Below are positions 1 through 64,000 of a stretch of DNA of 64,000 nt, one piece after another. The translations under genes were made by a program, and so were the position numbers. The notes under the pieces were generated by a model. It was given only the letters and a program-made list of their open reading frames with translations, was not told the DNA's origin and ran no database searches. Source of the stretch: a virus; IMG/VR virus record IMGVR_UViG_3300020377_000001, positions 1 through 64,000 of that record; one strand, given 5' to 3'. Positions within the stretch are counted from its first letter, which is position 1. Each line of letters opens with the position of its first letter.

Positions 1-1
1 G

Positions 2-2242
2 CAGAATAAGCAGTCTGTCATAGATATTGTTGCGGGTCGTTTACAGAATATGCCGCTAAGACTGTCGTTTGATAGGGGCATGTTTGCTTGGGATGCCGTT
101 TTCTGGCCTTCCTCCGACCAGAGCAGTGGGAATCGTGTCATATTTGAATCCAATGCCCTTCAGCGGGGTCCCGTGCAGATTACAGACACGCAGTCTATTG
201 CTAATAAGTTTCGATTCAAAATGTCTTTCGATGCTCGATTTCAGGAGTCATCCGAAACAAGGATGGTTGACCATACATCTAGCAACCTTCTTAATTTAAG
301 CAAGTCTCTGTTTGGAGAGACGTCGATTGAGGAGATTGATATTTCCGATGCTTCAGATAAGTCGGGCGCGGGTATTGCGATTGACAACATTATACGATCA
401 AGGTCTGTTCCAAGGCTTACGGTCTCTTATTCTGGTATGAGCCCCACCCTTCTCGACTCTGAGTTGGGCCAGCTTTGGAAGATTGATGACGCCGAGGCAG
501 GATTGAGGGACTCTCCTGCGGTTCTTGTCGGCGTCAAGCCGGAGGTCGAGACAGGCACGACATCTTTGTCATTTGTGACGCTTGAGGACTACTATACGAC
601 ACTCCGTAAATCTGCACAGGAGATTATTGAGGTGAGTGCGATTGCAGCCAGCAATCAGCAACAGGAAGAGCAGGAAGAGGAAGAACAGGAGCAAGAGACC
701 AAGCGGTACGGAGTCTATTTGCAACTGACAGACACCTATGGTGATGCAGCATCAGTCTTTCAGTCCGCCAGTTATATTGGAATACGCACCCATGTTACGA
801 ATAGCGGGGATCTCTCTGAAAGAGAAGGCTATGAGGTTATTCTTGAAAACGATGGCAGTTACTGGCAGATTTTAGAGTCTCATCCAACCCAAACCTCATC
901 AATCGCTAAATTTCAGTACATACATGCATCGCTAATACCCTTTGAATACACCAGTTTCAACATTGTCAAAGGTCAAAAGAAGAACGTCCTTATCAACATG
1001 CAGGTCTATCCGCTAGATCAGAACTTCGCCCGAATTGCCACCCCAAGATTTAATGTGAAGGGATTTATGCGTCTTGGTCAGACTGTTTTGGGGATAATGA
1101 ATGATGATGTTCAGATTTCAACAATGCTGGGTTCGCATAAAATTGGTTATGGGTACTTAAATGTTGCTGGTTCGGGTTACGGCTTTTCTTTCTTACCAAG
1201 AACCATTGATGGCGTTGAGAACCAAATCAGGTATTTCGAAGAAGGGCACAACATTATCTGGAGAAACCACACCGGACTTTGGCCCAGAGAAAAACTTGTT
1301 GGTGCTGCACTTGCTGCTTATGGATACCAGAACTACTGGACGACAGAGTTGCAGCTTTCAAACAGAACAATGATTACGACGGGGTTGCAGTATTTTACAG
1401 ACACATTTCCTGGCGCCGCCAACAATTCTAGACAGTTTAGCAGCCTGACAGACGAGGATATCTGGAAGAATGACGTTTACGGTCTAGACTATTATGGCAT
1501 GACTGAGGCGCAGAGGGATGCTCTGGCCAACCAGGGTAAGAGTTTTTCAGGCAGCAATAACGGACGGCAGGTTGCATCTGGTACAGTGTCAGGATCAACC
1601 TATACGGGCCCAGCCTCCTACTATGGCACTATTCAGGTAATTGGTTTTATTACTCCAAGCGTGTTGGAGAACCTTGGGTCGTCGCAGGCAATATTCAACG
1701 GACAGGAGGCGGTTCCGACCAGAAGAACAGAGCTTGTTCTTTTAAAGTTCGCAGATACCACATTTGTAAACGACATATTCAATTACCCGCAAAACTGGAG
1801 CTACATCGGCGAGTCTTTTAACTCAAACAATATGAAGTTTATTCACCAAGGGGGTGACACTGACAAGCCATACCTTGTTGCAGGCAAGCATGAGGACGCT
1901 TCTTCAACTTCGGAAAGGTGGTGGTTGTTTGTATCCAAGATTGGACACACAACAGAGCTCGACACGTCACAGTCAATGGTTATATCAACACGGTCCCGGG
2001 CCTATGAGCACACGATTACTCCACATTCGGCAGTTTCTGGGTATCACATCTGCGCCCCAGACACAGAGTTTACGTCCACAATATATAACTCTATTGTGGA
2101 TGGGACAACAGAACTAACGGACTCAAACGGGAACAAGTGGCTGGTTCAGAAAAAGAATAGCCAGACACATCCTGCCGTGAATCACGCTTTCGTAACGCCC
2201 GTAAATCATAGCGAGGATCCGGGCAACTTTGATTGGACATAA
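2..2242 (+). CDS. Large virion-associated protein, 5' end outside window
   Basis: The reading frame is open from the window edge. The first in-frame ATG is at position 50 but has no ribosome-binding site, so the true start lies upstream and at least 746 residues are visible. I recognise no family. The composition is typical of phage structural proteins (rich in S, T, N, G and aromatics). A low-complexity Glu/Gln tract, encoded around 655-705, looks like a linker between an N-terminal and a C-terminal half. It ends 10 bp before a set of small membrane proteins. A tail, fibre or decoration role is inference from composition and context. Confidence 0.7.
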   Translation, partial: QNKQSVIDIVAGRLQNMPLRLSFDRGMFAWDAVFWPSSDQSSGNRVIFESNALQRGPVQITDTQSIANKFRFKMSFDARFQESSETRMVDHTSSNLLNLSKSLFGETSIEEIDISDASDKSGAGIAIDNIIRSRSVPRLTVSYSGMSPTLLDSELGQLWKIDDAEAGLRDSPAVLVGVKPEVETGTTSLSFVTLEDYYTTLRKSAQEIIEVSAIAASNQQQEEQEEEEQEQETKRYGVYLQLTDTYGDAASVFQSASYIGIRTHVTNSGDLSEREGYEVILENDGSYWQILESHPTQTSSIAKFQYIHASLIPFEYTSFNIVKGQKKNVLINMQVYPLDQNFARIATPRFNVKGFMRLGQTVLGIMNDDVQISTMLGSHKIGYGYLNVAGSGYGFSFLPRTIDGVENQIRYFEEGHNIIWRNHTGLWPREKLVGAALAAYGYQNYWTTELQLSNRTMITTGLQYFTDTFPGAANNSRQFSSLTDEDIWKNDVYGLDYYGMTEAQRDALANQGKSFSGSNNGRQVASGTVSGSTYTGPASYYGTIQVIGFITPSVLENLGSSQAIFNGQEAVPTRRTELVLLKFADTTFVNDIFNYPQNWSYIGESFNSNNMKFIHQGGDTDKPYLVAGKHEDASSTSERWWLFVSKIGHTTELDTSQSMVISTRSRAYEHTITPHSAVSGYHICAPDTEFTSTIYNSIVDGTTELTDSNGNKWLVQKKNSQTHPAVNHAFVTPVNHSEDPGNFDWT

Positions 2243-2252
2243 GGAGAACCCA

Positions 2253-2468
2253 ATGAACAAACTACTATCTAGAAAACTATTCGTGTCTCTGGGCTCGATC
2301 GTAATGATCGTATCAAGCGCACTCCAGGGGTCCCTTGGATGGGCAGAGGCCATTCCTAGCATCGCTGCTGTTGCCATCGGCTACTGTGTTGCACAGGGGT
2401 GGGTAGACGCGAAGGAAATCGAGGCCGCAGCCTCACTGTCAGGACCAGATGTCGAAGAAGATAAGTAA
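2253..2468 (+). CDS. Small two-TM membrane protein (holin candidate)
   Basis: A 71-residue protein. AAGGAG at 2241-2246 selects ATG 2253 over an upstream in-frame ATG at 2229. Two hydrophobic segments (about residues 8-28 and 31-50) are separated by a short turn, and the C-terminus is acidic (ends EEDK). Size and topology match class II holins, which form lethal inner-membrane lesions to start lysis. Two further membrane proteins follow immediately with overlaps. No family signature was recognised, so holin is a contextual guess. Confidence 0.6.
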   Translation: MNKLLSRKLFVSLGSIVMIVSSALQGSLGWAEAIPSIAAVAIGYCVAQGWVDAKEIEAAASLSGPDVEEDK

Positions 2469-2805
2469 CATATTGACCCTTTCGGTCCTAATAATCGTAT
2501 TTGTGGCGCTAGGGTACTGGCTTGGGTCTATTGGGCTTTTGGCTGGCGGTGCGGGCGTTGCTGTAGTGGCGAATCGTGCCAGGAAAAAGATAGACAAAGT
2601 CAGCAGCGTTGCGGATTCCGCCATTGCCGTGATTGATGGCTCAATTCAGGCGAGCAAAGAGAGGGTTTCAAGACTAGAGAAGTCCTCTGAGGAGTCTAAG
2701 AATGAAGCAAAGGCTGATCGTCTTGATGTTGATCCTTACGAGTCACTTGTCGTGGATCGACCAAGGTTACGCATTTCCAACGATGGGGAAGTGGACGAGG
2801 GGTGA
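2449..2805 (+). CDS. Membrane-anchored coiled-coil protein
   Basis: A 118-residue protein overlapping the previous gene by 20 bp and the next by 104 bp. The N-terminal 42 residues contain one long or two short membrane segments. A basic stop-transfer patch (NRARKKID) and a predicted coiled coil (about residues 45-95) follow. An N-terminal anchor with a coiled-coil ectodomain, and a downstream gene partly embedded in another frame, recalls the i-spanin/o-spanin layout. No sequence family was recognised. Confidence 0.6.
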   Translation: MSKKISNILTLSVLIIVFVALGYWLGSIGLLAGGAGVAVVANRARKKIDKVSSVADSAIAVIDGSIQASKERVSRLEKSSEESKNEAKADRLDVDPYESLVVDRPRLRISNDGEVDEG

Positions 2806-3175
2806 TGGTGCAACGGTAGAGATACCTTGCCCAAACGAATTTGGAGATGTGACCATCTTTGCAGAAGGCTGCATCTTGAAGCTTCGCGGCGGCGGGATTG
2901 TTTATACCAAGGAGGCGGACGCAACCGTGTTTAGCGAGTTCGAGATGGCCAGCAAAATGATTGATGGACTGAAGCTCGAGGTCGGAACATTAAGGTCAGA
3001 CATGGAGGAGCTCAAGAAGACCCACCTTTTGCAAATCTCTGCCTTATCACAGTCGGCTCAAAAAGATATCGATGAATTACAGAAGGCGCACAGGCTTCAA
3101 TCGCTCAGGAACTCAATAACAACAGCGGCGATTGGCGCCGTCGTTGGAGCCCTGCTTCTTGCTTTAGCCCTCTAG
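2702..3175 (+). CDS. Secreted coiled-coil protein with C-terminal TM (spanin-like topology)
   Basis: A 157-residue protein that starts inside the preceding gene in another frame, with GAGGAG about 7 bp upstream of the ATG. A probable signal peptide covers residues 1-24 (cleavage after GYA). A globular part with two Cys follows, then a heptad-like coiled coil (about 75-135) and a C-terminal membrane segment (about 138-157). An exported N-terminus plus a C-terminal TM is the layout of unimolecular spanins, but there is no lipobox Cys, so outer-membrane anchoring by lipidation is not supported. The gene end overlaps the convergent gene by 12 bp. Confidence 0.6.
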   Translation: MKQRLIVLMLILTSHLSWIDQGYAFPTMGKWTRGDGATVEIPCPNEFGDVTIFAEGCILKLRGGGIVYTKEADATVFSEFEMASKMIDGLKLEVGTLRSDMEELKKTHLLQISALSQSAQKDIDELQKAHRLQSLRNSITTAAIGAVVGALLLALAL

Positions 3176-3688
3176 ACCATAAAAGATCTTCTCTCGATTT
3201 GTTCTACTACAAATGTCGCGAAGGCACTCAATAAAAGTACACGGGTCTGACCCGGGTTCGTACAAAACCCTTTTTGACTCTACAGGTCGTTCTCGAGCCG
3301 ACTTCTCGTCGTTGGTCACATACGCATGGAACGAGCTCTTGATGCAGTCGCAACCCCTGAGCCCTCTTCTTGAGTCAATGGATATCGACGGATCCTCCTC
3401 AGTCATGCATACTGCGGCCCTCCCCTCGATTTGCCCGTACCACGGTATGACGGCGCCCCGAAAATACCCAGTAAAACTGTCCTCCCATCGGACCGCAGGG
3501 CCTATGCACACCAGCACATCTGGATTGAGGTCTCGCAAGATTCTTTTCAAAGGGTAATCTTTCGACTCCGGCTCCTCCCGTTCCACAAAGGACCTATAGT
3601 CATACCTCTCGTCGTAAATGACCTCAATACCGTCAACTTCCCTTAAAAGGGGAATGATAGAGTGCCACATCGTAAAGAATATTTTCAT
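3164..3688 (-). CDS. Hypothetical protein at end of recombination operon
   Basis: A 174-residue protein that is last in the leftward operon and overlaps the RuvC-like gene by an ATGA junction. It alternates beta-like (for example PDVLVCIGPAVRW) and helical stretches and has several Cys (GCDC, and two near the C-terminus). It has no signal peptide or membrane segment. I do not recognise a family. Co-transcription with recombination genes suggests an early cytoplasmic role, but nothing in the sequence defines it. Confidence 0.6.
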   Translation of the reverse strand: MKIFFTMWHSIIPLLREVDGIEVIYDERYDYRSFVEREEPESKDYPLKRILRDLNPDVLVCIGPAVRWEDSFTGYFRGAVIPWYGQIEGRAAVCMTEEDPSISIDSRRGLRGCDCIKSSFHAYVTNDEKSARERPVESKRVLYEPGSDPCTFIECLRDICSRTNREKIFYGLEG

Positions 3689-4176
3689 GCCTTAATCCTG
3701 CCGATCTGCCTTCGTCCATACTCTGCTATAAGAAGAGCGTCCGCAATCCCGTCATGGGGCTTTCTCGCCCTCTCAGACTTGCGTAGGTCTGTCTTCGGAA
3801 ACAGCCTCTTTGCTGCAAGTATGTTCCTGTCCTTGCCGTCGCCAGGAACACCAGAAAGCATTTTAGATGTCCACGTCCTCGGGGATACCACGTTTAATGA
3901 AATTTCACACGACGTTATAACTCCGAGCCATATGCCGTATCCATACCCAGTCTTAAAAGTAGAGCTCACGCCCTGACCAGGTCTTGCACTCTGAGACTCT
4001 ATGAATACCCACTTTGCGTCACCCCTAGAAAGGATCTTCTTCATCTCCGCAATGTCGTAATCTCTTTTGGACTTGCCCACGGCGATTGTGGGCGTAGTGA
4101 TTGCGAAAGACACGTTGCCGTCCAGGTCCATGCATGCGACGCCTCCAGACAGGCCTGGGTCAATGCCTATTATCAA
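3685..4176 (-). CDS. RuvC-like Holliday junction resolvase
   Basis: A 163-residue RNase H-fold nuclease of the phage RuvC type, expected to cut four-way junctions and branched replication intermediates before packaging. It has the N-terminal strand IGIDPGLSGG carrying the first catalytic Asp (residue 5), an internal acidic strand FIESQSARPGQG, and the C-terminal helix KPHDGIADALLIAEYG with the last acidic residues. The start is TTG 4176 with AGGAG 7 bp upstream, and the TTGA overlaps the methyltransferase stop. Its place next to SSB, annealing protein and exonuclease supports the call. Confidence 0.87.
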   Translation of the reverse strand: MIIGIDPGLSGGVACMDLDGNVSFAITTPTIAVGKSKRDYDIAEMKKILSRGDAKWVFIESQSARPGQGVSSTFKTGYGYGIWLGVITSCEISLNVVSPRTWTSKMLSGVPGDGKDRNILAAKRLFPKTDLRKSERARKPHDGIADALLIAEYGRRQIGRIKA

Positions 4177-5042
4177 GATTCTGCTCCTGTGAATTCGTCG
4201 GAAAGTATTTTAAATGCTGCTGCTGCCACGATTGGAACTTGTCCGTTTCCAATGGATTTAAGTCTGTCCACCCTATTGGCCAACCCATGAGCCACTCGAC
4301 CCAGTACGGGCTTAATGGACCACCAACTGTGTTGACCTCTGGAGGGTGCGACACCCATGCTCGACACCCCCGCCACTTCTGCATGTCTGGGGTCAATTGA
4401 TTGCCTGCTTCTGTTGGAGTCGCCAAAAGGTCCGGCCAATGGCCCTTCGCAGCCATGCTGCTCAAACTCATTTTGCCTTTTGTTGCATATGGCTGCCCCG
4501 TCCTTGGGCGTATCCCATTGTTCGTTGTGCCGTATTGGGATGCCGTTGGGGTCGGAAGCAAGTATCCAGAGCCTGTTTCTTCGATGTGGCGCACCGAGGT
4601 GCCAAGCTCCCAGCACGCACCATCGAACGTCATACCCCAGAGAGTTAAGTCCTTCGACGACGGTGCCGAGCCCATTGGCACGGAGATTCGGACTGTTTTC
4701 CGCGAACACAAACTTAGGCCGAGCCTCTCCAGCAACTCTGAGCATCTCGAACCAAAGCGCAGAACGGCTGTCGGCAAGTCCTTTGCGCGAACCCGCTGTG
4801 CTGATTCCTTGGCAGGGGAATCCTCCGGTAACAATGTCAATTGAGTCGGACCATGGTCGTCCATCAAAGGTTCTGATGTCGTCCCAGATTGGAAACCTTT
4901 CAAGGTGCCCATCTCTCTGTCTTTTAAGCAGTACGGACCTGCAGAAGGGATCAATTTCGACAGCGCATCTGGTGCGCCATCCAAGCATTCTTCCTCCCAG
5001 GATGCCTCCTCCTGCCCCTGCAAATAGTGCCAACTCACGCAT
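4173..5042 (-). CDS. C5-cytosine DNA methyltransferase
   Basis: A 289-residue protein transferring methyl from SAM to C5 of cytosine in DNA. Visible motifs are I (FAGAGGG, residue 6 on), IV with the catalytic Cys (GGFPCQGIS), VI (ENSP), VIII (APHRRNRLWI) and X (SIGNGQVP near the end). It is compact for the family, with a short target-recognition region between VIII and X. I chose ATG 5042, preceded by AGGAG, because motif I lies at the very N-terminus. The frame is open further upstream but that stretch is antisense-like sequence over ssb. No restriction partner is adjacent, so this is an orphan phage methylase, probably protecting against host restriction. Confidence 0.9.
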   Translation of the reverse strand: MRELALFAGAGGGILGGRMLGWRTRCAVEIDPFCRSVLLKRQRDGHLERFPIWDDIRTFDGRPWSDSIDIVTGGFPCQGISTAGSRKGLADSRSALWFEMLRVAGEARPKFVFAENSPNLRANGLGTVVEGLNSLGYDVRWCVLGAWHLGAPHRRNRLWILASDPNGIPIRHNEQWDTPKDGAAICNKRQNEFEQHGCEGPLAGPFGDSNRSRQSIDPRHAEVAGVSSMGVAPSRGQHSWWSIKPVLGRVAHGLANRVDRLKSIGNGQVPIVAAAAFKILSDEFTGAES

Positions 5043-5049
5043 TATGCTC

Positions 5050-5520
5050 CTAGAAAGGTATTGGGTCCTGTCCAGAGCCCCCACCTTGGTTGCCGCCCCA
5101 GTTGCCGCCCTGGTTTCCGCCCTGGTTTCCGCCCTGGTTTCCGCCCCAGTTGCTGCCCTGATTATTAGACTGTCCCCAGGAGCCCTGACCCTGAGATCCG
5201 CTAGAAGGCGACCCCTGCGAATCTTCGTCTCGACGTTTCTGTATAATCTTGAACATTTTACCGTCAAGCTGGGCGAATTTCTTTGTTTCTCCATCCTTTG
5301 TCCAAGACTTCTGGTACTCCTCTCCAGACGTTGTGACGATATCCCCCTTGGCGCAATACTGATGCACGAAGCTTGCGGTCTGTCCGTAAAGGCTAACCTT
5401 GTTCCAACTTGTCTCTTTCTGCCCTTTCCAAGTTCGGTCCGTTGCAATGCTCACGTTTACTATTGTCTCGGTTACCCGATCAACATTGCCAACTCTGCCT
5501 GTGATCGTAAATGTCTTCAT
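5050..5520 (-). CDS. ssb: Single-stranded DNA-binding protein
   Basis: A 156-residue protein with an N-terminal OB fold (about 1-105), a Gly/Asn/Gln-rich linker and the C-terminal tip DPIPF that SSBs use to dock partner proteins. It coats ssDNA during replication and recombination. The linker contains tandem GGNQ units, encoded by near-identical 12-bp repeats around 5095-5160. Such repeats can expand or contract by slippage. It overlaps the annealing-protein gene by an ATGA junction, matching the common annealase-SSB pairing in phage recombination modules. Confidence 0.93.
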   Translation of the reverse strand: MKTFTITGRVGNVDRVTETIVNVSIATDRTWKGQKETSWNKVSLYGQTASFVHQYCAKGDIVTTSGEEYQKSWTKDGETKKFAQLDGKMFKIIQKRRDEDSQGSPSSGSQGQGSWGQSNNQGSNWGGNQGGNQGGNQGGNWGGNQGGGSGQDPIPF

Positions 5521-6275
5521 TTCTTGCTCCTAACAATTCCGAGTACCTCAGCCTCTTGGCAGAGGTCTTTATCCTTGGCCAAGTGTGCTATAAAAGCGTT
5601 CACTCGACCACCATATTTATTCATTAAGTCGTTAACGTCTTTGACCTTAGACTTGGGGTCCAATTTGTTCCAGGCTCGGACGCAGAGGGCGTCAAAGAGG
5701 TCTCCGTTTTGCTCGCTAAACTCTGAATTCAATTCAAATAGCTGCAAGTCAACAGCCGTGTCCAGCATGCTGGCCTCTAATGCAGACACTGTTTCGTCTT
5801 TGCCGCCATAGATGTCAATGCCTAGACCGTGTGTCGCAAGGTGTTTTACAAGGCACCTTACTTTTGCTGTATTCAAATCGTTTGCTGTCCACGAGTTGGT
5901 TACCTTGTGACCATATCCGTAAACAGGCAAATCCCAGGTTGAATCAATCTTAAATCCATCCTTTGAAATCCAAAGATTGCTCTGAACATAGGCAGTCCCG
6001 TCAGGCAACAAGCAATACTCATCAAGCTTGCCCTCGTTGTTCTCAAACCTGGTCCAATAAAACCCACTCAATGGAAATGTTTTACGCAACATCAAAATTG
6101 CGGTGGCCCACTTGATGTACACTATGAAGTCTTTGCCCTTTTTGATTCGCTCAAGATTGTCTTCTGAAAACTTAATCTTGGAAAAAGTTTCGAATACCTC
6201 TCTCGCCAAACCCTGCTCGCTTACGATTCTGGCCGGCTTATTTATTGTGTCCTGCTCCGTCTGTTTTTTAGGCAT
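5517..6275 (-). CDS. Sak3-type single-strand annealing protein (DUF1071)
   Basis: A 252-residue recombination mediator that anneals complementary ssDNA. The core (about residues 45-170) shows the Sak3/DUF1071 pattern: YIKWATAILMLRKTFP, then a strand pair ending YVQSNLWI, LPVYGYGH and the helix DLNTAKVRCLVKHLATHGLG followed by IYGGKDE. It lies between the exonuclease and SSB genes, which completes a two-component recombination system of lambda Exo-Bet or RecET type. The C-terminal third is charged and helical. Confidence 0.82.
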   Translation of the reverse strand: MPKKQTEQDTINKPARIVSEQGLAREVFETFSKIKFSEDNLERIKKGKDFIVYIKWATAILMLRKTFPLSGFYWTRFENNEGKLDEYCLLPDGTAYVQSNLWISKDGFKIDSTWDLPVYGYGHKVTNSWTANDLNTAKVRCLVKHLATHGLGIDIYGGKDETVSALEASMLDTAVDLQLFELNSEFSEQNGDLFDALCVRAWNKLDPKSKVKDVNDLMNKYGGRVNAFIAHLAKDKDLCQEAEVLGIVRSKK

Positions 6276-7374
6276 TAGTGCCCTCCTCGTTGTTGGTTTT
6301 GAGTTTCTTTACCGTCATCGTCTGATATGGGGTCTTCATTGAAAATCGCTCCCAGATGTCTGGGTGGTCGCGTTTTAATGCTTCTTCACCGCCGAAATAC
6401 TTTACTGAAAGATGGGGGTCCCAATCATTAAAGGACTCCTTATCAAAAGACTTTCTGGATCTCTTGGAAAAGCTTATTCTGTACGAGTCCCCCTGGGCCA
6501 GTTTGTTGTCCTGCATCTTCAGCCTGATTTCATTGTTGAGCCTCGAGTATTCCTTTGTCCAAAACGACTTTTTCTCTTCAGCCTCAAACCTCTTATCACA
6601 GAGGGACCTTAAATCCTCTGTAAGGTCGACAACGTTATCACGGGCGCCATAAATTGAATCAATCGCCTTCTTACACTCTGCAGTGTGGTCGGCGGAATCT
6701 GGCGGGTTAACCTCGCGGACATGGTCAGACCACCATTTTTCCAGTATTGGAACGCAGGTTTCCTCGTACCAAGAGTTCTCAGACAGCTCGATGCACCAAA
6801 ACTCTACTACGCCTTCTGAAACTGCGTCAGCCATAGAGAGCTTGCCCTTGTTTACCAGGGACCAAATTCTTTCGCTGGCCTTAAATCCGGCGCAATAAAA
6901 CCCGTCCAAATCAGGACGACAGAACCAGTTGTGACGAGATTGGAGCTCTACCCTTAAAGGCAGACCGTGCTCCCAAGAGTCCCCATTGAAGCCCATGGTT
7001 TTTATCTCGAGCCCAAAGACCTTTCCGTCGACGACCCCCTCACCATCAATTGACCCATGAAGTTGTTCAAACCCGTCCCTTTTGTACATGTCCAAAAAAC
7101 ATTCGCCGAAACTGGCCCCAAGTACAGTAGACACATAGTCTCTGCAAATCGGCTCAGCTAAATGCCCTCTCTCAAAAACAGGGTTCGACTTCTGCTCCTT
7201 TATAGGCAGATCATAGAACATCCTTACGGGCTCCTTGGAGCTCCATATGTCCATTTCAGACCCCATCGACTTGAAGTCTGCAGCTATCCTCCCATGAAGT
7301 ATACATGGGGCATCACTGCCGCCAATCGATCTGCTCCGACGAACAATCCAAGAATCACTTTCGTTGTGTTGCAT
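6268..7374 (-). CDS. YqaJ-type viral recombinase exonuclease
   Basis: A PD-(D/E)XK nuclease of the YqaJ/lambda-exonuclease class, expected to resect 5' ends and load the annealing protein. Visible signatures are the N-terminal RSRSIGGSDAP, RGHLAEPICRDYV, and the catalytic core GSIDGEGVVDGKVFGLEIKT with its acidic residues and lysine. The C-terminal part (about residues 240-350) is helical. I prefer ATG 7374 (368 aa). ATG 7428 would add 18 basic residues but overlaps the upstream gene by 74 bp. It overlaps the Sak3 gene by 8 bp. Confidence 0.83.
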   Translation of the reverse strand: MQHNESDSWIVRRSRSIGGSDAPCILHGRIAADFKSMGSEMDIWSSKEPVRMFYDLPIKEQKSNPVFERGHLAEPICRDYVSTVLGASFGECFLDMYKRDGFEQLHGSIDGEGVVDGKVFGLEIKTMGFNGDSWEHGLPLRVELQSRHNWFCRPDLDGFYCAGFKASERIWSLVNKGKLSMADAVSEGVVEFWCIELSENSWYEETCVPILEKWWSDHVREVNPPDSADHTAECKKAIDSIYGARDNVVDLTEDLRSLCDKRFEAEEKKSFWTKEYSRLNNEIRLKMQDNKLAQGDSYRISFSKRSRKSFDKESFNDWDPHLSVKYFGGEEALKRDHPDIWERFSMKTPYQTMTVKKLKTNNEEGTNA

Positions 7375-7558
7375 ATGCACCAAGCCTTGCTCTTTCTTCC
7401 TTCTGGATTTCAATTTCAGCCTTCTCATAGTCTACGTCTGTCCTATGAAGGATCATTGTGGCTGCCGCAATCACGCTCTCTGCTGTAGAGAGGTCTTCGA
7501 GAACCTCCCTTGCCAGAGCAAAGGCCCATCGCACTTCTTCGCCAACCTTGTCACTCAT
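7355..7558 (-). CDS. Small hypothetical protein in early operon
   Basis: A 67-residue, largely helical, charged protein between the repressor-like gene and the exonuclease. ATG 7558 is favoured: GGGAGA lies about 7 bp upstream, and the start overlaps the XRE stop as ATGAGTGA. An in-frame ATG 21 bp further upstream is possible. No domain was recognised. Position suggests co-regulation with the recombination genes. Confidence 0.62.
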   Translation of the reverse strand: MSDKVGEEVRWAFALAREVLEDLSTAESVIAAATMILHRTDVDYEKAEIEIQKEERARLGAYATQRK

Positions 7559-7814
7559 CGCCAAGTCTCCCAATGTCAAACGATTTCGAGAACATCACCC
7601 AAGAGGGGTCCACGCTCAACGCCTCGCAAATGTCCAAAAACTCAGAGACCATTATTGGTCTGTCTCGGAAAAACTCGCCGACTTGCCACTCTGAAAGCGA
7701 CACCGACTCGGCAAGGTCCTTTCTCGTCATACCTTTGAAGGACATGACGCATCTAAGCCTGCTCCTAATTCGCTGCTCCAAAAAGCCTCTTCTTTCGCTC
7801 TCCATATTCTCCAT
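7551..7814 (-). CDS. XRE/Cro-C1 family helix-turn-helix regulator
   Basis: An 87-residue DNA-binding protein. A five-helix HTH spans about residues 12-75, with recognition-helix context MTRKDLAESVSLSEWQVGEFF and the closing helix FLDICEALSVDPSWV. AGGAGG lies 4 bp before ATG 7814. It is first in the leftward recombination operon and divergent from the replication operon, the classic position of a phage switch repressor that controls both directions and its own synthesis. Whether the phage is temperate is not proven by this gene alone. Confidence 0.83.
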   Translation of the reverse strand: MENMESERRGFLEQRIRSRLRCVMSFKGMTRKDLAESVSLSEWQVGEFFRDRPIMVSEFLDICEALSVDPSWVMFSKSFDIGRLGDE

Positions 7815-7947
7815 CGAGCCTCCTTTTCAGACTAGAATGTAGCATGCTGTATTGGTATAGACAATAATAAATGGTTAATGATGAAAACATTTTGGTTTTT
7901 CCAATTTCTTGTTGCAGGTTTTATTCTTTAGAGGTTACAAGAGGTTT
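7815..7947 (-). promoter_or_regulatory. Divergent control region between early operons
   Basis: This intergenic region separates the leftward XRE/recombination operon from the rightward replication operon. On the minus strand TTGTCT and TACATT are separated by exactly 17 bp, a fair sigma70-like promoter placed just upstream of the XRE gene. Two symmetric sites overlap it: the 8-bp palindrome AGCATGCT around 7841-7848, and ATTG/CAAT arms flanking GTATAGA. These are candidate operators for the XRE protein. The rightward promoter is not clear by eye. Confidence 0.5.
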
Positions 7948-8610
7948 ATGCCGAACCAAAATCGATGGATCAAGTTTCACATGAGTAATTTAGAGGACAA
8001 CTCAGACTGCTGGGTATTTGTGGCCTGGTTTCTGTCGATCGCAAAGGTAAAAGACTTTGGTGTTGTGTCGCATTCGCTTATTGATTGCAACAGGTTCGAG
8101 GCTCAGTCTGGGCTTTCTCATGCGAAGGCCAAGGATCAGGTTCGTGCAGCAATGCAGCGGGGGATTATTGTGTTTTGTGAGGTGACGGGCTCGATTGGCG
8201 GCAGGTCCCCAAAGGAGAAAATCGTACGCGGATGGAGGCACTTTGCCTGGGAGTCTGTTCTGCCAGACCAAAGGGTGAAGAAGCGTAAGGTAGAGCGACT
8301 AAAAGTGCCCCAATTTTCACACTACACTCGGGAATCGTCAAGCACTGGTCCAACGATTGTCGATGTTGTCGAGAAGGCAATATCGTGCATGTCTTTGGGC
8401 GGAAAGTCCACGAGGGTCATTTCGCTCGATGCGATATCTCTCGAGATAATAAAGGGCCTGGTATCAGAACACGGAGCAGAGTCTGTCATGGATGCTCTCG
8501 ATAAGTGTGGAGGAACTGCCAGACCGGCTTATATGTTAAAAAAGGTTCTATCCAAAGGTCGAAAGAAAAAGGGTGCAATTCCAACCAGAGAGGAGTGGCT
8601 AAAGGGATGA
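7948..8610 (+). CDS. DnaD-like replication initiation/primosome protein
   Basis: A 220-residue protein, first gene of the replication operon. ATG 7948 is chosen for AAGAGG just upstream; the 13 residues above it look non-native. The N-terminal half resembles a winged helix (NRWIKFHMSN onward, with a basic loop). The C-terminal part has the primosome-like helix pattern ending AYMLKKVLSKGRKKKG. It precedes a DnaC-like loader and DnaB-like helicase with ATGA overlaps, so it probably recognises the origin or recruits the loader. Confidence 0.6.
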   Translation: MPNQNRWIKFHMSNLEDNSDCWVFVAWFLSIAKVKDFGVVSHSLIDCNRFEAQSGLSHAKAKDQVRAAMQRGIIVFCEVTGSIGGRSPKEKIVRGWRHFAWESVLPDQRVKKRKVERLKVPQFSHYTRESSSTGPTIVDVVEKAISCMSLGGKSTRVISLDAISLEIIKGLVSEHGAESVMDALDKCGGTARPAYMLKKVLSKGRKKKGAIPTREEWLKG

Positions 8611-9263
8611 CGTGTAAATTATGTAGAGGCATGTTGAAGATAATTCGTGTTGAGGAGGGCGAGGTGTTTGCAATCGACTGCCCAAACTGCAGGCAGGAGG
8701 TTGTGAGCGAAAAGATGACGAGAGCAAACTTGCCAAAGAGGTATTTGTCCGTACGGTTTACGAACTCAAAGATGCCTTCACCTGAGTATGAGAAATCCTG
8801 TAGGTCTTTATCTTATTGGTGTCAGTCGCCAGAAGGTTTTGTGACCATATCTGGTCCGCCCGGTAGCGGAAAGACGCACATGCTTGCCTGTATGGCCGCA
8901 CAAATGATCGACAGTGGTCTTGATGCTAGGTACCTGTCTCTTATAGATCTTTTTGATGACGAGAGAAGACGAATTGGAAAGCAGCCAGTCAGAGACCTAT
9001 ACTTGTTAGAATCGGCGCCGATCCTTCTGGTGGATGAGCTCGGTGCGGGCATCGGAACTGAATTCGAAAAGGACGTCATTCATCGACTGGTAGCCCGTCG
9101 TTATGACGATATGAGACCAACTGTGTTTGCTACGAACTTTAGGTTTTTCGGCTCGGGAGCGGCGAGCCTAGAGTCGAGCGGCAGGGTCAGCACGCACACC
9201 TTCTCGAGGCTATCCACTTCTACAAATTTTGAAACGATAGAATCTTTTAGAGGTGGTCAATGA
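8607..9263 (+). CDS. DnaC/IstB-like helicase loader ATPase
   Basis: A 218-residue AAA+ ATPase. The N-terminal zinc-binding pairs are CKLC and CPNC. Walker A is GPPGSGKTH and Walker B is ILLVDELG, followed by a sensor-like strand TVFATNFRF. The class loads replicative helicase onto DNA. ATG 8607 overlaps the previous stop (ATGA), with AGAGGAG upstream; a longer frame from 8505 has no support. The ATGA overlap with the DnaB gene indicates coupled translation of loader and helicase. Confidence 0.86.
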   Translation: MTCKLCRGMLKIIRVEEGEVFAIDCPNCRQEVVSEKMTRANLPKRYLSVRFTNSKMPSPEYEKSCRSLSYWCQSPEGFVTISGPPGSGKTHMLACMAAQMIDSGLDARYLSLIDLFDDERRRIGKQPVRDLYLLESAPILLVDELGAGIGTEFEKDVIHRLVARRYDDMRPTVFATNFRFFGSGAASLESSGRVSTHTFSRLSTSTNFETIESFRGGQ

Positions 9264-10537
9264 TGGACGCAATTTCTGCTGCAGAGAAAAGTGTTTTAGG
9301 GGTTTGTTTTCTTGCTGAGAGGTCTGTGGTCGCAGACATAAGCCAGAGGCTTGATGAGGATGACTTTCATCAACCGCAGAACAAAAGGCTATTTAGCTCC
9401 ATAAAGGCACTTATAAATAGCGGACAGGAGGTTAACTCCATAAAGGTGATTGAGCATGCAGAGTCCACTGGGTGTAATGAAGACACGTTTGGTCTGACAT
9501 TAGATTTTATACACTCAGTCGAGCAGTGCGTTGCCACCTCTTTATCCTACGGATCTTATATTGACATTGTGAAGCAGGGCTCAAAGAGACGATCAACCCA
9601 AACTTCTTTGGTAAGGGCGGTCACTGAACTGTCTGATCCGAGCTGTCCAGTAGATGATACAATCGATGCACTCGTAGCCAAGTTGAGTGCCAGAAGCCGT
9701 CCAGACGGGCTGCAGGTCACTAGCCTGTCCGATGCGATTGCAAAAGCCTTGAGAGAAACACAGGAGAGGTTTGAGTCTGGTAATGAAATAATCGGTATTA
9801 AGACAGGGCTTCGAGAGTTGGACGACCTCACAGGGGGACTTAAGCCGCAGAGGATGTATATTTTGATGGGTGGTACAGGCAGGGGTAAAACCTGTCTCGC
9901 GCTGAACATTGTAAATTCTGCTGTCATGGACAAATATCGAGTCCTCCACCTATCACTTGAAATGTCAGGATCCGATTTGGCAAAGCGCTTGATATCGATG
10001 CGGGCTCAGGTAGATGGAAAGCGAATTGATAATGGAAACTTGAGCTCAGATGAGCTTGATTCGATGGTTTACGCGGCAAGAGACTTAAAGGGCAACAGCG
10101 ATAATCTTAGTTTTGTGGAGGGTAGAGTGTCCACGTCGCAGTTGAGGATGGAGTTGATAAGAATGGGGGATGACAACACACCAGATCTAATCATTGTCGA
10201 TTATCTCCAACTTATTGTTGGTGAGTCTGCCCCAACGAGACAGCAGCAGATACAGAAGATCTCCTCAGACCTGCTTTCCATTGCCATTGAGTTTAACCTA
10301 GTCATCATAGCCCTATCTCAGCAGAACAAGCAGGGTGAGGCGCGGGAGTCTAAAGACATTGAGAATGATGCAAGTGGGATAATGAAGATTGAGTATGAGG
10401 ATGAGTCAGAGGGCCCATCTCAGCCTGCGCCAAACGTATTTATAAACATGACCAAACATCGATTTGGAGACATAGGAAAAGCAAGAGCGACCTTCTTTCG
10501 TAAGCATCAGCTTTTTGTTAATCGAAGGGATTATTGA
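9260..10537 (+). CDS. DnaB-like replicative DNA helicase
   Basis: A 425-residue replicative helicase. The N-terminal helical domain (about 1-100, EKSVLGVCFL...QPQNKRLF) is followed by a linker and the RecA-like domain. Walker A is GGTGRGKTC, the H1a-like segment is LHLSLEMSG and Walker B is DLIIVDYLQLI, with a glutamine-rich motif at ALSQQNKQ. It unwinds DNA at the phage fork and is loaded by the upstream DnaC-like protein. It is slightly shorter than host DnaB (about 470 aa), as usual for phages. Confidence 0.92.
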   Translation: MMDAISAAEKSVLGVCFLAERSVVADISQRLDEDDFHQPQNKRLFSSIKALINSGQEVNSIKVIEHAESTGCNEDTFGLTLDFIHSVEQCVATSLSYGSYIDIVKQGSKRRSTQTSLVRAVTELSDPSCPVDDTIDALVAKLSARSRPDGLQVTSLSDAIAKALRETQERFESGNEIIGIKTGLRELDDLTGGLKPQRMYILMGGTGRGKTCLALNIVNSAVMDKYRVLHLSLEMSGSDLAKRLISMRAQVDGKRIDNGNLSSDELDSMVYAARDLKGNSDNLSFVEGRVSTSQLRMELIRMGDDNTPDLIIVDYLQLIVGESAPTRQQQIQKISSDLLSIAIEFNLVIIALSQQNKQGEARESKDIENDASGIMKIEYEDESEGPSQPAPNVFINMTKHRFGDIGKARATFFRKHQLFVNRRDY

Positions 10538-10539
10538 GA

Positions 10540-10989
10540 ATGATTCACTACTGTTTGATGGTTTTCTGTACTGCAATCGTGTCCTCCCAGACGAGCACGA
10601 TGGTGGAGCACAGGGTTTCCGTCTGTCATGATGTCGGTGTTGAGGCAATCATGCAGGACGTTGACCCCGTCTTGGCAATCGCTGTTGCCTGGAGAGAGTC
10701 GGCGTTCATTAGAACCGCAAGATCGAGTGCTGGTGCGGTTGGACCAATGCAGGTTTTGCCTCGTTTTTGGTGCAAGGGGTCTCCATGTAACTTGGTGAAG
10801 GCAGGCATAGACGCACTAAAACATTACACGTCTAAATACGGCATAAAGTCTGGACTGTGTGCTTATTTCAGCGGAAGACCGTGCAGCCGAGCTCCGAAGT
10901 CTGCTAATCGGTATCAAAAGTCGGTGCTTTCGATTGAGGATAAGTTTGAAAAGCATTGGGACGAACCTTGCGGAGACCTGGGTTGCTAG
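10540..10989 (+). CDS. Secreted lytic transglycosylase (SLT fold)
   Basis: A 149-residue muramidase-like enzyme cleaving the glycan strands of peptidoglycan. A hydrophobic N-terminus (about 1-20) looks like a signal peptide or signal-anchor. The SLT core has the catalytic Glu in AWRESAF and the downstream GAVGPMQVLP motif. Several Cys in the C-terminal half could form disulfides after export. It is in the replication/packaging operon, not beside the CHAP endolysin at 32.8 kb, so it may act in DNA entry or as a second lysis enzyme. TTG 10534 is an alternative start. Confidence 0.8.
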   Translation: MIHYCLMVFCTAIVSSQTSTMVEHRVSVCHDVGVEAIMQDVDPVLAIAVAWRESAFIRTARSSAGAVGPMQVLPRFWCKGSPCNLVKAGIDALKHYTSKYGIKSGLCAYFSGRPCSRAPKSANRYQKSVLSIEDKFEKHWDEPCGDLGC

Positions 10990-11114
10990 TATTTACCCTT
11001 GCCTTCAGCGTAAGAGATGAACCGCCGTTGTGCCTCGATTCAATTCACGATTATCTTTGGATTGTCGTTCTGGTATTATGTGTAGTATCTGTTCTGTATA
11101 TTGCTAGGAGGTGA
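10983..11114 (+). CDS. Small single-TM protein after transglycosylase
   Basis: A 43-residue frame starting at TTG 10983, overlapping the transglycosylase stop, with GGAG 7 bp upstream. It ends just before the terminase gene, its last codons forming that gene's AGGAGG site. The C-terminal half is a strong membrane segment (YLWIVVLVLCVVSVLYIARR) with a basic tail. Position next to a cell-wall hydrolase suggests a holin or accessory lysis peptide. The call rests only on the RBS, the tight packing and hydrophobicity. Confidence 0.45.
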   Translation: MLVFTLAFSVRDEPPLCLDSIHDYLWIVVLVLCVVSVLYIARR

Positions 11115-11117
11115 ACG

Positions 11118-11585
11118 ATGAGTCGCGTAAAATCTGCGGTCAAGCAGAGAAGAGAGTACATCAAAGAACTTTTGCTCGGTTACGTCCCAGATAGGACGAT
11201 TGCAAGAAAGTGCGCTGACAGGTTCAATACCAACACCGCCACGATTTTCAGCGACCTTCGCATAATCAAGAAGCAGATGTCGGAGGACGCTGCTAGACTT
11301 GCAGACGCAGAGTTTGTGGATCGTCTGAAGATGCAACACGTTAGTAGCCTTCAACGCGCCATGGCAACAGCAATATCCAAAGATAATATAAATCAGTTCA
11401 TACGTGCATCAGCGCAATACATCCAGCTAATGGATTTTAATGGCAAAAGCTCAAATCAAAAGAAGTCTTCAGAGCCCGATGGGACCGCGATTAGCACGCT
11501 CACAGATGAAGAGTTGATGGAGATGATTAAAAAGTCTGGAGGAGCGTTTGACCTATCATCTAAAGACGGAAAGAAGATACACTGA
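11118..11585 (+). CDS. Terminase small subunit (probable)
   Basis: A 155-residue protein with a strong site (AGGAGGTGAACG before ATG). The N-terminal helix-turn-helix (about residues 10-55, with PDRTIARKCADRFN and TATIFSDLRIIKKQM) fits the DNA-recognition domain of small terminases, and a helical oligomerisation region and acidic/basic tail follow. It directly precedes the large subunit with a one-base TGATG overlap. Small terminases choose the packaging site. The call is by context and architecture, not strong sequence match. Confidence 0.75.
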   Translation: MSRVKSAVKQRREYIKELLLGYVPDRTIARKCADRFNTNTATIFSDLRIIKKQMSEDAARLADAEFVDRLKMQHVSSLQRAMATAISKDNINQFIRASAQYIQLMDFNGKSSNQKKSSEPDGTAISTLTDEELMEMIKKSGGAFDLSSKDGKKIH

Positions 11586-13042
11586 TGCCCGCCCAGGGTC
11601 GTGAGGGGCTCGAACTTGCGCTTCGCGAGCTCACCAAGAGAAACATGGAAAAGTCACTGTCGCTTTTCGCGCAGCACTGTTGGCACATTGTAGAGCCTGC
11701 GACCCCATACAAGCACGGGTGGCACATAGACGCCATCTGTGAACACCTCGAGGCTGTTACAGACGGACGCATTCGAAACCTTGTAATAAACATGCCGCCC
11801 CGCCACATGAAGTCGATGCTGGTTTGTGTGTTTTGGCCATGCTGGGTTTGGGCAACGAGACCCGAATCAAGGTGGCTCTATTCTTCCTATGCTCAAAGTC
11901 TAAGCATTCGAGACTCTTTGAAGTGTAGGCGAATCGTTGAGAGTAGGTGGTATCGAGAGCACTGGCCGGACGTAAAGCTCAACGTGGATCAAAACCAGAA
12001 GGCCAGATTTGAAAACACTCACACAGGATATCGAGTTTCTACCTCTGTTGGAGGCTCGGCCACTGGTGAAGGTGGGGATTTTATAGTCTGTGACGACCCT
12101 CACAAGGTCGGTGACGTTCCATCAGAGCGAATACGAGAGCAGGTAGTCAACTGGTGGAATGAAGAAATGAGCACTCGAGGCAATGACCCAAAGAAGGTTG
12201 CCAAGGTCATCGTCGCTCAGAGGGTGCATGAAAACGATTTGTGTGGATATGTTCTACAGCAAGGGGGCTATGAGCACCTTTGTCTTGCCGCAGAGTTTGA
12301 TGGACACAGATCGAAGACCGCACTCGGATGGAAGGACCCAAGGAAGGAAGAAGGTGATCTTCTTTGGTCAGACAGGTTTGGCAGGGACGAGCTCGATGAA
12401 CTGAAAAAACGTTTAGGTGCTTACGCGGCTGCGGCGCAACTCCAGCAGAGACCCGCCCCTGCTGGAGGCGGGTTGTTTCGGGAGGAGTGGTGGAAGTTTT
12501 GGGATGAGTTTCCAGCATCGATGGATGAAATTATCCAAAGCTGGGATATGGCCTTCAAGGGAACGAAGAAGGGATCTTTCGTGGTTTGTCAGGTGTGGGG
12601 TCGAATTGGTGCCGACTTTTACCTACTTGACCAGCTCAGGAAGCGCATGTCCTTTCCACAAACAATCAGCTCATTCAAAGAGATGTATGCGAGGTGGCCG
12701 ATGACTCAGGCTATTCTCGTAGAGGACAAGGCGAACGGACCGGCGATCATAGACACCCTCAAGGGGTCGATACCCGGTATAATCCCAGTACAGCCTGACG
12801 GTTCAAAGATCGCCAGAGCTTCTGCGATAAGTGCGTTAATTGAAGCTGGTGATGTTAAAATACCGAACCCAAAACACTACCCTTGGGTCGTAGACTTCTT
12901 AAGGGAATGTGGATCTTTTCCCGTTGGGCCTAACGACGATCAGGTAGACGCCATGAGTCAAGCACTCGAGAGGATGCGGAAATCAATTCAAAGTGGCTTG
13001 TTTCAGATTCGCGGCGGAAACCTGAAAAGGAGACTATCTTGA
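11585..13042 (+). CDS. Terminase large subunit
   Basis: A 485-residue packaging motor. The N-terminal ATPase has the region NMPPRHMKSM acting as Walker A-like loop and the Walker B-like strand FIVCDDPH. The C-terminal RNase H-like nuclease has IQSWDMAFKG (first Asp), ILVEDKANG and GPNDDQVDAMSQAL (last acidic pair). These motifs and the length match the Terminase_6/gp17-type family. It translocates DNA into proheads and cuts the concatemer. No portal follows, which is unusual. Confidence 0.93.
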   Translation: MPAQGREGLELALRELTKRNMEKSLSLFAQHCWHIVEPATPYKHGWHIDAICEHLEAVTDGRIRNLVINMPPRHMKSMLVCVFWPCWVWATRPESRWLYSSYAQSLSIRDSLKCRRIVESRWYREHWPDVKLNVDQNQKARFENTHTGYRVSTSVGGSATGEGGDFIVCDDPHKVGDVPSERIREQVVNWWNEEMSTRGNDPKKVAKVIVAQRVHENDLCGYVLQQGGYEHLCLAAEFDGHRSKTALGWKDPRKEEGDLLWSDRFGRDELDELKKRLGAYAAAAQLQQRPAPAGGGLFREEWWKFWDEFPASMDEIIQSWDMAFKGTKKGSFVVCQVWGRIGADFYLLDQLRKRMSFPQTISSFKEMYARWPMTQAILVEDKANGPAIIDTLKGSIPGIIPVQPDGSKIARASAISALIEAGDVKIPNPKHYPWVVDFLRECGSFPVGPNDDQVDAMSQALERMRKSIQSGLFQIRGGNLKRRLS

Positions 13043-13179
13043 GACATTCGCCAGACTTTATCATGAATCAATATGCTCAGTATCGAGAATTTGAACCACC
13101 GAATGACTACGCAGTTTTGGGTTGCATCATCCTGACAATCCTTTATTTGATCTATTTTGAACTAAAAAGATCGAATTGA
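13039..13179 (+). CDS. Small single-TM protein after terminase
   Basis: A 46-residue frame starting at TTG 13039, in TTGA overlap with the terminase stop. A perfect AGGAG lies 6 bp upstream (13028-13032). An N-terminal polar part precedes a C-terminal membrane helix (AVLGCIILTILYLIYFELK). Tight packing and the ribosome site support it as real although it is below usual gene-calling size. Function unknown. Confidence 0.5.
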   Translation: MRHSPDFIMNQYAQYREFEPPNDYAVLGCIILTILYLIYFELKRSN

Positions 13180-13205
13180 ACCCAACAAACTATCGAGGGA
13201 TTGCT

Positions 13206-13526
13206 ATGGACATGCTCCTTTATCAAGAAAAAGCCACCAGAACACTCAATCAAACTCTAGGCATGCAGGAATCTTTGACAAACCTGTGCATGGGCATTGC
13301 TGGCGAAAGCGGCGAGCTTATCGACTACTTTAAAAAGCATATTTTTCATGGCCACGAATTGAACCGTGAGCACGTTAAATCTGAGCTCGGAGACATTCTT
13401 TGGTATGTAGCATGCCTAGCAGACACCTTAGAAATATCTCTAGAGGACGTCTGTCTTTCAAACATTGAAAAGCTTGAGTCAAGGTATCCAGAGGGCTTCA
13501 GCAAAGAGATGAGCAAAAACAGATGA
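13206..13526 (+). CDS. MazG-like nucleotide pyrophosphohydrolase
   Basis: A 106-residue all-alpha NTP pyrophosphatase. It shows the MazG metal-binding helices GIAGESGELIDYFKK and KSELGDILWYVACLA (E-x2-E and E-x2-D). The enzyme hydrolyses NTPs to NMP and PPi, and phage versions are thought to trim non-canonical or alarmone nucleotides or tune nucleotide pools. ATG 13206 has GAGGGA upstream; an upstream TTG would add 10 residues. It overlaps the next gene by ATGA. Confidence 0.85.
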   Translation: MDMLLYQEKATRTLNQTLGMQESLTNLCMGIAGESGELIDYFKKHIFHGHELNREHVKSELGDILWYVACLADTLEISLEDVCLSNIEKLESRYPEGFSKEMSKNR

Positions 13527-13708
13527 AGATAATGTTGGAGATTCATAGCGATATGGTTGACTGGATTGACAACCAGATCTTGGAGAAGGGTCTAGACGAA
13601 GATTGTGCTGATCGTAAAGCTCCCTACCTGAGGGGTCAAATCATTGAGTCTTTGATCGTCTCCGCTCGTGAAAGCTCCAGGAAGGATTTTCGAGGGTCAC
13701 GTAATTAG
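13523..13708 (+). CDS. Small hypothetical protein
   Basis: A 61-residue acidic then basic protein, ATGA-coupled to the MazG gene. It has an amphipathic helix (MVDWIDNQILEKG) and a second helix in the C-terminal half (GQIIESLIVSARESS). The pattern is weakly compatible with a small RHH-type or accessory regulator, but no family is recognised. It converges with the Dam-like gene, overlapping it by 12 bp. Confidence 0.55.
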   Translation: MKIMLEIHSDMVDWIDNQILEKGLDEDCADRKAPYLRGQIIESLIVSARESSRKDFRGSRN

Positions 13709-14272
13709 GTCCATAAGGTTTGACTCAGAGGCCGCAACCCAATACGCCTTATCAACCGATCCGATTGGCTGAAAGCTTCTAGAGCAGAACGACCCTAGTC
13801 GCGTGCCCGTCATCCTGCACGACGATTCGGACCACACGATAATCATGGATCCAACCACGTTTCCACCCACAGGCTTGCCTGTCGATGGGTTCAGAAAACC
13901 TACCCTGCCCTTCATGAACCACAATTCTGACGCCTTCCCAACCACGTATTTGTGAAACCATTTCACGTCTACCGTTGACGGCATGAGGGCCACAACCTCT
14001 TTCACCTCACCATCCCTCGCGGCATGCCAAGCCCTCGACATGAATTCTGCGCTTTTACTGTAAGGCGGGTTGATAAAAACGCGGTCTCCAAGCGAGGACC
14101 AGCTGTTGGCAAGCGCATTTGACTTATAGGTAAAGAAGCGAGCACAGAGTGCGTTTTTGGGATTGGCGCATGCATCGCCCGTAAATCTAAAACGACTGTT
14201 GAGACGCGCAAACAGCTCTGGAGGGGTTCTCCAATCGTCTTTCGAGTCCTCTCTGTGCTTCCTGTGGCTCAT
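13697..14272 (-). CDS. Phage N6-adenine DNA methyltransferase (Dam, PF05869-like)
   Basis: A 191-residue SAM-dependent methylase. It has the phage Dam signatures DDWRTPPELFARLN near the N-terminus, FTGDACANPKN, and the catalytic NPPY motif in RVFINPPYSK, then ALMPSTVDVKWFHKYV. Length and order match the PF05869 family. It methylates adenine N6, probably to evade restriction or mark phage DNA. It is last in the RHH/recombinase operon, starting with an ATGA overlap. No restriction nuclease is nearby. Confidence 0.87.
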   Translation of the reverse strand: MSHRKHREDSKDDWRTPPELFARLNSRFRFTGDACANPKNALCARFFTYKSNALANSWSSLGDRVFINPPYSKSAEFMSRAWHAARDGEVKEVVALMPSTVDVKWFHKYVVGKASELWFMKGRVGFLNPSTGKPVGGNVVGSMIIVWSESSCRMTGTRLGSFCSRSFQPIGSVDKAYWVAASESNLMDLIT

Positions 14273-14583
14273 TGCGATATCACTGAGGGGTTATCCCTAG
14301 CATGTCTTAGCAAAGCGTCGTACAGACCCCCGTTCACGCCCCCCTGGATAGATCTGGTGAGGTGAACCCCGTTGGAGTCCGACTGAACATGCAATACTGA
14401 TGAGTCGCTCAACATAAAGACATGTGAGCACGGTATGCTCCTGTCTTCAACCTTGGATAGGAAAAACCTAACTCGACCTAGGATTTCATCGCGCATGTCA
14501 TCTGTTGCATGCATCTGAACCTTAAACCAAAACCGCTGTACCAGACGAAGAAAGTCGCTAATTATGTGTATAAAGACCCTCAT
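14269..14583 (-). CDS. Hypothetical protein between recombinase and Dam methylase
   Basis: A 104-residue protein joined by ATGA overlaps to the genes on both sides, so it is translated as part of that operon. The N-terminal third is helical and basic or aromatic (FLRLVQRFWFKVQ); the rest has short strands. No domain was recognised and no membrane signal is seen. Confidence 0.58.
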   Translation of the reverse strand: MRVFIHIISDFLRLVQRFWFKVQMHATDDMRDEILGRVRFFLSKVEDRSIPCSHVFMLSDSSVLHVQSDSNGVHLTRSIQGGVNGGLYDALLRHARDNPSVISQ

Positions 14584-15296
14584 ACTAGTCCCTCCTGCAA
14601 TATCAGGCTTACCTTATCCTTGGCCTCGAGAACCTTGAGCCCCCCAGCGTAAATCTTGTGAATAGACATTTTCACAAAAGGCTTTCCTGCACGATTGACG
14701 TATCCCTTTTGGTTAACCTTATCACAGATCTTTTGGTACGACACCCCAGCGTCCCTCAGGCGCATAACCATCTTGAGAACCTTTGCTTCCTCTCGGTGGA
14801 CGTGCAGATTTCCATCCTCGTCAGCAAACATTCCCCAAGGGACCGTGCCGGCCCTCTTTCCGTTTCTTCGAAGCTGACGTAGCGCCGCTCGAGTTCTCAT
14901 TTTCGTTTTAGCGAGCTCAAACTCCGCGAAGGAATCCATGATTCGTCTCATGAGGACTGCGTTTGGATCGTCACTATGGTCGAGTCCATCTGCCGACATA
15001 ATCACTGCGCCGCGCTCCTTAACCAAGGTCTCAGCGGCAATGGCCTGAGAAACACCACGCGCAAGACGGTCACGCTTTGAGATGATGAGAATATCTCCCT
15101 CCCCTAGGTCATATATCGCATCCATCAGCACTTCGCGCTCATGAAGTGCAGCAGCGCCAGAGACACCCTTTTCAACATGAATTGCCTCTACAGAAAGACC
15201 CTTACGCTCGGCCATACCCCTGCACTCAAAGATCTGTGCATCTGGGCTAAGGTGTTGCTCATCGGTCGATACTCGTACGTAAATTACTGCACCCAT
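14580..15296 (-). CDS. Serine recombinase (resolvase/invertase family)
   Basis: A 238-residue site-specific recombinase. The catalytic Ser is residue 10 in YVRVSTDEQ, and the conserved Arg context ISKRDRLARG and the long E helix (AEFELAKTKMRTRAALRQLR) are present. A recombinase/HTH-like C-terminal region ends soon after. It is longer than simple resolvases (about 185 aa) and much shorter than large serine integrases (about 450 aa or more), so it may be a resolvase, invertase or reduced integrase. No attachment site could be found by eye. It follows an RHH-like gene by 1 bp. Confidence 0.85.
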   Translation of the reverse strand: MGAVIYVRVSTDEQHLSPDAQIFECRGMAERKGLSVEAIHVEKGVSGAAALHEREVLMDAIYDLGEGDILIISKRDRLARGVSQAIAAETLVKERGAVIMSADGLDHSDDPNAVLMRRIMDSFAEFELAKTKMRTRAALRQLRRNGKRAGTVPWGMFADEDGNLHVHREEAKVLKMVMRLRDAGVSYQKICDKVNQKGYVNRAGKPFVKMSIHKIYAGGLKVLEAKDKVSLILQEGLV

Positions 15297-15297
15297 A

Positions 15298-15477
15298 CTA
15301 CACGTCCTTTCGATCTGAAGAGTTTATAAACTGCATCGCAAGAAAGCGGATTACCTGAGACCTAGACATCCTAACGCCAATCTTGGACTCCGCCAGTATG
15401 GTGGACTGCTCTAGAAGAGACCGTATCTCTAGGTTTGGATCGTGAATTGAAAAGTTGGGTGATGATTTGTTAGACAT
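15298..15477 (-). CDS. Small RHH-like DNA-binding regulator
   Basis: A 59-residue protein from ATG 15477, with AAGGAG 6 bp upstream; an in-frame ATG 30 bp further up is less likely. A polar N-terminus and the helix pair SLLEQSTILAESKIG and SRSQVIRFLAMQFI resemble ribbon-helix-helix proteins. It is first in the operon with the serine recombinase, and the palindrome TTGGT-AAG-ACCAA overlaps the promoter just upstream. Autorepression and control of recombinase level are likely but inferred. Confidence 0.6.
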   Translation of the reverse strand: MSNKSSPNFSIHDPNLEIRSLLEQSTILAESKIGVRMSRSQVIRFLAMQFINSSDRKDV

Positions 15478-15494
15478 TTTCTGCTCCTTCTCTG

Positions 15495-15534
15495 TTGGTA
15501 AGACCAATCTACTGGAGCAAATAACTCAAGTCAA
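15495..15534 (-). promoter_or_regulatory. Promoter and operator of recombinase operon
   Basis: On the minus strand TTGACT (15534-15529) and TAGATT (15511-15506) are separated by exactly 17 bp, giving 5/6 and 4/6 matches to the sigma70 consensus, upstream of ATG 15477. The perfect palindrome TTGGT-AAG-ACCAA (15495-15507) overlaps the downstream edge of the -10 element, where a bound repressor would block transcription. Confidence 0.6.
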
Positions 15535-15553
15535 CACTATTTCTAGATATAAT

Positions 15554-16285
15554 CTATATAGATCCTGTGTAGGTGTAGATGTCGCCCGACTTTGTGATTA
15601 CGTCGAATCTTATTAGTTGATTGATTACGCTTCTGGATATTCGTCCATGTTTCGGTGTGAAGCACCCCGCCGGCGCAATCTTTGACAGGTCGTCAACTGT
15701 GAATGTGTCTCCGCTAGAATAGTGGAGCTCAATTTCATTGATGAGCTTCCTTGCCTCGAGTGTTGGGTTTCGGTCGTAGTTGAATACGCTCATGCTTGGT
15801 CCTTTCGGGTCGTATGTTGTACAGGATTCACATCCTGTGTATTTTTTGCTTCTTACGTTTTCGCATCGAGAAAAGCACCATCTGCAAACCTTATATCCAC
15901 CCTTCACTCTGGGTGATTCAGGTCCAACTCTATTGAATTCTGATCCACAGCACTTGCACTTGAACCAAATATCGTAAGTCACCTCAACATGATCTGCAAA
16001 CAGAAAGTCTGGTCGAATACGCGCCATTTCAGATCTTACGACTGACTCAACAGACCTCCAGATTGCACAAAGCTTCTGGTCGGTTTTGTCGAGATAGTGT
16101 CCGTGACTATCCGCAAGAGCAATGTTTATTAAAGTGGGCCAGTGCTTTTCATCAACGATTTCTCGAATCATGTCCAGAACCCGCTCTTGGACTTTCCTCT
16201 TGGTTCCGAGGTTGCAGCTTGCATAAAGGTTTTTGGATCGTTGCGATGTTTGATTCTGCCTTTTCTGGTGCCTACTGAACCCCAT
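15554..16285 (-). CDS. Cysteine-rich zinc-ribbon protein, unknown function
   Basis: A 243-residue protein with a basic N-terminus (RHQKRQNQTSQRSKN), a helical region and a central block with several Cys pairs (CKCC, CRWC with a further Cys, and CESC), probably two zinc sites at about residues 110-165. The C-terminal third looks like a winged helix (FTVDDLSKIAPAG... ISRSVINQLIRFDVI). The layout suggests nucleic-acid binding. It overlaps the upstream gene by one base (TAATG). Confidence 0.6.
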   Translation of the reverse strand: MGFSRHQKRQNQTSQRSKNLYASCNLGTKRKVQERVLDMIREIVDEKHWPTLINIALADSHGHYLDKTDQKLCAIWRSVESVVRSEMARIRPDFLFADHVEVTYDIWFKCKCCGSEFNRVGPESPRVKGGYKVCRWCFSRCENVRSKKYTGCESCTTYDPKGPSMSVFNYDRNPTLEARKLINEIELHYSSGDTFTVDDLSKIAPAGCFTPKHGRISRSVINQLIRFDVITKSGDIYTYTGSI

Positions 16286-17061
16286 TAGGCCGCACCAAGA
16301 TTGATGCTGTCTATTTCACCGTCGTCATCTAGATGGGCCATCTCAATAAGACCAATGTCTGTTTGCGTAATGCTCAGGAGTTTTGGCACTCTAGAGGGTG
16401 AACTATACGGAACCCCTAGCCTGTTCCAGATTTTTTCAAAATATGGGATTGCTGGGTTTATTTTGTACAAACCTGAGGTAAATGGTTCGAGCTCGTTCAG
16501 GTCGAAAGATACAGTGGTTCTTACATGCATAGAGTCGTCGCGAAAAACAAATAGCGGTGACAACCCCTTATTCAGAAGCTTCTTGGCCTTAATGATGTCA
16601 ACAAGGTCAATTCTCTTGATGTCTTCAGAGACAATGGAAAGCATCGCTTCAGCCAAAGAGCACATGGAGTTTGAGTTTTGAAGATACATCCAGTCTTGGC
16701 TCACAGGATCTCTCCACGTAAGAGATTTAAGCTGACCCCCCTCCTGATGGTGGCCCTTAATCACATCGCGTATAACGTCAGACCTAACCATGTCCAGGCA
16801 CGTAGTTTGATCGAGTTCCAAGTATCTCAGCTTCTCAAGTCGAATCTTGGCTAACGTAATCAAGTCAAGGTTTGCCTGAGGGTGCAACGGTCCAGATGGG
16901 GACTCTGTCGGGGTATGGATCAGCCCTCGATCATTTAGTCTGCGTAAAAACGATACCTCGCAATTCATGCGCTCTACGATTTCACTTTCCGTTATCGTCT
17001 TTTCCATCGGCTCTTCTGCTCTTGGGAACACCCGGGGCCCCCGTGTTTGCTTTGGTTTCAT
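16285..17061 (-). CDS. MerR-like HTH domain protein
   Basis: A 258-residue protein with AAAGGA upstream of ATG 17061. Residues about 20-95 resemble a MerR-type winged helix: TITESEIVERMNCEV, LNDRGLIHTPT and the helix ITLAKIRLEKLRYLELDQT. The remainder is not recognised. It is likely a DNA-binding regulator, but no effector-domain signature is seen. It is one-base overlapped with the zinc-ribbon gene, so the two are probably co-expressed. Confidence 0.55.
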   Translation of the reverse strand: MKPKQTRGPRVFPRAEEPMEKTITESEIVERMNCEVSFLRRLNDRGLIHTPTESPSGPLHPQANLDLITLAKIRLEKLRYLELDQTTCLDMVRSDVIRDVIKGHHQEGGQLKSLTWRDPVSQDWMYLQNSNSMCSLAEAMLSIVSEDIKRIDLVDIIKAKKLLNKGLSPLFVFRDDSMHVRTTVSFDLNELEPFTSGLYKINPAIPYFEKIWNRLGVPYSSPSRVPKLLSITQTDIGLIEMAHLDDDGEIDSINLGAA

Positions 17062-17164
17062 AATGGTCCTTTCTGTAACTTATTGGCAAACCCATGGGTC
17101 CGTATGGTGTTCCAGGCTTTGCCCTCATCTTTTTAAGTAGTTTACCTGTTTCATGAGTGGCCAA
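16982..17164 (-). CDS. Possible small basic protein
   Basis: A 60-residue frame from TTG 17164, preceded by AAGGAG and filling the 104-bp gap after the upstream gene, but overlapping the next gene by 80 bp. It is rich in Lys, Gly and Pro with no domain. The RBS and tight gap filling favour it; the TTG start and long overlap weigh against it. Confidence 0.3.
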   Translation of the reverse strand: MATHETGKLLKKMRAKPGTPYGPMGLPISYRKDHYETKANTGAPGVPKSRRADGKDDNGK

Positions 17165-17165
17165 A

Positions 17166-17774
17166 CTACCTTCTCCTTAGTTGCTCTCTTAGTGAAAATT
17201 CACAGTTCAGTGCGTCAGTGACATGAATTCGATCACCATCATAGCCGCGCTCAACGTTTAGGTAAACATGGGCTTTCTTTGGGAGGGATATATTTCCGCT
17301 TATAAACTCCAAACCCTTTTGTGTTAGGCGCCACAAGCCGCTTGTAAGTTGTTCTTCCACAGAGTCCTCAATCGACTGCTCAATGAGCCCCCAGTACTTT
17401 GCTCGAGTGTAATGCCTCGAAGTCCTAAACTCCCTAGGTGCAGACTTGGATACACTTACCCACTTTGCCTCGACCAATATTGGTGTCTTCCCTGACCAAT
17501 CGATGACGCAGAAATTTTCTGCCATCCAGATTAACGGTTCGACGACGGTTCTTGTTAATGACTCGCTTCGCATCTTAACATGTTGTCCACAGCAGGGGCA
17601 GTACGACCCCTCTAAGAGGAAGGCACTTAGTCTTCTTTGGACATGCTCAATCGTTAACTGTTTTTCGGTGGGATCTAGCGTAGGTAAGTACCCAACCATC
17701 CTGTCAATTTCTGATCGTGGGTCAATCTCTAAATTTGTTGTCTCTGTATCAACAAATAATTCATACTGCTTCAT
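17166..17774 (-). CDS. Hypothetical protein with CPCC zinc knuckle
   Basis: A 202-residue protein with AGGAG before ATG 17774. A CPCCGQH motif near residue 60 resembles half of a zinc site. The C-terminal part (RLTQKGLEFISGNISLPKKAHVYL) resembles a winged-helix end followed by a strand, as in small phage proteins with a central beta-hairpin. Known activity cannot be assigned. Confidence 0.57.
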   Translation of the reverse strand: MKQYELFVDTETTNLEIDPRSEIDRMVGYLPTLDPTEKQLTIEHVQRRLSAFLLEGSYCPCCGQHVKMRSESLTRTVVEPLIWMAENFCVIDWSGKTPILVEAKWVSVSKSAPREFRTSRHYTRAKYWGLIEQSIEDSVEEQLTSGLWRLTQKGLEFISGNISLPKKAHVYLNVERGYDGDRIHVTDALNCEFSLREQLRRR

Positions 17775-17802
17775 TTACTGCTCCTTTGTGACGTTGGTCA
17801 GA

Positions 17803-18093
17803 TCACTTGATTTTGAAGTTTTTACAAAATTCCATACCCTTCTCGGTGAGCTCACAGTCAATAACATGCACAGTGGACCTCGTGCCAGACATCGAAACCT
17901 TTTTGTGCTCAAGTACCTTAACGAGACCCATGCGTTGCAGTCTCATCACGGCCCTAATTCTTGACGCCCCCCTTCTTTTCTTGGATGTCGGCTCAACCCG
18001 TACACTTTGTTGAATCCGAAATATAGGAAAGCTTTGACAGTTTGCCTGATAGATCTCGTCGAGAAGACCTCTAGCGTAGAGTCCTAGTCTCAT
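17803..18093 (-). CDS. Small winged-helix-like protein
   Basis: A 96-residue basic protein. GGAGG lies 7 bp before ATG 18093; the longer frame from 18300 is antisense overlap with the upstream gene. Residues about 40-90 (RIRAVMRLQRMGLVKV... STVHVIDCELTEKGMEFC) look like a winged helix with its wing strands. It overlaps the preceding gene by 23 bp. It is probably a small transcription regulator, by fold impression only. Confidence 0.55.
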   Translation of the reverse strand: MRLGLYARGLLDEIYQANCQSFPIFRIQQSVRVEPTSKKRRGASRIRAVMRLQRMGLVKVLEHKKVSMSGTRSTVHVIDCELTEKGMEFCKNFKIK

Positions 18094-18352
18094 TGACGAA
18101 CCTCCCTTCCATAATCTTCCTAAGCTCGTATTCAGCATACTCAGCAAGGATGTCCCAAACCTCATCCCAACCACTACCTCTTTCGGACCAGTAACGTGCG
18201 GCCCCTTCGCTATCTGCCCCGAGAGACTCCTGAATACACGCAATCGCGTTGAACATTGCCGATTTCGCGATTTCGTTTGAACGGGACTGAATTTCGTCAT
18301 TCATGTAATCGTTCACATAGACAACGGGCAAGTTTATGGTTTCTTTATGCAT
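18071..18352 (-). CDS. Small hypothetical protein
   Basis: A 93-residue, mostly helical acidic protein, with GAGGTG close to ATG 18352. Helices are suggested by SNEIAKSAMFNAIACIQESLG and VWDILAEYAEYELRKIMEG. No family was recognised. It overlaps the downstream winged-helix-like gene, so the two are likely co-translated. Confidence 0.55.
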   Translation of the reverse strand: MHKETINLPVVYVNDYMNDEIQSRSNEIAKSAMFNAIACIQESLGADSEGAARYWSERGSGWDEVWDILAEYAEYELRKIMEGRFVNETRTLR

Positions 18353-18372
18353 ATCACACCTCGATTTAGACT

Positions 18373-18597
18373 CTAATTATAGATAAAAGCCACGAGCATG
18401 TCTTGAATGTCTTTCATACAAGCCTTACTCATGTCTTCGCTCACGCTTTGACCGTCATCTCTGTGGACTGAAATGATTCTGATGGTGTCCTTTTTTCTGG
18501 CGCCTCGAACTAGGTCACACTCATACTTTACGGTCAACGGGCACCCATAATCCTCTGACCAAAACCTAAAAAACTTAACTACTCCTACATTCTCCAT
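18373..18597 (-). CDS. Small hypothetical protein
   Basis: A 74-residue protein starting inside the upstream gene (13-bp overlap), with GAGGGA upstream of ATG 18597. Mixed alpha/beta appearance (VVKFFRFW, TVKYECDLV, TIRIISVHRD), no membrane segment and no recognised domain. Confidence 0.5.
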   Translation of the reverse strand: MENVGVVKFFRFWSEDYGCPLTVKYECDLVRGARKKDTIRIISVHRDDGQSVSEDMSKACMKDIQDMLVAFIYN

Positions 18598-18905
18598 CCC
18601 AAGATCCCTCGCTTGACCTCTCGGATCAGGCTTATAATCTCTATCTTCTCAATGTGACTGTCATATGCGGTGTGTGTAATATGAACGTCGGCACCATCAA
18701 CAAGCCTGCTGTAAAGCTTGATGGTTGCCCAGGGAAACATACGAGACAGCACGGTGCCAAAATTATCGAGATATTGCTCGAACTGTTCAGTAGACATTTT
18801 CAACTGAAGCAGCGTGTGCTCATCTGGACTACCGACAGACACCCGGATTTCAGGCTCATCCCCAACGGGTTCTGCTCTTTCTGGAAAGCTAAGAAGGTTT
18901 GCCAT
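18585..18905 (-). CDS. Small hypothetical protein downstream of repeated promoter
   Basis: A 106-residue protein. ATG 18905 has AAGGA 8 bp upstream; ATG 18932 (115 aa) is an alternative closer to the promoter-like element at 18957-18987. A strand-helix pattern (EIRVSVGSPDEHTLL, MSTEQFEQYLDNFG, IKLYSRLVDGADVHITH) suggests a small alpha/beta fold. Function unknown. Confidence 0.52.
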   Translation of the reverse strand: MANLLSFPERAEPVGDEPEIRVSVGSPDEHTLLQLKMSTEQFEQYLDNFGTVLSRMFPWATIKLYSRLVDGADVHITHTAYDSHIEKIEIISLIREVKRGILGWRM

Positions 18906-18956
18906 GCCCAAATCCTTTTTCATCTCTTCCAATTTTCCTGAAAAGCTCCCGAAAGT

Positions 18957-18987
18957 TCATGAAAGGTTTTCTGTGTTGGCCGTAATT
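18957..18987 (-). promoter_or_regulatory. Repeated phage promoter, copy a
   Basis: Minus-strand TTACGG, 17 bp containing AAAACCTT at its end, then TCATGA in the -10 position, upstream of the gene starting at 18905/18932. One of seven copies between 18.9 and 22.2 kb with identical spacing. The -10 is the most divergent of the set. Confidence 0.55.
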
Positions 18988-19045
18988 CTGTGCAAACCAA
19001 CCGCAAAAGTTGAAGTGATCGCGAATAACAAAGATCGGTGGGCGC

Positions 19046-19381
19046 CTAGCTTGGGGCCGGAAGGCTCAGTGTAACGCGACCACGCTGCATCCCAAATATG
19101 GACAGTCCACCCTTTGTTGTAAAGCATTCGTCTAACACAAACATCGACTGGTCTATGATGGTCTGTACACGCCTGGACTCACGACCGAGCGTTCTGCTGC
19201 CAGGTGTCAATTCGCTATGGGCCAGCCTTAAGGTCTGGCGCTCAACAAGCATGAGCTTATCCCAGACGTAGCAAATCGACTTTTGCCTATCTTGCTCTGT
19301 CTTGTATCCATGAACCACCAGCTCAAAAAGTAGTCCCTTCACGTCCAAAGTCGCAATGTATATCGGATTGTCGAAGATCAT
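19046..19381 (-). CDS. Small hypothetical protein with its own promoter
   Basis: A 111-residue protein beginning 18 bp after the -10 of promoter copy b, which lies inside the end of the upstream gene. No good ribosome site precedes the ATG. The N-terminal half is alpha/beta (IYIATLDVKGLLFELVVHGY, a helix to about residue 50), then a basic loop. No domain recognised. Confidence 0.52.
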   Translation of the reverse strand: MIFDNPIYIATLDVKGLLFELVVHGYKTEQDRQKSICYVWDKLMLVERQTLRLAHSELTPGSRTLGRESRRVQTIIDQSMFVLDECFTTKGGLSIFGMQRGRVTLSLPAPS

Positions 19382-19695
19382 GTGACAGGCCGTCCATGCT
19401 CTATAAAGGTTTTTTGATCTTGACGTAATTTGCGCTGTTTCTCGGTAGTTTCTTCGAGTAGCTCAGACCACTTTTCTCTCGTGTCTAGGTGATCTGAGGC
19501 CGCACGGAAGTCATCAAGAAACTCCATCAACTGGTGGTCCTTGATTGACTCGGCGATTTGATAGATTTTCTCGCAGGTCTGCTCTGTCCAGATCATGCAT
19601 GGATCGCACCCGCCATCTGCCTGAGTATAGACGTACCCACACTCGGTGCAGGTGATGTCATCACCCTCTGTGATCCAGTTGTCGTAAGATTTCAT
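19378..19695 (-). CDS. Small zinc-binding hypothetical protein
   Basis: A 105-residue protein from ATG 19695, with GGAG upstream and ATGA overlaps at both ends of its operon. The N-terminal CTECGYVYTQADGGCDPC gives four Cys in two C-x2-C pairs, a likely zinc ribbon at residues 15-32. The rest is an acidic, charged helix (KIYQIAESIKDHQLMEFL...). Promoter copy b for the next gene lies within its 3' end. Confidence 0.57.
   Translation of the reverse strand: MKSYDNWITEGDDITCTECGYVYTQADGGCDPCMIWTEQTCEKIYQIAESIKDHQLMEFLDDFRAASDHLDTREKWSELLEETTEKQRKLRQDQKTFIEHGRPVT
19400..19430 (-). promoter_or_regulatory. Repeated phage promoter, copy b
   Basis: Minus-strand TTACGT, 17 bp ending AAAAAACCTT, then TATAGA, placed 18 bp before ATG 19381 and inside the 3' end of the upstream coding sequence. 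One of four copies with a perfect TATAGA. Confidence 0.68.
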
Positions 19696-19898
19696 GTTGT
19701 CGCTCCTGGCCTGCCAAAGTACCCTTGGCAGCCTGTACACCTGAGAGCTGACCACCCACCAAAGGACACCTTGTGGACCTCCTTACAATGCGGGCATACG
19801 ACTATACACATGTACATGGTTCTGTCGGCATGATTGTTATACACCAGCCACTTTTGAAGCATGACTGATTGTTCAGGTTTTGATTGTTGGATATTCAT
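19692..19898 (-). CDS. Small zinc-binding hypothetical protein
   Basis: A 68-residue protein from ATG 19898, with GGAGGATCAG upstream; the longer frame to 20048 lies antisense-like over the upstream gene. C-terminal pairs CPHC and CTGC form a probable zinc ribbon. ATGA overlaps join it to both neighbours, in the transcript starting at promoter copy c. Confidence 0.57.
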   Translation of the reverse strand: MNIQQSKPEQSVMLQKWLVYNNHADRTMYMCIVVCPHCKEVHKVSFGGWSALRCTGCQGYFGRPGATT

Positions 19899-20191
19899 CT
19901 GATCCTCCGAATGTGAATCGAGGAGACGCCACAGCCTGGCAGGATGCCGCTGTGCTTCCCGTTGCCTGTGCCAAAGCGATTGACATGGACAGCGAAGTTC
20001 TCTGTAAGTTGGTCTGCTAGGTCCTCGCGTTGCCGGTGGCCAAGCCATTTCATGTCGGCATGAGTAACGAGCTTTGAGCCCTTGATGAGACGGTTTAGTG
20101 TTGCGACGAAGTCGTCAACCGTGTTGAGGAAAGTATAGTCGAATTTATTAGTCTGAGTATCTTCATATGCATCGATAAAATCTTTGAACAT
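19895..20191 (-). CDS. Small hypothetical protein, operon head
   Basis: A 98-residue protein from ATG 20191, with AAAGGA upstream and 18 bp after the TATAGA of promoter copy c. It is helical and acidic at the start (MFKDFIDAYEDTQTN) and basic at the end. It heads an operon of three ATGA-coupled genes running to 19378. No domain recognised. Confidence 0.55.
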   Translation of the reverse strand: MFKDFIDAYEDTQTNKFDYTFLNTVDDFVATLNRLIKGSKLVTHADMKWLGHRQREDLADQLTENFAVHVNRFGTGNGKHSGILPGCGVSSIHIRRIR

Positions 20192-20209
20192 CGTTGGTCC
20201 TTTCAAAGG

Positions 20210-20240
20210 TCTATAAAGGTTTTTCTATTGTTCCGTAATT
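20210..20240 (-). promoter_or_regulatory. Repeated phage promoter, copy c
   Basis: Minus-strand TTACGG, 17 bp ending AAAAACCTT, then TATAGA, 18 bp before ATG 20191. Same architecture as the other six copies. Confidence 0.7.
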
Positions 20241-20260
20241 AAAGGGTTATGTCAAAAGTG

Positions 20261-20827
20261 TCATGCGTTATATAAGCCTTGCTCGTCTATAGGAATTTTA
20301 CTCACCGAGTCAATAAACTCTTCAAATTGAAGCCTGACCTCCTTAAGGGTTTCAGCATCGTGAACCTGGCACAGGTAAACGCAATCACCATATTTGTACT
20401 CAAGGTCGCCTTCAAAGTATCCATGAGAATCCCCAGACACATGTCCTGCAAGGATGCCATCGCAAAAGACCAGAAAACGGCGTGGTTCAAGCGCAGGTAA
20501 GGGATTCGATTGGACCTCGATCTGGATCTTGATCTTGTTTTTATCCCAGTCAAAGGTAGGTAGTGCAATGTTGACAAATGCATCAGAGTCAAAGACGATC
20601 ATATCAAAGCCATTCTTGTGTGCGTATGAGAGCACCTTCGTTATCCATTCTGGCTCGCTTGAGTAGTCTTCGTATGGATCGAAGGATACGTACATGAAGT
20701 AGCCGTATAGAAACTTATACGCTGAGTGTGTGCCAAAGCTTGGCTCAGACGAAGGCATGTGTGCGGTGCTGATATGTAGTGTTCTAAATTCTGTTCGACA
20801 GGCGTTCTTAGGTCTTTGGTTATTCAT
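20261..20827 (-). CDS. Hypothetical protein with its own promoter
   Basis: A 188-residue protein starting 21 bp after the TATAGA of promoter copy d, with GGAGC in between. It has an aromatic N-terminal half (YKFLYGYFMYVSFDPYEDYS), then alternating strands (IKIQIEVQ, RFLVFCDGILAGHV, YKYGDCVYLCQVH) and a C-terminal helix. No known family. It is a monocistronic unit. Confidence 0.55.
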   Translation of the reverse strand: MNNQRPKNACRTEFRTLHISTAHMPSSEPSFGTHSAYKFLYGYFMYVSFDPYEDYSSEPEWITKVLSYAHKNGFDMIVFDSDAFVNIALPTFDWDKNKIKIQIEVQSNPLPALEPRRFLVFCDGILAGHVSGDSHGYFEGDLEYKYGDCVYLCQVHDAETLKEVRLQFEEFIDSVSKIPIDEQGLYNA

Positions 20828-20848
20828 GATGATAATGCTCCGTTGATT

Positions 20849-20879
20849 TCTATAAAGGTTTTCTGAGAGTGACGTAATT
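20849..20879 (-). promoter_or_regulatory. Repeated phage promoter, copy d
   Basis: Minus-strand TTACGT, 17 bp ending AAAACCTT, then TATAGA, 21 bp before ATG 20827. The -35 end touches the stop of the upstream gene at 20879. Confidence 0.7.
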
Positions 20880-21067
20880 TAGTCTTCCACATCCTCGGCA
20901 TCGCAATCGCAGTATGAGCATGTAAAACACGCTGCATCTACGAAGTGCCTGTCAACCGACTCGACAAGCCTGCGACGGTCATCTAAAGACACGGTTATAT
21001 GAAAGTATGCCTCTGTCTTTGGGCATGTTCTGCTTTCGCATTCTGGGTTACTACATCGTAACCTCAT
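20879..21067 (-). CDS. Small zinc-binding hypothetical protein
   Basis: A 62-residue protein, ATGA-coupled to its upstream neighbour. Cys pattern is C-x4-C-x4-C near the N-terminus (RCSNPECESRTC) and C-x2-C-x2-C-x-C near the end (CFTCSYCDC), with an acidic tail. It resembles short Ogr/zinc-finger-like phage proteins, but the family is not certain. Confidence 0.57.
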   Translation of the reverse strand: MRLRCSNPECESRTCPKTEAYFHITVSLDDRRRLVESVDRHFVDAACFTCSYCDCDAEDVED

Positions 21068-21291
21068 TGGTCTACCCTGCTTTCAATCTCGTGAACAACC
21101 TCACCAGAATCATGTGACCATGCCACCACGCGCAGTGCGCCATCCGCGTAATAGACACCGAACCGCTCAACGCCGTCGTCGTCCATGATCACCAGGGCGC
21201 CACCCTGCATCTCAATGGAGATGTCTGCACAGTCAACAGTGCCATCCCCGTTTGCGTCGTCACTAAGCCTTAAATCAATTCGCTGAATCAT
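21064..21291 (-). CDS. Small protein with dockerin/EF-hand-like calcium loop
   Basis: A 75-residue acidic protein from ATG 21291 in ATGA overlap with the gene before it; GGGGG precedes the start. DANGDGTVDCADI matches the 12-residue Ca2+-binding loop of dockerin and EF-hand modules (D-x-N-x-D-G-x-V-D-x-x-D). The C-terminal half is beta-like (GALVIMDDDGVERFGVYYADGAL begins this part). A single loop only; no cohesin partner is evident. Function unknown. Confidence 0.57.
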   Translation of the reverse strand: MIQRIDLRLSDDANGDGTVDCADISIEMQGGALVIMDDDGVERFGVYYADGALRVVAWSHDSGEVVHEIESRVDQ

Positions 21292-21419
21292 CGCGCACCC
21301 CCAGTCATTTTTTCTAGCCATTCGTTTGCCTCAACCTTGCAGACAAAGAGTCTGATCAGCTGATCGTTCCATAACCCCAACCAGCACTGATTTATCTCTG
21401 AGTACTTAACACTAATCAT
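21288..21419 (-). CDS. Very small hypothetical protein
   Basis: A 43-residue frame with ATGA overlaps at both ends, between two other short genes in the transcript from promoter copy e. It is rich in Trp (four), with core pattern INQCWLGLWNDQLIRLFV. Coupled overlaps on both sides are strong support for translation despite the length. Confidence 0.5.
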   Translation of the reverse strand: MISVKYSEINQCWLGLWNDQLIRLFVCKVEANEWLEKMTGGAR

Positions 21420-21586
21420 GAGTAGTCCCTTTCAATGTAGGCCCAAACCTGGCCCATTTTGACCTCGCCGTGCTCGCAGGCAAGATCGTATGCCATCCTG
21501 TCTATCTCGTCTTTACAATCCTCTCGACTCCGAGCGACATACTCTACGGTCGAGTTTAAGTTGAAGTTAACAATCACCACTTTCAT
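21416..21586 (-). CDS. Small hypothetical protein, operon head
   Basis: A 56-residue protein from ATG 21586, with GGAG 5 bp upstream, 14 bp after the TATAGA of promoter copy e. The N-terminal strand VVIVNFNLN is followed by an acidic helix. It heads four ATGA-coupled small genes down to 20879. Confidence 0.52.
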   Translation of the reverse strand: MKVVIVNFNLNSTVEYVARSREDCKDEIDRMAYDLACEHGEVKMGQVWAYIERDYS

Positions 21587-21600
21587 ATCTGCTCCAATGC

Positions 21601-21631
21601 TCTATAAAGGTTTTTTAATCTTGACGTAATT
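21601..21631 (-). promoter_or_regulatory. Repeated phage promoter, copy e
   Basis: Minus-strand TTACGT, 17 bp ending AAAAAACCTT, then TATAGA, 14 bp before ATG 21586. The predicted leader is extremely short and overlaps the ribosome site. Confidence 0.7.
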
Positions 21632-21649
21632 AAGCTAACCGCAACATAA

Positions 21650-22003
21650 CTATACACTTCTCTGAATTGACTTGATTTGGTACACCACCGTGTACTCGAA
21701 GTCACAAGACGTACAGAATAATTGAGAATAAAACAGGGTAAGGCCGGCACAGTACCGTTCACCATCTGCCTCGATATTATCGCACCCACACTTTGGGCAC
21801 GTACTTAACGCTCTATGAATAAGAGATTGCTCGTCTGTGGTCCTCTCAACCACTTTGACCACATTACGATTCTTGGATTTCAGGTGAGCGACGGTCTGAT
21901 CACGAAAGTCATCGCCCCAGACCTCATCCACAACCGTGTACCCATCGGCACCCTGGTGATAAACCGCGTAGCTTTTCTGTCTCTCTTCTATCTGATAGCT
22001 CAT
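21650..22003 (-). CDS. Hypothetical protein with C-x2-C pairs
   Basis: A 117-residue protein from ATG 22003 (AAAGGTGG upstream; ATG 22018 would add 5 residues and lies 15 bp after the -10 of copy f). The C-terminal half holds CPKCGC and FCTSCDFEY, a zinc-ribbon pattern. The first gene of the leftward small-gene block, behind tandem promoter copies f and g. Confidence 0.57.
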   Translation of the reverse strand: MSYQIEERQKSYAVYHQGADGYTVVDEVWGDDFRDQTVAHLKSKNRNVVKVVERTTDEQSLIHRALSTCPKCGCDNIEADGERYCAGLTLFYSQLFCTSCDFEYTVVYQIKSIQRSV

Positions 22004-22033
22004 TCTGCCACCTTTCATTTTGCTCTCGGAAGT

Positions 22034-22063
22034 TCCAGAGCCGTTTTTGAGATCTGACGTAAT
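22034..22063 (-). promoter_or_regulatory. Repeated phage promoter, copy f
   Basis: Minus-strand TTACGT, 17 bp including CAAAAACGGC, then TCTGGA. A divergent copy with conserved spacing, upstream of the gene starting at 22003/22018 and in tandem with copy g. Confidence 0.5.
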
Positions 22064-22106
22064 CGCCGATCCCCAGGAAAAGTTTTTTCACTCTAGCCGC
22101 CCAAGT

Positions 22107-22137
22107 TCCACAAAGGTTTTTGGGATCGGCCGTAATT
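22107..22137 (-). promoter_or_regulatory. Repeated phage promoter, copy g
   Basis: Minus-strand TTACGG, 17 bp ending AAAAACCTT, then TGTGGA. It is 73 bp upstream of copy f with no gene between, giving tandem promoters at the head of the leftward block. Confidence 0.55.
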
Positions 22138-22670
22138 TCACCCCCTATACGCGGGCGGGCGCACGCCCGCATCACCCGCGTCATGAGGAAATTTTCGGCA
22201 CTGCTCAAATGTTCAGCAATGAACGGATGTTCAGCACCAACTATTTGCCCACATGAGACCACATCGGATCACATTGTTGCCTCGAGAACCTACACGGGAT
22301 CACATCGGATCACATTGTCGCCTCGAGCACCTACACAGGATCACACAGGATCACACTATGGCACCGTGTAAGCGCACCGCCTACACACATGGCACCATTG
22401 CCACTATCTAAGGCTATTGGGTACGACCAAGGCGATCCAGTGCTCTACGGTGGCCAATATGTGAACAAAAGGCGCCCCACCTAGTAGAAAAATGTGATTT
22501 TTTTTAAGGTACTTTTATTAGTAAAAAGCCAATGATTGCAAACACTTAGAGTCCGTCGCTCTGTTTCTGTTGTTTGTTTTTGTGATCATGTGGGTTGTGT
22601 TCCGTTGTTTATGGTGTACCATGTAGGGGTAACCGCTGGAGAGTTACGGAACAAAACGAAGGGAAATCAA
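22138..22670. other. 533-bp divergent intergenic region
   Basis: No convincing gene. It separates the leftward promoter array from the rightward accessory block. It contains two ATGTTCAGCA direct repeats (22209-22218 and 22228-22237), the GGATCACA-type tandem repeats listed separately, and an A/T-rich stretch near 22490-22530 followed by the leader of the gene at 22671. A rightward promoter is not clear. An origin or control region is possible. Confidence 0.45.
22260..22357. repeat. Tandem iteron-like repeats (GGATCACA)
   Basis: Two imperfect copies of about 36-40 bp, each CGGATCACATTGT-YGCCTCGAG-MACCTACAC, followed by further GGATCACAC units, so GGATCACA or a near match occurs about five times in under 100 bp. 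Spacing is regular and the region is between divergent transcription units. This is the look of iterons or operator arrays. Confidence 0.6.
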
Positions 22671-22892
22671 ATGTTGGCACTTTTCACAATAATCGGAGCT
22701 TTCGCAGTAGTCGCCACCATCGGCGCCACCATCGGGACCAAGGGCCGACAGGTTGACGTTGGATGTACTCGACTGGTTGCGGACGAAGTCATCACGCTAA
22801 CCGACGCCGAGATCTACCACCTACTAGACGACACCCAAGAAATCGACGCAATCACCGACACACAAGAGATCACAGCTTTGGGAGGTTTCTAG
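22671..22892 (+). CDS. Small membrane-anchored protein
   Basis: A 73-residue protein from ATG 22671, with AAGGGA upstream. One N-terminal membrane helix (MLALFTIIGAFAVVATIGAT) is followed by an acidic tail with a small duplication (DDTQEID... DTQEIT). It heads the rightward accessory block. Function unknown. Confidence 0.55.
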   Translation: MLALFTIIGAFAVVATIGATIGTKGRQVDVGCTRLVADEVITLTDAEIYHLLDDTQEIDAITDTQEITALGGF

Positions 22893-22896
22893 ACCG

Positions 22897-22992
22897 ATGT
22901 TTAAAGATCTTGTTTTAGCTTTCATCATTTTGTCGTTGGTCGTCATGGCTGACGGAATTGTCAACGCATTGCTTGGGGGACCTATCCAATGA
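22897..22992 (+). CDS. Very small membrane protein
   Basis: A 31-residue frame: MFKDLVLAFIILSLVVMADG and a short tail, a single membrane helix. GGAGG lies 11 bp upstream (a loose spacing) and the stop overlaps the next start as ATGA. Supported by the overlap and hydrophobicity only. Confidence 0.45.
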   Translation: MFKDLVLAFIILSLVVMADGIVNALLGGPIQ

Positions 22993-23324
22993 ACACCGCA
23001 CAGACCACCACACCGCCCGCGCGACGTATTGCGCAGATTTTGAAGGGTTCAGCATTGATCGCCCTTGGGCCTTTCATTCTTGTCGCTTGTCCCGAAAACA
23101 TCACGGCCGCGGCCCTAACCTTTTTAGGCTGCACCATTGTCTTCATCTTGATCGATCTGGTTTTCGGTGGAGATCTAAACCACGCGATTCGGACCCGATA
23201 CGCTACCCAGATCGCCAAGGTTAAGAAGGCGCTAGGAGACTCAGACTTCCATGCACTAATCACACTTCCGGCCGTATGCCTGGCCGGCTTCATCATCATG
23301 ACCGTTTTCGCGGTCTCACAATAG
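22989..23324 (+). CDS. Three-TM membrane protein
   Basis: A 111-residue protein with three predicted membrane helices (about 20-36, 40-61 and 88-109) and a basic loop between the second and third. ATGA-coupled to the preceding mini-gene. No family recognised. With its two neighbours it makes a small membrane-protein cluster, which might act on the host envelope (for example superinfection exclusion), though this is speculation. Confidence 0.55.
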   Translation: MNTAQTTTPPARRIAQILKGSALIALGPFILVACPENITAAALTFLGCTIVFILIDLVFGGDLNHAIRTRYATQIAKVKKALGDSDFHALITLPAVCLAGFIIMTVFAVSQ

Positions 23325-23336
23325 GAGCACACAACC

Positions 23337-23834
23337 ATGAACAAAGTAATTCAGACACAGGCGCCAGTCGGAGAGATAACCAGCGCGGGACACCGTCGCT
23401 TTTTAGTCGGTGAACTACTCAGCGCATTGATCAAGATTGATGATCGATGCCACCACAGAAACGACAAGATCGACGAAACGGCCGCGATCTTTGCTGAGGC
23501 CGCCGCATGGGGGATTGAATACGATCTGGTGCTTGCCTATGGCCGAGCCATGGCAGACCAGGCGAAAGAGGACGCACGCCGACACATGCCCAGGACCGAG
23601 ATTAACGGCATGCCGATCGTAGAGATGCGAAGAATCACAGAGGGACAGTGGATCTGTGCCGTTGACCGTTCGACCGTCAAAGATGTCTGTCACCCTAGAT
23701 GGAGAGAAGGGGGCCGGACTTTCTGCGTCGTTAAGTGGGACGGGATCGGAGACTCTTGGCACTATGCGATCGAGTATGACTTAACGCGAGACGAAGCGGT
23801 CAAGCTACTAAGGGAAAGGGTAGAAACAAGATGA
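23337..23834 (+). CDS. Hypothetical protein
   Basis: A 165-residue soluble protein with AGGAG upstream of ATG. N-terminal half helical (FLVGELLSALIKIDDRCHHRND, then Ala-rich helices), C-terminal half beta-like with Trp and Cys (GQWICAVDRST, FCVVKWDGIGDSWHYAIEYD). Overlaps the next gene by ATGA. No family recognised. Confidence 0.55.
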   Translation: MNKVIQTQAPVGEITSAGHRRFLVGELLSALIKIDDRCHHRNDKIDETAAIFAEAAAWGIEYDLVLAYGRAMADQAKEDARRHMPRTEINGMPIVEMRRITEGQWICAVDRSTVKDVCHPRWREGGRTFCVVKWDGIGDSWHYAIEYDLTRDEAVKLLRERVETR

Positions 23835-24148
23835 GCAGTTTATATCGCTTCGAATATATCGTTGATAGTCGGCACGCCTGGTTGAAAGTCCGCGCGGACC
23901 TGCTAGATCGTCTCGGTATCGCTTCGCAGATCTCGAACTGTTCAAGAGTTTCACACGCTGAACGATGGATCTACCTGGACAAGACCACCGACGCGCCGAC
24001 TTTCGATCGGGCGCTTCGAACTCTTCTAGGTCTCAATGAGTCGCAATATCTCGAATTTATGCGAGAGCGCACCCAGCTAAAGACGCCCGCGAAAGCGAGC
24101 CTTCGAAATTATGACCGCTACACCACCGCCGAAAGGATCACAAAATGA
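23831..24148 (+). CDS. Hypothetical protein
   Basis: A 105-residue basic protein between two ATGA junctions. Beta-alpha pattern at the N-terminus (YRFEYIVDSRHAWLKVRADLL) and a helix LLGLNESQYLEFMRERTQ. It directly precedes and is coupled to the GP88-like gene, suggesting they work together. No domain recognised. Confidence 0.53.
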   Translation: MSSLYRFEYIVDSRHAWLKVRADLLDRLGIASQISNCSRVSHAERWIYLDKTTDAPTFDRALRTLLGLNESQYLEFMRERTQLKTPAKASLRNYDRYTTAERITK

Positions 24149-25089
24149 AGAAGGCACCGAAGAAGGGGATCAAAATTCCGGTCATCCTCGACAAGTGGGC
24201 CACCAGTAGAGCCCGCGCAACTCAGCAGCTTGACGGAACATTCCAAGTGACGAAGATCGATCGGAAGACAAAGAAAGAGATCACGTACACGCAGAAGCCG
24301 AGCGATGCGACGATCTCAACCTGTACCGATAGCAGCGGGAACGCAAAGCTGCGAAAAACGCTTGCCATCCTTCGCGATGTTTACGGATGGATTGACCCGG
24401 TGATCGGATCGTTTGCCTTGCCCGCGTACAGTGACGGCAACGGGGGAAAGATCTGTCACGGGGCGTCAGACTGTTTGGTATACTGCTATGCGATGCAAAC
24501 TAGATACGTCATGCCCCAGGCAAGCGATCTCAGATTCCGCAACTTGATCACGCTAGAACGCGCCCAGGAACGCGGCGGAGTTGAAGCTATGACCGCCGAG
24601 CTAGTGAGAATTTTCAAGCACTGGATCAAATACAAGACGGGGCGATCGCGGAATATCGCGCTCCGCTTGCACGACTCAGGCGATTTTTTCAGTCAAGACT
24701 ATGTCGACGCCATGGCCGCAGCGGTCACCCAGGTGAGGCAATGGGCACGCGATGAAATGGGAATCACTCGGTTTGTTCCGTACGCCTACACAAAAAGCCT
24801 ACACCTCAACCTTGAGCCACTTTGGAACGCAGGCGTCCAGCTTGTCCAAAGTCACGGCGGAAAGTTTGACAAGCTGATCGACCCACGGAAACCGATTGCA
24901 CAGGTGGCAGGCAAGGGCCAGCCGATGCCGAAGGGATGGAAAAGCGGAAACAGTGACGAGCACCTAGAATGCCTAGCCATCACAGGCTACCCGCGGATCT
25001 GGTTACCGTACCACGGCAACCACTCAGAACCTAAATCCTTAACGGCTCGCCGCGTTGAATTATTCCAAATCACCGAAAGGAGCGCATAA
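24145..25089 (+). CDS. GP88-like cysteine-motif protein (phage accessory)
   Basis: A 314-residue protein that resembles the GP88 family of phage proteins (PF17338-like). It has a substrate-type segment FALPAYSDGNGGKICHGASDC, a CLVYCYAMQTRY motif that gives C-x5-C-x3-C, the motif ALRLHDSGDFFSQDYVDAM and a later strand RFVPYAYTKS. The Cys cluster next to Tyr, and the GDF motif, suggest a metal or Fe-S site. The enzymatic activity of this family is not established. It is the largest gene of the rightward accessory block. The match is from memory of motif order and should be tested by profile search. Confidence 0.5.
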   Translation: MKKAPKKGIKIPVILDKWATSRARATQQLDGTFQVTKIDRKTKKEITYTQKPSDATISTCTDSSGNAKLRKTLAILRDVYGWIDPVIGSFALPAYSDGNGGKICHGASDCLVYCYAMQTRYVMPQASDLRFRNLITLERAQERGGVEAMTAELVRIFKHWIKYKTGRSRNIALRLHDSGDFFSQDYVDAMAAAVTQVRQWARDEMGITRFVPYAYTKSLHLNLEPLWNAGVQLVQSHGGKFDKLIDPRKPIAQVAGKGQPMPKGWKSGNSDEHLECLAITGYPRIWLPYHGNHSEPKSLTARRVELFQITERSA

Positions 25090-25090
25090 G

Positions 25091-25315
25091 ATGAACCGCG
25101 AACAAACCAGGATCGAAAATTATGGCCGGTGTGTGGCTGAACTTATCCAAGCCCAGCGCCGAGCATACGAAAATGGCCGGTTTACCTTCGAAGAGATGCG
25201 GAAAGCAAACCTCGCGATTTGGAAGGGCGCCGAGGAGATAGATCCAAGAATCACCGATCGGGCCGTTCAGTTGATCGGCGAGTATCGATGCACACGGACG
25301 GAGGCTATCAAGTGA
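25091..25315 (+). CDS. Small hypothetical protein
   Basis: A 74-residue helical, basic-then-acidic protein from ATG 25091, with AAGGAG 8 bp upstream (the 12 codons above overlap the previous gene). Core helix YGRCVAELIQAQRRAYENG. Ends in a GTGA overlap with the next gene. Unknown function. Confidence 0.53.
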   Translation: MNREQTRIENYGRCVAELIQAQRRAYENGRFTFEEMRKANLAIWKGAEEIDPRITDRAVQLIGEYRCTRTEAIK

Positions 25316-25569
25316 AATTCTACATTCTTTACGGCAAAGGGCCGACACATAAGCAATTCAGGCCGATCGACTGTACAACGGGAAAACGGGAGATCAATTT
25401 CCTAAACGTCACCGTGTTCGATGAAAACGAAGCCCAGGCCGTCCGCGAAGACTTCGGCCAGATGCACGCAGAAAACCCCGGGTGGTGTTTTGAGTTACGG
25501 CATCGGTTCAGCATGGACGAAAAGAAACTAGATGAAGCGGTGCAAACCGTGAAGGAGCGCAACAAATGA
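25312..25569 (+). CDS. Small hypothetical protein, GTG start
   Basis: An 85-residue protein starting at GTG 25312, which overlaps the upstream stop as GTGA, with GGAGG 8 bp upstream. This is better than the longer frame from 25219. Beta strand KFYILYGKG, then NFLNVTVFDENEAQAVREDF and a C-terminal helix. Unknown function. Confidence 0.53.
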   Translation: MKFYILYGKGPTHKQFRPIDCTTGKREINFLNVTVFDENEAQAVREDFGQMHAENPGWCFELRHRFSMDEKKLDEAVQTVKERNK

Positions 25570-25823
25570 ACACCACAACCAAACCACAACCGCGAATCGT
25601 TCGCGCTTATTACGTCGCACGCTATCGGCTCGCAGCCTGGATCGCCTCATGGGCTTTTGTTCAGCTTGTCACAGACTTGGCGATCGAGAAGGTGACCGAA
25701 GACCAAGACGATCGGATCGTTGAGTGTGAAGAAGCGATCGAACAATGGGATGACCGACTGACCGCAGTTGAAGAACTAGCCGAAGCAAACGATCGGACTT
25801 TGGACGAGATGGCCAACGGTTGA
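25566..25823 (+). CDS. Small coiled-coil protein with hydrophobic segment
   Basis: An 85-residue protein, ATGA-coupled. A moderately hydrophobic stretch (RLAAWIASWAFVQLVTDLAI, residues 20-40) precedes an acidic coiled-coil-like region (EDQDDRIVECEEAIEQWDDR). It is the last gene of the block and is followed 25 bp later by a terminator. Confidence 0.55.
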   Translation: MNTTTKPQPRIVRAYYVARYRLAAWIASWAFVQLVTDLAIEKVTEDQDDRIVECEEAIEQWDDRLTAVEELAEANDRTLDEMANG

Positions 25824-25847
25824 CCCAGGACCACCACCAAGCAAACG

Positions 25848-25872
25848 AGCCGGCCACATGGTCGGTTTTTTT
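25848..25872 (+). terminator. Rho-independent terminator of accessory block
   Basis: CCGGCC (25850-25855), loop ACAT, GGTCGG (25860-25865), one G-U pair, followed by seven T (25866-25872). Correct position just after the last gene of the rightward block. Confidence 0.8.
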
Positions 25873-26550
25873 GTGTCTACCGTTCGACAATTCAACACGG
25901 CCTCGAGGACCGCAGACACACCAACACACCACACAGCAGACGAAGCCGAGATCGGCGATTTAAGCGACGCAAAGCAAAAGCACCACCGCAGACACGCAAA
26001 GACAGCCGAAACGGCAGCAGACGCCAAGCACGGCACACACACGGACAAACGAACCACCGACCACCGACGCAAGATCAAACGATGCACTCGGAGCGATTGA
26101 GCCCAGGACCACGATCCACGGTTCGAGCTGAGTAGGAGACCGCGCCCCGATGCACTCGGAGAAGGTGACCACGGGTTACCATCGACCGGCGAAGACCACC
26201 ACTACCGATCGCGATTGCTCGCCACTGGTACACATTGCCACGTCTATCGATTGATCCAAACTTGATCCCTTTGCAAGGTGAACACGTACCGAGAACAAGG
26301 CCCACAGATACCCAGTAGAGCCCGAAAACGACCGTATAAGCGATTGAATACCACTAAAGGCTAGCCCAGGACCTAAAGAGACCACAGCGGAGCATAGGCG
26401 CCCAATGTGCAAACCTTCGCGGGATATGCTGGCGGACTGGTTGAGGTTTGGCGGATGTGTCGGGTTTGGTTTGGGGTTATTGTGGGTTTGATGGATGGCA
26501 GCGGAAGGCCGATCGAGGCTGCCGAGGTAACCGCCCTTTAGTGGGTCACC

Positions 26551-26592
26551 GCCTCGGAGAGTATCGGCACAGCCTCGGAGATTGTCGGAGAC
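26551..26592. repeat. Two 21-bp direct repeats
   Basis: GCCTCGGAGA begins at 26551 and again at 26572, each followed by NNNTCGG, so two 21-bp units lie head to tail, the two-turn spacing typical of replication iterons. A partial inverted copy (GAGGCTGCCGAGG) lies about 35 bp upstream. Confidence 0.5.
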
Positions 26593-26961
26593 TGTGAACG
26601 GATGCCCAGTTTATCGGGTTGGATGGTGCTTTGTTTCGCATATCGTAAACAACCGACCGATCGGTTACTGGTGAAGCCTACCCTATACGCACACAATCAG
26701 GCACCCCGTGGGGACTGGAAAGGGGTTTTAACATAGCGGACAACCCCCATGACAGCGAGATCTGAAAATTGGATTCCAATGCACTGTTATGAACCAAATG
26801 CCAGCCTTCTGAGCGACGTTATGACCCAAACATGAGCCGATGTATAGGTTCACCTATCTAAATTGAATACAGAGGAGTTCTCAGCCTTCTAAGGTGATTT
26901 GTGTCACCTAGTTTTGGCTACCTTCTTTGTCGAGCTCTAAATATATCTTGATTGGAAAGTA

Positions 26962-27001
26962 GGGAGTCCCCATGAAAGGACCAACAAACCTGAGGACTCC
27001 C
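26962..27001 (+). promoter_or_regulatory. Hairpin enclosing a start codon
   Basis: GGGAGTCC (26962-26969) and GGACTCCC (26994-27001) are perfect complements with a 24-nt loop. The 5' arm contains the GGGAG ribosome site and the loop contains ATG 26972 of a 34-codon frame, so folding would hide the ribosome site. Confidence 0.5.
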
Positions 27002-27076
27002 AATGTCACAACGGAGCAGTTGATGACTCACTCAGTTGTACCAGCAAATCAGATTCTTTCAACCAATCAATTCTGA
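26972..27076 (+). CDS. Possible 34-residue leader peptide
   Basis: A short frame with GGGAG 5 bp upstream, inside the hairpin described at 26962-27001. The peptide is polar, with no domain or membrane segment. Only the ribosome site and hairpin argue for it; it may not be translated. Confidence 0.25.
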   Translation: MKGPTNLRTPNVTTEQLMTHSVVPANQILSTNQF

Positions 27077-27174
27077 GCCCCATCTCGATTGAGCACTGAA
27101 GGGGGGTTTGGGGGGTAGTAATGTTTAGTAGTTTTTTAAGTAATAGATTTAGAGAGTATACACCTAATTGGTTT

Positions 27175-27238
27175 ACTTAGTTATAAACAACTAAGTTAGT
27201 TATATATATATATATATATTATTATACTAATTAGTTAG
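27175..27238. repeat. A/T-rich inverted repeat and TA tract
   Basis: ACTTAGTT (27175-27182) and AACTAAGT (27189-27196) form a perfect inverted repeat next to an alternating TA run (about 27199-27219) and ACTAATTAGTTAGG. This is an easily melted segment, as found in DNA-unwinding elements, or a UP-element-like site beside the alpha-CTD-like gene. Confidence 0.5.
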
Positions 27239-27351
27239 GGGCGCTAAGTGTCTGAAAGCAAAGGGGAATACGCTCAGTATCTATTAAATGGATACAGGAT
27301 GCAAAAGGATTGAATACAGGATCAATTCTTTCCTCAAGTGATTACAGGTGC

Positions 27352-27858
27352 TTACGCTATCTGGATGCCGATTTGTAGCCATTGATTACAATCGGGGTTT
27401 TTGGGCATAAATTTAGGATCAAGTCGCCGCTTTTCGGACTCTGTTATGAGTCGGAGGTTTTTGCGTTCGAGAGCATACTCGAGCTCATCGACAGACTTGG
27501 CTCCGATGCCCGGTTTCTCGAGCAACTCACGTCTTGTAAATTGAACGACGTCTCGGACCTTGCCTGCCTGTATGCACGTCGCAATTCGGTTTGCGGTCTT
27601 GGTGCTGATTTCGAGTCGATGGATTCCGCTTTCAAGGATTGAGTCTTTGTCAATTCCTCGAACATTCGCTTCAAAGGTTCTGCCGTTGGGCGACATTCCT
27701 GTAATCTTCGATTTGGCTGCGTGATAGTTCAACTTCAAAACTTCAGATCCGTCCTCAGAGTAGAAAATGAGCCCCTCACCAGTTTGCTGCCCATAGCAAA
27801 CGAGCTCTTCACTCGTTAAGGGATCAAAGACAGTAATTGTCTGTGTCGGCCTCGTCAT
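27352..27858 (-). CDS. RNA polymerase alpha-CTD-like domain protein
   Basis: A 168-residue protein. The N-terminal part (about 1-80) is unrecognised and beta-rich. Residues about 80-135 read LEISTKTANRIATC, VRDVVQFTRRELLEKPGIGAKSVDELEYALERKNL, which align with the C-terminal domain of bacterial RpoA (LELTVRSANCL... GDLVQRT.VELL..PN.GKKSL.EI...L...GL). Positions that in E. coli alpha contact UP-element DNA appear as Lys (for R265), Asn (N268), Lys (K298) and Ser (S299). The alpha NTD is absent, so it cannot replace alpha. It may bind A/T-rich promoter DNA or sigma/activators to redirect host polymerase. It is a single gene flanked by non-coding DNA. Confidence 0.72.
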   Translation of the reverse strand: MTRPTQTITVFDPLTSEELVCYGQQTGEGLIFYSEDGSEVLKLNYHAAKSKITGMSPNGRTFEANVRGIDKDSILESGIHRLEISTKTANRIATCIQAGKVRDVVQFTRRELLEKPGIGAKSVDELEYALERKNLRLITESEKRRLDPKFMPKNPDCNQWLQIGIQIA

Positions 27859-28024
27859 CGGTCGTTCGTCTCAAAATGTTTTTGGATTAACCGATTATAG
27901 GCATGGTTATGCTCAGTTTTGGAAAAAAAGGCGCATTTTGGGGACATGGTTGTGATAAAAACAAAAAAATCCCACTTTTCGCGGACGCATGATATCGGTA
28001 TTTGTTTTACTTAAAGGAGTTTAA

Positions 28025-28669
28025 GTGTCTTTTGAAATTAGATCGATAACCAGAACCGAGGCTTTGCCGTTATTTCAAAGGTATCACGGGTATAAGTCAA
28101 TGGGGGGCGTCTGTACATATCTATTCGGAGTATTAGAGCGCGGTTCTGTTGTCGCTGCGTTCGCCTGGCAGCCTCCAGCGGCAGGTTGTGCCAGATCTGT
28201 GCTTCCTGATGCCAGTTACGGTGTTTTATGCTTATCTAGAATGGTGGCTGTCCCAAAGGAAGAGCGTAATCTACGACACCTGTCAAAGCCTCTGCGATTT
28301 CAAGTGCGAAATTTAATAGATAGGGGGCGATGGCCTGCTTTGGTCACATTCTCAGATGAAGGCTTGGGGCACACAGGGCACGTATACAAGTGCTCTGGAT
28401 GGAAAAAAACCTCTCGAAAGAAGCGCTCACAGTTCATGGACAAAGAAGGCAGAAGGACTGCACCGTATAGTGACGGAAAAAAGGTAGAAGGGCTGATTAA
28501 GGTAGGGGCAGCCTATATTCAGCGGTGGGAGAAGCATGCTGTTCCACCTGAAGAGGCTGCAGGCTGGATTGAGGCAAACGGTTGGCGGCGTGAAGCGATC
28601 CCAGGAAAGTTCTGGTCATCAGGCAACCAGGCTTATCGGATGTCAAAACAGCAATCCATGCCATTTTAG
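28025..28669 (+). CDS. Mom-like DNA modification protein (GNAT-type)
   Basis: A 214-residue protein from GTG 28025 with AAAGGAG 6 bp upstream. It resembles the phage Mu Mom family, GNAT-fold enzymes that convert adenine in DNA to a bulky N6-modified base. Seen: YLFGVLERGSVVAAFAWQPP, then the core CLSRMVAVPKEERNL... LSKPLRF, and ALVTFSDEGLGHTGHVYKCSGW, matching the SRL/R and GH-G-YqA-W pattern of Mom proteins. It is 74 bp before a D12 adenine methylase. Simple acetyltransferase is the alternative. Confidence 0.65.
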   Translation: MSFEIRSITRTEALPLFQRYHGYKSMGGVCTYLFGVLERGSVVAAFAWQPPAAGCARSVLPDASYGVLCLSRMVAVPKEERNLRHLSKPLRFQVRNLIDRGRWPALVTFSDEGLGHTGHVYKCSGWKKTSRKKRSQFMDKEGRRTAPYSDGKKVEGLIKVGAAYIQRWEKHAVPPEEAAGWIEANGWRREAIPGKFWSSGNQAYRMSKQQSMPF

Positions 28670-28742
28670 CCTCTTGGAATCATTAGGAAAATCCGATCGA
28701 GTGTGGCATACAGATTCTTGTGCCGCTACAGAAAGGACCGAC

Positions 28743-29564
28743 ATGAAATACACAGGCAAAAGCGTTCTGCGATACCCGGGTGGCAAGACAAGGGCAGTCT
28801 CTCTGATTATGCCATTTCTTACTCGATTCGAGGCAAAGGTGCTGGTGTCCCCGTTTTTTGGTGGTGGGTCGATAGAGTTTGCTTGGGCTCAGCAAAAGCC
28901 GAGTTGTCGTGTTGAGGGGTATGATATCTATCCACCGCTTGTGGCGTTTTGGAGGGAGGCTCTGTCAAACCCAGGACCTCTAAGCAACAAGGTTGACGCC
29001 TATCGACCAATGGACAAGGATTTGTTCTTATCACTACAGAAGAAGCTCCCAAGCCTTTCTGGGCGGGATGCTGCTGCAGCGTTCTATGCCCTTAACAGGT
29101 CTAGCTTTTCGGGCGCCACAATGAGTGGAGGGATGTCTCCAGGCGTAAAGAGGTTTACAGAGAGCTCAATACAAAGACTTGCCGATTTCCATGCGCCGAA
29201 TGTGAAGGTTCGACTAGGCGACGTGTTTGACGTTGTCGAAGACCTCATTGACTCAGACCCTGAAGACTCGGTGATATATCTGGACCCCCCATACAAGATT
29301 GATGACTCGGCTTTATATGGACACAAAGGAAACGCACACCGAGGATTCGAGCACGAAAGGCTGGCCGAGCTAGTGCATAGACTGAACGGTAAAGGATTTC
29401 GTCTGGTTTTAAGTTACAATGACAGTGATTCAATACGAGCGCTGTATAGCCGCTATTTGATCACTCCGTTGTCTTGGTCATACGGGATGAAGAATGTGGC
29501 AGGAGGCTCGATGGGCTCATCTTCTGAGCTTTTAATTTTGTCGGAACCCTTCAGTACCCAATAA
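28743..29564 (+). CDS. D12-class N6-adenine DNA methyltransferase
   Basis: A 273-residue Dam-like enzyme from ATG 28743, with AAAGGA upstream; the frame above overlaps the Mom-like gene. SAM site: LRYPGGKTRA and SPFFGGGSIEFA. Catalytic motif DPPY (SVIYLDPPYKID), and ALNRSSFSGA typical of D12 enzymes. It methylates adenine N6. Together with the PF05869-like Dam at 13.7 kb the phage has two unrelated adenine methylases. Confidence 0.9.
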   Translation: MKYTGKSVLRYPGGKTRAVSLIMPFLTRFEAKVLVSPFFGGGSIEFAWAQQKPSCRVEGYDIYPPLVAFWREALSNPGPLSNKVDAYRPMDKDLFLSLQKKLPSLSGRDAAAAFYALNRSSFSGATMSGGMSPGVKRFTESSIQRLADFHAPNVKVRLGDVFDVVEDLIDSDPEDSVIYLDPPYKIDDSALYGHKGNAHRGFEHERLAELVHRLNGKGFRLVLSYNDSDSIRALYSRYLITPLSWSYGMKNVAGGSMGSSSELLILSEPFSTQ

Positions 29565-29652
29565 AATGTAAAGTGAGCACTAAATAGTAGTCGTTATGAC
29601 TATTATATTTTTCGGTTTGCTCGTTTATGTTATCAAGCGTTCAGGGGGAGTG

Positions 29653-29760
29653 ATGTATAAAGAAATATTCAAGGAGATATTTTTTGGGTGTGCTGTGTAT
29701 ATGTTTGGACTTGCGGTTACCGTAGGGACGATTGCATATGTTTTCTATGAGGGCCGGTAG
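29653..29760 (+). CDS. Small single-TM protein
   Basis: A 35-residue frame, ATG 29653 preceded by GGGGGAG. It contains one membrane helix (FFGCAVYMFGLAVTVGTIAYVF). ATG 29596 would add a second hydrophobic stretch (54 aa) but has no ribosome site. Unknown function, just upstream of the HExxH membrane protein. Confidence 0.42.
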   Translation: MYKEIFKEIFFGCAVYMFGLAVTVGTIAYVFYEGR

Positions 29761-29765
29761 CAAAA

Positions 29766-30134
29766 GTGTCGTTTCCAATTTTTTTCGAAAATAGTCGCTT
29801 TGCGACTATCCTTTACAAGATTTCTCCTGGGGAGCTATATGCGTTCAGCTTTGGTCCCTGGGTCTGGTCTCGAGGGCCAATGTCAGATCGGCTGCGCCTC
29901 CATGAAACGATTCACTGGAAACAGCAACTCGAGCTCCTGTTTTTGGGTCAATGGGCATTAGTAATCTTGTTCTATATATTCAATATCGTCCGATACAGAT
30001 CCGCGTTTCACGCATATAGGAATTCGCCATTCGAACGAGAGTCATATGATAATGACAGGAACGAAAATTACCTTTCTGAGAGAAGGAATTACGCATGGTT
30101 GAGATACCTTAAGAGGTCAACTCATGACTTCTAA
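29766..30134 (+). CDS. Membrane-associated HExxH metallopeptidase-like protein
   Basis: A 122-residue protein, GTG start at 29766. It has the zinc motif HETIH (residues about 43-47) in LHETIHWKQQLE, a following hydrophobic helix (LLFLGQWALVILFYIFNIV) and a downstream acidic helix FERESYDNDRNENYL that could give the third metal ligand. The pattern is shared by small uncharacterised bacterial HExxH membrane proteins. Substrate unknown; a virion or host envelope target is speculative. Confidence 0.6.
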   Translation: MSFPIFFENSRFATILYKISPGELYAFSFGPWVWSRGPMSDRLRLHETIHWKQQLELLFLGQWALVILFYIFNIVRYRSAFHAYRNSPFERESYDNDRNENYLSERRNYAWLRYLKRSTHDF

Positions 30135-30327
30135 GGGGATCTCGGCGCCGCGATGGTTTGCCTTGCGGAGCAATGAAAAGAAAAAGGCTAACACCCAAAA
30201 AACAATGACGACGAATAGAAGGGTCGCTTTGAGGGAGGTGCCGATGTGCGCTGAATGTGGGGCTAGAATGTCTGCAACACCAGATGGGTTGGTATGCTAT
30301 GAGTGTGGGTCTACCCATGTTTCATAG
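30124..30327 (+). CDS. Small zinc-ribbon protein
   Basis: A 67-residue basic protein overlapping the previous gene by 11 bp, with AAGAGG upstream. C-terminal CAECG and CYECG pairs make a compact zinc ribbon; the N-terminal half is Lys/Arg/Thr-rich. Likely nucleic-acid binding, by motif only. Confidence 0.57.
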   Translation: MTSKGISAPRWFALRSNEKKKANTQKTMTTNRRVALREVPMCAECGARMSATPDGLVCYECGSTHVS

Positions 30328-30388
30328 ACTTCAAGGAATCTTATCTGTGGTTATTCAGGCGACAATATCTTGCATCGAGGGGTGGAAG

Positions 30389-30700
30389 ATGTCGGATGGC
30401 GGATTTATAGGCGGAGGTGTTTATGCCTTGCCTGAGTCTGCCTTTTCTGATTGCGATACGCAGATGATTGAATATCGGAACCTCATCGTTGAGTACATGA
30501 ACAATACCGGTATCCAAACATCTCGTGGCGGTTGGCTGTGTTGTCAGGCAAACTTCCCTAGTAGAAAGAGCGGATTTAGCCCTGAGCTCATATGGTTTGC
30601 TCGATGGTTGCCGATAAATGATGGGGGTGGGCTCATAGTCGTCACCCCAGGTAAGGACCGTGTCTATGAAAATGTTAAAGAAGCAGAAGTATATAAATAA
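30389..30700 (+). CDS. Hypothetical protein
   Basis: A 103-residue protein from ATG 30389, with GAGGGG 6 bp upstream. ATG 30317, overlapping the previous stop, is a possible longer start that would add a hydrophobic N-terminus. Contains GGWLCCQANFPSRKSG and GGGLIVVTPGKDRVYE. No recognised family. Confidence 0.5.
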   Translation: MSDGGFIGGGVYALPESAFSDCDTQMIEYRNLIVEYMNNTGIQTSRGGWLCCQANFPSRKSGFSPELIWFARWLPINDGGGLIVVTPGKDRVYENVKEAEVYK

Positions 30701-31079
30701 ATGCCTGCACCTCGGGCAGAGCCTGTACGCCAAGTTGGTTAGAAGCGCCGACTATCATAGGCGCAGCATATCGCAGGAAGCGTGCTTCTTGATGGAGCTG
30801 GGCATGAGCGCCCCTCTTCCTCCCGACATGTCCGACACCCAGATAGATGATATTAACGGGCGGTTTCAGTGCTATTTAGACCCAGGTCTATGTAAGAGGC
30901 TTGAATCGCTCGCAGCAGGCATGCAGCCGCACCTGAAGAGACCAAGAATAAGCCCAGTGGCTCGAGCGTACATACGTGTGGGTTTTGCAATGCAACACAA
31001 ACTGTTTCACAGTTCAGACACTGGGCACCTGTGGCCAAACGATAAATACAAGCGGGAAATAGTTGGACCGCAAAGATGA
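30666..31079 (+). CDS. Hypothetical protein, possible RHH-like N-terminus
   Basis: A 137-residue basic protein from ATG 30666, with TAAGGA 9 bp upstream, overlapping the previous gene by 35 bp. The N-terminal segment KYINKCLHLGQSLYAKLVRSADYHRRS and QEACFLMELGM are strand-helix-helix like, as in RHH proteins, and the second half repeats the pattern weakly (CYLDPGLCKRLESLAA). DNA-binding is plausible only. Confidence 0.5.
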   Translation: MKMLKKQKYINKCLHLGQSLYAKLVRSADYHRRSISQEACFLMELGMSAPLPPDMSDTQIDDINGRFQCYLDPGLCKRLESLAAGMQPHLKRPRISPVARAYIRVGFAMQHKLFHSSDTGHLWPNDKYKREIVGPQR

Positions 31080-31090
31080 AAGGATCAAAA

Positions 31091-31906
31091 ATGGGTGAAT
31101 TACAAATTAGGACATTCAGAGACCAGTCTACGGACAGGACCGAGGTTTACGAGCTTTGCGCTAGGTTTGCGTGTGACGTCCTAAGCATGATTGATGATGC
31201 AACTGGGACAGATCCAGAGAATGGATCGCCAGAGGTGGCCGAAGAATATCTTCGATTTAGAAATTGGTTAGGTCCCAACATTGTTCAAATGACGCAATCT
31301 TCTGTAGTCGGACCCCTTTTGAGCGGGTTGACTGTTTTTGATGATGGGAGCGCTTCGTTTGTGGGCGGCAATTTTACATCCAGAAAGCATAAAGATGTAG
31401 CCATGGGCACGGAAGGAAGGATTCGGTGGATCTGTTCAGAGGTGCCTTCGTTAATAGATGCTTACGGTGAGCTTTATGAAGAAGAGGTAGAGCCAGCAAT
31501 CAAGCTTGTTGAGCGTGCATCTTTTATGGTTGAGAATGGCGCAAACCCAGAGGACCTGTATGAGATTGTGGAAGAGCTTGAGACACTGTACCTGCACTGC
31601 TCCCCTGGTGCTAGGTTGGTGAGAGGTGATGAGAAGGCTATTGCGTCTGCAAGGGACACTTGTATTGAAGCGGTTGCATTTATCAACAAGGAGTATGAGA
31701 GAAGGTCCAAAATTCAGTGTCAAATTGACGCTGGCGAGGTGGAAGGCGAGACCTCTGAGGAGAAGATATCAAACGCAAAGCGTATGCTCGAGTTCACCGA
31801 GGACCATATCGAAGAGACTTCTCGTCGCCTAGAAGCGCTCAACTCAAACCGCAAAGCAATCCTTGCGGAAATCAAGGAGTACGAGAGGATCAGGGATGGC
31901 AGCTAG
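31091..31906 (+). CDS. Hypothetical protein with C-terminal coiled coil
   Basis: A 271-residue acidic protein. ATG 31091 has AAAGGA 6 bp upstream and is preferred over ATG 31076. The N-terminal half is mixed alpha/beta; the C-terminal 100 residues are a charged coiled coil (KISNAKRMLEFTEDHIEETS and on). No family recognised. It could be a scaffold or regulatory protein, but nothing in the sequence shows this. Confidence 0.52.
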   Translation: MGELQIRTFRDQSTDRTEVYELCARFACDVLSMIDDATGTDPENGSPEVAEEYLRFRNWLGPNIVQMTQSSVVGPLLSGLTVFDDGSASFVGGNFTSRKHKDVAMGTEGRIRWICSEVPSLIDAYGELYEEEVEPAIKLVERASFMVENGANPEDLYEIVEELETLYLHCSPGARLVRGDEKAIASARDTCIEAVAFINKEYERRSKIQCQIDAGEVEGETSEEKISNAKRMLEFTEDHIEETSRRLEALNSNRKAILAEIKEYERIRDGS

Positions 31907-32456
31907 ACCGCTTGGGATATACTGTGCCGTGGAGCCTTTGGAGCAGGGTCAGGATTTAGTAAAGTCGGGCTCTATTTTTAAGCCTATAGGCTCTGCGTCT
32001 GTTGCGTTCGTGTATGGAAAAGTACTTGCATGTGGGCGAGATGTAAGAGACATTCAGCCCGGAGACGTTGTTGTCTACGAGGTTGGCAGTGGTCATCCTG
32101 GGTTAAGCTGGGTTATGGACGCCGATACGTTCGGTGGTCAAGAGGGCAAGTACGCTACGCTCGTGCCCTGCTATCAGAGACCTTTGAGGGTGATGTCTGA
32201 GGATATGGAGGAACTCCAGAAGAGGGAGTCTCGAATCAAGGTTCTGCAGGAGCTCGATGAGAATTTTGGATTAAAGCCTGAGCATCAGGATGAGTTGATT
32301 AGACACAGTATTGCCGCCAACAGGATTATGAAAAGCCATGAATCTTCTGCGACAAATCGTCAGTACTTTACCAAGAGATACAAGGATCCTGGCAAGGGAC
32401 GGGGCATCATAGGGGTTGTGGAAGTTGCGGAGGAAGGTACCATTCTGGATCAGTGA
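31896..32456 (+). CDS. Possible GroES/Cpn10-like protein
   Basis: A 186-residue protein from ATG 31896, with GAGAGGA upstream. Residues about 30-60 (ASVAFVYGKVLACGRDV... IQPGDVVVYEVG) have the strand order and G-x-V-x-A-x-G and x-x-GD-x-V-x-Y pattern of co-chaperonins, whose phage forms (T4 gp31-like) help fold capsid protein. The rest is helical, without the classic mobile loop being obvious. Similarity is weak and other beta-barrel folds are possible. Confidence 0.38.
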   Translation: MAARPLGIYCAVEPLEQGQDLVKSGSIFKPIGSASVAFVYGKVLACGRDVRDIQPGDVVVYEVGSGHPGLSWVMDADTFGGQEGKYATLVPCYQRPLRVMSEDMEELQKRESRIKVLQELDENFGLKPEHQDELIRHSIAANRIMKSHESSATNRQYFTKRYKDPGKGRGIIGVVEVAEEGTILDQ

Positions 32457-32466
32457 GTCGGAGTGG

Positions 32467-32787
32467 ATGTGTCCTCGGCACATGAACGTCAAATTTCCAT
32501 CTGTCGCCACCACATGTTATTTCAACGACTGTGAGAAGAGTTGCACTGGACGACCCTCTAAACTGTGTAAGGTGCCAGAGCGGGCCTTTCCATTTCAGCC
32601 GCCCCCACAGAAGGTTTACCTTAAAGTATCACCAAAGAAAAAGAGCCCCGTTAAGGTTTGTGCTTGGCACAGATGCAATGAGCTAGCGCTGCCGAAAAGA
32701 AAGTACTGCTCCAAGGCGTGCAGTAATAAGAATGCCCGAAAGGCGTATAGAGAGCGAAAGAAGCTAGAAAGAAAGGACGACCAATGA
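32467..32787 (+). CDS. Small zinc-finger-like basic protein
   Basis: A 106-residue protein, very Lys/Arg-rich. CYFNDCEKSC lies near the N-terminus. The C-terminal CAWHRCNELALPKRKYCSKA with a following Cys is a C4 zinc-finger pattern ending in a basic helix (NARKAYRERKK). Start uncertain; ATG 32467 chosen (GGAG nearby). Likely DNA or RNA binding. Confidence 0.53.
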   Translation: MCPRHMNVKFPSVATTCYFNDCEKSCTGRPSKLCKVPERAFPFQPPPQKVYLKVSPKKKSPVKVCAWHRCNELALPKRKYCSKACSNKNARKAYRERKKLERKDDQ

Positions 32788-33452
32788 GAAGAGAAGAATA
32801 CTTTTTGGACAAGCTTGATGATGGTCTAATTCACCCGTCAATGCTGGTGAAGATGACGGAGCTTTGGCAAGAGACCCACGGCCTAGAGGCTGATGGGTAT
32901 TTTGGTCCGTTGACGGCAGAATCTTTTGCAGTGTCAGAGCCTACGACGATGCACCCTTTCGGGCTGTCTGTTCTTATGGCTGCGATTGCAGATCTAGGCA
33001 GGGGTGAAGAGGGTGGAAACAATAGTGGGGAGTACGTTGAGATGCTCCTCGGCAAGGAGTTTGACGGTGACGATGACAATGATGGGGCTTGGTGCGCCGC
33101 AGCGGTAACGCATTGGCTTTCAGTTGCTGCAGAGTCAGACAACGTCAGCTTGCAATTCAATACCAGCTTTGGCGCCAAGGCCCTGTATGGAAACATTTTG
33201 CGATCTGGGGTTGAGGCGTCTGAGCCCTGTGCAGGCGACATCGTTTGCTGGGACAGAGGCACCCCAGGCTCTTGGCAAGGGCACATTGGTGTAGTTGAAA
33301 GATTTGAGGGCGGCATCCTGCACACCATCGAGGGCAACAAGGGCGGGTTTCCAAGCAAGGTAAGAAGGTTTCGATATGATCTGTCAAAAGAATCCAGACT
33401 GGAAGGGTTCGCAAGGTTTACAGATGCAAGCGTGAGATCCAACGATGCCTAA
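32784..33452 (+). CDS. CHAP-domain endolysin with N-terminal wall-binding-like region
   Basis: A 222-residue amidase/endopeptidase. Residues about 15-55 (LWQETHGLEADGYFGPLTAESF) match a peptidoglycan-binding-like module. The CHAP core has the catalytic Cys in GAWCAAAVTHWL, then GDIVCWDRG and the catalytic His in GHIGVVE, followed by a strand ending IEGNKGG. No signal peptide, so export would need a holin. ATGA-coupled to the zinc-finger-like gene. Confidence 0.83.
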   Translation: MRREEYFLDKLDDGLIHPSMLVKMTELWQETHGLEADGYFGPLTAESFAVSEPTTMHPFGLSVLMAAIADLGRGEEGGNNSGEYVEMLLGKEFDGDDDNDGAWCAAAVTHWLSVAAESDNVSLQFNTSFGAKALYGNILRSGVEASEPCAGDIVCWDRGTPGSWQGHIGVVERFEGGILHTIEGNKGGFPSKVRRFRYDLSKESRLEGFARFTDASVRSNDA

Positions 33453-33651
33453 ATACAAGTATACATGCAGCGAATGCGGTAATAGCTTTCTTGTTGTTCA
33501 AGGTATCAATGATGAACCCGTATCTACTTGTTACTTGCGAGTAGATGAGTCCTCCGATAGCGACGAAAGATGTACGGGGTCTGTCCGCAGAGTCCCCGCG
33601 TCTGTGGGTTTCACGTTAAAAGGGAACGGGTGGTTTAAAGATGGCTACTAA
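33445..33651 (+). CDS. FmdB-type zinc ribbon protein
   Basis: A 68-residue protein of the FmdB regulatory family: MPKYKYTCSECGNSFLVVQ, then a second Cys pair (C-x-...-RCTG) and the terminal GFTLKGNGWFKDGY typical of the family. Zinc-binding, possibly a transcription cofactor. Overlaps both neighbours by 8-11 bp. Confidence 0.8.
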   Translation: MPKYKYTCSECGNSFLVVQGINDEPVSTCYLRVDESSDSDERCTGSVRRVPASVGFTLKGNGWFKDGY

Positions 33652-34258
33652 GGGTAAGGTTATTTGGAGCGGAACCAGGGAGCTCGAGACGTCATTGGTA
33701 AAGATCTCAGACCTAAACCCAGATCCCGACAATCTCAACTTCCACCCAGAAGTAAGTTACGAGGTTCTCTCTCAAGTCATCTCTCGGTTTGGGCAACATA
33801 AGCCAATTACAGTACACAATGGGACGGTGATTTGCGGAAATGGCGTGTTTGAGGCTTGTAAGCGACTGAAGTTTACCCATGTGGCAATCAGCACCTTTGA
33901 GGGGACCGATGACGAAGCAAAGGCCCTGGCGATTGCAGACAACAAGACAAAGTCCTTGAGCTACTTCAATTCCGACGTGGGAAGCATTGTTCAAGATTTG
34001 ATGCCCACATTTAGCCCAGAGGAGCTCGGAGGCTGGGGTAGCCTCGACATCGACATACCTGACATAGATCTTGATGAGGACGATGAGTTGGACGAGCTCA
34101 TGGAGTCTCCACCAGAGCAAAAGACTGTGAGGTTGACGTCTGAGCAGTGGGAGGTGGTAGGGTCTGCGATTCAAAAGCTTAGGGAGATCAACGGTCAGGC
34201 GATCTCCGAGGGGAGATGTATCGAATTGATATCAGCGGACTATCTATCAGGTTCTTGA
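33641..34258 (+). CDS. ParB/Srx-fold nuclease-like domain protein
   Basis: A 205-residue protein. The ParB-like domain (about 15-115) shows LVKISDLNPDPDNLNFHP, SRFGQHKPITVHNGTVICGN, FEACKRL and DDEAKALAIADNKT. An acidic linker (DIDLDEDDELDELMES) and a helical tail follow. In phages such domains occur in DNA-modifying or partition-like proteins. It lacks the central HTH of true ParB. It lies 370 bp from the FtsZ-like gene, which makes a DNA-organising role tempting but unproven. Confidence 0.8.
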   Translation: MATKGKVIWSGTRELETSLVKISDLNPDPDNLNFHPEVSYEVLSQVISRFGQHKPITVHNGTVICGNGVFEACKRLKFTHVAISTFEGTDDEAKALAIADNKTKSLSYFNSDVGSIVQDLMPTFSPEELGGWGSLDIDIPDIDLDEDDELDELMESPPEQKTVRLTSEQWEVVGSAIQKLREINGQAISEGRCIELISADYLSGS

Positions 34259-34365
34259 TTTGTGTCGATTCGATTGTAAGAATACTTTGCCGATAGTGTC
34301 GTTTTTCGCCAATATATAGGTACATCCAACGATAGAATCGGTGGTGAGAGTCTTAAGGTGTCATT

Positions 34366-34629
34366 TTGAGTTTCGAGCATATCAATTCTGGTTTAGCTAT
34401 TCTTGTCGCCGTCTGTGGCGCTGTTTGGTCAATTGGAAGCGTCTCATCGAAAGCGGACGTTGCGCTAGAGAAGGCTGCATCGTCTGAAGAGAGTATGGTT
34501 CGTCTCGATGACAAGCTAGATCGACTGATTGAAGAGGTTGGAAAGATTAAGACCAATGTCGCGGTCGTCAGAGCAAAGGTCGAATCCATCGATTCTGTCG
34601 TTACCCCTATTAAGAACTCAGAAGACTAG
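34366..34629 (+). CDS. Membrane-anchored coiled-coil protein (holin/spanin-like)
   Basis: An 87-residue protein, TTG start at 34366, with TAAGGT upstream. An N-terminal membrane segment (GLAILVAVCGAVWSIGSV) is followed by a coiled coil (ESMVRLDDKLDRLIEEVGKI). This is the layout of i-spanins and XhlA-like lysis proteins. It is downstream of the CHAP endolysin and converges with the FtsZ-like gene, overlapping by 4 bp. Confidence 0.55.
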   Translation: MSFEHINSGLAILVAVCGAVWSIGSVSSKADVALEKAASSEESMVRLDDKLDRLIEEVGKIKTNVAVVRAKVESIDSVVTPIKNSED

Positions 34630-35663
34630 AGTTCTTGTATTACCTTTTTCTCTGGCCCCTTTATTCCCCGTGATATGCAATAGATAACAGGCTCAGATAT
34701 GGTTGGGTCTTCGTAGATGCCTTTATGAAGATAGCCTCCTCGAAGTTGCGTGAGAACCATCTGCAGGCCGGATTCAAGGTTTTCAAAGAACATCTCGTTG
34801 GTCTCAAAGACCTCTGTGGGAACCTTAATGATTATGCCAAAACTCTGTTGTGACACGTCCGATTCGGAGTGTGAAAACAGGGTGCTCGAAAACAACTGAA
34901 AAACACAGTTCTTGATGGACTGCGCTGAGCAGTCTGCATTGATTGATACTTTCCCAAACGAAACGCAGCCGGGCTTGAGCATAATTGTCTCGAGGTCAGA
35001 CTTGTCCATACACTCGAAGTCGCTGGGTGTTTGGGTTATGGTATTAAACTCCTCAAACAGTCCCGCTACGTGCTCGTTGGCGAGACTCCACATGTTCTTC
35101 ATTGTCGCTTTTGGTATGACATTCTTGATTCTGCGATTGTTTAGAATCATCAAAGGTGAGATTTGTCCATCGCCGCACATTTTGCAAACAGCCTGCAGGA
35201 GGTCTTTGGCGTTCTTTTTAACAATCGTACTAGAGCACTCAAGCTTTCTGGGGCTCGTAATAATCAAGCCCACAGAGTCCGGCTTTTTTCTTCCCTCAGA
35301 CATGAACTTCTTGGACAGTTCAATTAAGGGTATTGCGCCACCCGTGCCAGTGCCACCACCGGCTCCAGCGCAAACGATGATTCTGTCAACGTCCCCAAAG
35401 AACTCCTCCATCATCAACTCAATCATGTCTTCGGAGTCGTTGACGGCCTGCTCTGCAATCTTAGGCTGTTTGCCAGCACCGTCTTCAGACTTCCCAACTA
35501 TAAGCCTTCTTTCGATGCCTACATTTAATGCTTCCAGATCGATTCTGGCAGTATTCAGGTAAATGCTCTCGTAGCCCAGGTCTGCAAAGGATTTTGCTAT
35601 CTTGCATCCCCCTTGACCAATGCCAACAAACCCAACATTGAATGATCTTTTTGGCGTACCCAT
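34626..35663 (-). CDS. FtsZ/tubulin-superfamily GTPase
   Basis: A 345-residue protein from ATG 35663, with AAGGAG 5 bp upstream. It carries the tubulin/FtsZ landmarks in order: T1 loop VGIGQGGC (13-20), T2-like LNTAR (36-40), T3-like GKSEDGAGKQPKIAEQ, the signature GGGTGTG (102-108), and a T7-like catalytic loop MDKSDLETIM (219-228) with both Asp residues. All GTP-binding and catalytic elements seem intact, so it probably forms filaments. Phage relatives by analogy are PhuZ and TubZ, used for positioning or segregating DNA. Co-transcribed with the HTH-phosphoesterase. Confidence 0.82.
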   Translation of the reverse strand: MGTPKRSFNVGFVGIGQGGCKIAKSFADLGYESIYLNTARIDLEALNVGIERRLIVGKSEDGAGKQPKIAEQAVNDSEDMIELMMEEFFGDVDRIIVCAGAGGGTGTGGAIPLIELSKKFMSEGRKKPDSVGLIITSPRKLECSSTIVKKNAKDLLQAVCKMCGDGQISPLMILNNRRIKNVIPKATMKNMWSLANEHVAGLFEEFNTITQTPSDFECMDKSDLETIMLKPGCVSFGKVSINADCSAQSIKNCVFQLFSSTLFSHSESDVSQQSFGIIIKVPTEVFETNEMFFENLESGLQMVLTQLRGGYLHKGIYEDPTISEPVIYCISRGIKGPEKKVIQEL

Positions 35664-35665
35664 GA

Positions 35666-36997
35666 CTACTCCTTCGAACTTGGCTCTATATCTCTTCCCA
35701 CATAAACTTTCCCGTTGTAAACACATTTACCGTCGTTGATGTGCAGCAACTGCATATGGTTTACGCCATCAGAGTCTCGAATCACTAAGCCGATCCCGTG
35801 TTGCCAATCTTGGTCTGGTCTACCCTTCCCAGTTGGAACAAGTCTCGGTTTGACAGAGCACAGGGTGCCAGGACTCATGGCTGAAATTGTGACATGCTCA
35901 TCCTGCCCATTCTTTCCTGGGACAGTTCTTGTCGAGCAGGCGATCTCTCTTCGGTGTATGTGTCCAACAATTTGACTGTGTCTTGCTCCAGACAAAATTG
36001 AGCTGACCGTCTGCCCCCCTTTGGGTCTAACGATGTGTCCGTGATGAACTTTAATATCGTTAAATAGCCAGTAGACCTTCCCGTATGGCTTAATGTAAGA
36101 AATGCCCAGCTTGTCGAGGCAAAGCAATCTTTCCACCGATAGCATTGGTGGACCCAGAATGTCATCGATTGGACGAAGTACTGCAGCCTCTTGAACATTC
36201 TGCAGTTGCTTCGACAGCCTAAGCTCGTGATTGCCTTCGCAGAGAGTGACCTTGCCGTTGGTTGTACCTACTAAAACCCTTAGCCATTCACCGAGTTCTT
36301 GTAGCGCTGGCTGGATCAGGTACTTTGCGTCCGGTTCAAGAGGAAAGGTGGATAACCCTCCAAAGTCGATCATGTCACCAAGTAACACGATTTCGTCAGG
36401 CTGAATGTCCGCGCTGATTTGCGTTACGACATCACATGCTCGCCGATCGTGCATTGGTATTAGCTCTTGAATCACTTTACCTGTTTTCTCGCAGGTTCTC
36501 TTGACTGACCTAAAACCATGCTGGCTGTCGGGCACAATCAAGGCAATTTTTTTAGCATTCTTTACATGCTTTTTACCTTTTGGCTTTTTTAGGTTTCTAC
36601 CGAGCGTTATGGGCTTGATCCAGTAGTCTGGTTTGCGCTCTAGCCAAGCCTTGACCTGCCACATTTCTGTTGGACCTTCTTTGCCCATCTGGTCCCATTT
36701 GTTGACCACCTTTTTTACAACAACCCACTCGTCGAGGTCCACATTCGCCTCGATCATGAGTTGCTCTACGCTTCTAACACCCTTTCCAGTCAGAACTCGA
36801 CGTCCCGATTCTGAGGTTTCTTGAATCTTGTTGTTTTCAGAAAAAAGTAGTCCGTTCTGTTTTGCCCACTTTAAAATCCGATGAAGCCTGCTTCTGCTAA
36901 TGCCTAAGGATTCAGCAGCAGCGGTCTTGCTGCCGTGCTCCTCAACCGCTTTTTTTATTTGCTTGAGCTCATCGGGAGAGTTTGTTGGTTTTCGCAT
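35666..36997 (-). CDS. Metallophosphoesterase with N-terminal HTH
   Basis: A 443-residue protein from ATG 36997, with GGAGGG upstream. Residues about 1-45 are a helix-turn-helix (KTAAAESLGISRSRLHRIL). The calcineurin-like domain has all metal motifs: PDSQHG, LLGDMID, EGNHELR, VHHGH and GHIHRRE. Fusion of a DNA-binding HTH to a phosphoesterase is found in several phages. It may be a site-directed nuclease or phosphatase. It ends 2 bp before the FtsZ-like start, so the two are translated from one transcript. Confidence 0.82.
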   Translation of the reverse strand: MRKPTNSPDELKQIKKAVEEHGSKTAAAESLGISRSRLHRILKWAKQNGLLFSENNKIQETSESGRRVLTGKGVRSVEQLMIEANVDLDEWVVVKKVVNKWDQMGKEGPTEMWQVKAWLERKPDYWIKPITLGRNLKKPKGKKHVKNAKKIALIVPDSQHGFRSVKRTCEKTGKVIQELIPMHDRRACDVVTQISADIQPDEIVLLGDMIDFGGLSTFPLEPDAKYLIQPALQELGEWLRVLVGTTNGKVTLCEGNHELRLSKQLQNVQEAAVLRPIDDILGPPMLSVERLLCLDKLGISYIKPYGKVYWLFNDIKVHHGHIVRPKGGQTVSSILSGARHSQIVGHIHRREIACSTRTVPGKNGQDEHVTISAMSPGTLCSVKPRLVPTGKGRPDQDWQHGIGLVIRDSDGVNHMQLLHINDGKCVYNGKVYVGRDIEPSSKE

Positions 36998-37070
36998 ACA
37001 CCCTCCGCGTATCTGTATGTAAATGTAGGTGATCGAACCAATGCTTTGCAAAGTGTTCTCTATGAATTAG

Positions 37071-37099
37071 TTGAAACATCGTGTAAAAGTGGTCTTAAT
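37071..37099 (+). promoter_or_regulatory. Candidate promoter of the structural block
   Basis: TTGAAA (37071-37076), 17 bp, CTTAAT (37094-37099): 5/6 and 4/6 sigma70 matches, 32 bp before ATG 37132, in the gap divergent from the phosphoesterase gene. Confidence 0.45.
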
Positions 37100-37131
37100 C
37101 TTGGTAGACGCCACATATAAAGGAGCTTAAG

Positions 37132-37797
37132 ATGGCAAAAAAAGATCGACACGTAGTGCCAGAAACCCTCGGTTCATTCAATTTGGCGCCGCCAACAATA
37201 CCCAACATGACGGCGGAAGAGCGTAAGGCGTTTATGGGCGGCGAAGGCAAGTCTGATGACAATGAGCTTGCACAGGTTATAAACGTGACAATGACTACTA
37301 ATCAGGTTGATATCCCGCAAGGCATGGGGATTAGTCCATATAAGATTGGGCCGTTCGATATTAGCCCACCTGTTGCCATAGAGTGGGCGGAGAGCATTCT
37401 TCGACACAGCACAAACAGGGTGACGGCACGAGGGCCGGATCGAAGGTTGGGTGAAACAGGTAAGCCAACACTGATGATCGTTCAGCCGGCGCAGCCAACA
37501 AACTTCAAAATGAAGGAGTGGAAAGATCCCAACACAAATCGGATCTACACCATTAACACATATAGACCAAAGTTTGGGACTCTTAGACCAGATGGCCGAC
37601 CAATGTACCATAGCGAGGAACAAGCGTTTTTCGTTATCAGCAAGATGCTAACCGTCGAGGCGATTCAGAGATATGTTCAGGACTTTGACAATCGTCCGAA
37701 TGTTGTAAATTTCGCTCACACGGTGATAAACTATCGACAGGAGCAACAACTTGCTAGAGTTGGTGTAACTTCAAGAGTAAGCAGGGCGGTGAACTAA
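37132..37797 (+). CDS. Structural-module protein, unknown
   Basis: A 221-residue protein with AAAGGAG before ATG 37132, first gene of the head-tail block and one-base overlapped with the connector gene. It is polar with an N-terminal low-complexity stretch. Its core (ISPYKIGPFDISPPVAIEWAE) and the C-terminal EAIQRYVQDFDNRPNVVNF resemble virion proteins, but no family is recognised. A head decoration, minor head or connector-associated role is inferred from position. Confidence 0.55.
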   Translation: MAKKDRHVVPETLGSFNLAPPTIPNMTAEERKAFMGGEGKSDDNELAQVINVTMTTNQVDIPQGMGISPYKIGPFDISPPVAIEWAESILRHSTNRVTARGPDRRLGETGKPTLMIVQPAQPTNFKMKEWKDPNTNRIYTINTYRPKFGTLRPDGRPMYHSEEQAFFVISKMLTVEAIQRYVQDFDNRPNVVNFAHTVINYRQEQQLARVGVTSRVSRAVN

Positions 37798-38528
37798 TGC
37801 CTTTGATTGGTACCCAGGCAGAGCAGAGAGCGTTTTTACGTCGTTCGGTTGGGCACCAGCAGGACACCGCTTTGGTTACAGACGATCTTCTCGATGATTG
37901 CCTTAAAGATTCGTTGCGTGAGGTTAACCTGACATTCCCGCTTGTCGGTGTTGGCTTTTTTGAAACTGTGGCAGACCAGCAGAAGTATGACAATGTGCTC
38001 CCAGCAGGCTCATACAGGCTACGGAGGGCATTTTGGCCTAACGAAAGCACCCAGAGGCTGCCTGACAGCTTTCCTGTGCATCTGGACCCCATTGTGGAGT
38101 CGGGGACGCAGTACTACAGCAGCAAGTACACCTTCAGCCCCGCGGCCACGCTTGCAATGGAGCGTCACTCGGAATACCTCAAGAGATGGTTTGAGGGAGG
38201 GGCAAAGATCTTTCTGCCTGGGACCGTATACCTGATGCCAGTCCCATCGGAGGCAGGCAAGAAGGTTTACTTTACTTTTTCATCTCCCCGCTTCGCAGGA
38301 CCAGCGGACGTTTTGGATCAATACGGTCCAGCGTACTTCGCTTGGGCAAAGAAGTGTCTTCATGAAGCCCTCGCCGCTGGCCGTGGCGCTGTTGAGAGCA
38401 TTACCTCTCCAGCAGGAGTGACGATGCGGACTGGAGCCCGGAGCAGCCACCTCGAGCTCGCAAATCGGGAGCACAAAAGGTGGCTTGACCTTATACCACC
38501 AATCGCGACCGCCAGAAGCTGGCCTTAG
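37797..38528 (+). CDS. Probable head-tail connector/adaptor
   Basis: A 243-residue protein. The N-terminal helical region (LVTDDLLDDCLKDSLREVNLTFP) followed by a beta-rich part is typical of head-completion adaptors. The order just before neck genes is right. There is no strong sequence signature; assignment is by position and fold impression. Confidence 0.5.
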   Translation: MPLIGTQAEQRAFLRRSVGHQQDTALVTDDLLDDCLKDSLREVNLTFPLVGVGFFETVADQQKYDNVLPAGSYRLRRAFWPNESTQRLPDSFPVHLDPIVESGTQYYSSKYTFSPAATLAMERHSEYLKRWFEGGAKIFLPGTVYLMPVPSEAGKKVYFTFSSPRFAGPADVLDQYGPAYFAWAKKCLHEALAAGRGAVESITSPAGVTMRTGARSSHLELANREHKRWLDLIPPIATARSWP

Positions 38529-38534
38529 TCCAAA

Positions 38535-40793
38535 ATGTCTGGCAACGTGTTGCCTCTGCAGCAGAGGCCGCCAAGGGGCACAATTACGCTAATAGGTCCT
38601 GACCAAGACATGATTGATGTCGCAGATGCAGGCAGCGGATTAACCTGCGTGCACGTTCTGTCTGAATCGGTGGACACTTCGCGTGTCTGCACAGATGCGT
38701 TTGCGTTTGTTGATGAGTATTTGGACCATGGTTGGTTGGATTCGCAGATTAAGTCTGATCCCAGGTGGAATGAGAAGAGATATAAGCACGGTCATTCATC
38801 AAATTCGATTCATTTAAAAAGCCCCATTCCCTCTACGCCAAACTCGTTGTCTGTCTCCATACTCGTAAACCTAGAAAAGGGATCGGCCGAAGGCGTAAGA
38901 TGTATAGAGTCCATCAAAGAGAGGACCATCTATCCATACAGAAACCTAGTTATTACATGCGATTCGTCTGATGACCTTGTTTACTCCACAATAAAGGCAC
39001 AGGAGGACAGGCGAGACCTTGTTGAGGAGATAAGCAGCAACATATCAGACCTCGACAGGATGATAGTCGGCGTTAGCACCGCGTTTTCAAGGGGCGCAGA
39101 TATGGTCTGCGTAGTGGATGAGGGATGCTTGGTCACCCATGGGTGGCTAACAAGGATGGTTCAGTGTCAATACCTCACGGAGTCTTCTGCTGTTTCGCCA
39201 ATGATGAACGAGTCGTTTGACATGCCTCTACCAATGGGGTTGTCACCAAAGTGCGGATCTCACAACCTGTCTGGACCTCATAGCTATCTAGATGTCGCTC
39301 GGGGTCTTTCCGTTATCAATCCAGACTTCCCCCCTCTAACGATGATGTCTGACGACTGCGTAATGTTCACCGCAGAGTCTTGGTCTGAGAACGGATTTAG
39401 CGTTGGAGAGACAAATCGTTGGACGGCCCTGGCGTCGATGTGGGCATCAATCAGAGAGTCGGGCGGAAGGTGTCTTGTTGCAGATCATTCTTATGTATTC
39501 AAAAGGAATGACCCCAAGACGACAAGAATAGGCAATCGCTTGAGGGCTGGGCTTTCTTCGCTGTATTCAGACCTTATAGACTCCGATAGCAAGTGGTCCG
39601 CCACATCGACCACAAACAGGCATAGGGCTCATGTCTCCAGCGTCAAGCCCGCATCTGTGCCTGTGGCAATGACCATGACAAGCATTGGACACTGGGGCGG
39701 CATCATCGCGCCGTTGAGGATTTGTCAGGAGCTAAACGAGCTCGGCTTCTCGGCGTCTGCCGCATACTTGAAGACTTCTGGTGAAGCCTCGATGCCAAGA
39801 GAGTGGTGCCTTCCGTTCACTCCAAGAAGATTTAACACGATGCAGTCTCTCGAGGATTGGAAAGTCTCTATGGGGTGGGATCGAGGGTTTGTTGTTTCGT
39901 CTCATGTTTTCTCTGCATCAATAACTGAATCTGTGAAGTCTGTCTGCCCTGAGGTTTCCACTGTTTCGTTTTGGCAGGATCGAGAAGACCTGTTCGACGG
40001 GTCGGAAAGAAACACTCAGATGAAAAAGTCTCATGTGGATCGATTTCTGGAGTCTGACTTTCATGTCTTTAACTCGTCTTGGGTCTCGGATTCCGTTTTG
40101 ACCGACTTTGGCTCCCTTGGCAAGAATGCGACGATACCGATAGGTGTAGATACCTTAATGTTCAGGCCGAGCGTTCGACAGAAGGGTGGTAAGGTCAGAA
40201 TTATATCCATGTGGAGACCTCACACGTCCAGAAGGGGACACGAGCACCTAATGGCTCTTTATAGGCTCATAAGGCGTGAGTACGGAAACACTGTGTCGTT
40301 AGAGGTGTATGGTGAGAAATCCCCAGGACATGAAATACACTCGATCGTTGATTGTCATCACGGGTGGTTAAACAGGCGTGAACTGTCTCAGGTTGTGCCG
40401 TCTTGCGACATTGTTGTGGAGCCAAGCCAGTTCCAGGGCTTTGGCATGCCTGGGCTAGAGGCGATGTCCTCTGGGTGTGCCTTGGTCAGCACCGATAATA
40501 TGGGAATACATGAGTATGGTGTTCATGGGGAGAACTGTCTCATAGGGGGTTCGATAGAGGCAATGCATGGTCACACTAAAAGGCTGATCGATGATTCGGT
40601 CCTTCGAGAGTCTATTAGCCACAATGGAAGGGTACGCGCACTCAACTTCGACTGGGCAACGGTCGGCGCCAGATGGGGCATGTTTTTGCTTTCTGCAGAC
40701 AAAGACTTGGGCAGATCCTATAGGCAGTCAACCCAGAGGATACTTGATAATATAAGCAAGGTCCGAGAGAAGTGGACCGGCCCTGCTGAGTAA
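38535..40793 (+). CDS. Bifunctional-looking glycosyltransferase (GT2-like + GT4-like)
   Basis: A 752-residue protein. The N-terminal half has a GT-A pattern (LSVSILVNLEKGSAEG, ITCDSSDD, a DxD-like VVDEG) as in GT2 enzymes. The C-terminal half (about 530-740) is a GT-B fold with GVDTLMFRP, ISMWRPHTSRRGHEHL, VVEPSQFQGFGMPGLEAMSS with the E-x7-E sugar-nucleotide motif, and TDNMGIHEYGVHGENCL. It would move sugars from nucleotide donors. Its place inside the virion operon suggests modification of capsid or tail proteins. Confidence 0.82.
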   Translation: MSGNVLPLQQRPPRGTITLIGPDQDMIDVADAGSGLTCVHVLSESVDTSRVCTDAFAFVDEYLDHGWLDSQIKSDPRWNEKRYKHGHSSNSIHLKSPIPSTPNSLSVSILVNLEKGSAEGVRCIESIKERTIYPYRNLVITCDSSDDLVYSTIKAQEDRRDLVEEISSNISDLDRMIVGVSTAFSRGADMVCVVDEGCLVTHGWLTRMVQCQYLTESSAVSPMMNESFDMPLPMGLSPKCGSHNLSGPHSYLDVARGLSVINPDFPPLTMMSDDCVMFTAESWSENGFSVGETNRWTALASMWASIRESGGRCLVADHSYVFKRNDPKTTRIGNRLRAGLSSLYSDLIDSDSKWSATSTTNRHRAHVSSVKPASVPVAMTMTSIGHWGGIIAPLRICQELNELGFSASAAYLKTSGEASMPREWCLPFTPRRFNTMQSLEDWKVSMGWDRGFVVSSHVFSASITESVKSVCPEVSTVSFWQDREDLFDGSERNTQMKKSHVDRFLESDFHVFNSSWVSDSVLTDFGSLGKNATIPIGVDTLMFRPSVRQKGGKVRIISMWRPHTSRRGHEHLMALYRLIRREYGNTVSLEVYGEKSPGHEIHSIVDCHHGWLNRRELSQVVPSCDIVVEPSQFQGFGMPGLEAMSSGCALVSTDNMGIHEYGVHGENCLIGGSIEAMHGHTKRLIDDSVLRESISHNGRVRALNFDWATVGARWGMFLLSADKDLGRSYRQSTQRILDNISKVREKWTGPAE

Positions 40794-40805
40794 AGGTGGT
40801 CGCCC

Positions 40806-40964
40806 GTGAGACGGAAGGTGCGTAGGCTGTGTGATTCGGCTATAATTGAATCGTTGGCGGCAGGCATCACTGTCGTCGCTGTCTCTGTGGGTATCTCAAT
40901 CGCTTTATGGAGGGCTTCTACTCATGCCAAAGACAACAACGGGTCTACACTCTTGGATGGGTGA
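40806..40964 (+). CDS. Small single-TM protein
   Basis: A 52-residue frame from GTG 40806, with AAGGTGG about 7 bp upstream, 10 bp after the glycosyltransferase stop. A basic N-terminus (RRKVRRL) precedes one membrane helix (SLAAGITVVAVSVGISIALW). It overlaps the next gene by 41 bp. Plausible but function unknown. Confidence 0.45.
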   Translation: MRRKVRRLCDSAIIESLAAGITVVAVSVGISIALWRASTHAKDNNGSTLLDG

Positions 40965-41418
40965 GACTGGCACCAATTACTTCCACGAGCTCACTCGACA
41001 GGCATTTAGGCTTGCAGAGGAGATCACTGAGGAGGCTGTGGGCAACAACCAGATTCCGAGAACGGTTTCGATTATAAGGAAAACAGAGACTGTTGCCGCC
41101 AATACTGCGCTTGGTGTTAAGGCTACTTGGGCAACTGTCCCAGGGCTTGATTCTGTAGAAGCTTTGATTCACTACCCAAGAAGCTGGAACGAGTCACAGC
41201 AGCAGGAGATCAAGCTTCTTGCGGGAGAGAGGGTGGTCGTTTTGGTTGACGTCCCATCTGGTGGGGGCGTTTCTGCAGACAAGATCTCTTTGACAGACAG
41301 GCTCAAGTACAACGATCCGACTTATGGAGAGTCTTATTGGGAAATCGTAGAAGTTCTTCCGATTCAGGGACCCGGGATGGTTAGGACGAGGGTTAGGTTC
41401 GATAGGCAAGACTCCTGA
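40924..41418 (+). CDS. Neck / head-tail joining protein (probable)
   Basis: A 164-residue protein from ATG 40924, with GGAGGG upstream; the longer frame from 40846 is not supported. The C-terminal half is beta-rich with a short conserved-looking core (DRLKYNDPTYGESYWEIVEV), as in head-closure (stopper) proteins, which control DNA retention. It precedes the gp10-like gene with a TGATG overlap, the usual stopper-gp10-terminator-tube order. Confidence 0.55.
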   Translation: MPKTTTGLHSWMGETGTNYFHELTRQAFRLAEEITEEAVGNNQIPRTVSIIRKTETVAANTALGVKATWATVPGLDSVEALIHYPRSWNESQQQEIKLLAGERVVVLVDVPSGGGVSADKISLTDRLKYNDPTYGESYWEIVEVLPIQGPGMVRTRVRFDRQDS

Positions 41419-42203
41419 TGCAGCACTTGAACACAAACCGAGGCAAGCTGCCAACTATGGGGTTTAGGCTTGGCATAGCCAAGCTTCCAAACCTATCCAA
41501 GGCTGCGGACATTGGTCCTGGAAGAGAAGAAGTACATCTAGGTGGCGTAAAGTCCATGTTCTTGTTTGACATGAGGCTTAAGTCTATTAGCCACACGATT
41601 CGCGCCATCGGCGAGATTGACTCTGCCACTAAATCGTTTGCACATAATTTGGTGGCAAACGCTGCAATGCATGCGACCCAGACCTTCAGGGGCAACTCGA
41701 GGGAAATCAAGGGCGGGTTTAGAGACTCTTGGCACCATTTCTTCAAGCCTGGAAAGGCGCCTGCCCACACTGGGAACCCTTTTGCCAAAAAAATGACGTT
41801 CTACTTCGGTGTCAGTGCGGGTGACAAATATTACAAACCTATGGGTGATAAGGGTGGAACCATCATTGAGTGGCTAGAGTATGGCACCAAGCCTCACAAT
41901 ATTTTTCTGAAAACGGCGCCAGCGTTCTTCTTTCATTGGCCTCCAAACCCAAGGACGGGCAGCCCTGGCTCAGATTACGTTTTTCCAATAAAAGGAACGA
42001 ACGTGTTCCATGGGTTGCCGCCAACAAAAAACTATCTGGCTCACCCAGGCATCAAGCCTTATGGATTCATTAGAAAAACATTTGGTGAAATGGTATCTGT
42101 GTTCGAGGGTGGCGTTGTAGGTCCGATTGAGAGGTTGAGGTTTTTTGTCGGCGTAAGCTGGAAGGGGTCTCAGAAGGGATCGCCTGCCGGTAGGGTCATG
42201 TAG
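41418..42203 (+). CDS. HK97 gp10-like neck/tail-completion protein
   Basis: A 261-residue protein. It has the HK97-gp10 hallmarks: helices with TFRGNSREIKGGFRDSW, the loop IIEWLEYGTKPHNI, and HPGIKPYGFIRKTF near the end. The family joins head and tail. It is longer than the usual 110-180 residues, with an N-terminal extension. The order with neighbours is canonical for siphoviruses. Confidence 0.78.
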   Translation: MQHLNTNRGKLPTMGFRLGIAKLPNLSKAADIGPGREEVHLGGVKSMFLFDMRLKSISHTIRAIGEIDSATKSFAHNLVANAAMHATQTFRGNSREIKGGFRDSWHHFFKPGKAPAHTGNPFAKKMTFYFGVSAGDKYYKPMGDKGGTIIEWLEYGTKPHNIFLKTAPAFFFHWPPNPRTGSPGSDYVFPIKGTNVFHGLPPTKNYLAHPGIKPYGFIRKTFGEMVSVFEGGVVGPIERLRFFVGVSWKGSQKGSPAGRVM

Positions 42204-42214
42204 GATTTTGTTTT

Positions 42215-42775
42215 ATGGATGCATCTAGAACATCGAAAAACATAAGAATTACGATTCAAGATAAGATCGGCAACGATGTGACGGTGGATGGCATAACCTA
42301 CCCAATTTATCACAATTACGTTTTCGCTGACCCCGATGACAAGAGGAGTCCAGACGCCAGGACGCAAAGCCCAGCCTGGGTTGAGAGCACATTTGTCTCA
42401 CAAACCGCAGGAAGGAGGGGCTTTTCTCTGCTTCAGCTTGACGTGTTTTCTAAGGTTGGGGGAGAGTCTGAAGACGACAACGATCCCTTTGGAATGCGTG
42501 CGGAGGACATTGCAGACGCTCTAGAGGATCTTTTTTCTGGATTAAATAATCAGGGACGACACAAAAGTCGATTTCATGTGAAAAACTATCAAAACCCCTT
42601 TAATCCTATAGACACAGGGGTTTGCATGTTATGCAAGAACTCTCGAGGAGACCTCGGTATGGTTGAAGAGAGAAGAATAAGTAGTAGCGAAGAAGGTCTT
42701 CGCAGGATTACAATAACGATGAGATTCCAGTTGCTGCAAGATGCTTCTGGTCCGGCAGCGTTTTACATAGACTAG
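42215..42775 (+). CDS. Tail terminator (probable)
   Basis: A 186-residue protein with TAGGA upstream. It has the appearance of the tail-tube terminator class: N-terminal helix, strand RGFSLLQLDVFSKVG and helix ADALEDLFSGL, then strands. It caps the tail tube and fixes its length. Assignment relies on position between gp10-like and major tail protein, with modest sequence support. Confidence 0.62.
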   Translation: MDASRTSKNIRITIQDKIGNDVTVDGITYPIYHNYVFADPDDKRSPDARTQSPAWVESTFVSQTAGRRGFSLLQLDVFSKVGGESEDDNDPFGMRAEDIADALEDLFSGLNNQGRHKSRFHVKNYQNPFNPIDTGVCMLCKNSRGDLGMVEERRISSSEEGLRRITITMRFQLLQDASGPAAFYID

Positions 42776-42786
42776 GAGGATAGAGC

Positions 42787-43446
42787 ATGCCAATTTCAGG
42801 AAAACAGTCCGTTGGTTCAGTATCGAACCTTTTTCAAGGCTACTGGAGCCAAGTTCAATTCAGACCAGGGAACACGGCCGCCGGTAACGCCTACAAGTAT
42901 TTAGGTGTCGTTCAAGAGGGCGCTCTGGAGATTTCTCGTGAGGATGCGGAGTACATGGGTACAACCTTCCCTCGAGTTATGGAGGTTATCGCTCCGTCTC
43001 AAGCAGGCATGTCGTTCTCAGGTCAAATGGATGAGCTTCACCATCGAAACCTTCAGGTCTCTGCAGGCATTGGCATGGCTCCAACCTCTAAGGCGATTGC
43101 AGACGACAATGATCCAGCAACTCTTGACGATCCAGGCGATTACATCTTCCCTGGCGCAAGCTGTGCGTTTGACAACGCCTTCGGCACTCTTAAGTGCGCT
43201 CGAGAGCGATGCGACGGATTCAAGATGGAGGCAGTTCTTTGGAAGGCTCTTTCAACTGGCTCAATTTCAATCGGTGGCAACGACAACGTAATCGGAACGC
43301 CTGTTGAGTTTACCGCACTTGATGATAGCAATGGCGAATATCACAGCACTCAAGCTCCTAACAACGGTCAAGAGCACTTTGGCTCTCTGGCGCCTCTTGG
43401 TTACCTATATGCTCCGCTTCCTGCAGCAGGCAGTGATGTGGTCTAA
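42787..43446 (+). CDS. Major tail tube protein
   Basis: A 219-residue protein with AGGAGGA and strong spacing, as expected for a highly expressed structural gene. Composition and length match siphovirus tail-tube proteins, with strand-rich sequence around EGALEISREDAEYMG. It lies between the terminator and the tape-measure region. The stop overlaps the oppositely oriented chaperone stop by 4 bp. Confidence 0.7.
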   Translation: MPISGKQSVGSVSNLFQGYWSQVQFRPGNTAAGNAYKYLGVVQEGALEISREDAEYMGTTFPRVMEVIAPSQAGMSFSGQMDELHHRNLQVSAGIGMAPTSKAIADDNDPATLDDPGDYIFPGASCAFDNAFGTLKCARERCDGFKMEAVLWKALSTGSISIGGNDNVIGTPVEFTALDDSNGEYHSTQAPNNGQEHFGSLAPLGYLYAPLPAAGSDVV

Positions 43447-43793
43447 GAGTTAGCTTTCATAAAGCTACTCTTCATCGTAGAGACGTTCTCCCTATATGCT
43501 CTCTGGTCGGCCACGTCGAGGTTGACCAGAGAGTACCTTCTTCCAGCCACCTTTCGTTTCCATCCATAAATACGTTGAGCTCGTCTCTCTCTTTCAATCT
43601 GTTTCGGATCTGCGCTCACGTTTGGTCGTGACCGATTTTCAATCTGAGGTGACGGCGGTGGAGCGTCTGATCCGTCTCCAACAAAAGACTTTGCAACCTG
43701 ATTGATTGGATAGAATAGGGAGGTTGCCCATCCTTGGACATCGGAGGCAAATTCTGCACGAGTTCGACGGCGCATATATGCGTCTGGCGTCAT
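43443..43793 (-). CDS. Tail assembly chaperone, downstream frame (gpT-like)
   Basis: Visible as a 116-residue frame from ATG 43793, but the same frame is open up to about 43880, directly behind the run GCG-GGG-GAG-TAG (43885-43874) that ends the upstream chaperone. A -1 shift there would join the two into a fusion of about 329 residues, as in lambda gpG/gpGT. Its start region LLSVVAHKCG-MTPDAYMRRR resembles gpT-like domains. A Pro/Ser linker and a basic C-terminus follow. Strand is opposite to all neighbouring tail genes. Confidence 0.65.
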   Translation of the reverse strand: MTPDAYMRRRTRAEFASDVQGWATSLFYPINQVAKSFVGDGSDAPPPSPQIENRSRPNVSADPKQIERERRAQRIYGWKRKVAGRRYSLVNLDVADQRAYRENVSTMKSSFMKANS

Positions 43794-43873
43794 GCCGCAC
43801 TTGTGCGCGACAACGCTAAGAAGCGAATCGACCGATGGAAGATCTACACCCCCGTCAGAATTAGAGTCGGACT

Positions 43874-43885
43874 CTACTCCCCCGC
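43874..43885 (-). promoter_or_regulatory. Programmed -1 frameshift site (putative)
   Basis: Minus strand reads GCG GGG GAG TAG. The five-G run allows the GGG codon to re-pair one base back, giving GGA GTA GAG and a frame open for 29 codons before ATG 43793 and to 43443. A stop directly after the slip codons favours pausing. It is not a classic X-XXY-YYZ heptamer. Confidence 0.55.
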
Positions 43886-44431
43886 TGCCAGGGGCACGAG
43901 GTTTCCCAGGGCGGCCACATACTCGTTCAACTCAAAGGCTTTGTTGATGATATAGGTGGATTGTACGAGACTGATTTCGTCACGTATATAAGCCCTGACC
44001 TCTTTGCATCCCACATAAATATGGTCTTCATCTCGCTCTTCTTCGGCCCCATCTGGTATAATTCCAGCATCCAATAGGATTTTTCTGTTTGTGGGGGTGT
44101 CTAGAAGGATGACTGCACTCTTTACCATCGCTGGCGACAACTGCTTTCCCAGCACAGTTCTTGCCGCAGACCAAAGCTCTGGTCCCTTCTCAGCAACCTT
44201 CGGTATGATGTCTAAGGCTGAAGTGTCGGTGGTGTCGGCGTTGATAGAAAGTATTTCACCAAGAGGCTTAAATACCGATCCCACGTCCAATTCAGACAAT
44301 GCTTCAAGCAGGGCGGTCTCTTGGTGCATTTTTGATGTCGATAAGGTAAAAGTACTTGTACCTACAGGCACCTCGGTCTTCTTTGGTCGAAGGTGCTTAA
44401 AGGCGTCTGTGGCTCTTTTTTTGGTGGCCAT
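43874..44431 (-). CDS. Tail assembly chaperone, upstream frame (gpG-like)
   Basis: A 185-residue protein with TAGGAG 6 bp before ATG 44431. A basic N-terminus is followed by a helical domain (KMHQETALLEALSELDV) and ends NLVPLAAGE at the slippage site. It is expected to coat the tape measure with the fusion product during tail assembly. Although placed canonically between tube and tape-measure genes, it is on the minus strand and needs its own promoter. Confidence 0.65.
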   Translation of the reverse strand: MATKKRATDAFKHLRPKKTEVPVGTSTFTLSTSKMHQETALLEALSELDVGSVFKPLGEILSINADTTDTSALDIIPKVAEKGPELWSAARTVLGKQLSPAMVKSAVILLDTPTNRKILLDAGIIPDGAEEERDEDHIYVGCKEVRAYIRDEISLVQSTYIINKAFELNEYVAALGNLVPLAAGE

Positions 44432-44509
44432 GTTTTGCTCCTAGTGAAGTGTGTGGTTTAGTCTTAGCATATACTGGGGGCGCTGTGAATCAACTTTGTG
44501 AGGTTTTCT

Positions 44510-47500
44510 ATGGCAAGTAGAACTAATAACTTGACCCTTGTTTTGGGTGTCGCGGATAGAAACTTTTCCGCAGGTCTTAAGAAGGCTCAGACTAACCTCG
44601 CGACGTTTGCGGCTGGATTTAGCCGCGCATTCGGAAAGAAGAAAAGGGGTGGTGTCGACGGGATGGCGTCGAGCATCCTTAATCTTGCCACCGCCATCGA
44701 GAGGCTCAATGCCGCAGTTGCGAAAAGCCCTCTTCATGGATTTTCTGCGAAGGTGAGAAGAACATCGGTTGCAATGAACGGCGCCCGAAAGGCCACTCGC
44801 AGGCTCAATCGTAGGCTTTCTAGAACTCGTGCTGCTGCCGCTGCTGCAGGAAAGGGCGCAGACAGGGCGGCGCTTAGCATGGGTAGACTAAGGAAGTCTA
44901 CAGCAAGAACCGCAGAGGCGATTCGGAGTACTGCCGTCAATCTCAAGTTTATGATTGCCACAATGGTTGGTGGAGCAGCGGCAATAGGGGTCGTTAAGTT
45001 TGGCGCCGACTTTGAGAAGAGGCTTGGTGAAATAGACACCCTTCTCGATGCGAACACGGTCAGCATACAAAGGTATCAAGAGCAGTTAATCAAGCTGTCC
45101 CAGTCTACGCCAAAAACACTTATGGACCTGTCTGGTGCACTCTATCAGATTATATCTGCAGGCATACCAGCGGTCGAGGGCGCAGGTGGCGCATTCGACA
45201 TATTGACACAATCACAGAAGCTTGCTGTTGGTTCGATTTCAGAAACAAAGCAGTCGGCAGACCTTCTAATCACAACGATGGCTGCATTCAAGCACGAGAA
45301 CCTTGGTTCCGCAGAGGCAGCAGACAAGCTCACAGCGATCTATCAAAAGGGTAGGACGACTATACCTCAACTTAGTAAGGCGTTTGGTAGGGCTGCTCCG
45401 ATCGCGGCGCAATTTGGCGTTAGTCTAGATGAGTTGGGTGGGTTGTTGATTGGGTTGACCCGCGCAGGTCTGAACACAAACGAGGCCGTGACAGGCATTC
45501 GAGCAATGATGAGCAGTCTTGCAAAGCCAACCAATAAAACTCGCGAGTTGCTTGAGTTGTTGAATATTGAGTTTGGTGAAAACGCGATCCAGACTAAGGG
45601 ATTTAGCGGAGTCTTGGAAGATCTGATAGCAAAGACCGGTGGATCGGTTGAAGTCCTCTCACAACTGTTCCCAAACATTCGAGCGTTGCTTCCGGCGGTT
45701 ATTGCTGCTGGTGATGGGTTTGGTGGGTTTCAGGCTAATGTTGATAGCGTCACCGACTCTATCGGTGCGTCAGATCAGGCTGTACTTAAGCAGCAGAAGA
45801 GGTTCTTCTTCGCCGCTGAGTTGCTAAAATCAAATTTTCAGGGCGTCATTCAACAGATTGCTGAAAAGACGCTGCCTGGGCTTACGATTATGCTCTCTCG
45901 ATTGGGTGGATTTCTATCAGATAACAGGGAAGAGATTGTATCGTTTGGTGTCCAGGCGATGAAATTTTTTGGCATGATTGGTTCTGCTGGGGGGCAGGCT
46001 CTTTTCAAGACGCTGAAGACTATTATTGAATTCCTGAGTAGCGGGTTCGGAAAAGCAGTCGCGTTGATTGCGGTTGTGAGCAAGCTTGGGCTCGTCTTCT
46101 TTGGCATGGGTAAGGCCGCTGTGTTGTCTCTGGGTAAAGCCTTACATTTATTTTTCCCCGCTGTGTTCACTGAGGCGGGGGCTTTGGCTGCGGGCGCATT
46201 CAATGGCGCATTCGAGAGTGCCTCCAACTCAAGGATGGGTCGTTTTTTTGGTGGTGCTGGCCCGTTTATAAGGGGAATCCTTGGGTTTCTCGGGCCGCTT
46301 GCCATTGGCGCGATGATTGCCAAGGCATTATTTGACGGATTTAGTGCGGCTGCAGATGAGGAGGCGGCGCAGGCTGGGGAAGAGCTCGCAAGAAAGCTCA
46401 AAGAGGCTGTTCAGAAGGCTGTTTCGGAAGCAGCCGCAGAGTTTAGAAGGCTGCAAGGTATTGACGCCAAGGATGTGGAGAAGACTCAGGAAAAAGTCGA
46501 CCGAGGCACGCTTTTTGTAGATGAAGGTGAGGGCATCGGCAAAGCAAGGACACTTCAAAAAGACCTTGACCTTATGCTTAGAAGCGCAATCAACAAAAGG
46601 AGGATGGACTTAATTGAGGCAAAGAAGAAAGAACTGAAGGTCACCGTCCTCACCGCAAAGCAGGCTGGAGAGGTAGAGAACGCACTGCAGGAGGAGAATG
46701 CACAAATAAGGACTCGGGTTGTTGCAGAGCATGCAGAGAAGCATATGAAAATCATTGAGGCTAGAGCCGAAAAGGATGAAAAGCTGTCTAAAGCGGTTAC
46801 AGAGAACCTAAATAAAGACATAGAACGCCAAAACAAACTCCTGCAAGACGCGAAGTCTAAACAGGAAAAGGGTTTTGATGCGGCGACAACCCATGTTGGC
46901 AGGCAGGTGGCAAAAATGTTTACAGGCTCAAGGGAAGAAATGCTGGGTATGGCTCGACGCTTTAGAACGATTCTGGCAGGGGAGACCGAAGCAGAGCGAG
47001 CAGAGGCTGAAAAGGTTATCAATGAATTCATTGAGAAGATAAGTAAGTTGGAGAGTGATAGGGCAGCCAAAGACCAAGACGTAAAAAATCAAGCTAAATT
47101 CATTGCAGGTATGAATGCGGAACGGCGAAGTGGAGTAGATTCGGTAACCGGAAAACCGTTTACCGAAGAAAGCGCTAGGCGATTTGATAAAGGTATAGAG
47201 AGAAACATTGAATTCCAAAAAACGCAACAAGAAGACTTAAGAGTCTTAGAGACCATGTTGGCTAAAAGGCGGCAGGAGTTTGCGGCTGAATTTCCTAGAT
47301 TGCAGGGATCCTTTCTTAAAATGGCTAATGCATTGGCTCAACAAGTTATGCCAGATCAGATTGAGAAAACTACCGCTCAGATCACAGAATCGTTTGGTGA
47401 ACAGTTCACTCAGATCGCCAAGCAGATCTCTCAAGATACCGATTTTGGAAAAATCGATCTTATTGACGAAAGTACCGTTAACAAGGTTGCTGAAGCAAGG

Positions 47501-50500
47501 GCAGAACTGAAAAAGCTTGAAACAATTAAGGCAGCGATTCAGGGAGGGGATTTTACAGGTTTTTTCACAACATCATACTGGGCAAGCCTGGGCAAAGGGG
47601 TTCGAGAACTGGGTCGTGACATAATAAACCTTTCATTTATTCCAGAGCGATTAAGGCAGCTCGGACAGATAGGCGCAAGAGAAGCTGCGAAGACGAAGAC
47701 AAAAGATAAGCGTGATAAGGATAAAGAGCCTAAGGTCAGAAAGCCGCCTAAAGCAAATTTTGATTCTCTCCTTAACAGACTTCGCAAGCAAAGGATTCGC
47801 CTAGAGGACAAGCTCCAGAAGATGGCGATTAAGACGCTCAAGATTGCCAATCAGCGTTTTCAGGTTGAGTCAAAGATCAATGCAACAGTTAAGGATCGGT
47901 CAGACACCGGCGAATTCAACGCTGAAAACAAAAGGCTTCTACAGGAGGCTTTAAAGATTCGTCAAGATGCGGACATGAAGTCTCTAAACGATCGTCATAA
48001 AGCAGAGATGGACAACCTTAATCGTGAGATTGAAACAAGGAGAAAGGCGCACGAAGAGCAGAGGCGGAAGAATAGGGAAGACTTTGAGAAGGAGACCAAG
48101 AAGCGGTTCGGTCGTTCTGCCAAAAACAAGGTCATCAGGGGTGATATCGAAAATGAATTGAGGCTGATTGACGATGCGACAGAGTCTGAGATCAGTGAGG
48201 CGGCAAAGAAAAGAATCAAGGGTCGTATGAAGGAAACAGACCCAAAAAAGCAGGAAGAGGCGCTTCAAGTCCTGTTGGAAAAGCGCAGGTCTATGCTTGT
48301 TGATGAAGGCAAGCTTGGTGAGGAGATTGCTAAAGAGCGCAGGGCTCGAGAGGAAAAATTTCAGAGCGAAAGAAGGCTTAAAGAGTTACAGCATCATCAA
48401 CAGCAGGAGAAGTTGGAAAAAGACTTTTTTAAGAGGGGGCAAGATCACTTAAAGCGGCAGGAGTCTGAAAGAAAGGCGGCCAGGGATCGAGCGTTTGACG
48501 CTTTAAAGAGGAACCTTGAACTCTCGGGTGGAGATTTCCAAGTAGGCGCATTGAAGGCGCAGCAGGAGCTTCAAAGGGAGTCTAATCATCTTGCCGAGCA
48601 GCATAGGTCAATTCAGGACCGACTTAATCAGATATTAAAAAATCGGACAAGGATGGATGGTTTGCATAACGCAGACCTGAAAGAGCAGAACGAGCTTCTT
48701 AGACAGCAGGCTGAGATAAGGAGAAAGCAGGCCGAGACGAAGCGGGCGCAGGAGTTTGCCCAGAAGTTTGGGGCAGGGGCGGGTGGTCAGCAAGGGTCTG
48801 TTATGCGTCTAGCGAGGCGCGGACTCGAGTTTCTTGGCGTCCCATCCTTCGATACGAAAGATTCAGCGAAGATTTTCGATCAAGCTACGGCAATGTCTGA
48901 GGCTTTTAAGAACGAAATCGCTGCAGCGTCCAAGGATCCTGAAACGAAGAAGAGGCTCGAAGCAATGGGTCTTTCTGCAGACCCCAAGAAGCGGGCAGCG
49001 TTTGCCAGAAAGGAGGCGACCGGCTCGGCGATTGAAATGGGTCCTGGCATGGAAAAGGAGATGCGGGCGTTTGCTCTCGCCGAGAAGTTCACAGGTAGCG
49101 ACATTGCGAAAGCGGGACTGGATGTCGCCATCCCAGGCATGGGCGCCCAAATTGACAAGTTAAAGCAAGAGCTTTTCGACAATGAGCCTCACATGAAGAT
49201 GTTTGAGGCTGCTGCTGAGGCCTCAGCAGAGTTTGCCAAGGGTAACGTGGGCGGACTGTTCGAGATGGTAAACAAGTTTGCCCAGAAGTTCTCTGATGAG
49301 TTGGTGAATCAGGTCTCTGGTGTCGCAACCAAGCTTGGTAGCTTGATAGGTGATTCGTTTGGAAAGTTTGCCGGAGATGTTTTCGGTAAGACTGTGGGTC
49401 CACTTTTGAACGCATCCTTGTCGTTCTTTGCAGAACATGTTGCAGGCAACATAGCGAGTGCGCTCGGCTCCTCGATGTCTATCATGACGGGTGGTGTCGC
49501 GGACGCATTTGGCTCTGTGAGCTCAGAGGACCGTCTCCAGTCCGTACAGATGGAGGCCAGGGATGCTGCGAAGAGAAACCTTTCTGAGGGCAATGAGGAT
49601 GTCAGGAGCGCCGCAGGGAAGCGTGTGGCTGAATTAGATCGAGAGATTGCCTCAACTACAGACGCACAGAAAAAGCAAGACCTTATCAATCAGCGCAGAG
49701 AGGTTCTTGCCACCATGGAGGAGCAACTTCTCGAAAACAAAAGGCAGTTTGCAGATTCGGAGCGTCAAAGAGTAGAAGACGAGCGTGAAAACAACCCGAT
49801 GAATCAGCTAGACAATGCCTTTAGCAGATCTATTGAAATGGCAGACAAGTTGGTTTTCGATCTTCCAAACTTGGCGTCTGCGGCAATCGACGGACTGATT
49901 CAAAACTTGCCTGTCTTGTTGGATAAGATGGCCGAGGGTCTGATGAGGACGGTTGACGCTATCGCTGACAAGATTCCCACTCTGCTGACCACCTTCGTCA
50001 CATCAATCATAAACGTCATCCCCAAGCTTGCTTCAACATTAGGAAAGCTTATTCCAGCTTTGATCAAGGGGATCCTCAAGGCGCTAACAGAGATATTGAA
50101 AAACCTTGGTTCAATTATAGGACCCCTGGTGGAGATGGCTGTTACAGCCATAATCGATAGTCTAATAGAGCTCATAACTCAGTTGCCAGACATAGCGGTT
50201 GCTTTGGTTGAGGGCGTCATTACCGCTGTGGAGGTGCTTGCCGAGCAGGCGCCAAGGTTAATCTCTGCGCTTATTACAGCCTTGCCAATGTTGACGCTGG
50301 CTTTAATTTCAGCCATTCCAAGAATACTGGATGCGATAATTATGGGTCTTCCAGACATCTTTGTTGCCTTCGGCAGGGGCATGTTCAGGGCGGCCATAGA
50401 CTTTGGAAAGATGATCGGAAGGACGTTCACAAGGTTCGCAAGCTTTCAGAAGATTACCGACTCACCGGCTGGGCTTGGTGCGGGTCTCGGAGCCGCGATA

Positions 50501-51073
50501 GGGTTTGGTGCCTCTTTCATTCCTGGGATTGGGCTTGGTGCTACCGCTTTAAGTATCGGGGGCGCACTTTTAGGTGGAGGCATTGGCTCACTCTTTAAGC
50601 ATGATGGTGCTGTCGTTAAGAAAGGTCAAAGAAACCCTGCGATGGCATCACTTATGAGAGGTCTCGGTGCGGCACAGTATGCGGATGGTGGCATGGTGGA
50701 AATGATGAGTAGATCTCTTTCGTCAAACCCTCTTAGCGGGATGAAGCGTGCTGTCGATGATGTCCCAGCAGTTCTTCAGGCTGGCGAGGCTGTCTTAAAT
50801 CGTCAGGCGACAGCGGTCCTTGGGGAGGACACAATCAACATGCTTAACGCTGGAGGTGCGCTCCAGGCAGGAGACACGAGCGTGACCCTCAACATCGTCC
50901 CGAATGCTAATGGTGTTAAGAATGCTGCGGCAGCACTGCTTCCTATGTTAATCGGTGGTGTTAACGCAGAAGTTGACCGTCCAGGATCTAAGCTAAGGTC
51001 AGCTATTAACTCGTCATCTGGTCGTCCTATTGGTAGTATGGGCGTGCCCATGTCGAAGAGAATTAAAGTATAG
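44510..51073 (+). CDS. Tape measure protein
   Basis: A 2187-residue tail-length ruler from ATG 44510 with GAGG upstream. The N-terminal region holds a TP901-type core (GADFEKRLGEI, LSQSTPKTLMDLSGALYQI, LGGLLIGLTRAGLNTNEAVTGI). Long coiled coils occupy the middle. Near the C-terminus is a hydrophobic repeat region (residues about 1790-1970, LP-x-LI/A-x-x-P pattern) and a typical ending AVLNRQATAVLGEDTINML. At about 0.15 nm per residue the tail would be roughly 330 nm long, which is very long. Confidence 0.9.
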   Translation: MASRTNNLTLVLGVADRNFSAGLKKAQTNLATFAAGFSRAFGKKKRGGVDGMASSILNLATAIERLNAAVAKSPLHGFSAKVRRTSVAMNGARKATRRLNRRLSRTRAAAAAAGKGADRAALSMGRLRKSTARTAEAIRSTAVNLKFMIATMVGGAAAIGVVKFGADFEKRLGEIDTLLDANTVSIQRYQEQLIKLSQSTPKTLMDLSGALYQIISAGIPAVEGAGGAFDILTQSQKLAVGSISETKQSADLLITTMAAFKHENLGSAEAADKLTAIYQKGRTTIPQLSKAFGRAAPIAAQFGVSLDELGGLLIGLTRAGLNTNEAVTGIRAMMSSLAKPTNKTRELLELLNIEFGENAIQTKGFSGVLEDLIAKTGGSVEVLSQLFPNIRALLPAVIAAGDGFGGFQANVDSVTDSIGASDQAVLKQQKRFFFAAELLKSNFQGVIQQIAEKTLPGLTIMLSRLGGFLSDNREEIVSFGVQAMKFFGMIGSAGGQALFKTLKTIIEFLSSGFGKAVALIAVVSKLGLVFFGMGKAAVLSLGKALHLFFPAVFTEAGALAAGAFNGAFESASNSRMGRFFGGAGPFIRGILGFLGPLAIGAMIAKALFDGFSAAADEEAAQAGEELARKLKEAVQKAVSEAAAEFRRLQGIDAKDVEKTQEKVDRGTLFVDEGEGIGKARTLQKDLDLMLRSAINKRRMDLIEAKKKELKVTVLTAKQAGEVENALQEENAQIRTRVVAEHAEKHMKIIEARAEKDEKLSKAVTENLNKDIERQNKLLQDAKSKQEKGFDAATTHVGRQVAKMFTGSREEMLGMARRFRTILAGETEAERAEAEKVINEFIEKISKLESDRAAKDQDVKNQAKFIAGMNAERRSGVDSVTGKPFTEESARRFDKGIERNIEFQKTQQEDLRVLETMLAKRRQEFAAEFPRLQGSFLKMANALAQQVMPDQIEKTTAQITESFGEQFTQIAKQISQDTDFGKIDLIDESTVNKVAEARAELKKLETIKAAIQGGDFTGFFTTSYWASLGKGVRELGRDIINLSFIPERLRQLGQIGAREAAKTKTKDKRDKDKEPKVRKPPKANFDSLLNRLRKQRIRLEDKLQKMAIKTLKIANQRFQVESKINATVKDRSDTGEFNAENKRLLQEALKIRQDADMKSLNDRHKAEMDNLNREIETRRKAHEEQRRKNREDFEKETKKRFGRSAKNKVIRGDIENELRLIDDATESEISEAAKKRIKGRMKETDPKKQEEALQVLLEKRRSMLVDEGKLGEEIAKERRAREEKFQSERRLKELQHHQQQEKLEKDFFKRGQDHLKRQESERKAARDRAFDALKRNLELSGGDFQVGALKAQQELQRESNHLAEQHRSIQDRLNQILKNRTRMDGLHNADLKEQNELLRQQAEIRRKQAETKRAQEFAQKFGAGAGGQQGSVMRLARRGLEFLGVPSFDTKDSAKIFDQATAMSEAFKNEIAAASKDPETKKRLEAMGLSADPKKRAAFARKEATGSAIEMGPGMEKEMRAFALAEKFTGSDIAKAGLDVAIPGMGAQIDKLKQELFDNEPHMKMFEAAAEASAEFAKGNVGGLFEMVNKFAQKFSDELVNQVSGVATKLGSLIGDSFGKFAGDVFGKTVGPLLNASLSFFAEHVAGNIASALGSSMSIMTGGVADAFGSVSSEDRLQSVQMEARDAAKRNLSEGNEDVRSAAGKRVAELDREIASTTDAQKKQDLINQRREVLATMEEQLLENKRQFADSERQRVEDERENNPMNQLDNAFSRSIEMADKLVFDLPNLASAAIDGLIQNLPVLLDKMAEGLMRTVDAIADKIPTLLTTFVTSIINVIPKLASTLGKLIPALIKGILKALTEILKNLGSIIGPLVEMAVTAIIDSLIELITQLPDIAVALVEGVITAVEVLAEQAPRLISALITALPMLTLALISAIPRILDAIIMGLPDIFVAFGRGMFRAAIDFGKMIGRTFTRFASFQKITDSPAGLGAGLGAAIGFGASFIPGIGLGATALSIGGALLGGGIGSLFKHDGAVVKKGQRNPAMASLMRGLGAAQYADGGMVEMMSRSLSSNPLSGMKRAVDDVPAVLQAGEAVLNRQATAVLGEDTINMLNAGGALQAGDTSVTLNIVPNANGVKNAAAALLPMLIGGVNAEVDRPGSKLRSAINSSSGRPIGSMGVPMSKRIKV

Positions 51074-51082
51074 GAGCAAGGC

Positions 51083-54000
51083 GTGAAATACAGCAGAAGA
51101 ATACTTATCATCCCAGACGCCGACATTACCCCTGATGTTGTCAAAAGCGCCAGTGTGGTTAGCGATGCAGGTGGTTCTAGTGTTTTAGCTGACGCTCAAA
51201 AGAAGAGGTCTGTGTCTCAGCCTATCAGGGGGGCAAGGTACCGTCATTACCAGAGAGAAAACATTATAGACAACGTCGCTGCAGGTAGAGCTCGATCTGT
51301 GACGATGGTCTTAAACAGGCTCGGCGACAGTGCGGGATCGTCTGACACAAAGCTGTTTAGGGATGATAGCATTCAGCAGTATGTGTCTAGACCAAGGGAG
51401 GCGCACCAGTTTGATCCATCTACCGCTTTTGGGGCAAGGGGTGAAGGTGAGCTCGTGCCAAGGACAAGCGGCGAGCCCTCTGCGGACTTCAAGGGAAACG
51501 CATTTATTACTTCGTCTGGAGGCGTCGGTGGCGCAAGGTTTTCTTGGAACACTGCGTCTGAGTCAAGGGGCGGACACAAGGTTCCCGGAGACACTCAGTT
51601 TCGCCAGTCCCCAAACGTGTTTGGCAAGTATGCGTCTGTCTTGCACACGACCGAGGGCTCTAGCAGTCCTGGCGGAGCCAACCTGACGTCAGACTCTTCA
51701 TTCAGCTCTGCAGATCCGAATTGCAGGTACCTTTGTCGGCCAAAGGCAGTGGAGCTCGAGAACGGGGAGATTCTGTGTTTTTATTTATCTACAAGCCTGC
51801 CGCCTCATCACTGGCAACTGTCCTCCAATAGAAGCTTGACAGAAAACACTGTGTCTACAAAAAGCCCCGCCCTCAAATGCAAGGCGTTTGTTCAAAGGAG
51901 AAACAGTGACGGTGTTTGGCAGCCGCCGATTGAATTAACTAACGACTCACAGTACCCAGGACTGTTACTTTCATCCCATGATGAATATTCCACAGAAGAG
52001 ATCGCTTTCATTGACGCGGTCATCGAGCCCGTTACTGGAGATGTTATTTGTTTCATCGGAAAAAACACTCCAGAAGTGCAGAGTGAAGACCTTTTTGTAA
52101 GGTCCGTTTATAACGGATCCCACAATTCGGACGCATCCATAAGCGTATCATCGTTTGGCAGCGCAAAGGTGGCACGGTCAAGGTCGATTGTGACTATCAC
52201 CTCAACGGACAACGGGATGTCTTGGCAGAAACGCTCTGAGTCATCCATGGAGTCAGATGGTGCTGGTGTCGGAACATCTGCTGTAACCTCTGGCGTACCT
52301 GGCATGCCGTCTTCAGACATTGGACTAATTCTGGGCGGCAGTTGCGAGATCATGGATAGTGGTCGAATAGTTTTGTCGCTTGTGACTGGCGAGGCAGTTT
52401 ACTTAGTTAGTACTGATGATCTGGGCTTCACTTTCAGATGCAGCCTGGCTCGAGAGATTGCTGTTGGAAGCGATGGTATGTCAGCAGAGGGCATATCGGC
52501 CAGACCACCTGAAGAGGGGCTGAAGGATGGAGACACCTACATAGTTGATAGTGTAGAGATGAAATCCATACACGGGATCTTTAACACAAACCCTGCCCCT
52601 CGCGGAGTCTTTCAAAACTTTAATATGACGTCTCCAGACGGCAGGCATTTCTACGCAGGCGACAACGTGTCGCCACTCGGATGGGATCTTGTCGTCGAGG
52701 AGATGAGGAATGAGCCTCCAACGCTCGAAGAGATTGAGGCAAACCCAGGCGCGATTGGCAAGCTTAGAAACGCAATATATTCTAAAGTATACGCAATCGG
52801 AGACAATCCAACCGGCGCATGGTCCGAGTTTGCTGGGTGCTTTACCATCTGTTGCTTTAATAATGCGGACACGACCAGTTTTGACAACGGAAGGGTTTCT
52901 TTTGGGTTCTGTGAGTACCTTGGCGTATCCCTGGGGACAACCTTTGGATCCGGTGGGAATGTAACAGTTAACAGGATCGCGAACGGAGGCTGGCACAGGG
53001 CTATACCAATAAGTGTGTCAAGCCCAAACGGTGACTCGGATACCGACTTTCCTGCAGCACAGGCCCAGCCATGGGACTGCACTGTCGATGCAGGGTTTAG
53101 TACTGATGGACTGCCATGGAGGTGGTTTATCGTCAGACCTGGGGGTGGTTTTGCGTTTAGGCGTGACGCTGCGGATACAAGTTTTGGTACTACTGCGATT
53201 GATGATAGAACCGGCTTTGCCACCCCGACACCGGGGAGGTACTTCTTCGTAAAAAACGGCAAATACGCTGGACGTAGAATTTTTATTGAGGGAGAAGCGG
53301 AGCGGGACGAGTCTCTCGAGGAGGTTAGGGAGGTCCCAACCCAGCTGACAGCGGGGGAGCGGTACCTTGTCGGACCATTTGGATCGGGGGACTTTGGTAA
53401 CAAGTTCGGCGCAATCGCACAATATGATGGCTCCTCTTGGTCTTACAGCATAAACAACACCAGATTCACTCCTGATGGTTATGGAATCGTTATTGTTGGA
53501 AACTCGCCTTTCGACACTGACGATTTTGCCACCAGGGAAAACCAGATTGCTTTGCTGGCCACCGGATTTACTCGTGATGCTACGATAGACGACCTTGGTG
53601 GGGTCCAACTCATGGAGACGTGTGTCGGTTCATGGTCTAGGTTTTCGGACCCCGTTGACGGTCAGGTTATTGTGGTTTCCAATGTGCAGGGGCAGCCGGA
53701 GCCAGCCATGGGCAGCACTAACTCATACAGAGACCCGTCTGAATCTAGGACAAGGGCCCAGGCTTCTGAGGTCGCCTCTACAATTCCAATGGTTTGCGTT
53801 GACGGTGTTTGGGTGGAGGATGATACGCTCGGAGAGTTTGCTGCAAGGGGCGGCGAAATAGCTGTATACGATGAGAGCGCGAGCAAGTTTGTTTTTGAAA
53901 AGCCTTTGGAGGGACAGTTTGTAAGAATTAAGGGAGAGGGTCTTTACAAGTACGACGCAGGCAGGAATGTTTGGAATTTGGTTGAAAATGAAGAGTCTGA

Positions 54001-57000
54001 CGTTGACTTGGCCTTGTCTAGGAGGACCAAGTGCCGTGAGACGATTGCAAACACGTCGATGACGAAGTCTGATAGCGGTCAAGTTTTCTTTGCAGTTTCT
54101 TTCACCGACTTCAATGATACGTCTCCAATAAACTCGATGACCAACATCTACATACAGGACGAACTGCTTGGAACAGACATATCTTCCAGAAACATAACTG
54201 GAGACGCGACGTTTGTGTATCCGTTCTATATGGAGGACCCAAGAGAGATCTCCGTAGAATATGCGTCTAGAAGACTTGAGGTGTTTGAGACCACAGACGG
54301 CGAGTCCTGTGTGCTTGTTGACGGGTGGGTTAACAGCGTAAACGTAGAAGACAGGATGGCCTATGCATCAAACAAGGCTGGGTATGATGGAGAGCTAAGG
54401 TATAACGTCAGGTATGGATCTGTGGTTGGTGTTGATGAAGAGCTCCCATACGGTCCATGTGTAATAGAGCCGTGTATTGTGATTCGTCCAGACGGGTTTC
54501 TTCAAATTTATGGGGCTTCACACAACTGGCTGCCTCCGCAATATGAGGGGTTGCAGAATGACACTAATTTGAACTCAGGATACATATCCTCTGTGTCTGG
54601 AACAAAGGGCGGGTCTGGCTTTGAGAGCATGCATGCTGCGGTTATTAACGGAATCGCTTCCGCCACAATAGACGTTTCGTCGTCCGTTGGAAGCATGCAT
54701 CCGTCAGTTAACTCTGTTACAGAAAAGAATGCGGTTGCTACCGACTTGGAATACAGGGATGACCAATTTGCAAGTGCGGCCATAGCAATAAGCGAGAACG
54801 GTCTCAAAGAGGATGACTCTGTATCTGGGTCAAACTCTGACTCTTTGACAAACAATCACCTTCGCATCAAGAGTCACATGAGGAGGTTTGACAGCAGAAG
54901 GGCAACCGCTGCCTTTATGTGTAGCCCAATATCGAGCGGGTTGGGCAAGGGGTTGATCTCTCCAGGCAAGATCACGATTCGGGGCGCCAACGCAATTTCA
55001 TACAGGCTCTCTTTCATGTGGGGGCTTTTCCCAGAGACTGTTTCGAGCTACAGGACTGCAAGCGTTACGCCGTCGCACTACGGAGCCGCAACAACATGTG
55101 TTGCCCACTCTAGAACAGAAAAGCTTTCTTCTGATGTTTTGGGTGGAATTGATTTCGTTGTCAGGGACAGGGTGACAAGCCCCCCTAACAAGATTTCTGT
55201 TGGTGACTTGTTTTTAGTAAAGCCAAACGCGACAGGCGTTTTTCTTGGCAAAGATAATAACATTGCGTGTTATGAGGTTAAGTCTGACGGGACTCTGGGG
55301 TGGACATTCAGAGACAGGTTTTCCTCAGACCAAAAGCTAATCATATCTGGCGCCCCGTTCGGGCTAAATAATCAACACGCTGTTTTCAAGTCTACAATCA
55401 CCTCCGCGAGCTCTGGTGCGAATATCTCAAGTTGGGTTCTGACGTCCACATACGCACTCTACGATCTGGAAGGGGGCGTATACAACAACGTGCAGATTCA
55501 GCATGATGGTTTTAGTCAGGAGGTTTATTGGTACGCGGATGGAGCGGGGAGGGCCACACAACTTCCAGCGTCTCAATTTGCTGGTTTCATAGGGGGGTAT
55601 AGCGGACTCGATGCGATATCGACCGGCAACGAGATGCTGGTCGTTAGCAGTAAGATCTATCAGCAGTCTTTGGGCAATGCGACCCCGATGAGAATACGAA
55701 TCCGCCCCCAGCTTGGAGAGACGATACCTTCTGCTTTTTGCTCTGTTCTTGTTTCGTCTTCAGTTGGCGGTGAGGAGGTTCTGGTTTACTTGAATGGCAA
55801 GTTCTTGTTTTCAGGCGTCACCAGGGCGGGTGTTTTTAACCCACACACCACAGGGATACATGTTGATGTCAACGACACCTCAAGCGTTTGCCCTGTTTCT
55901 CTGACTGGCATTGAGTCTGGTCTTGAGGTGTTTTTAAGGAGCGGTACATCGGGGGTAGTCCCATCTTCTGCGACCGGGGACTCCTTTGTGTCTGGAGAGG
56001 TTGAGGTTATTAAATACTTTGGTGGTGTGCGTAGGTTTTCACGTCCACTTTCTGGCTACGATCAGGTTGATGAGCTCGGCTCGCCCTTCCCTATGAGGAT
56101 GGCGGACAGTTCTTCTATTACCTCTAACAGGTCATTTTATTGGCATCCAATCCGAGAGAATCTTGGTCGTACTGATGCCGCTTCGAGTGTTGGCGGACAC
56201 TGCCACTGGGAAGAAACAGTCATGTCTGACGGTAAATACATAAACCATCCGTCAATAGAGCAAGCGTCACCAGACATATTGGACGCATACCAGAGGAGAT
56301 TTCGTCTGATCGGTGGAAGGTATTACGCCCTGAACTTTTTCGGAGACAGTTCACCAACGTCTGCAGGCTTTGACGTGATAAAGGGCAAGGATGGCAGCTC
56401 TCACTCTGGTGGCATATCGATTGTGGATGCTGGCAACCCCTTCGGAGACGATATGGTTGACCTCTTTCAGTCGAATGTGTCTCAGAGCAGACCTCAGTTG
56501 TCAGGAGGCTCAGACTTCACCATCAGCGACATAAAACAGAGCAACAGGTTTGCGATTGAGGCACCCTCTGGCGCAAACGAGACAGACGTTAAGACTTTCG
56601 ACACCTTCTCTGTGGGAGGCACAGTAAGAACAATCACAGTCGGACCCACTCACAATCAGGCGATTGTGCCTGGAACTATAAGCTCAATAGTAATTGTCGA
56701 GGTTACCTCGAGTAGTCCATATTTTGCGGGATATGCTTTAGACGGAACATCTTCAAGAGTTCAAATTACAGGAATACTGAAGAGCTCTGCTGTTAATGCA
56801 GGGGTGCTTGCATCCCAAATAAAGCGTCGGGACGCCTTGAGACTTACAGAGACAGGACCTCTTTTTGAAATTGCAGAGGCGTTTGCTTTTGGTGATAGTG
56901 TGTTCTCTTTAATTGTAGACAAGGCTTATGTCGCTCTATCACTTGGTGGAGTTACTAGTCAAGCCCTGGCTCCAAATGTTCTAAATCTTACTACTACGCC

Positions 57001-60000
57001 CAGCGATGTTGACCCAATACATGTTCTTCCAACAATGGAAGTTGATTATGGAAATACACCGTCCATTTCCCTTACAAACCATGACATCACAGTGCCGATT
57101 GAAAGCGCAGAGGTGGCGCCGACGTTTGGTTCGTATACGGCTTTAAGTGGATTTACGATTGACCCAAATGGTCGTACAAACCTAAATAGCTCAACAACTA
57201 CAGAAATACATTACTCAGCCGCGCCCGCATCGACAACACTGCCAAGCTTGGGCGTCATAAAGATAACCGGTACCAATGTGACTACTCAGGGTGGCAGCAC
57301 TGTCACCAAAACAAGGAGTGTTGCATACAGGCTTGCCGATAACCAGCAGGAGCTTTCGACCAGCGGTGGTGTTATTGAGCTTGTCGCAGACGACCCTTTT
57401 GTGCAAACCGAGTCTTCGGAACAGGTGCCGATGGATGATGGAAGCGTCAACCTTCTTCCAAACACTTTACTGTACTTTGATTCTAATAATGACGGAAGCT
57501 CTGACATAACCACGGTTGAGTTTGCTAGTCTTACACTCGAGGCGTCTGGAACATTGCTGAGCGCAGGTAGAATTGCGGTAGACGCATCCTCACTCACGGT
57601 TTCGTCTGCGATTGTTGGGTATTATATTGTGCCAAGACTGCCAAGCGGTACGTCTAGCAACAGGTTTTATAAGATAACAGCAATCAGTTCAAGCTTTACC
57701 AACTCAATTGTCGTGTCTCTAACGTCTACGAACGGAGACTTGCTTACCAGTGAGCAAAAGGGGTTCTCGTTTGACCTGTACAAAACCACTACGGTTAACG
57801 AGATCTCCAAGCTGTCCTCTGCAAATGGTGGCGCACTCCTGTTTACAAAGACAGGTTCGTATTCAACGGTATCCGTTGGTCTTAGGAAGAACGGAGACGG
57901 AGGACAGCACGGGACTAGGCTCCCATTCCCTAAGGGGTATGGGTGCTCGCCAGTACACAGCAATCTCGCAAAAACTCACCATGCTGATCCGTTTGCTGGA
58001 GGCTTTAGGGCAATCTTTGCACCATATCATGGTGTGGGCGACGTTTTCGACAGCTCGACCAGCGGTATAGATGACAAAATTTTCTTTAGTTTAATGCTTC
58101 AAGGCAGCGGATGGGATATCCCAAACTCTTGCGGCGTCATACTCAAAGCGATGGTTGATGAAACCACACCAAACAACAAGGTGATTCTGGAGTTGATTGA
58201 TGGTGTGCAGCTATTCGATCTAAGCGCACTTGAGGAACCCACCGTTTTGGGAAGGGTTGAGATAGACTTCTCGCCTGCATCGACAGACTCAGATACTCGT
58301 CCGCTAGACCTGAAGTTTGTCGAGGTCCTTGTTGGAATGGAGTCTGCCATCAACGTCTCTGACCCATCAGGACAGCCACAGGCATCGATAGTTCACGCCT
58401 TCGCGAGAGCCGTGTCTCCGTCAGGCGATTCGCACGGGTCTTTCCATACCATCTGTAACTATAAAAGGCTTCAGCACGGTCCGACGTTTTCGAGAAAACT
58501 AATCGCCGACAGACAGTCTCAAGACATCGATGCTGGCATGGAGCATTTCCTCTTTGGTGTTAGTCATCATGGGCTGAGCTCCCTTTCAACAGATACGTCT
58601 GTTACGACAAACCTCGGCATGGCAGTTAAGCAGGTCAGTGTACACAGGCCTGGAAGCAGGATATCTGGAAGCGGACTCACAGCAATAAACTGTGATTTAG
58701 ATCGAAGGGTCGAAACAATAACTGGGCCGATTTATGACAAGAGGGCATACGGAACACAGTTTACAGAAATCGACGGCATTCAGGTCACCACAGGATCTGA
58801 TCCGAATTTCTCTGTTGGCGACATCTTTACAAGGGGTGAGAACCTGAGCCTTCAGGCGTGCGGAATCAATCCAACCTCCTTAACAGAGGATGGCGATTCA
58901 TGTGTTGACCTTATGGGTCTTCCGTTTTTCGATGGCTCATTTGGAACTCGACTGTCCTTGGTCGATGCAGGGGTTGTGAACCCAAACAGAACGGGCAAGT
59001 GTTCTCCGTTTGATCAAGAGATTGCGAGCGGCATCAATATTAGTTGGTCAGGAAGCACGGCATCAAAGTCCTGTTACTCCATAGAGACATATTACCACTA
59101 TGCTTTTTCAAACTCATTCGAGCAAAACCTATCTAAGGTTTGGATGACTGGGACCCCGCCAGAAAACACAGACATGCAGGCAAAGTTTAAGTCTGGCAAG
59201 GAGTCTACCGGTAGGTCTTATAGGTCTAGGTCTCCCGTATACACCGTTCCATCGATTGAGGTGGTACTAGACTCTCAGGGGGACAGCGGAGACGCAGCCT
59301 CTGGGGATCTTGTTATGGATGTCGAGCATCAGATTAGATCGCGTAAGAATTTTGTTCCAGACGGGATAGCAGTGTTTGGGAGGAACTGGCCTAGTTGCAA
59401 GATAGAGTTTTGCGATTCCGAGGAGTTCAGCGATTCCTCGAGCTCGTACAGATGCTATAAAATTGGACAGCCTGGTGATTCGTGGGCATTGTCCCCGGCG
59501 TCCAACAGTTTATCCGACGACCCCGAAAGGTACACGCACCTCTGGGCTTGGACAAATAGAACAGATGAAAGACCCAGCCCAAACAGGTCGCCCGTCGCGG
59601 ACCCGTCTTCTGGGGCTCACGTCAAGTTTGGGGATCGTACATTTAGCTATATGGTGGATTCGTCCAGCTTTCTTGCGTCCGCGCCAAAGGCTGCTTGGCA
59701 CCCTCATCAGTTTCGCAGCGCAGGCACAAGCGGCAACTACTACCTTCAAGTTATAGGTAGAAGGCTGAGCACCGGCCCGAATGCTGGCACCTCAAACAGG
59801 TTTGTCTTTAAGATCATTGATAACACGGAGTACACTCTTATATTGGACTCAAACCCATTGAAGGTGTTTGACGAAAGCCCAAGCACGGATGCCACATCTG
59901 GGGTCTCGTCATCTATGCCGTGGCACACTGTGTCTATCTACTCAGATCGATTCGCGATGCAGCTTTACAACTGGAACAACTCCACGGCGGCCCAATCTGC

Positions 60001-60778
60001 TGCCCAGGGTAAGACAACTTCGCAGTCTCACCATTTGCCAGGGGTTGGCTTCAGGTACATGAAGATCACCATCAACGGGTGCTCTAGGCTGGTGCAGGAG
60101 GAGTCGCATTCATCTTTGGGTAGGATTGTTTTGGGCGAAGTCAAGAATCTTGCTGCTCCTGACTTTGAGTGGGGGTGGTCTAGGTCTGAAATGTCGGGAA
60201 CAAACCTAACTACATACAGTGGTGGTCAAAGGGTCGCGAAAAAGCTTCATGAGCCAAGAAGAAAGTTTCAGGTTTCCCATGCTCCCCTGATGCCGAAAGA
60301 CAGATATAATGTTGGAGATCGTAGTCCATGGGAGTCGGTTTCTCGAGGACCCAATCATGTAAGTGTGGATGCGGAGGGGTATAGACATACCAAGAGGACT
60401 TGGCAGGAGATCTTGGATCTGTTTAGGAAGATGGGGATGGGGTCTGTTCAGGCGGCATTGATATTCGATGATGCTTCAAACGCTCTAACGTGCTCAGTTG
60501 AGGGTCATGCTTATGAGAGTCATAGTGGGTATTCAGAGTCTAGCAGCCATCACATTTCAACCGTGACTGTGCCGTCTGACCCTCAGTCTCTTATGCTGGT
60601 AAGGCTGGTTTCCGTAGGCGAACTAGGGCACGAGGGGTATGTTTGTAAGGATGTTCTGGTCCAAAAGGAGTCATCCATATCAGACTTGCCGCTGCCTGCA
60701 AGCCCGTTTGGTTCAGTTGTTTCTCGTCCGGCTCCAGTATTCAGTATTGCGTCAATCACTTTTGAGGAGGATCTGTAG
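51083..60778 (+). CDS. Giant tail tip/central tail protein with Asp-box propeller
   Basis: A 3231-residue protein from GTG 51083, with TAGGAG 7 bp upstream, directly after the tape measure. Around residue 370 are Asp-box motifs (STDNGMSW; a weaker STDDLGFTF) of sialidase-type beta-propellers. Further on are several short modules with G-x-x-Y-x-V...IA-x-YD-x-S-x-W and G-x-x-V pattern (for example near 53.35-53.50, 53.85-53.99 and 55.19-55.37 kb), similar to DUF2793-type repeats. It is likely the tail tip or side fibre contacting surface glycans. Catalytic sialidase residues were not established. Confidence 0.72.
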   Translation: MKYSRRILIIPDADITPDVVKSASVVSDAGGSSVLADAQKKRSVSQPIRGARYRHYQRENIIDNVAAGRARSVTMVLNRLGDSAGSSDTKLFRDDSIQQYVSRPREAHQFDPSTAFGARGEGELVPRTSGEPSADFKGNAFITSSGGVGGARFSWNTASESRGGHKVPGDTQFRQSPNVFGKYASVLHTTEGSSSPGGANLTSDSSFSSADPNCRYLCRPKAVELENGEILCFYLSTSLPPHHWQLSSNRSLTENTVSTKSPALKCKAFVQRRNSDGVWQPPIELTNDSQYPGLLLSSHDEYSTEEIAFIDAVIEPVTGDVICFIGKNTPEVQSEDLFVRSVYNGSHNSDASISVSSFGSAKVARSRSIVTITSTDNGMSWQKRSESSMESDGAGVGTSAVTSGVPGMPSSDIGLILGGSCEIMDSGRIVLSLVTGEAVYLVSTDDLGFTFRCSLAREIAVGSDGMSAEGISARPPEEGLKDGDTYIVDSVEMKSIHGIFNTNPAPRGVFQNFNMTSPDGRHFYAGDNVSPLGWDLVVEEMRNEPPTLEEIEANPGAIGKLRNAIYSKVYAIGDNPTGAWSEFAGCFTICCFNNADTTSFDNGRVSFGFCEYLGVSLGTTFGSGGNVTVNRIANGGWHRAIPISVSSPNGDSDTDFPAAQAQPWDCTVDAGFSTDGLPWRWFIVRPGGGFAFRRDAADTSFGTTAIDDRTGFATPTPGRYFFVKNGKYAGRRIFIEGEAERDESLEEVREVPTQLTAGERYLVGPFGSGDFGNKFGAIAQYDGSSWSYSINNTRFTPDGYGIVIVGNSPFDTDDFATRENQIALLATGFTRDATIDDLGGVQLMETCVGSWSRFSDPVDGQVIVVSNVQGQPEPAMGSTNSYRDPSESRTRAQASEVASTIPMVCVDGVWVEDDTLGEFAARGGEIAVYDESASKFVFEKPLEGQFVRIKGEGLYKYDAGRNVWNLVENEESDVDLALSRRTKCRETIANTSMTKSDSGQVFFAVSFTDFNDTSPINSMTNIYIQDELLGTDISSRNITGDATFVYPFYMEDPREISVEYASRRLEVFETTDGESCVLVDGWVNSVNVEDRMAYASNKAGYDGELRYNVRYGSVVGVDEELPYGPCVIEPCIVIRPDGFLQIYGASHNWLPPQYEGLQNDTNLNSGYISSVSGTKGGSGFESMHAAVINGIASATIDVSSSVGSMHPSVNSVTEKNAVATDLEYRDDQFASAAIAISENGLKEDDSVSGSNSDSLTNNHLRIKSHMRRFDSRRATAAFMCSPISSGLGKGLISPGKITIRGANAISYRLSFMWGLFPETVSSYRTASVTPSHYGAATTCVAHSRTEKLSSDVLGGIDFVVRDRVTSPPNKISVGDLFLVKPNATGVFLGKDNNIACYEVKSDGTLGWTFRDRFSSDQKLIISGAPFGLNNQHAVFKSTITSASSGANISSWVLTSTYALYDLEGGVYNNVQIQHDGFSQEVYWYADGAGRATQLPASQFAGFIGGYSGLDAISTGNEMLVVSSKIYQQSLGNATPMRIRIRPQLGETIPSAFCSVLVSSSVGGEEVLVYLNGKFLFSGVTRAGVFNPHTTGIHVDVNDTSSVCPVSLTGIESGLEVFLRSGTSGVVPSSATGDSFVSGEVEVIKYFGGVRRFSRPLSGYDQVDELGSPFPMRMADSSSITSNRSFYWHPIRENLGRTDAASSVGGHCHWEETVMSDGKYINHPSIEQASPDILDAYQRRFRLIGGRYYALNFFGDSSPTSAGFDVIKGKDGSSHSGGISIVDAGNPFGDDMVDLFQSNVSQSRPQLSGGSDFTISDIKQSNRFAIEAPSGANETDVKTFDTFSVGGTVRTITVGPTHNQAIVPGTISSIVIVEVTSSSPYFAGYALDGTSSRVQITGILKSSAVNAGVLASQIKRRDALRLTETGPLFEIAEAFAFGDSVFSLIVDKAYVALSLGGVTSQALAPNVLNLTTTPSDVDPIHVLPTMEVDYGNTPSISLTNHDITVPIESAEVAPTFGSYTALSGFTIDPNGRTNLNSSTTTEIHYSAAPASTTLPSLGVIKITGTNVTTQGGSTVTKTRSVAYRLADNQQELSTSGGVIELVADDPFVQTESSEQVPMDDGSVNLLPNTLLYFDSNNDGSSDITTVEFASLTLEASGTLLSAGRIAVDASSLTVSSAIVGYYIVPRLPSGTSSNRFYKITAISSSFTNSIVVSLTSTNGDLLTSEQKGFSFDLYKTTTVNEISKLSSANGGALLFTKTGSYSTVSVGLRKNGDGGQHGTRLPFPKGYGCSPVHSNLAKTHHADPFAGGFRAIFAPYHGVGDVFDSSTSGIDDKIFFSLMLQGSGWDIPNSCGVILKAMVDETTPNNKVILELIDGVQLFDLSALEEPTVLGRVEIDFSPASTDSDTRPLDLKFVEVLVGMESAINVSDPSGQPQASIVHAFARAVSPSGDSHGSFHTICNYKRLQHGPTFSRKLIADRQSQDIDAGMEHFLFGVSHHGLSSLSTDTSVTTNLGMAVKQVSVHRPGSRISGSGLTAINCDLDRRVETITGPIYDKRAYGTQFTEIDGIQVTTGSDPNFSVGDIFTRGENLSLQACGINPTSLTEDGDSCVDLMGLPFFDGSFGTRLSLVDAGVVNPNRTGKCSPFDQEIASGINISWSGSTASKSCYSIETYYHYAFSNSFEQNLSKVWMTGTPPENTDMQAKFKSGKESTGRSYRSRSPVYTVPSIEVVLDSQGDSGDAASGDLVMDVEHQIRSRKNFVPDGIAVFGRNWPSCKIEFCDSEEFSDSSSSYRCYKIGQPGDSWALSPASNSLSDDPERYTHLWAWTNRTDERPSPNRSPVADPSSGAHVKFGDRTFSYMVDSSSFLASAPKAAWHPHQFRSAGTSGNYYLQVIGRRLSTGPNAGTSNRFVFKIIDNTEYTLILDSNPLKVFDESPSTDATSGVSSSMPWHTVSIYSDRFAMQLYNWNNSTAAQSAAQGKTTSQSHHLPGVGFRYMKITINGCSRLVQEESHSSLGRIVLGEVKNLAAPDFEWGWSRSEMSGTNLTTYSGGQRVAKKLHEPRRKFQVSHAPLMPKDRYNVGDRSPWESVSRGPNHVSVDAEGYRHTKRTWQEILDLFRKMGMGSVQAALIFDDASNALTCSVEGHAYESHSGYSESSSHHISTVTVPSDPQSLMLVRLVSVGELGHEGYVCKDVLVQKESSISDLPLPASPFGSVVSRPAPVFSIASITFEEDL

Positions 60779-61236
60779 TGTCAAGTTGGCTGCAGTCTAT
60801 TAAGGGTGGCGTAAAGTCTCCCTCATCCAAGGGTTCCTCTGGAAGGTCTTGGGCAAGGTCTCTATTGAGGAGTCCAAGATCTACATCTGCTGTCGTTTTA
60901 GCGAATTTTAGGGATACTGACTCAGGCTCAGAAGTCGCGAAAATAACTGTAAATCTAACAGCTTCCCAGTCTCCCTATAGTGTTCCAGAGTTTCAGGACA
61001 TGCTGATATCCGTGGACTCAACTGCGGGGGCGATTACAATTAACTTGCCGGCGATCGGTACGGTTGCGGCAGGGTCTCAGGTCTTCATAAAGGACGCAGT
61101 TGGGCAATCACCTGCGAACGCAATCACCGTTGTTCCTGACAGTGGAACAATCGAAGGCTTATCCTCTGTCGTCATCGACAACCCCTTCGCAGGACTGTTT
61201 ATTTATTCTGATGGGAGCAGGTGGCTCTCTAACTAA
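60778..61236 (+). CDS. Small tail/fibre-associated protein
   Basis: A 152-residue protein, GTG start overlapping the TAG of the giant gene. The N-terminal 40 residues are Ser/Arg/Lys-rich. The remainder is beta-rich (AGAITINLPAIGTVAAGSQVFIKDA) with a pattern seen in phage fibre or appendage proteins that present a loop after each strand. It is probably an adaptor or fibre tip. Confidence 0.6.
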   Translation: MSSWLQSIKGGVKSPSSKGSSGRSWARSLLRSPRSTSAVVLANFRDTDSGSEVAKITVNLTASQSPYSVPEFQDMLISVDSTAGAITINLPAIGTVAAGSQVFIKDAVGQSPANAITVVPDSGTIEGLSSVVIDNPFAGLFIYSDGSRWLSN

Positions 61237-61240
61237 ACCT

Positions 61241-61263
61241 GCCCTGAGGACAACCCTTAGGGC
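61241..61263 (+). promoter_or_regulatory. Intercistronic hairpin before fibre gene
   Basis: GCCCTGAGG and CCTTAGGGC pair over nine bases (one G-U) with a five-base loop between the small tail gene and the fibre gene. No U-tract follows, so this is not an ordinary terminator. It could be an RNA-processing or attenuation element. Confidence 0.45.
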
Positions 61264-61284
61264 CCAAGCCTTAAGGAGAGAAAT

Positions 61285-64000
61285 ATGGCCCAAGGGTTAT
61301 TTCTTCACAAGTATGATACAAAAGCCAAGTTGTACAGTGTTACAGAATCTGGCGGGTTAACGAACGACGACAACAAGATTGCCAATGAAGCCAGAGTAAA
61401 GGCTCTGGCTTTAGTAAAGGCGAGCAACCTGTCTGACCTGGCTGACGCAGCCACCGCCAGAACAAATCTTGGTGTTGCCATCGGCAGTGATGTTCAGGCG
61501 CATGATGCGGAACTTGACGCTCTTGCAGCACTGACAAGTGCGGCTGACAAGGGTATTCAGTTTACTGGGTCCGGCAGTGCCGCAACTTACGATCTTACCG
61601 CTGCTGGTAAGGCGCTTCTTGACGATGCCGATGCGGCTGCTCAGCGTGTTACGATGGGTGTTGAGATCGGTGTTGATGTTCAGGCATATGATGCACAGCT
61701 CGCTGACATCGCGGGGCTTTCTCCAACAGACTCCAACTTTATTGTCGGCGATGGTTCAAACTTCGTTCTAGAGTCAGGCGCCACAGCACGAAGCTCTCTA
61801 GGCTTGGGCTCAATGGCTACGCAAAACAGTGGCAGTGTTTCTATTTCAGGTGGTGCCATCGCCGGGATTACAGACCTCGCGGTTGCAGACGGTGGTACAG
61901 GCGCAAGCTCTGCAGCGGACGCCAGAACCAATTTAGGTCTCGCCATCGGATCTGACGTTCAGGCGTATGACGCTCAACTTGCTGACATCGCAGCGCTCAC
62001 GCCAACTGACGGACACATCATCGTTGGTGACGGAAGCAACTTTGTCCAAGAGAGTGGTGCTACGGCAAGAGCTTCGCTTGGTTTAACAATTGGCACTGAC
62101 GTTCAAGCGTTCGACGACCAATTGGCTGATATTGCCGCACTAAGTCTTTCTGACGGAGACTTCTTGGTCGGCGACGGCAGCGGAGCAATCGTCGCAGAGA
62201 GTGGCGCCACAGTAAGAACCTCTTTGGGTCTTGGCACTGGCGATAGCCCAGCCTTCACGAGCATTTCTCTTTCTGGTCAGTCTGCCGCCTTGGCGATGAA
62301 CTCCCAGAAGATCACTGGTCTCGCAGACCCAACTGCAGACCAAGATGCTGCGACGAAGGCTTACGTTGACTCCACCAAGGCCGGTCTCGATGTTAAGGAG
62401 TCTGTGCGAGTTGCTTCGACGGCACACATTTCCGCGTCTTACAATTCTAGCGCGAAGACACTCACCGCTTCATCTGCTGGCGTTTTCTCTGTCGATGGCG
62501 TCGAGACCGCCCTCAACGACCGCATCTTGGTGAAGGACCAGAGCACGGGATCCAACAACGGCATCTACAAGGTGACCACTGCTGGTGCTGCTGGTTCAGG
62601 GACGGGACCTAATACCAGTTCGGCTTTCACCGACGGTGATTATCAGTACAACTCGTTTGTAAGCACCAATATCAGCACGACGAACTTTAACACGTCGGCC
62701 GGTTTCGACGCGAGTACCACGTCTTTGACTTGGTCGAGCTATTCGGGCGCGAGTTTTCAGATCGACCACAGGTCGATTATCGTTATCAAGTCCGGTGGCG
62801 GCAACGTCGCGTACCGCATGACGGCGGACCCAGCGGGGTTCTCCTTTAGCGGTGGATCAGCTGCGACCCTACCTCTCGACGGCAAGGGGCTGGTCGCTTC
62901 GCACTCTACGACATCGGCAATCAGCATCGGTGCTTATATTTCTGGCATTGATGTATACGAGCCGAAGAGCGCAGGCCCAGAGTTTTCCCTCGACGACGTT
63001 TTGACTGGAACGCTTGACCAAAATACGACGAGCATTAGCATCAAGACGTCGAGCTCTCCAATCTCATATTCGGGATGGGAAGGCGGCACTTTGAGCGCAC
63101 CCTTCTATATCGAGGTCGCGGACTCCTCCAGCAATAAATGGTACTGGAAAGTTACTGCCGACGTTAATAACTTCGACACTTCAATTACTGTTGAATTTGA
63201 CGAAGACGATTCACACAACGCGACTCCGTCCTTCAACCTTGGATCGGACTTTGGTTCGGCTCACAGTGCTGGGGACATTGACTTCTTCGCCTCTGGTTCT
63301 GGTGGATCTCCCGTGGCTGCGGTATTGACTCGTGCTGATGACTTTGATAGCAGCGACAAGATCACGGCAGGTGCTTTTACCTTCGTCGCAGAAGGCACCA
63401 GCAACTCTGACGCTGGGTTTGTATTAACAACCAACGATGCAATCACCCTAGACAGCACAGCCCTGTCTTTCACGCAGTTCTCTGGCGCAGGTCAACTTAC
63501 TGCTGGTGACGGTATTCAGAAGAGCGGCAACACCATCTCCGCAGACCTTAAGGCTAACGGTGGTGTTGTAATTGAGTCTTCAGAGCTTGCTGTTGACCTT
63601 GGTGCTAGTTCAATCACAGGTACTCTTGCAGTTGGCGATGGTGGTACTGGTGCCACAAGCGCATCTGCTGCACGCACCGCCCTCGGTCTTGCCATTGGTA
63701 GTGACGTTCAGGCTTACGATGCACAACTTGCAGATATCGCTGCTCTGAGCCCAACTGATGCTAACTTCATTGTTGGCGATGGCAGCAATTTTGTTTTGGA
63801 GTCTGGCGCAACAGCTCGTTCGTCTCTCGGTCTTGTTATCGGAACTGACGTTCAGGCTTATGATGCTCAGTTAGCAGACGTGGCCGGGCTAACTCCAGCA
63901 GATGGCGCGTTCATCGTTGGTGATGGCAGCAACTTTGTTGCAGAGTCTGGTTCTGACGCGAGAGCATCTCTTGGTCTTAATAAGGGCAAGGCTTCAGACA
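61285..64000 (+). CDS. Tail fibre, repetitive, 3' end outside window
   Basis: Frame open from ATG 61285 (AAGGAG upstream) to the window edge, at least 905 codons. It contains repeats of the type DVQAYDAQLADIAAL, VGDGSNFV-xESGATAR-xSLGL, best seen as 48-residue units (144 bp apart at 61945/62089 and at 63694/63838). A non-repeat insert (about 62.3-63.5 kb) includes ATKAYVDS and LNDRILVKDQ, features of many phage fibre proteins. Expected to form trimers at the tail tip and bind the host. The repeats allow recombination-driven change. Confidence 0.85.
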   Translation, partial: MAQGLFLHKYDTKAKLYSVTESGGLTNDDNKIANEARVKALALVKASNLSDLADAATARTNLGVAIGSDVQAHDAELDALAALTSAADKGIQFTGSGSAATYDLTAAGKALLDDADAAAQRVTMGVEIGVDVQAYDAQLADIAGLSPTDSNFIVGDGSNFVLESGATARSSLGLGSMATQNSGSVSISGGAIAGITDLAVADGGTGASSAADARTNLGLAIGSDVQAYDAQLADIAALTPTDGHIIVGDGSNFVQESGATARASLGLTIGTDVQAFDDQLADIAALSLSDGDFLVGDGSGAIVAESGATVRTSLGLGTGDSPAFTSISLSGQSAALAMNSQKITGLADPTADQDAATKAYVDSTKAGLDVKESVRVASTAHISASYNSSAKTLTASSAGVFSVDGVETALNDRILVKDQSTGSNNGIYKVTTAGAAGSGTGPNTSSAFTDGDYQYNSFVSTNISTTNFNTSAGFDASTTSLTWSSYSGASFQIDHRSIIVIKSGGGNVAYRMTADPAGFSFSGGSAATLPLDGKGLVASHSTTSAISIGAYISGIDVYEPKSAGPEFSLDDVLTGTLDQNTTSISIKTSSSPISYSGWEGGTLSAPFYIEVADSSSNKWYWKVTADVNNFDTSITVEFDEDDSHNATPSFNLGSDFGSAHSAGDIDFFASGSGGSPVAAVLTRADDFDSSDKITAGAFTFVAEGTSNSDAGFVLTTNDAITLDSTALSFTQFSGAGQLTAGDGIQKSGNTISADLKANGGVVIESSELAVDLGASSITGTLAVGDGGTGATSASAARTALGLAIGSDVQAYDAQLADIAALSPTDANFIVGDGSNFVLESGATARSSLGLVIGTDVQAYDAQLADVAGLTPADGAFIVGDGSNFVAESGSDARASLGLNKGKASD

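Follow-up and report, generated by a model that had tools for sequence, protein, structure and literature searches.

The repeated element and its genes

The analysed window comprises 64,000 nucleotides (positions 1 to 64,000 of IMG/VR record IMGVR_UViG_3300020377_000001). The full record represents the genome of a siphovirus-like phage, is about 75 kb long, and has a circular map. A 30-base repeat was found in eight copies (a to h, Table 1) in this bacterial-virus genome, and six of them are located directly 5' of small genes. All eight copies are on the minus strand, within one 8.5-kb minus-strand block, and no plus-strand copy was observed. The preliminary description had reported seven copies on the minus strand; all seven were present where it had placed them, and copy h is additional to these.

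In every copy, ATTACG is followed after ten bases by an AAAACC-like box and, two bases further on, by a hexamer ending in GA. In the register in which a promoter was proposed, copies a to g consist of TTACG(G/T), exactly 17 bases, and a hexamer, the same in all seven as first described. The 3' end of the spacer is AAAACCTT in six of the seven copies, the exception being copy b (AAAACGGC). The hexamer is TATAGA in four of the seven, with TGTGGA, TCTGGA, and TCATGA in the remaining three; the earlier count of four TATAGA copies, with related hexamers in those it called a, f, and g, is thus unchanged. An alignment of nine sequences, which included the copy from a related contig (L002, below), contained eleven invariant columns (ATTACG, AA, C, and GA), and the distance between the boxes was constant in all nine. 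The ten bases between the boxes were mostly variable, and the AAAACC spacer box was better conserved than the hexamer. Beyond the hexamer, a loose similarity (majority consensus CTT..G.G.GC) overlaps the ribosome-binding site. Identity between copies c and f is 97% across 35 bases, spacer included. Copies d, e, and g have the boxes in common and not the spacer, which indicates that selection maintains the boxes.

Table 1. Copies of the repeat and the genes or units that follow them (window positions)
Feature	Coordinates	Strand	Start codon (bases from copy)	Score (bits; leave-one-out for a to g)	Remarks
Copy a	22107..22136	-		31.2	No gene directly after; copy b is next
Copy b	22034..22063	-	22018 (15)	17.5	Weakest array copy
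Gene after copy b	21650..22018	-			122 aa, two CxxC pairs
Copy c	21601..21630	-	21586 (14)	38.0	TATAGA type
Four-gene unit after copy c	20879..21586	-
Copy d	20849..20878	-	20827 (21)	36.7	TATAGA type; overlaps stop codon of preceding gene
Gene after copy d	20261..20827	-			188 aa, DUF5983 match
Copy e	20210..20239	-	20191 (18)	27.8	TATAGA type
Three-gene unit after copy e	19378..20191	-
Copy f	19400..19429	-	19381 (18)	37.0	TATAGA type; within 3' end of preceding gene
Gene after copy f	19046..19381	-			111 aa
Copy g	18957..18986	-	18923 (33)	23.5
Eleven-gene run after copy g	13697..18923	-			Last genes: serine recombinase, Dam methylase
Copy h	13676..13705	-		25.6	Seven-copy matrix, scored span 13709-13676; no gene after; overlaps Dam methylase stop codon and opposite-strand end of a 61-aa gene
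Alpha-CTD-like protein	27352-27858	-			Real as a sequence match

The place of the copies relative to genes is regular. Six of the eight end 14-33 bases 5' of a start codon, an arrangement that 200,000 random placements did not once reproduce. All six unit heads from 18.9 to 22.1 kb carry a copy, and none of the five genes internal to the units does. The preliminary range of 14-24 bp before an ATG, given for five copies, stands for five of copies a to g (14-21 bases); g, at 33 bases, and a, at 88 bases, fall outside it. Copy a is 73 bases upstream of copy b, with no start codon in the 88 bases after it, and copy h points towards the 3' ends of plus-strand genes. Copies c to h each come after the end of a gene, and f and h are located in coding sequence. 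One copy had been described as lying inside the preceding coding sequence, which was confirmed for f; copy d additionally overlaps the preceding stop codon. The proposal that small genes are expressed as many short units agrees with an oriented element of constant spacing at the head of small transcription units (six of eight copies, six of six heads). The eleven-gene run after copy g contains no clear further copy before h.

The phage also encodes a Cro/CI-type helix-turn-helix protein and, near the array, a small serine recombinase. The coordinates of a small helix-turn-helix protein are 7551-7814. For a 3231-aa protein, DUF2793 was the sole Pfam match. An AlphaFold model of the alpha-CTD-like protein, made without an alignment, had a mean pLDDT of 41 and was set aside.

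Significance and distribution

A 20-base pattern allowing at most three mismatches matched six times in the window, against an average of 0.00 matches over 100 shuffles. For scoring, a matrix of 35 columns was built from the seven array copies, with copies a to g scored by leave-one-out, and the null distribution was the best match of the full seven-copy matrix in each of 100 simulated 75-kb genomes (mean 13.3 bits, maximum 21.6 bits). When left out in turn, six of the seven copies outscored the best match of all 100 simulated genomes; copy b (17.5 bits) is inside the null range and is not significant by sequence alone. Nine positions of the whole record reach the score of copy b: copy b itself, the other six array copies, copy h, and a weak intragenic site at 16253. 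The last (21.3 bits) borders on the null maximum and was left uncounted. Apart from the array, copy h and this weak site are all that the 75-kb record holds, and the genome-wide search bears out the non-random distribution expected from the preliminary description.

Relatives of the phage and of the element

The terminase of the phage is 89% identical to that of the L002 contig, which carries the element at the site of copy h (12216, minus strand). With the seven-copy matrix, built from the array only, the L002 copy scored 25.9 bits, and the next best of 80 loci fetched by terminase scored 17.1 bits. As copy h and its counterpart show, the site has been retained although the surrounding sequence has diverged strongly.

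Elsewhere, a strict pattern of the element retrieved 0 stretches from IMG/VR, and a looser pattern retrieved 45 stretches with one match apiece and no other array. Four of these 45 (L110, L130, L126, and L103), which were fetched by the motif itself, outscore the L002 site, and there may be true single copies among them. A third IMG/VR pattern, drawn up with knowledge of the L002 site, returned the L002 contig and no others. Among 135 sequences scanned, the only fetched loci with more than one match over 14 bits were L090, L094, and L118, none of them convincing. Repeated 32-mers in seven sequences from among the 80 terminase loci (G001, G002, and L003-L007) included no comparable non-coding array. 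One of the seven, L006, has a four-copy repeat family around CACGTTGCAACGTATG.

DNA-level relatives of the phage were not detected among 50,697 phage records. No relatives were found in IMG/VR for the 188-aa and 258-aa array genes or in the phage collection for the 258-aa and 243-aa genes, and the alignment search with Dam returned the L002 contig only. The sole match to the alpha-CTD-like protein (L140) was an antisense match and was rejected as spurious. The terminase matched 21 loci in genome_contigs, the best at 44-57% over the matched part, and thus no close prophage and no host were found; the 90 matches in plasmid records were all below 60%.

Comparison with sigma-70 promoters

Sigma-70 requires a -10 hexamer whose second base is A and whose sixth base is T. 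In the element, position 6 is A in all eight copies and T in none, and position 2 is A in four of the eight; the invariant GA is at the positions least expected of a -10. A sigma-70 scan returned 17 sites versus 13.0 expected, and no copy was among them in the proposed register. The hexamer was thus not upheld as a -10 element. At the -35 position, all eight copies have TTACGT or TTACGG, which is not close to TTGACA, and the difference that had been pointed out there is real. A reading of the copies as weak-hexamer promoters used by the host's ordinary sigma-70 can cite the 17-base spacer (eight of eight, within the sigma-70 range of 16-18) and the agreement of TATAGA with TATAAT at four of six bases. 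We consider this very improbable, given the absence of T at the sixth base from every copy, the absence of every copy from the scan, and the placement of the invariant bases outside sigma-70 contacts, with an AAAACC box that is better conserved than the hexamer. If transcription began 6-8 bases downstream, the leaders of copies b and c would have just 6-9 bases, too few for a full ribosome-binding site.

Comparison with known phage systems

The closest known counterparts are the ESAS elements of cluster K mycobacteriophages. ESAS/SAS are reported to be asymmetric repeats that lie immediately upstream of genes, almost always with the same orientation, and some of them cross the preceding stop codon (PMC3203893, PMC11373665, PMC12699233). 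In Adephagia, a 46-47-bp element with seven intergenic copies was read as a putative promoter whose hexamers are separated by 17-18 bp; ESAS are further described as having SigA-like hexamers and imperfect 17-bp inverted repeats, often together with the 13-bp SAS (PMC3203893, PMC11373665, PMC12699233). The phage described here is likewise a siphovirus with asymmetric repeats in one orientation before starts (six of eight at 14-33 bases, eight of eight on the minus strand), but its element differs: neither an inverted repeat nor an SAS sequence was found in it, and its -10 is not sigma-70-like. Between 13 and 24 kb, no inverted pair within the element was among the 19 pairs listed, and the copies have no shared fold. 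Inspection by eye of the aligned 61-base stretches did not reveal the SAS consensus GGGATAGGAGCCC, which precedes the start codon in cluster K phages.

A phage-private bipartite consensus is also known from phage 7-11, in which eight late promoters (GTAAtg-(16)-aCTA) are read by the phage's own sigma factor gp47 (PMC8948821). Promoters of this type would be expected to start transcription 6-9 bases from the element. The likeness lies in eight sites before phage genes; in phage 7-11 the sequence is different, the genes are late, and the sigma factor gene is known, whereas no such gene was recognised in the genome analysed here. T4 middle promoters have a MotA box that replaces the -35 and needs a phage factor, together with an excellent sigma-70 -10 (PMC2988021). 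The phage box in place of a -35 is common to both, and the excellent -10 is absent from our element. Cluster A stoperators are reported to be asymmetric 13-bp sites oriented with transcription, between genes, at more than twenty places genome-wide (PMC9283540). An asymmetric site along transcription in intergenic gaps is found here too (with f and h in coding sequence), although as eight longer sites in one block.

Alternative explanations

The main rival to a promoter is an asymmetric, stoperator-like operator for a phage repressor or regulator that would block initiation or elongation in the prophage. This is possible, though we hold it to be clearly less probable. The copies are asymmetric, always run along transcription, and are located in intergenic gaps or across stop codons; copies a and h suit an operator better than a promoter, and the phage encodes both the Cro/CI-type protein and the serine recombinase. 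However, 30 bases with two boxes differ from a 13-bp stoperator, and the copies are clustered at unit heads rather than spread genome-wide, with the late genes having none. It is improbable that the element is a start-associated sequence acting in RNA, for example on mRNA processing or translation, the role originally suggested for SAS. Its place directly upstream of the ribosome-binding site, and the loose similarity past the hexamer that overlaps this site, would suit such a role, but the distance to the start codon is not constant (14 to 33 bases), the ATTACG box lies some 45 bases 5' of the start, and no start follows copies a and h. The folding z-scores of the eight copies ranged from -2.4 to +1.3 with no shared RNA fold, and an Rfam search of the element gave no match at E 0.1, which makes an RNA structure unlikely.

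That the copies are cassette-border repeats, either substrates of a phage recombinase or leftovers of local duplication, is about as doubtful as a role in RNA. It would account for the position of copies c to h after gene ends, the near identity of c and f, and the nearby recombinase gene, but copies d, e, and g keep the boxes without the spacer, no inverted pair within an element was among those listed, and duplication leaves the fixed place before starts unexplained. A match to DNA-invertase (hix-like) and T7-like sites was also considered and rejected, since the element shows no inverted symmetry and its length does not fit.

Proposed function and meaning

In our assessment, the chances are about even that the element is a phage-specific promoter-type signal for small-gene units that needs an alternative or phage factor; we infer that it is read as DNA and initiates transcription through a dedicated factor. 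Transcription of the small-gene units would start at the element in a right-to-left (minus-strand) accessory or early block. The boxes ATTACG(T/G) and AAAACC at a fixed distance, followed by the GA-ending hexamer, would recruit RNA polymerase through an alternative host sigma factor or an unrecognised phage activator, and not by the housekeeping sigma alone. The positions of copies d and f, across or inside the end of the preceding gene, resemble internal promoters and favour a promoter, and copies a and h, which have no nearby start codon, and the very short leaders of b and c count against it.

The Sigma70_r2, r4, and r4_2 models gave no match in the record, although such models may miss strongly diverged phage sigma factors. 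PF00940 (single-subunit polymerase) gave none in the record and none in the control genomes either. An unlikely, more specific form of the promoter proposal is a promoter class private to this lineage, in which host RNA polymerase would act with a non-sigma phage factor that recognises ATTACG and the AAAACC box at their fixed distance and melts the DNA at the GA-ending hexamer. The alpha-CTD-like protein is a candidate part of such a factor.

If the element is a promoter, many tiny genes would be driven as separate short units by a signal that the main host sigma factor should not read, which would call for a dedicated factor. An operator, in contrast, would represent a stoperator-like system in a phage that has no DNA relative among the phage records searched. 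On either reading, the eight copies are a ready-made test set.

Phage genome and its map

The full virus record comprises 75,141 bases, of which the window is the first 64,000, and the 11.1 kb beyond the window was read as well. Its genes encode RecE-like and Sak-like recombination proteins, a DnaB-like helicase with a DnaC-like loader, a large terminase, a 2191-aa tape measure protein, a serine recombinase, and several DNA methyltransferases; judged from this gene set, the record represents a tailed phage of the siphovirus type. A related 31.8 kb IMG/VR contig (L002), the terminase of which is 89% identical to that of the record, was colinear with it across the junction of the record's two ends (L002 15.1-15.4 kb with record 73.9-74.2 kb and L002 18.0-18.2 kb with record 2.2-2.4 kb). 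The phage map is therefore circular and the record near complete, so that the motif search takes in nearly the entire genome.

The repeated element

The seven-copy minus-strand array of the preliminary description was confirmed within 18,957-22,136 and extended by an eighth copy, h. All seven array copies consist of ATTACG, 10 bases, a second box (AAAACC in six copies and AAAACG in copy b), 2 bases, and a hexamer ending in GA, which is TATAGA in four of them. The columns ATTACG, AA, C, and GA were invariant across nine sequences. A repeat search blind to this finding ranked the element family first, both in the 13-24 kb stretch and in the whole record.

Positions of the element copies and other features in the window
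Feature	Position	Strand	Remark
Copy a	22107-22136	minus	
Copy b	22034-22063	minus	
Copy c	21601-21630	minus	
Copy d	20849-20878	minus	
Copy e	20210-20239	minus	
Copy f	19400-19429	minus	
Copy g	18957-18986	minus	
Copy h	13709-13676	minus	
Weak element-like site	16219-16253	minus	within coding sequence
41-base tandem repeats	22248-22370		three copies
Methyltransferase	4173-5447		
Small protein	13523-13708	plus	
Dam-type methylase	13697-14272		phage's own
Small protein	15298-15507	minus	
Stretch with no evident gene	~26400-27350		nearly 1 kb
Alpha-CTD-like protein	27352-27858	minus	168 aa; domain at residues 72-137
Mom-family protein	28025-28669	plus	
DNA methyltransferase	28536-29564	plus	adjoins Mom-family gene
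Tubulin/FtsZ-family protein	34626-35726	minus	366 aa
Tail-fibre region	61466-63932		

A 20-base pattern (up to three mismatches) had six matches in the window, whereas 100 shuffles averaged 0.00. With a 35-column matrix built from the seven array copies, six of them exceeded, when left out in turn, the maximum of 21.6 bits from 100 simulated 75-kb genomes, and copy b fell below it (17.5 bits); no plus-strand site scored higher than 12.3 bits. The weak element-like site (21.3 bits) keeps AAAAACCTTTAT and lacks ATTACG.

With start codons assigned by eye from open reading frames, a start lies 14-33 bases after the end of six of the eight copies, a placement matched in none of 200,000 trials with eight randomly placed sites; copy b comes next after copy a, and copy h has no gene after it on its own strand. 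Within 18.9-22.1 kb, the element accompanies every unit-heading gene (6/6: 22018, 21586, 20827, 20191, 19381, and 18923) and no unit-internal gene (0/5: 21419, 21291, 21067, 19898, and 19695), and it is absent from the ten gene starts downstream of 18.9 kb.

Copy h (25.6 bits) overlaps two gene ends, namely the Dam methylase stop codon and the 3' end of a 61-aa plus-strand gene. Its counterpart in L002 occupies the corresponding place (12216, minus; 25.9 bits), while the next-best site among 80 terminase-retrieved loci scored 17.1 bits. The two differ at 7 of 35 bases, none in an invariant column, against 66% identity across the flanking kilobase. Coding constraint may account for part of this conservation because part of the stretch encodes protein on both strands, and the comparison covers the copy h site only, as L002 ends about 2 kb past it.

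Other features of the phage and its relatives

The tandem repeats just upstream of copy a are rich in GATC and TGTGATC and are possibly a regulatory or origin region. By its predicted genes (Mom-family, two methyltransferases, and Dam), the phage is rich in DNA modification functions. The tubulin/FtsZ-family protein has a TubZ-like C-terminus, and its sole match among phage records was in Bacillus phage G (25%). The protein points to a plasmid-like prophage or to some other cytoskeletal function. The stretch with no evident gene contains AT repeats and short inverted repeats and might serve as an origin, or as the centromere on which the TubZ-like protein acts. The two small proteins resemble ribbon-helix-helix regulators by eye and have counterparts in L002; neither matched Pfam. 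The tail-fibre region has repeated units, common to L002. In one of the terminase-retrieved loci (L006), a palindrome-like repeat around ACGTTGCAACGTATG occurs four times (near 2072, 5713, 17973, and 18815), and these sites are possibly operators.

Search for a possible factor

Searches of the record for sigma-70 regions 2, 4, and 4_2 gave no match, Pfam scans, which took in some of the genes, identified no sigma factor, and a search for single-subunit polymerases matched neither a phage protein nor any control, so that its negative outcome carries no weight. The alpha-CTD-like protein matched the RNA polymerase alpha C-terminal domain in Pfam (24.3 bits; cut-off 23.8) and E. coli alpha-CTD structures (E 0.002), and had no tblastn match in the phage collection. 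At R265, N268, G296, K298, S299, and E302, the known DNA-contact positions of the E. coli domain, the aligned phage residues are K, N, G, K, S, and E, and thus the protein may well bind DNA. The analysis yielded no evidence connecting it with the element.

Probable nature of the element

Recognition of a sigma-70 -10 depends chiefly on T at -7 and A at -11. The hexamer, which had been proposed as a -10, has A at base 6 in all eight copies, so that the key T at -7 is missing, and A at base 2 in only four of eight; the invariant columns hence do not correspond to the bases recognized by the housekeeping sigma factor. The preliminary description is upheld for start-proximal placement and not for its -10 reading. 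Its supposed start 6-8 bases past the hexamer would leave copies b and c leaders of only 6-9 bases, and no support was found for an RNA structure. These observations favor a DNA signal of promoter type that would be recognized with the help of an alternative or phage factor, a reading to which we give about an even chance; a stoperator-like operator ranks next and is considered rather improbable. The promoter function, the involvement of a factor, and the class of expression are all inferred.

The nearest known kind is the ESAS of cluster K mycobacteriophages (SAS and ESAS were originally described in PMC3203893). In Adephagia, according to PMC11373665, a 46-47-bp ESAS occurs in seven intergenic copies and is interpreted as a putative promoter whose hexamers are separated by 17-18 bp. 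The likeness lies in layout, whereas the inverted repeat, SigA-like hexamers, and SAS are not matched by the element. Other reports describe phage 7-11, in which eight promoters share a private bipartite consensus and are read by the phage's own sigma factor (PMC8948821), and T4 middle promoters, in which an excellent -10 compensates for the lack of a -35 (PMC2988021); the element, in contrast, has no such -10. We class it as a repeated, phage-specific, start-proximal control element, neither an ESAS nor a sigma-70 promoter. The observation is solid and clean, and of a known kind.

Follow-up and report, generated by a model that had tools for sequence, protein, structure and literature searches.

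A divergent phage alpha-CTD-like protein as a candidate regulator acting at its own A-tract-rich spacer

Alpha-CTD proteins already known from phages

Phage-encoded stand-alone proteins built on the C-terminal domain of the RNA polymerase alpha subunit (alpha-CTD) are already annotated, and the protein studied here, P0001, is a further, divergent example. With the E. coli alpha-CTD as query, such proteins are found in isolated phages; gp5 of Bacillus phage vB_BmeM-Goe8 (210 aa) is annotated "RNA polymerase subunit alpha," and gp26 of Microbacterium phage Mazun (141 aa) is annotated "DNA binding protein." BFVD contains many entries from uncultured Caudovirales, about 100 to 140 aa long, with the name "RNA polymerase, alpha subunit, C-terminal," as well as alpha-CTD entries from Rhodococcus phage Finch and Mycobacterium phage Mithril. 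When viral contigs were scanned with Firmicutes-type alpha-CTDs, 43 loci were found, and many of these encode a sigma-region-4-like stretch, often accompanied by a helix-turn-helix (HTH), N-terminal to a strong alpha-CTD (L093-L131; two such proteins were checked against PHROGs). These fusions could span -35 and UP-type DNA. In the searched part of the open-licence literature, no phage stand-alone alpha-CTD surfaced that had been characterized for function.

Other arrangements and doubtful cases also occur. In Ruegeria phage vB_RpoS-V16, gp23 (L084, 3432-4298) has an N-terminal alpha-CTD followed by a pyrophosphatase-like domain. A match in MT836458 is a real small alpha-CTD protein adjoining a large ATPase, and this record is perhaps not a phage, as the ATPase resembles a conjugation protein by eye. 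Several alpha-CTD matches in records named as phages were rejected, as they proved to be genuine rpoA genes and the DNA is thus probably bacterial despite the phage name.

P0001 and its alpha-CTD-like domain

The virus record is 75,141 bases long, and the window, the whole stretch of DNA that was analyzed, covers 64 kb of it. The record includes a terminase gene, recognized by tblastn against annotated phages, and long tail-like open reading frames (ORFs); no tRNA or Rfam matches were found within the 64-kb window. The ORF that an earlier note on this DNA had placed at 27352-27858 has exactly those coordinates, and its strand, which the note did not give, is minus. The gene and the parts of its protein are as follows.

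27352-27858, minus strand: P0001 gene, encoding a 168-aa alpha-CTD-like protein (ATG at 27858, stop ending at 27352)
27646-27858, minus strand: N-terminal region, residues 1-71, predicted to be beta-rich, without family match
27448-27645, minus strand: alpha-CTD-like domain, residues 72-137, with family and structure matches
27355-27447, minus strand: C-terminal tail, residues 138-168, past the end of the family match and modeled with low confidence

In a profile search, residues 72-131 match the RpoA CTD family PF03118 at 24.3 bits (E 2.6e-5), a marginal score that is barely above the curated cut-off of 23.8 bits; a second profile search gave 25.9 bits. The best generic helix-hairpin-helix (HhH) model, HHH_5, reaches only 13.1 bits. 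The C-terminal ends of NCBIfam rpoA models also match (E 2.8e-6 to 4.4e-5), and alpha-CTDs are the top matches when solved structures (PDB) are searched by sequence. Identity to the E. coli alpha-CTD is about 35%, with a raw score of 88 for the domain, compared to a mean of 25 and a maximum of 46 in 2000 shuffles. Judged by its sequence, the region from residue 72 to residue 137 is a divergent RNA polymerase alpha-CTD, and the match is not one of chance when about one hundred genes per window are allowed for. Other phage alpha-CTDs score 50 to 94 bits with the same PF03118 model, and P0001 is far more divergent than these. The rpoA models align by their CTD part alone (26.5 bits, compared to a cut-off of 277); the alpha N-terminal domain (alpha-NTD) is absent, and P0001 therefore cannot be a polymerase subunit. 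In place of the alpha-NTD, residues 1-70 have no Pfam match over cut-off, and the searches found no homolog of this region.

The fold points in the same direction. A single-sequence AlphaFold model of the whole protein is uninformative (mean pLDDT 41); at this low confidence, its six strands fall between residues 6 and 67, and its helices span 86-98, 109-114, and 123-132. Residues 1-70 thus look beta-rich. For residues 66-150, modeled with an alignment of 24 phage alpha-CTD fragments, pLDDT rises to 83, and the best PDB matches found by Foldseek are RpoA alpha-CTDs. By VIA-align, the domain model superimposes on the alpha-CTD of an Spx complex with a Z of 11.3 (rmsd 1.1 over 67 residues) and on the E. 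coli alpha-CTD with a Z of about 11; the best non-RpoA HhH domain listed is Dmc1, at a Z of 7.7. As the alignment behind the model consisted of alpha-CTDs only, these values indicate compatibility and are not fully independent proof. The modeled domain is compatible with the alpha-CTD fold, including helix 1, the short helices, helix 4, and the HhH arrangement. The earlier note had described a stand-alone alpha-CTD-like protein with a region of unknown family replacing the alpha-NTD, and had proposed that profile comparison and structure prediction could separate an alpha-CTD from a generic HhH domain. That description is borne out, and both the sequence and the modeled fold favor alpha-CTD character.

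These comparisons also bear on the idea that P0001 is an HhH DNA-binding protein acting outside transcription, as an accessory to DNA modification, replication, or partition. The domain does carry a PGIG HhH motif, the alpha-CTD core is of the HhH type like such domains (hence the Dmc1 match), and the neighboring genes, mom-like and methyltransferase, are DNA-modification genes. However, the PF03118 score is well ahead of that of HHH_5, and alpha-CTDs lead the structural matches, although with the restricted alignment noted above. We consider a role of this kind quite unlikely.

Alignments place P0001 residues in E. coli numbering by adding 178 before, and 177 after, a one-residue insertion that follows helix 1. 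DNA binding by the E. coli alpha-CTD depends critically on R265 and N268, which contact backbone and minor groove (PMC11434276). The likeness of P0001 to the RpoA CTD extends from sequence and modeled fold to DNA-contact positions, as N90 corresponds to N268, G119 to G296, K121 to K298, S122 to S299, and E125 to E302. Besides the missing alpha-NTD and the insertion, the differences are Lys (K87) at the R265 position, where the retrieved RpoA proteins carry Arg, and Arg in place of both C269 (R91) and D259 (R81). The R265K substitution assigned by the alignment preserves charge, and most of the predicted DNA-contact face is retained. The equivalences that the earlier note had given for R265, N268, K298, and S299 are confirmed by this alignment.

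Two surface patches bear on a possible takeover of the host, in which the free domain would occupy host UP elements or block the sigma and activator contacts of the host alpha-CTD, and so redirect polymerase toward phage promoters and away from those of the host. Host alpha is a known target of phages, Rac being one example (PMC7552054). An alpha-CTD-type surface is partly kept in P0001, and E83 corresponds to E261, a member of the sigma-contacting patch. Yet Arg stands in place of D259, and the patch for activator contact around 285-288 reads T-R-R-E instead of T-E-V-E. On balance, host takeover is unlikely.

No close relatives of P0001 were found in the viral contigs, genome contigs, phage records, or plasmids searched; one candidate, L001, was rejected as its reading frame has stops. 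In fifty records with the same terminase, many of them fragments, there was no match to PF03118, and the nearest record by terminase (L004, 89%) is 31.8 kb long and probably does not extend to the P0001 region. Looking for sister phages via close relatives of the neighboring Mom-like and TubZ-like proteins likewise found none. An alignment-guided genome scan returned full-length RpoA proteins only, from several phyla, so that no donor lineage can be named for the domain.

The Goe8 and Mazun proteins resemble P0001 in having an alpha-CTD without an alpha-NTD, preceded by an N-terminal region of unknown kind. The N-terminal regions of the known phage alpha-CTDs differ from that of P0001 in sequence, and no such region is common to the known examples; the Goe8 and Mazun domains also retain R265, where P0001 has Lys. 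The sigma-region-4-like fusions share with P0001 a C-terminal alpha-CTD in a phage regulatory protein, whereas no sigma-4 or HTH region was detected in P0001 by the libraries searched.

The substitution of R265, the inserted residue, the lack of close relatives, and the marginal family score could together describe a decaying alpha-CTD remnant without a DNA-binding role, with the N-terminal region as the working part of the protein. However, the 168-aa frame is intact and most contact residues are retained despite divergence elsewhere, and we regard decay as very improbable.

The divergent spacer and its surroundings

The P0001 gene directly adjoins a mom-like gene that is transcribed away from it, and the features of this region are as follows.

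27859-28024, no strand: divergent intergenic region of 166 bp, a candidate operator with A-tracts and TTTTGGR words
27894-27899, minus strand: TATAAT, candidate -10 of the P0001 gene, read from the sequence
28025-28669, plus strand: Mom-like DNA modification gene (PF25680, 44.9 bits compared to a cut-off of 27.1; phrog_1384, E 2.9e-13)
28743-29564, plus strand: D12-class adenine DNA methyltransferase gene, downstream of the mom-like gene (PF02086, 74.7 bits)

The longest ORF of the methyltransferase begins at 28536, and 28743 is the likelier start. The Mom-like protein had no tblastn match in annotated phages at E 1e-5.

The spacer has a GC content of 37% and contains nine A/T runs of 4 or more. 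Within the 64 kb, the 166-bp stretch at 27873-28038 ranks first, with 48 bases in A/T runs of at least 4, compared to 31 in the next best. Dinucleotide shuffles give p 0.005 for the spacer A-tracts, a result that partly reflects composition and that we treat as a lead, the test having been devised after the spacer was seen. Three TTTTGGR words occur in the spacer (at 27880, 27917, and 27936), where 0.09 are expected from the window. At a distance of 17 bp upstream of the TATAAT, the -35 is poor (CCAAAA), but A-tracts surround this -35 position and continue upstream of it; the TATAAT was not reported by a consensus promoter scan, which demands both boxes. This candidate promoter could reflect aid from an alpha-CTD-type contact. 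Host alpha-CTD alone would explain an A-tract-flanked TATAAT equally well.

The presence of a mom-type gene invites comparison with phage Mu, in which the C protein activates mom (PMC4461284). Mu C is like P0001 only by analogy, as a phage regulator considered alongside a mom-type gene; the two proteins are unrelated, and a Mu-like scheme for P0001 is analogy, not evidence. It is distinctly improbable that P0001 is a captured alpha-CTD turned promoter-specific regulator that switches a mom-type operon from its own divergent A-tract promoter, and thus a mom regulator distinct from Mu C. A Mom-like gene occurs near the alpha-CTD gene in just one of 39 other alpha-CTD phage records, where the two are not adjacent, so the linkage is not conserved. 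In that record (L133/L134, L127), a Mom-like frame with one stop within the match lies a few kilobases from a sigma-region-4-like/alpha-CTD gene.

The earlier note had also connected P0001 to a promoter array with A-tracts at 18.9-22.2 kb. The promoter-like array itself is real, consisting of six minus-strand sites at 18962-22136 in which ATTACG and AACCTTT are separated by about 12 bases, often with ATAGA following, located among small minus-strand genes. The pattern was found nowhere else in the 75-kb record, and a reversed control pattern gave no match. Its A-tract lies within the -35/-10 spacer, beside the -10-like box, whereas alpha-CTD normally binds upstream of -35. The motif is also absent near P0001 and the mom-like gene, and the proposed tie between the array and P0001 is therefore unsupported by the sequence.

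Downstream of the P0001 gene, the segment 27160-27238 is very AT-rich and includes an AT repeat as well as a loose palindrome. Here the earlier note had seen an adjoining A/T-rich inverted repeat; the AT run is present (27184-27238), but it contains only a loose 71% palindrome and lies past the 3' end of the gene. Elsewhere in the window are genes for a TubZ/FtsZ-like GTPase (34626-35726, minus strand; Pfam Tubulin, E 4.5e-10, and TubZ-like_C, E 5e-4) and, near it, a ParB-like protein (33641-34258, plus strand), which suggests a plasmid-like partition system in a phage. In annotated phages, the TubZ-like protein has very weak relatives only (Bacillus phage G, 25%).

Proposed role of P0001

We give an about even chance to the reading that P0001 is a phage transcription regulator that binds A-tract DNA via its alpha-CTD-like domain, most likely at its own divergent spacer. 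We favor it because the RpoA CTD family match exceeds that of generic HhH models, the domain model matches alpha-CTDs well above Dmc1, the residues equivalent to N268, G296, K298, S299, and E302 are kept, the stretch at 27873-28038 is the richest in A/T runs, and the alpha-CTDs of other phage proteins frequently occur in fusions with transcription modules such as sigma-region-4-like and HTH regions. Counted against it are the Lys at R265, the Arg at C269, the marginal family match, and a mom neighbor that is not a conserved partner; in addition, the A-tracts could be an UP element used by host alpha alone.

For such a regulator, the C-terminal domain would likely grip the minor groove of A-tract DNA, and the beta-rich N-terminal region would probably serve in dimerization or partner contact. 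The likeliest site of action would be the A-tract spacer between the P0001 promoter and the divergent mom-like and methyltransferase genes, where P0001 would control its own gene and possibly DNA modification. We infer the DNA binding and its target, as well as the direction of control and any host polymerase contact; binding of A/T-rich DNA and recruitment of polymerase, or competition for it, are plausible.

In databases, phage alpha-CTD proteins are scattered under borrowed labels, for example "RNA polymerase subunit alpha." With its compact size and a well-defined, A-tract-rich candidate target nearby, P0001 would make it simple to ask whether an alpha-CTD on its own can regulate transcription or compete with host alpha.

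Follow-up and report, generated by a model that had tools for sequence, protein, structure and literature searches.

Two kinds of phage carry known tubulins: jumbo phages that form a nucleus encode PhuZ, and plasmid-like prophages encode TubZ. TubZ/RepX, found on Bacillus plasmids and in phage c-st, is part of the type III partition system TubZRC. The plasmid prophage c-st uses TubZ (PMC8026635), and the C-terminal tail of TubZ is the binding site for TubR and TubY (PMC5322520). PhuZ of the Chimalliviridae, such as phiKZ and 201phi2-1, moves DNA and capsids and sets a precedent for a phage tubulin in the lytic cycle (PMC13282480). It carries H11 and an acidic knuckle tail, and its filaments need this C-terminal knuckle (PMC3678025). 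A review describes two distinct tubulin representatives in jumbo phages (PMC7824862).

The tubulin gene described here lies in a 64,000-nucleotide stretch of an IMG/VR virus record, which we refer to as the window (Table 1). The open reading frame and the length of 345 residues given in a first-pass annotation were confirmed, as was the HTH-metallophosphoesterase gene that precedes it. An alternative, longer start would yield 366 residues, but an AAGGAG five bases 5' of the ATG favours the shorter protein. The tubulin gene starts 2 bp past the stop of the phosphoesterase gene. Because of this short gap, and because the ribosome-binding site lies inside the upstream gene, the two proteins are very probably co-translated from a minus-strand operon of their own, as judged from the sequence. 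Promoter and terminator scans returned chance level only. Beyond the phosphoesterase side of the operon lie plus-strand genes, then a glycosyltransferase and then tail genes. With plus-strand genes on both flanks, the two-gene operon is thus an inset against the surrounding late genes. The glycosyltransferase has 752 residues and is encoded within the head-tail gene region (38535-40793, plus strand). The 87-residue protein encoded next to the tubulin has a hydropathy of 1.94 at residue 9 and weak DUF948, XhlA and spanin-like matches only.

Table 1. Features at and around the tubulin operon, in window coordinates
Feature	Coordinates	Strand	Evidence or remark
CHAP-domain endolysin or tail lysozyme, 222 aa	32784..33452	+	Pfam CHAP 5e-08
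Generic phage gene for a 205-aa protein with a ParB-like N-terminal domain	33641..34258	+	phrog_620 3.3e-21; no Pfam match
Membrane + coiled-coil protein, 87 aa, TTG start	34366..34629	+	Convergent; overlaps tubulin stop
Tail-less TubZ-like tubulin GTPase, 345 aa	34626..35663	-	Pfam Tubulin, PDB 4ei7, AlphaFold2, Foldseek, motifs
AAGGAG ribosome-binding site of the tubulin gene, within the 3' end of the phosphoesterase gene	35669..35674	-	Sequence
HTH-metallophosphoesterase, 443 aa	35666..36997	-	PHROG 20266 9.3e-30, PHROG 221 2.9e-27; Pfam Metallophos + HTH_8

The tubulin matches Pfam Tubulin above its cut-off (E=4.8e-10). Searched by sequence against solved structures, it finds TubZ/RepX first (4ei7, 1.8e-17), with FtsZ at about 1e-9, and a profile of four phage tubulin sequences also ranks TubZ first. 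Its TubZ-like_C Pfam match lies below the cut-off of that family. An AlphaFold2 model, based on a shallow alignment of 13 sequences with FtsZ among them, has the full tubulin fold (pLDDT 87.6, pTM 0.89), and Foldseek places TubZ closest to it (TM 0.78-0.81). Profile search and predicted monomer structure thus both bear out the proposal that this is a member of the tubulin/FtsZ superfamily, and the assignment, although computational, is firm. The T1-T7 loops are intact: T1 is GIGQGGC (residues 14-20), T3 is GAGK (62-65), T4 is GGGTGTG (102-108), T6 is represented by N176, and the catalytic aspartates of T7 are D220 and D223, which are kept in 73 of 73 aligned sequences. By sequence, the protein should bind and hydrolyse GTP. 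The signature loops noticed in the first-pass annotation, namely GGGTGTG, GQGGC and a T7-like loop with both aspartates, could therefore be placed, and its view that the protein is an apparently active phage tubulin outside the jumbo phages agrees with these loops and with a genome of about 75.1 kb.

The closest described proteins differ from the window tubulin in several respects. TubZ and the phage tubulins are split from FtsZ in the tree with support of 100/100, and the curated FtsZ profile TIGR00065 gives 1.3e-19 and 70.8 bits, far below its cut-off of 295.2; an identity as FtsZ was rejected on both grounds. PhuZ is likewise a phage-encoded tubulin, for which a lytic-cycle role is plausible, but identity with PhuZ was also rejected. 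The PhuZ profile phrog_4733, to which phiKZ and 201phi2-1 score 1e-106 or better, gives E=0.36 with the window protein, and the tree places PhuZ on the opposite side (64/82). PhuZ phages are moreover jumbo phages with a nucleus, in contrast to the 75-kb genome here. TubZ/RepX is the best match in both sequence and fold (4ei7, 2xka), with the same T-loops and on the same side of the tree, yet identity reaches 27-33% at best. Among 50,697 phage records the sole match was a weak one, to gp138 of Bacillus phage G (phrog_17961, 9e-6), which groups with a TubR-bearing element (100/99) and has kept a tail of 65 residues. The window tubulin and its phage relatives form one branch with support of 71/69, or 88/57 in another tree, and keeping a narrower phage tubulin set together was not rejected (p-AU 0.40). 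Membership in this phage branch is likely from the sequence comparisons. A 271-residue protein of a T4-type phage (L001) was considered as further kin but is doubtful, with no Pfam tubulin match and a very long branch.

The virus record has 75,141 bases with an exact 55-bp terminal overlap, which indicates a complete circular genome of about 75.1 kb. Genes that were not found are therefore taken to be truly lacking, not lost to incomplete sequence. The 80 terminase relatives included one close kin (G001, terminase 89% identical) and yielded no tubulin; G001 has the same gene order across the join, which also speaks for completeness, and the tubulin region is outside its coverage. Among the gene products of the record are DnaB- and DnaC-like proteins and RecE- and Sak-like recombination proteins. 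Relatives of the T4-type capsid, portal and protease are encoded together with a phrog_38 terminase and a 2191-residue tape measure (G000; L003:7073-11699, window 44498-51073), an unusual combination for a 75-kb phage. A Mom-like DNA modification protein and three DNA methyltransferases (28025-29564, plus strand; 4173-5447 and 13697-14272, minus strand) suggest a heavy investment in DNA modification.

In this complete genome the partners of TubZ were searched for. In the plasmids examined, the TubZ gene is directly preceded by one of some 100-130 codons, which was taken as TubR, and nine of these genes were made into a profile that recovers 8 of 9 at E<1e-4 in a left-out test. The profile found no match in the phage genome (best 0.26), which confirms the earlier remark that no TubR gene is seen. 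A second TubR profile matched neither the phage genome nor the 170-190 kb contigs of the related family described below; it is the weaker test, as its positive controls were its own build sequences and a held-out Alicyclobacillus record was missed. No repeat array, such as tubC iterons would form, was detected around the operon (33400-38600). The window tubulin also ends only 12 residues past the last core strand, compared with 6-22 residues in phage relatives, 77-96 in plasmid TubZs and 65 in phage G. Because the tail is the site for TubR and TubY, the adaptor and the part that binds it are missing together.

In IMG/VR, matches were found in L108 (E=4e-39), L126 and L127/L128. The nine tubulins together made too heterogeneous an alignment to serve as a scan query. 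An FtsZ-containing profile was biased to FtsZ and gave way to a phage-only one. The scan built on L108 and L126 yielded 93 loci, L108 itself included. Of these, 80 were kept, most of them from one family that is at least 86% identical internally and about 34% identical at best to the window tubulin. A single-protein scan of genome contigs found no relatives, nor did viral-contig scans queried with the phosphoesterase or a neighbouring structural protein. The tubulins of L134-L212, L108 and L126 share 29-34% identity with the window tubulin, and all are tail-less, TubR-less and have kept the DxxD of T7. They differ from it in that their genes lie in a terminase-portal cassette and have no phosphoesterase beside them. 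In the large family (about 90 IMG/VR loci, L134-L212, for example L135:5995-7128) the tubulin gene is directly upstream of terminase and portal. The gene order, conserved across the 81 loci analysed, is a membrane and coiled-coil protein (62 loci), the tubulin, a signal or membrane protein (74), two unknowns, the terminase large subunit (74) and the portal (63). The T4 loop reads GVSGGSGGGT in 70 of 72 compared proteins, DxxD is invariant, and the naive dN/dS is 0.03; the family is under strong purifying selection. The modelled L135 protein has the same tubulin fold, nearest to TubZ. The tail-less, TubR-less relatives occur in phages that carry T4-type head genes. Among phage records, only phage G matches the large family, and weakly. 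Two upstream genes of other relatives were noted. L126 encodes, 26 bp before its tubulin gene, a 269-residue protein with an N-terminal Hfq/LSm domain (L126:5084-5893; PF17209, 3e-11), and L128 a 124-residue protein that resembles, by eye, an HTH protein of the Fis type, is without a profile match and might conceivably act as an adaptor (L128:5193-5567).

Taken as a whole, the data are best read, with a probability of roughly 0.45, as an active, filament-forming member of the TubZ lineage that functions independently of the TubR-centromere adaptor and organises the infected cell in lytic growth. The subunits would bind GTP and stack head to tail, D220 and D223 completing the active site of the neighbouring subunit. 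The filaments might then position replicating DNA, packaging sites or capsids during the lytic cycle, possibly tethered to the membrane through small membrane proteins such as those encoded beside the tubulin gene in relatives. The HTH-metallophosphoesterase would be co-translated, a working partnership not being required. Several findings argue for this lytic filament: sequence family and fold are nearest to TubZ with both T7 aspartates conserved throughout, TubR and tail are both absent from a complete genome, the gene in relatives sits with terminase and portal under strong constraint, and PhuZ offers a precedent. On the other hand, the window tubulin groups with these relatives at moderate support only, its own gene is outside the packaging cassette and on the opposite strand, and the module it belongs to has a separate upstream region, which also fits expression in lysogeny. 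As PhuZ filaments need the knuckle, a tail-less protein may also polymerise differently.

The role proposed in the first-pass annotation, DNA positioning or the organisation of replication, may apply. The context in relatives, with terminase, portal and membrane proteins, points to packaging and virion assembly at least as much. Tentatively, these tubulins could make up a third phage tubulin class, neither TubZRC nor PhuZ, that is tail-less and adaptor-less, forms filaments, occurs in ordinary-sized T4-headed phages and positions capsids or packaging sites with the help of small membrane proteins; the window protein would be a divergent member of it.

The main rival, which we regard as rather unlikely, is that the tubulin is a TubZ-like type III partition motor of a plasmid-like prophage, in which TubR has been replaced, as the protein that binds a centromere, by the phosphoesterase through its HTH, by the ParB-like protein or by some other protein, and the tubulin would segregate the prophage circle. 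The nearest characterised relatives are indeed plasmid TubZs, c-st is a plasmid prophage that uses one, the tubulin operon opposes the late genes, and the genome circularises and encodes a small serine recombinase. This recombinase of 238 residues (14580-15296, minus strand) has a full catalytic domain and a truncated Recombinase domain, and is also present in G001. A 41-bp repeat in three copies (GGATCACATTGTCGCCTCGAG...) lies at window positions 22248-22370, within a mostly non-coding gap close to the GC-skew minimum, and is a candidate replication origin or centromere; its iteron-like character would suit a partition system. These iterons are, however, 12 kb away with no repeats beside the operon, TubR is absent by profile, the tubulin is without the adaptor-binding tail, and no repressor was recognised. 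Its phage relatives are found in virion gene cassettes, and HTH-phosphoesterases are widespread without a tubulin.

The neighbouring genes also bear on a further suggestion, that the tubulin and the HTH-metallophosphoesterase form a dedicated two-protein system, for example with the latter regulating filament assembly as a nucleotide sensor or while bound to DNA. The spacing of 2 bp and the ribosome-binding site inside the upstream gene imply co-translation, as this suggestion would have it. The phosphoesterase has an HTH at about residues 11-44 and the metal motifs DSQ, GDMIDF, GNHE, HHGH and GHIH, and in an alignment it shares an N-terminal HTH-like region and a DxQ metal motif with actinophage homologues from Microbacterium phage ISF9 and Clavibacter phage CN1A. 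It is an ordinary phage member of phrog_221/phrog_20266 except for the tubulin gene directly downstream. Its matches extend to 917 phage records, and the architecture is also present in phages without any tubulin. The pair was seen only in the window phage, and none of the tubulin relatives examined has a phosphoesterase gene adjoining. The ParB-fold protein noted at about 370 bp is present, 367 bp from the tubulin gene and on the opposite strand. Both neighbours are generic phage genes, and the operon indicates co-expression and not partnership. A dedicated system with either protein is accordingly not supported, and that with the phosphoesterase appears improbable.

Interference with the host, in which the phage protein blocks or hijacks FtsZ and division is halted during infection, is very improbable, for the two proteins share a superfamily and a weak TIGR00065 match but are split 100/100 in the tree, where the window tubulin sides with TubZ, and the window protein has no FtsZ-type C-terminal tail and a fully conserved catalytic machinery that would be superfluous for a simple inhibitor. 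Phage-encoded inhibitors of FtsZ described so far are small peptides.

In the literature searched, to which the 2025 survey of PhuZ phages (PMC12625630) did not belong, a tail-less, TubR-less tubulin family in a packaging cassette is not described. Since related proteins are encoded next to the packaging genes of dozens of further uncultivated phages, cytoskeletons may occur in more phages, and act in other ways, than PhuZ and TubZ would lead one to expect. The joint absence of TubR and tail, together with about 90 loci fixed beside terminase and portal, makes a testable case for tubulin filaments in assembly or packaging without a nucleus, and the tail-less core is a natural test of the role of the C-terminal tail in tubulin-like filaments.
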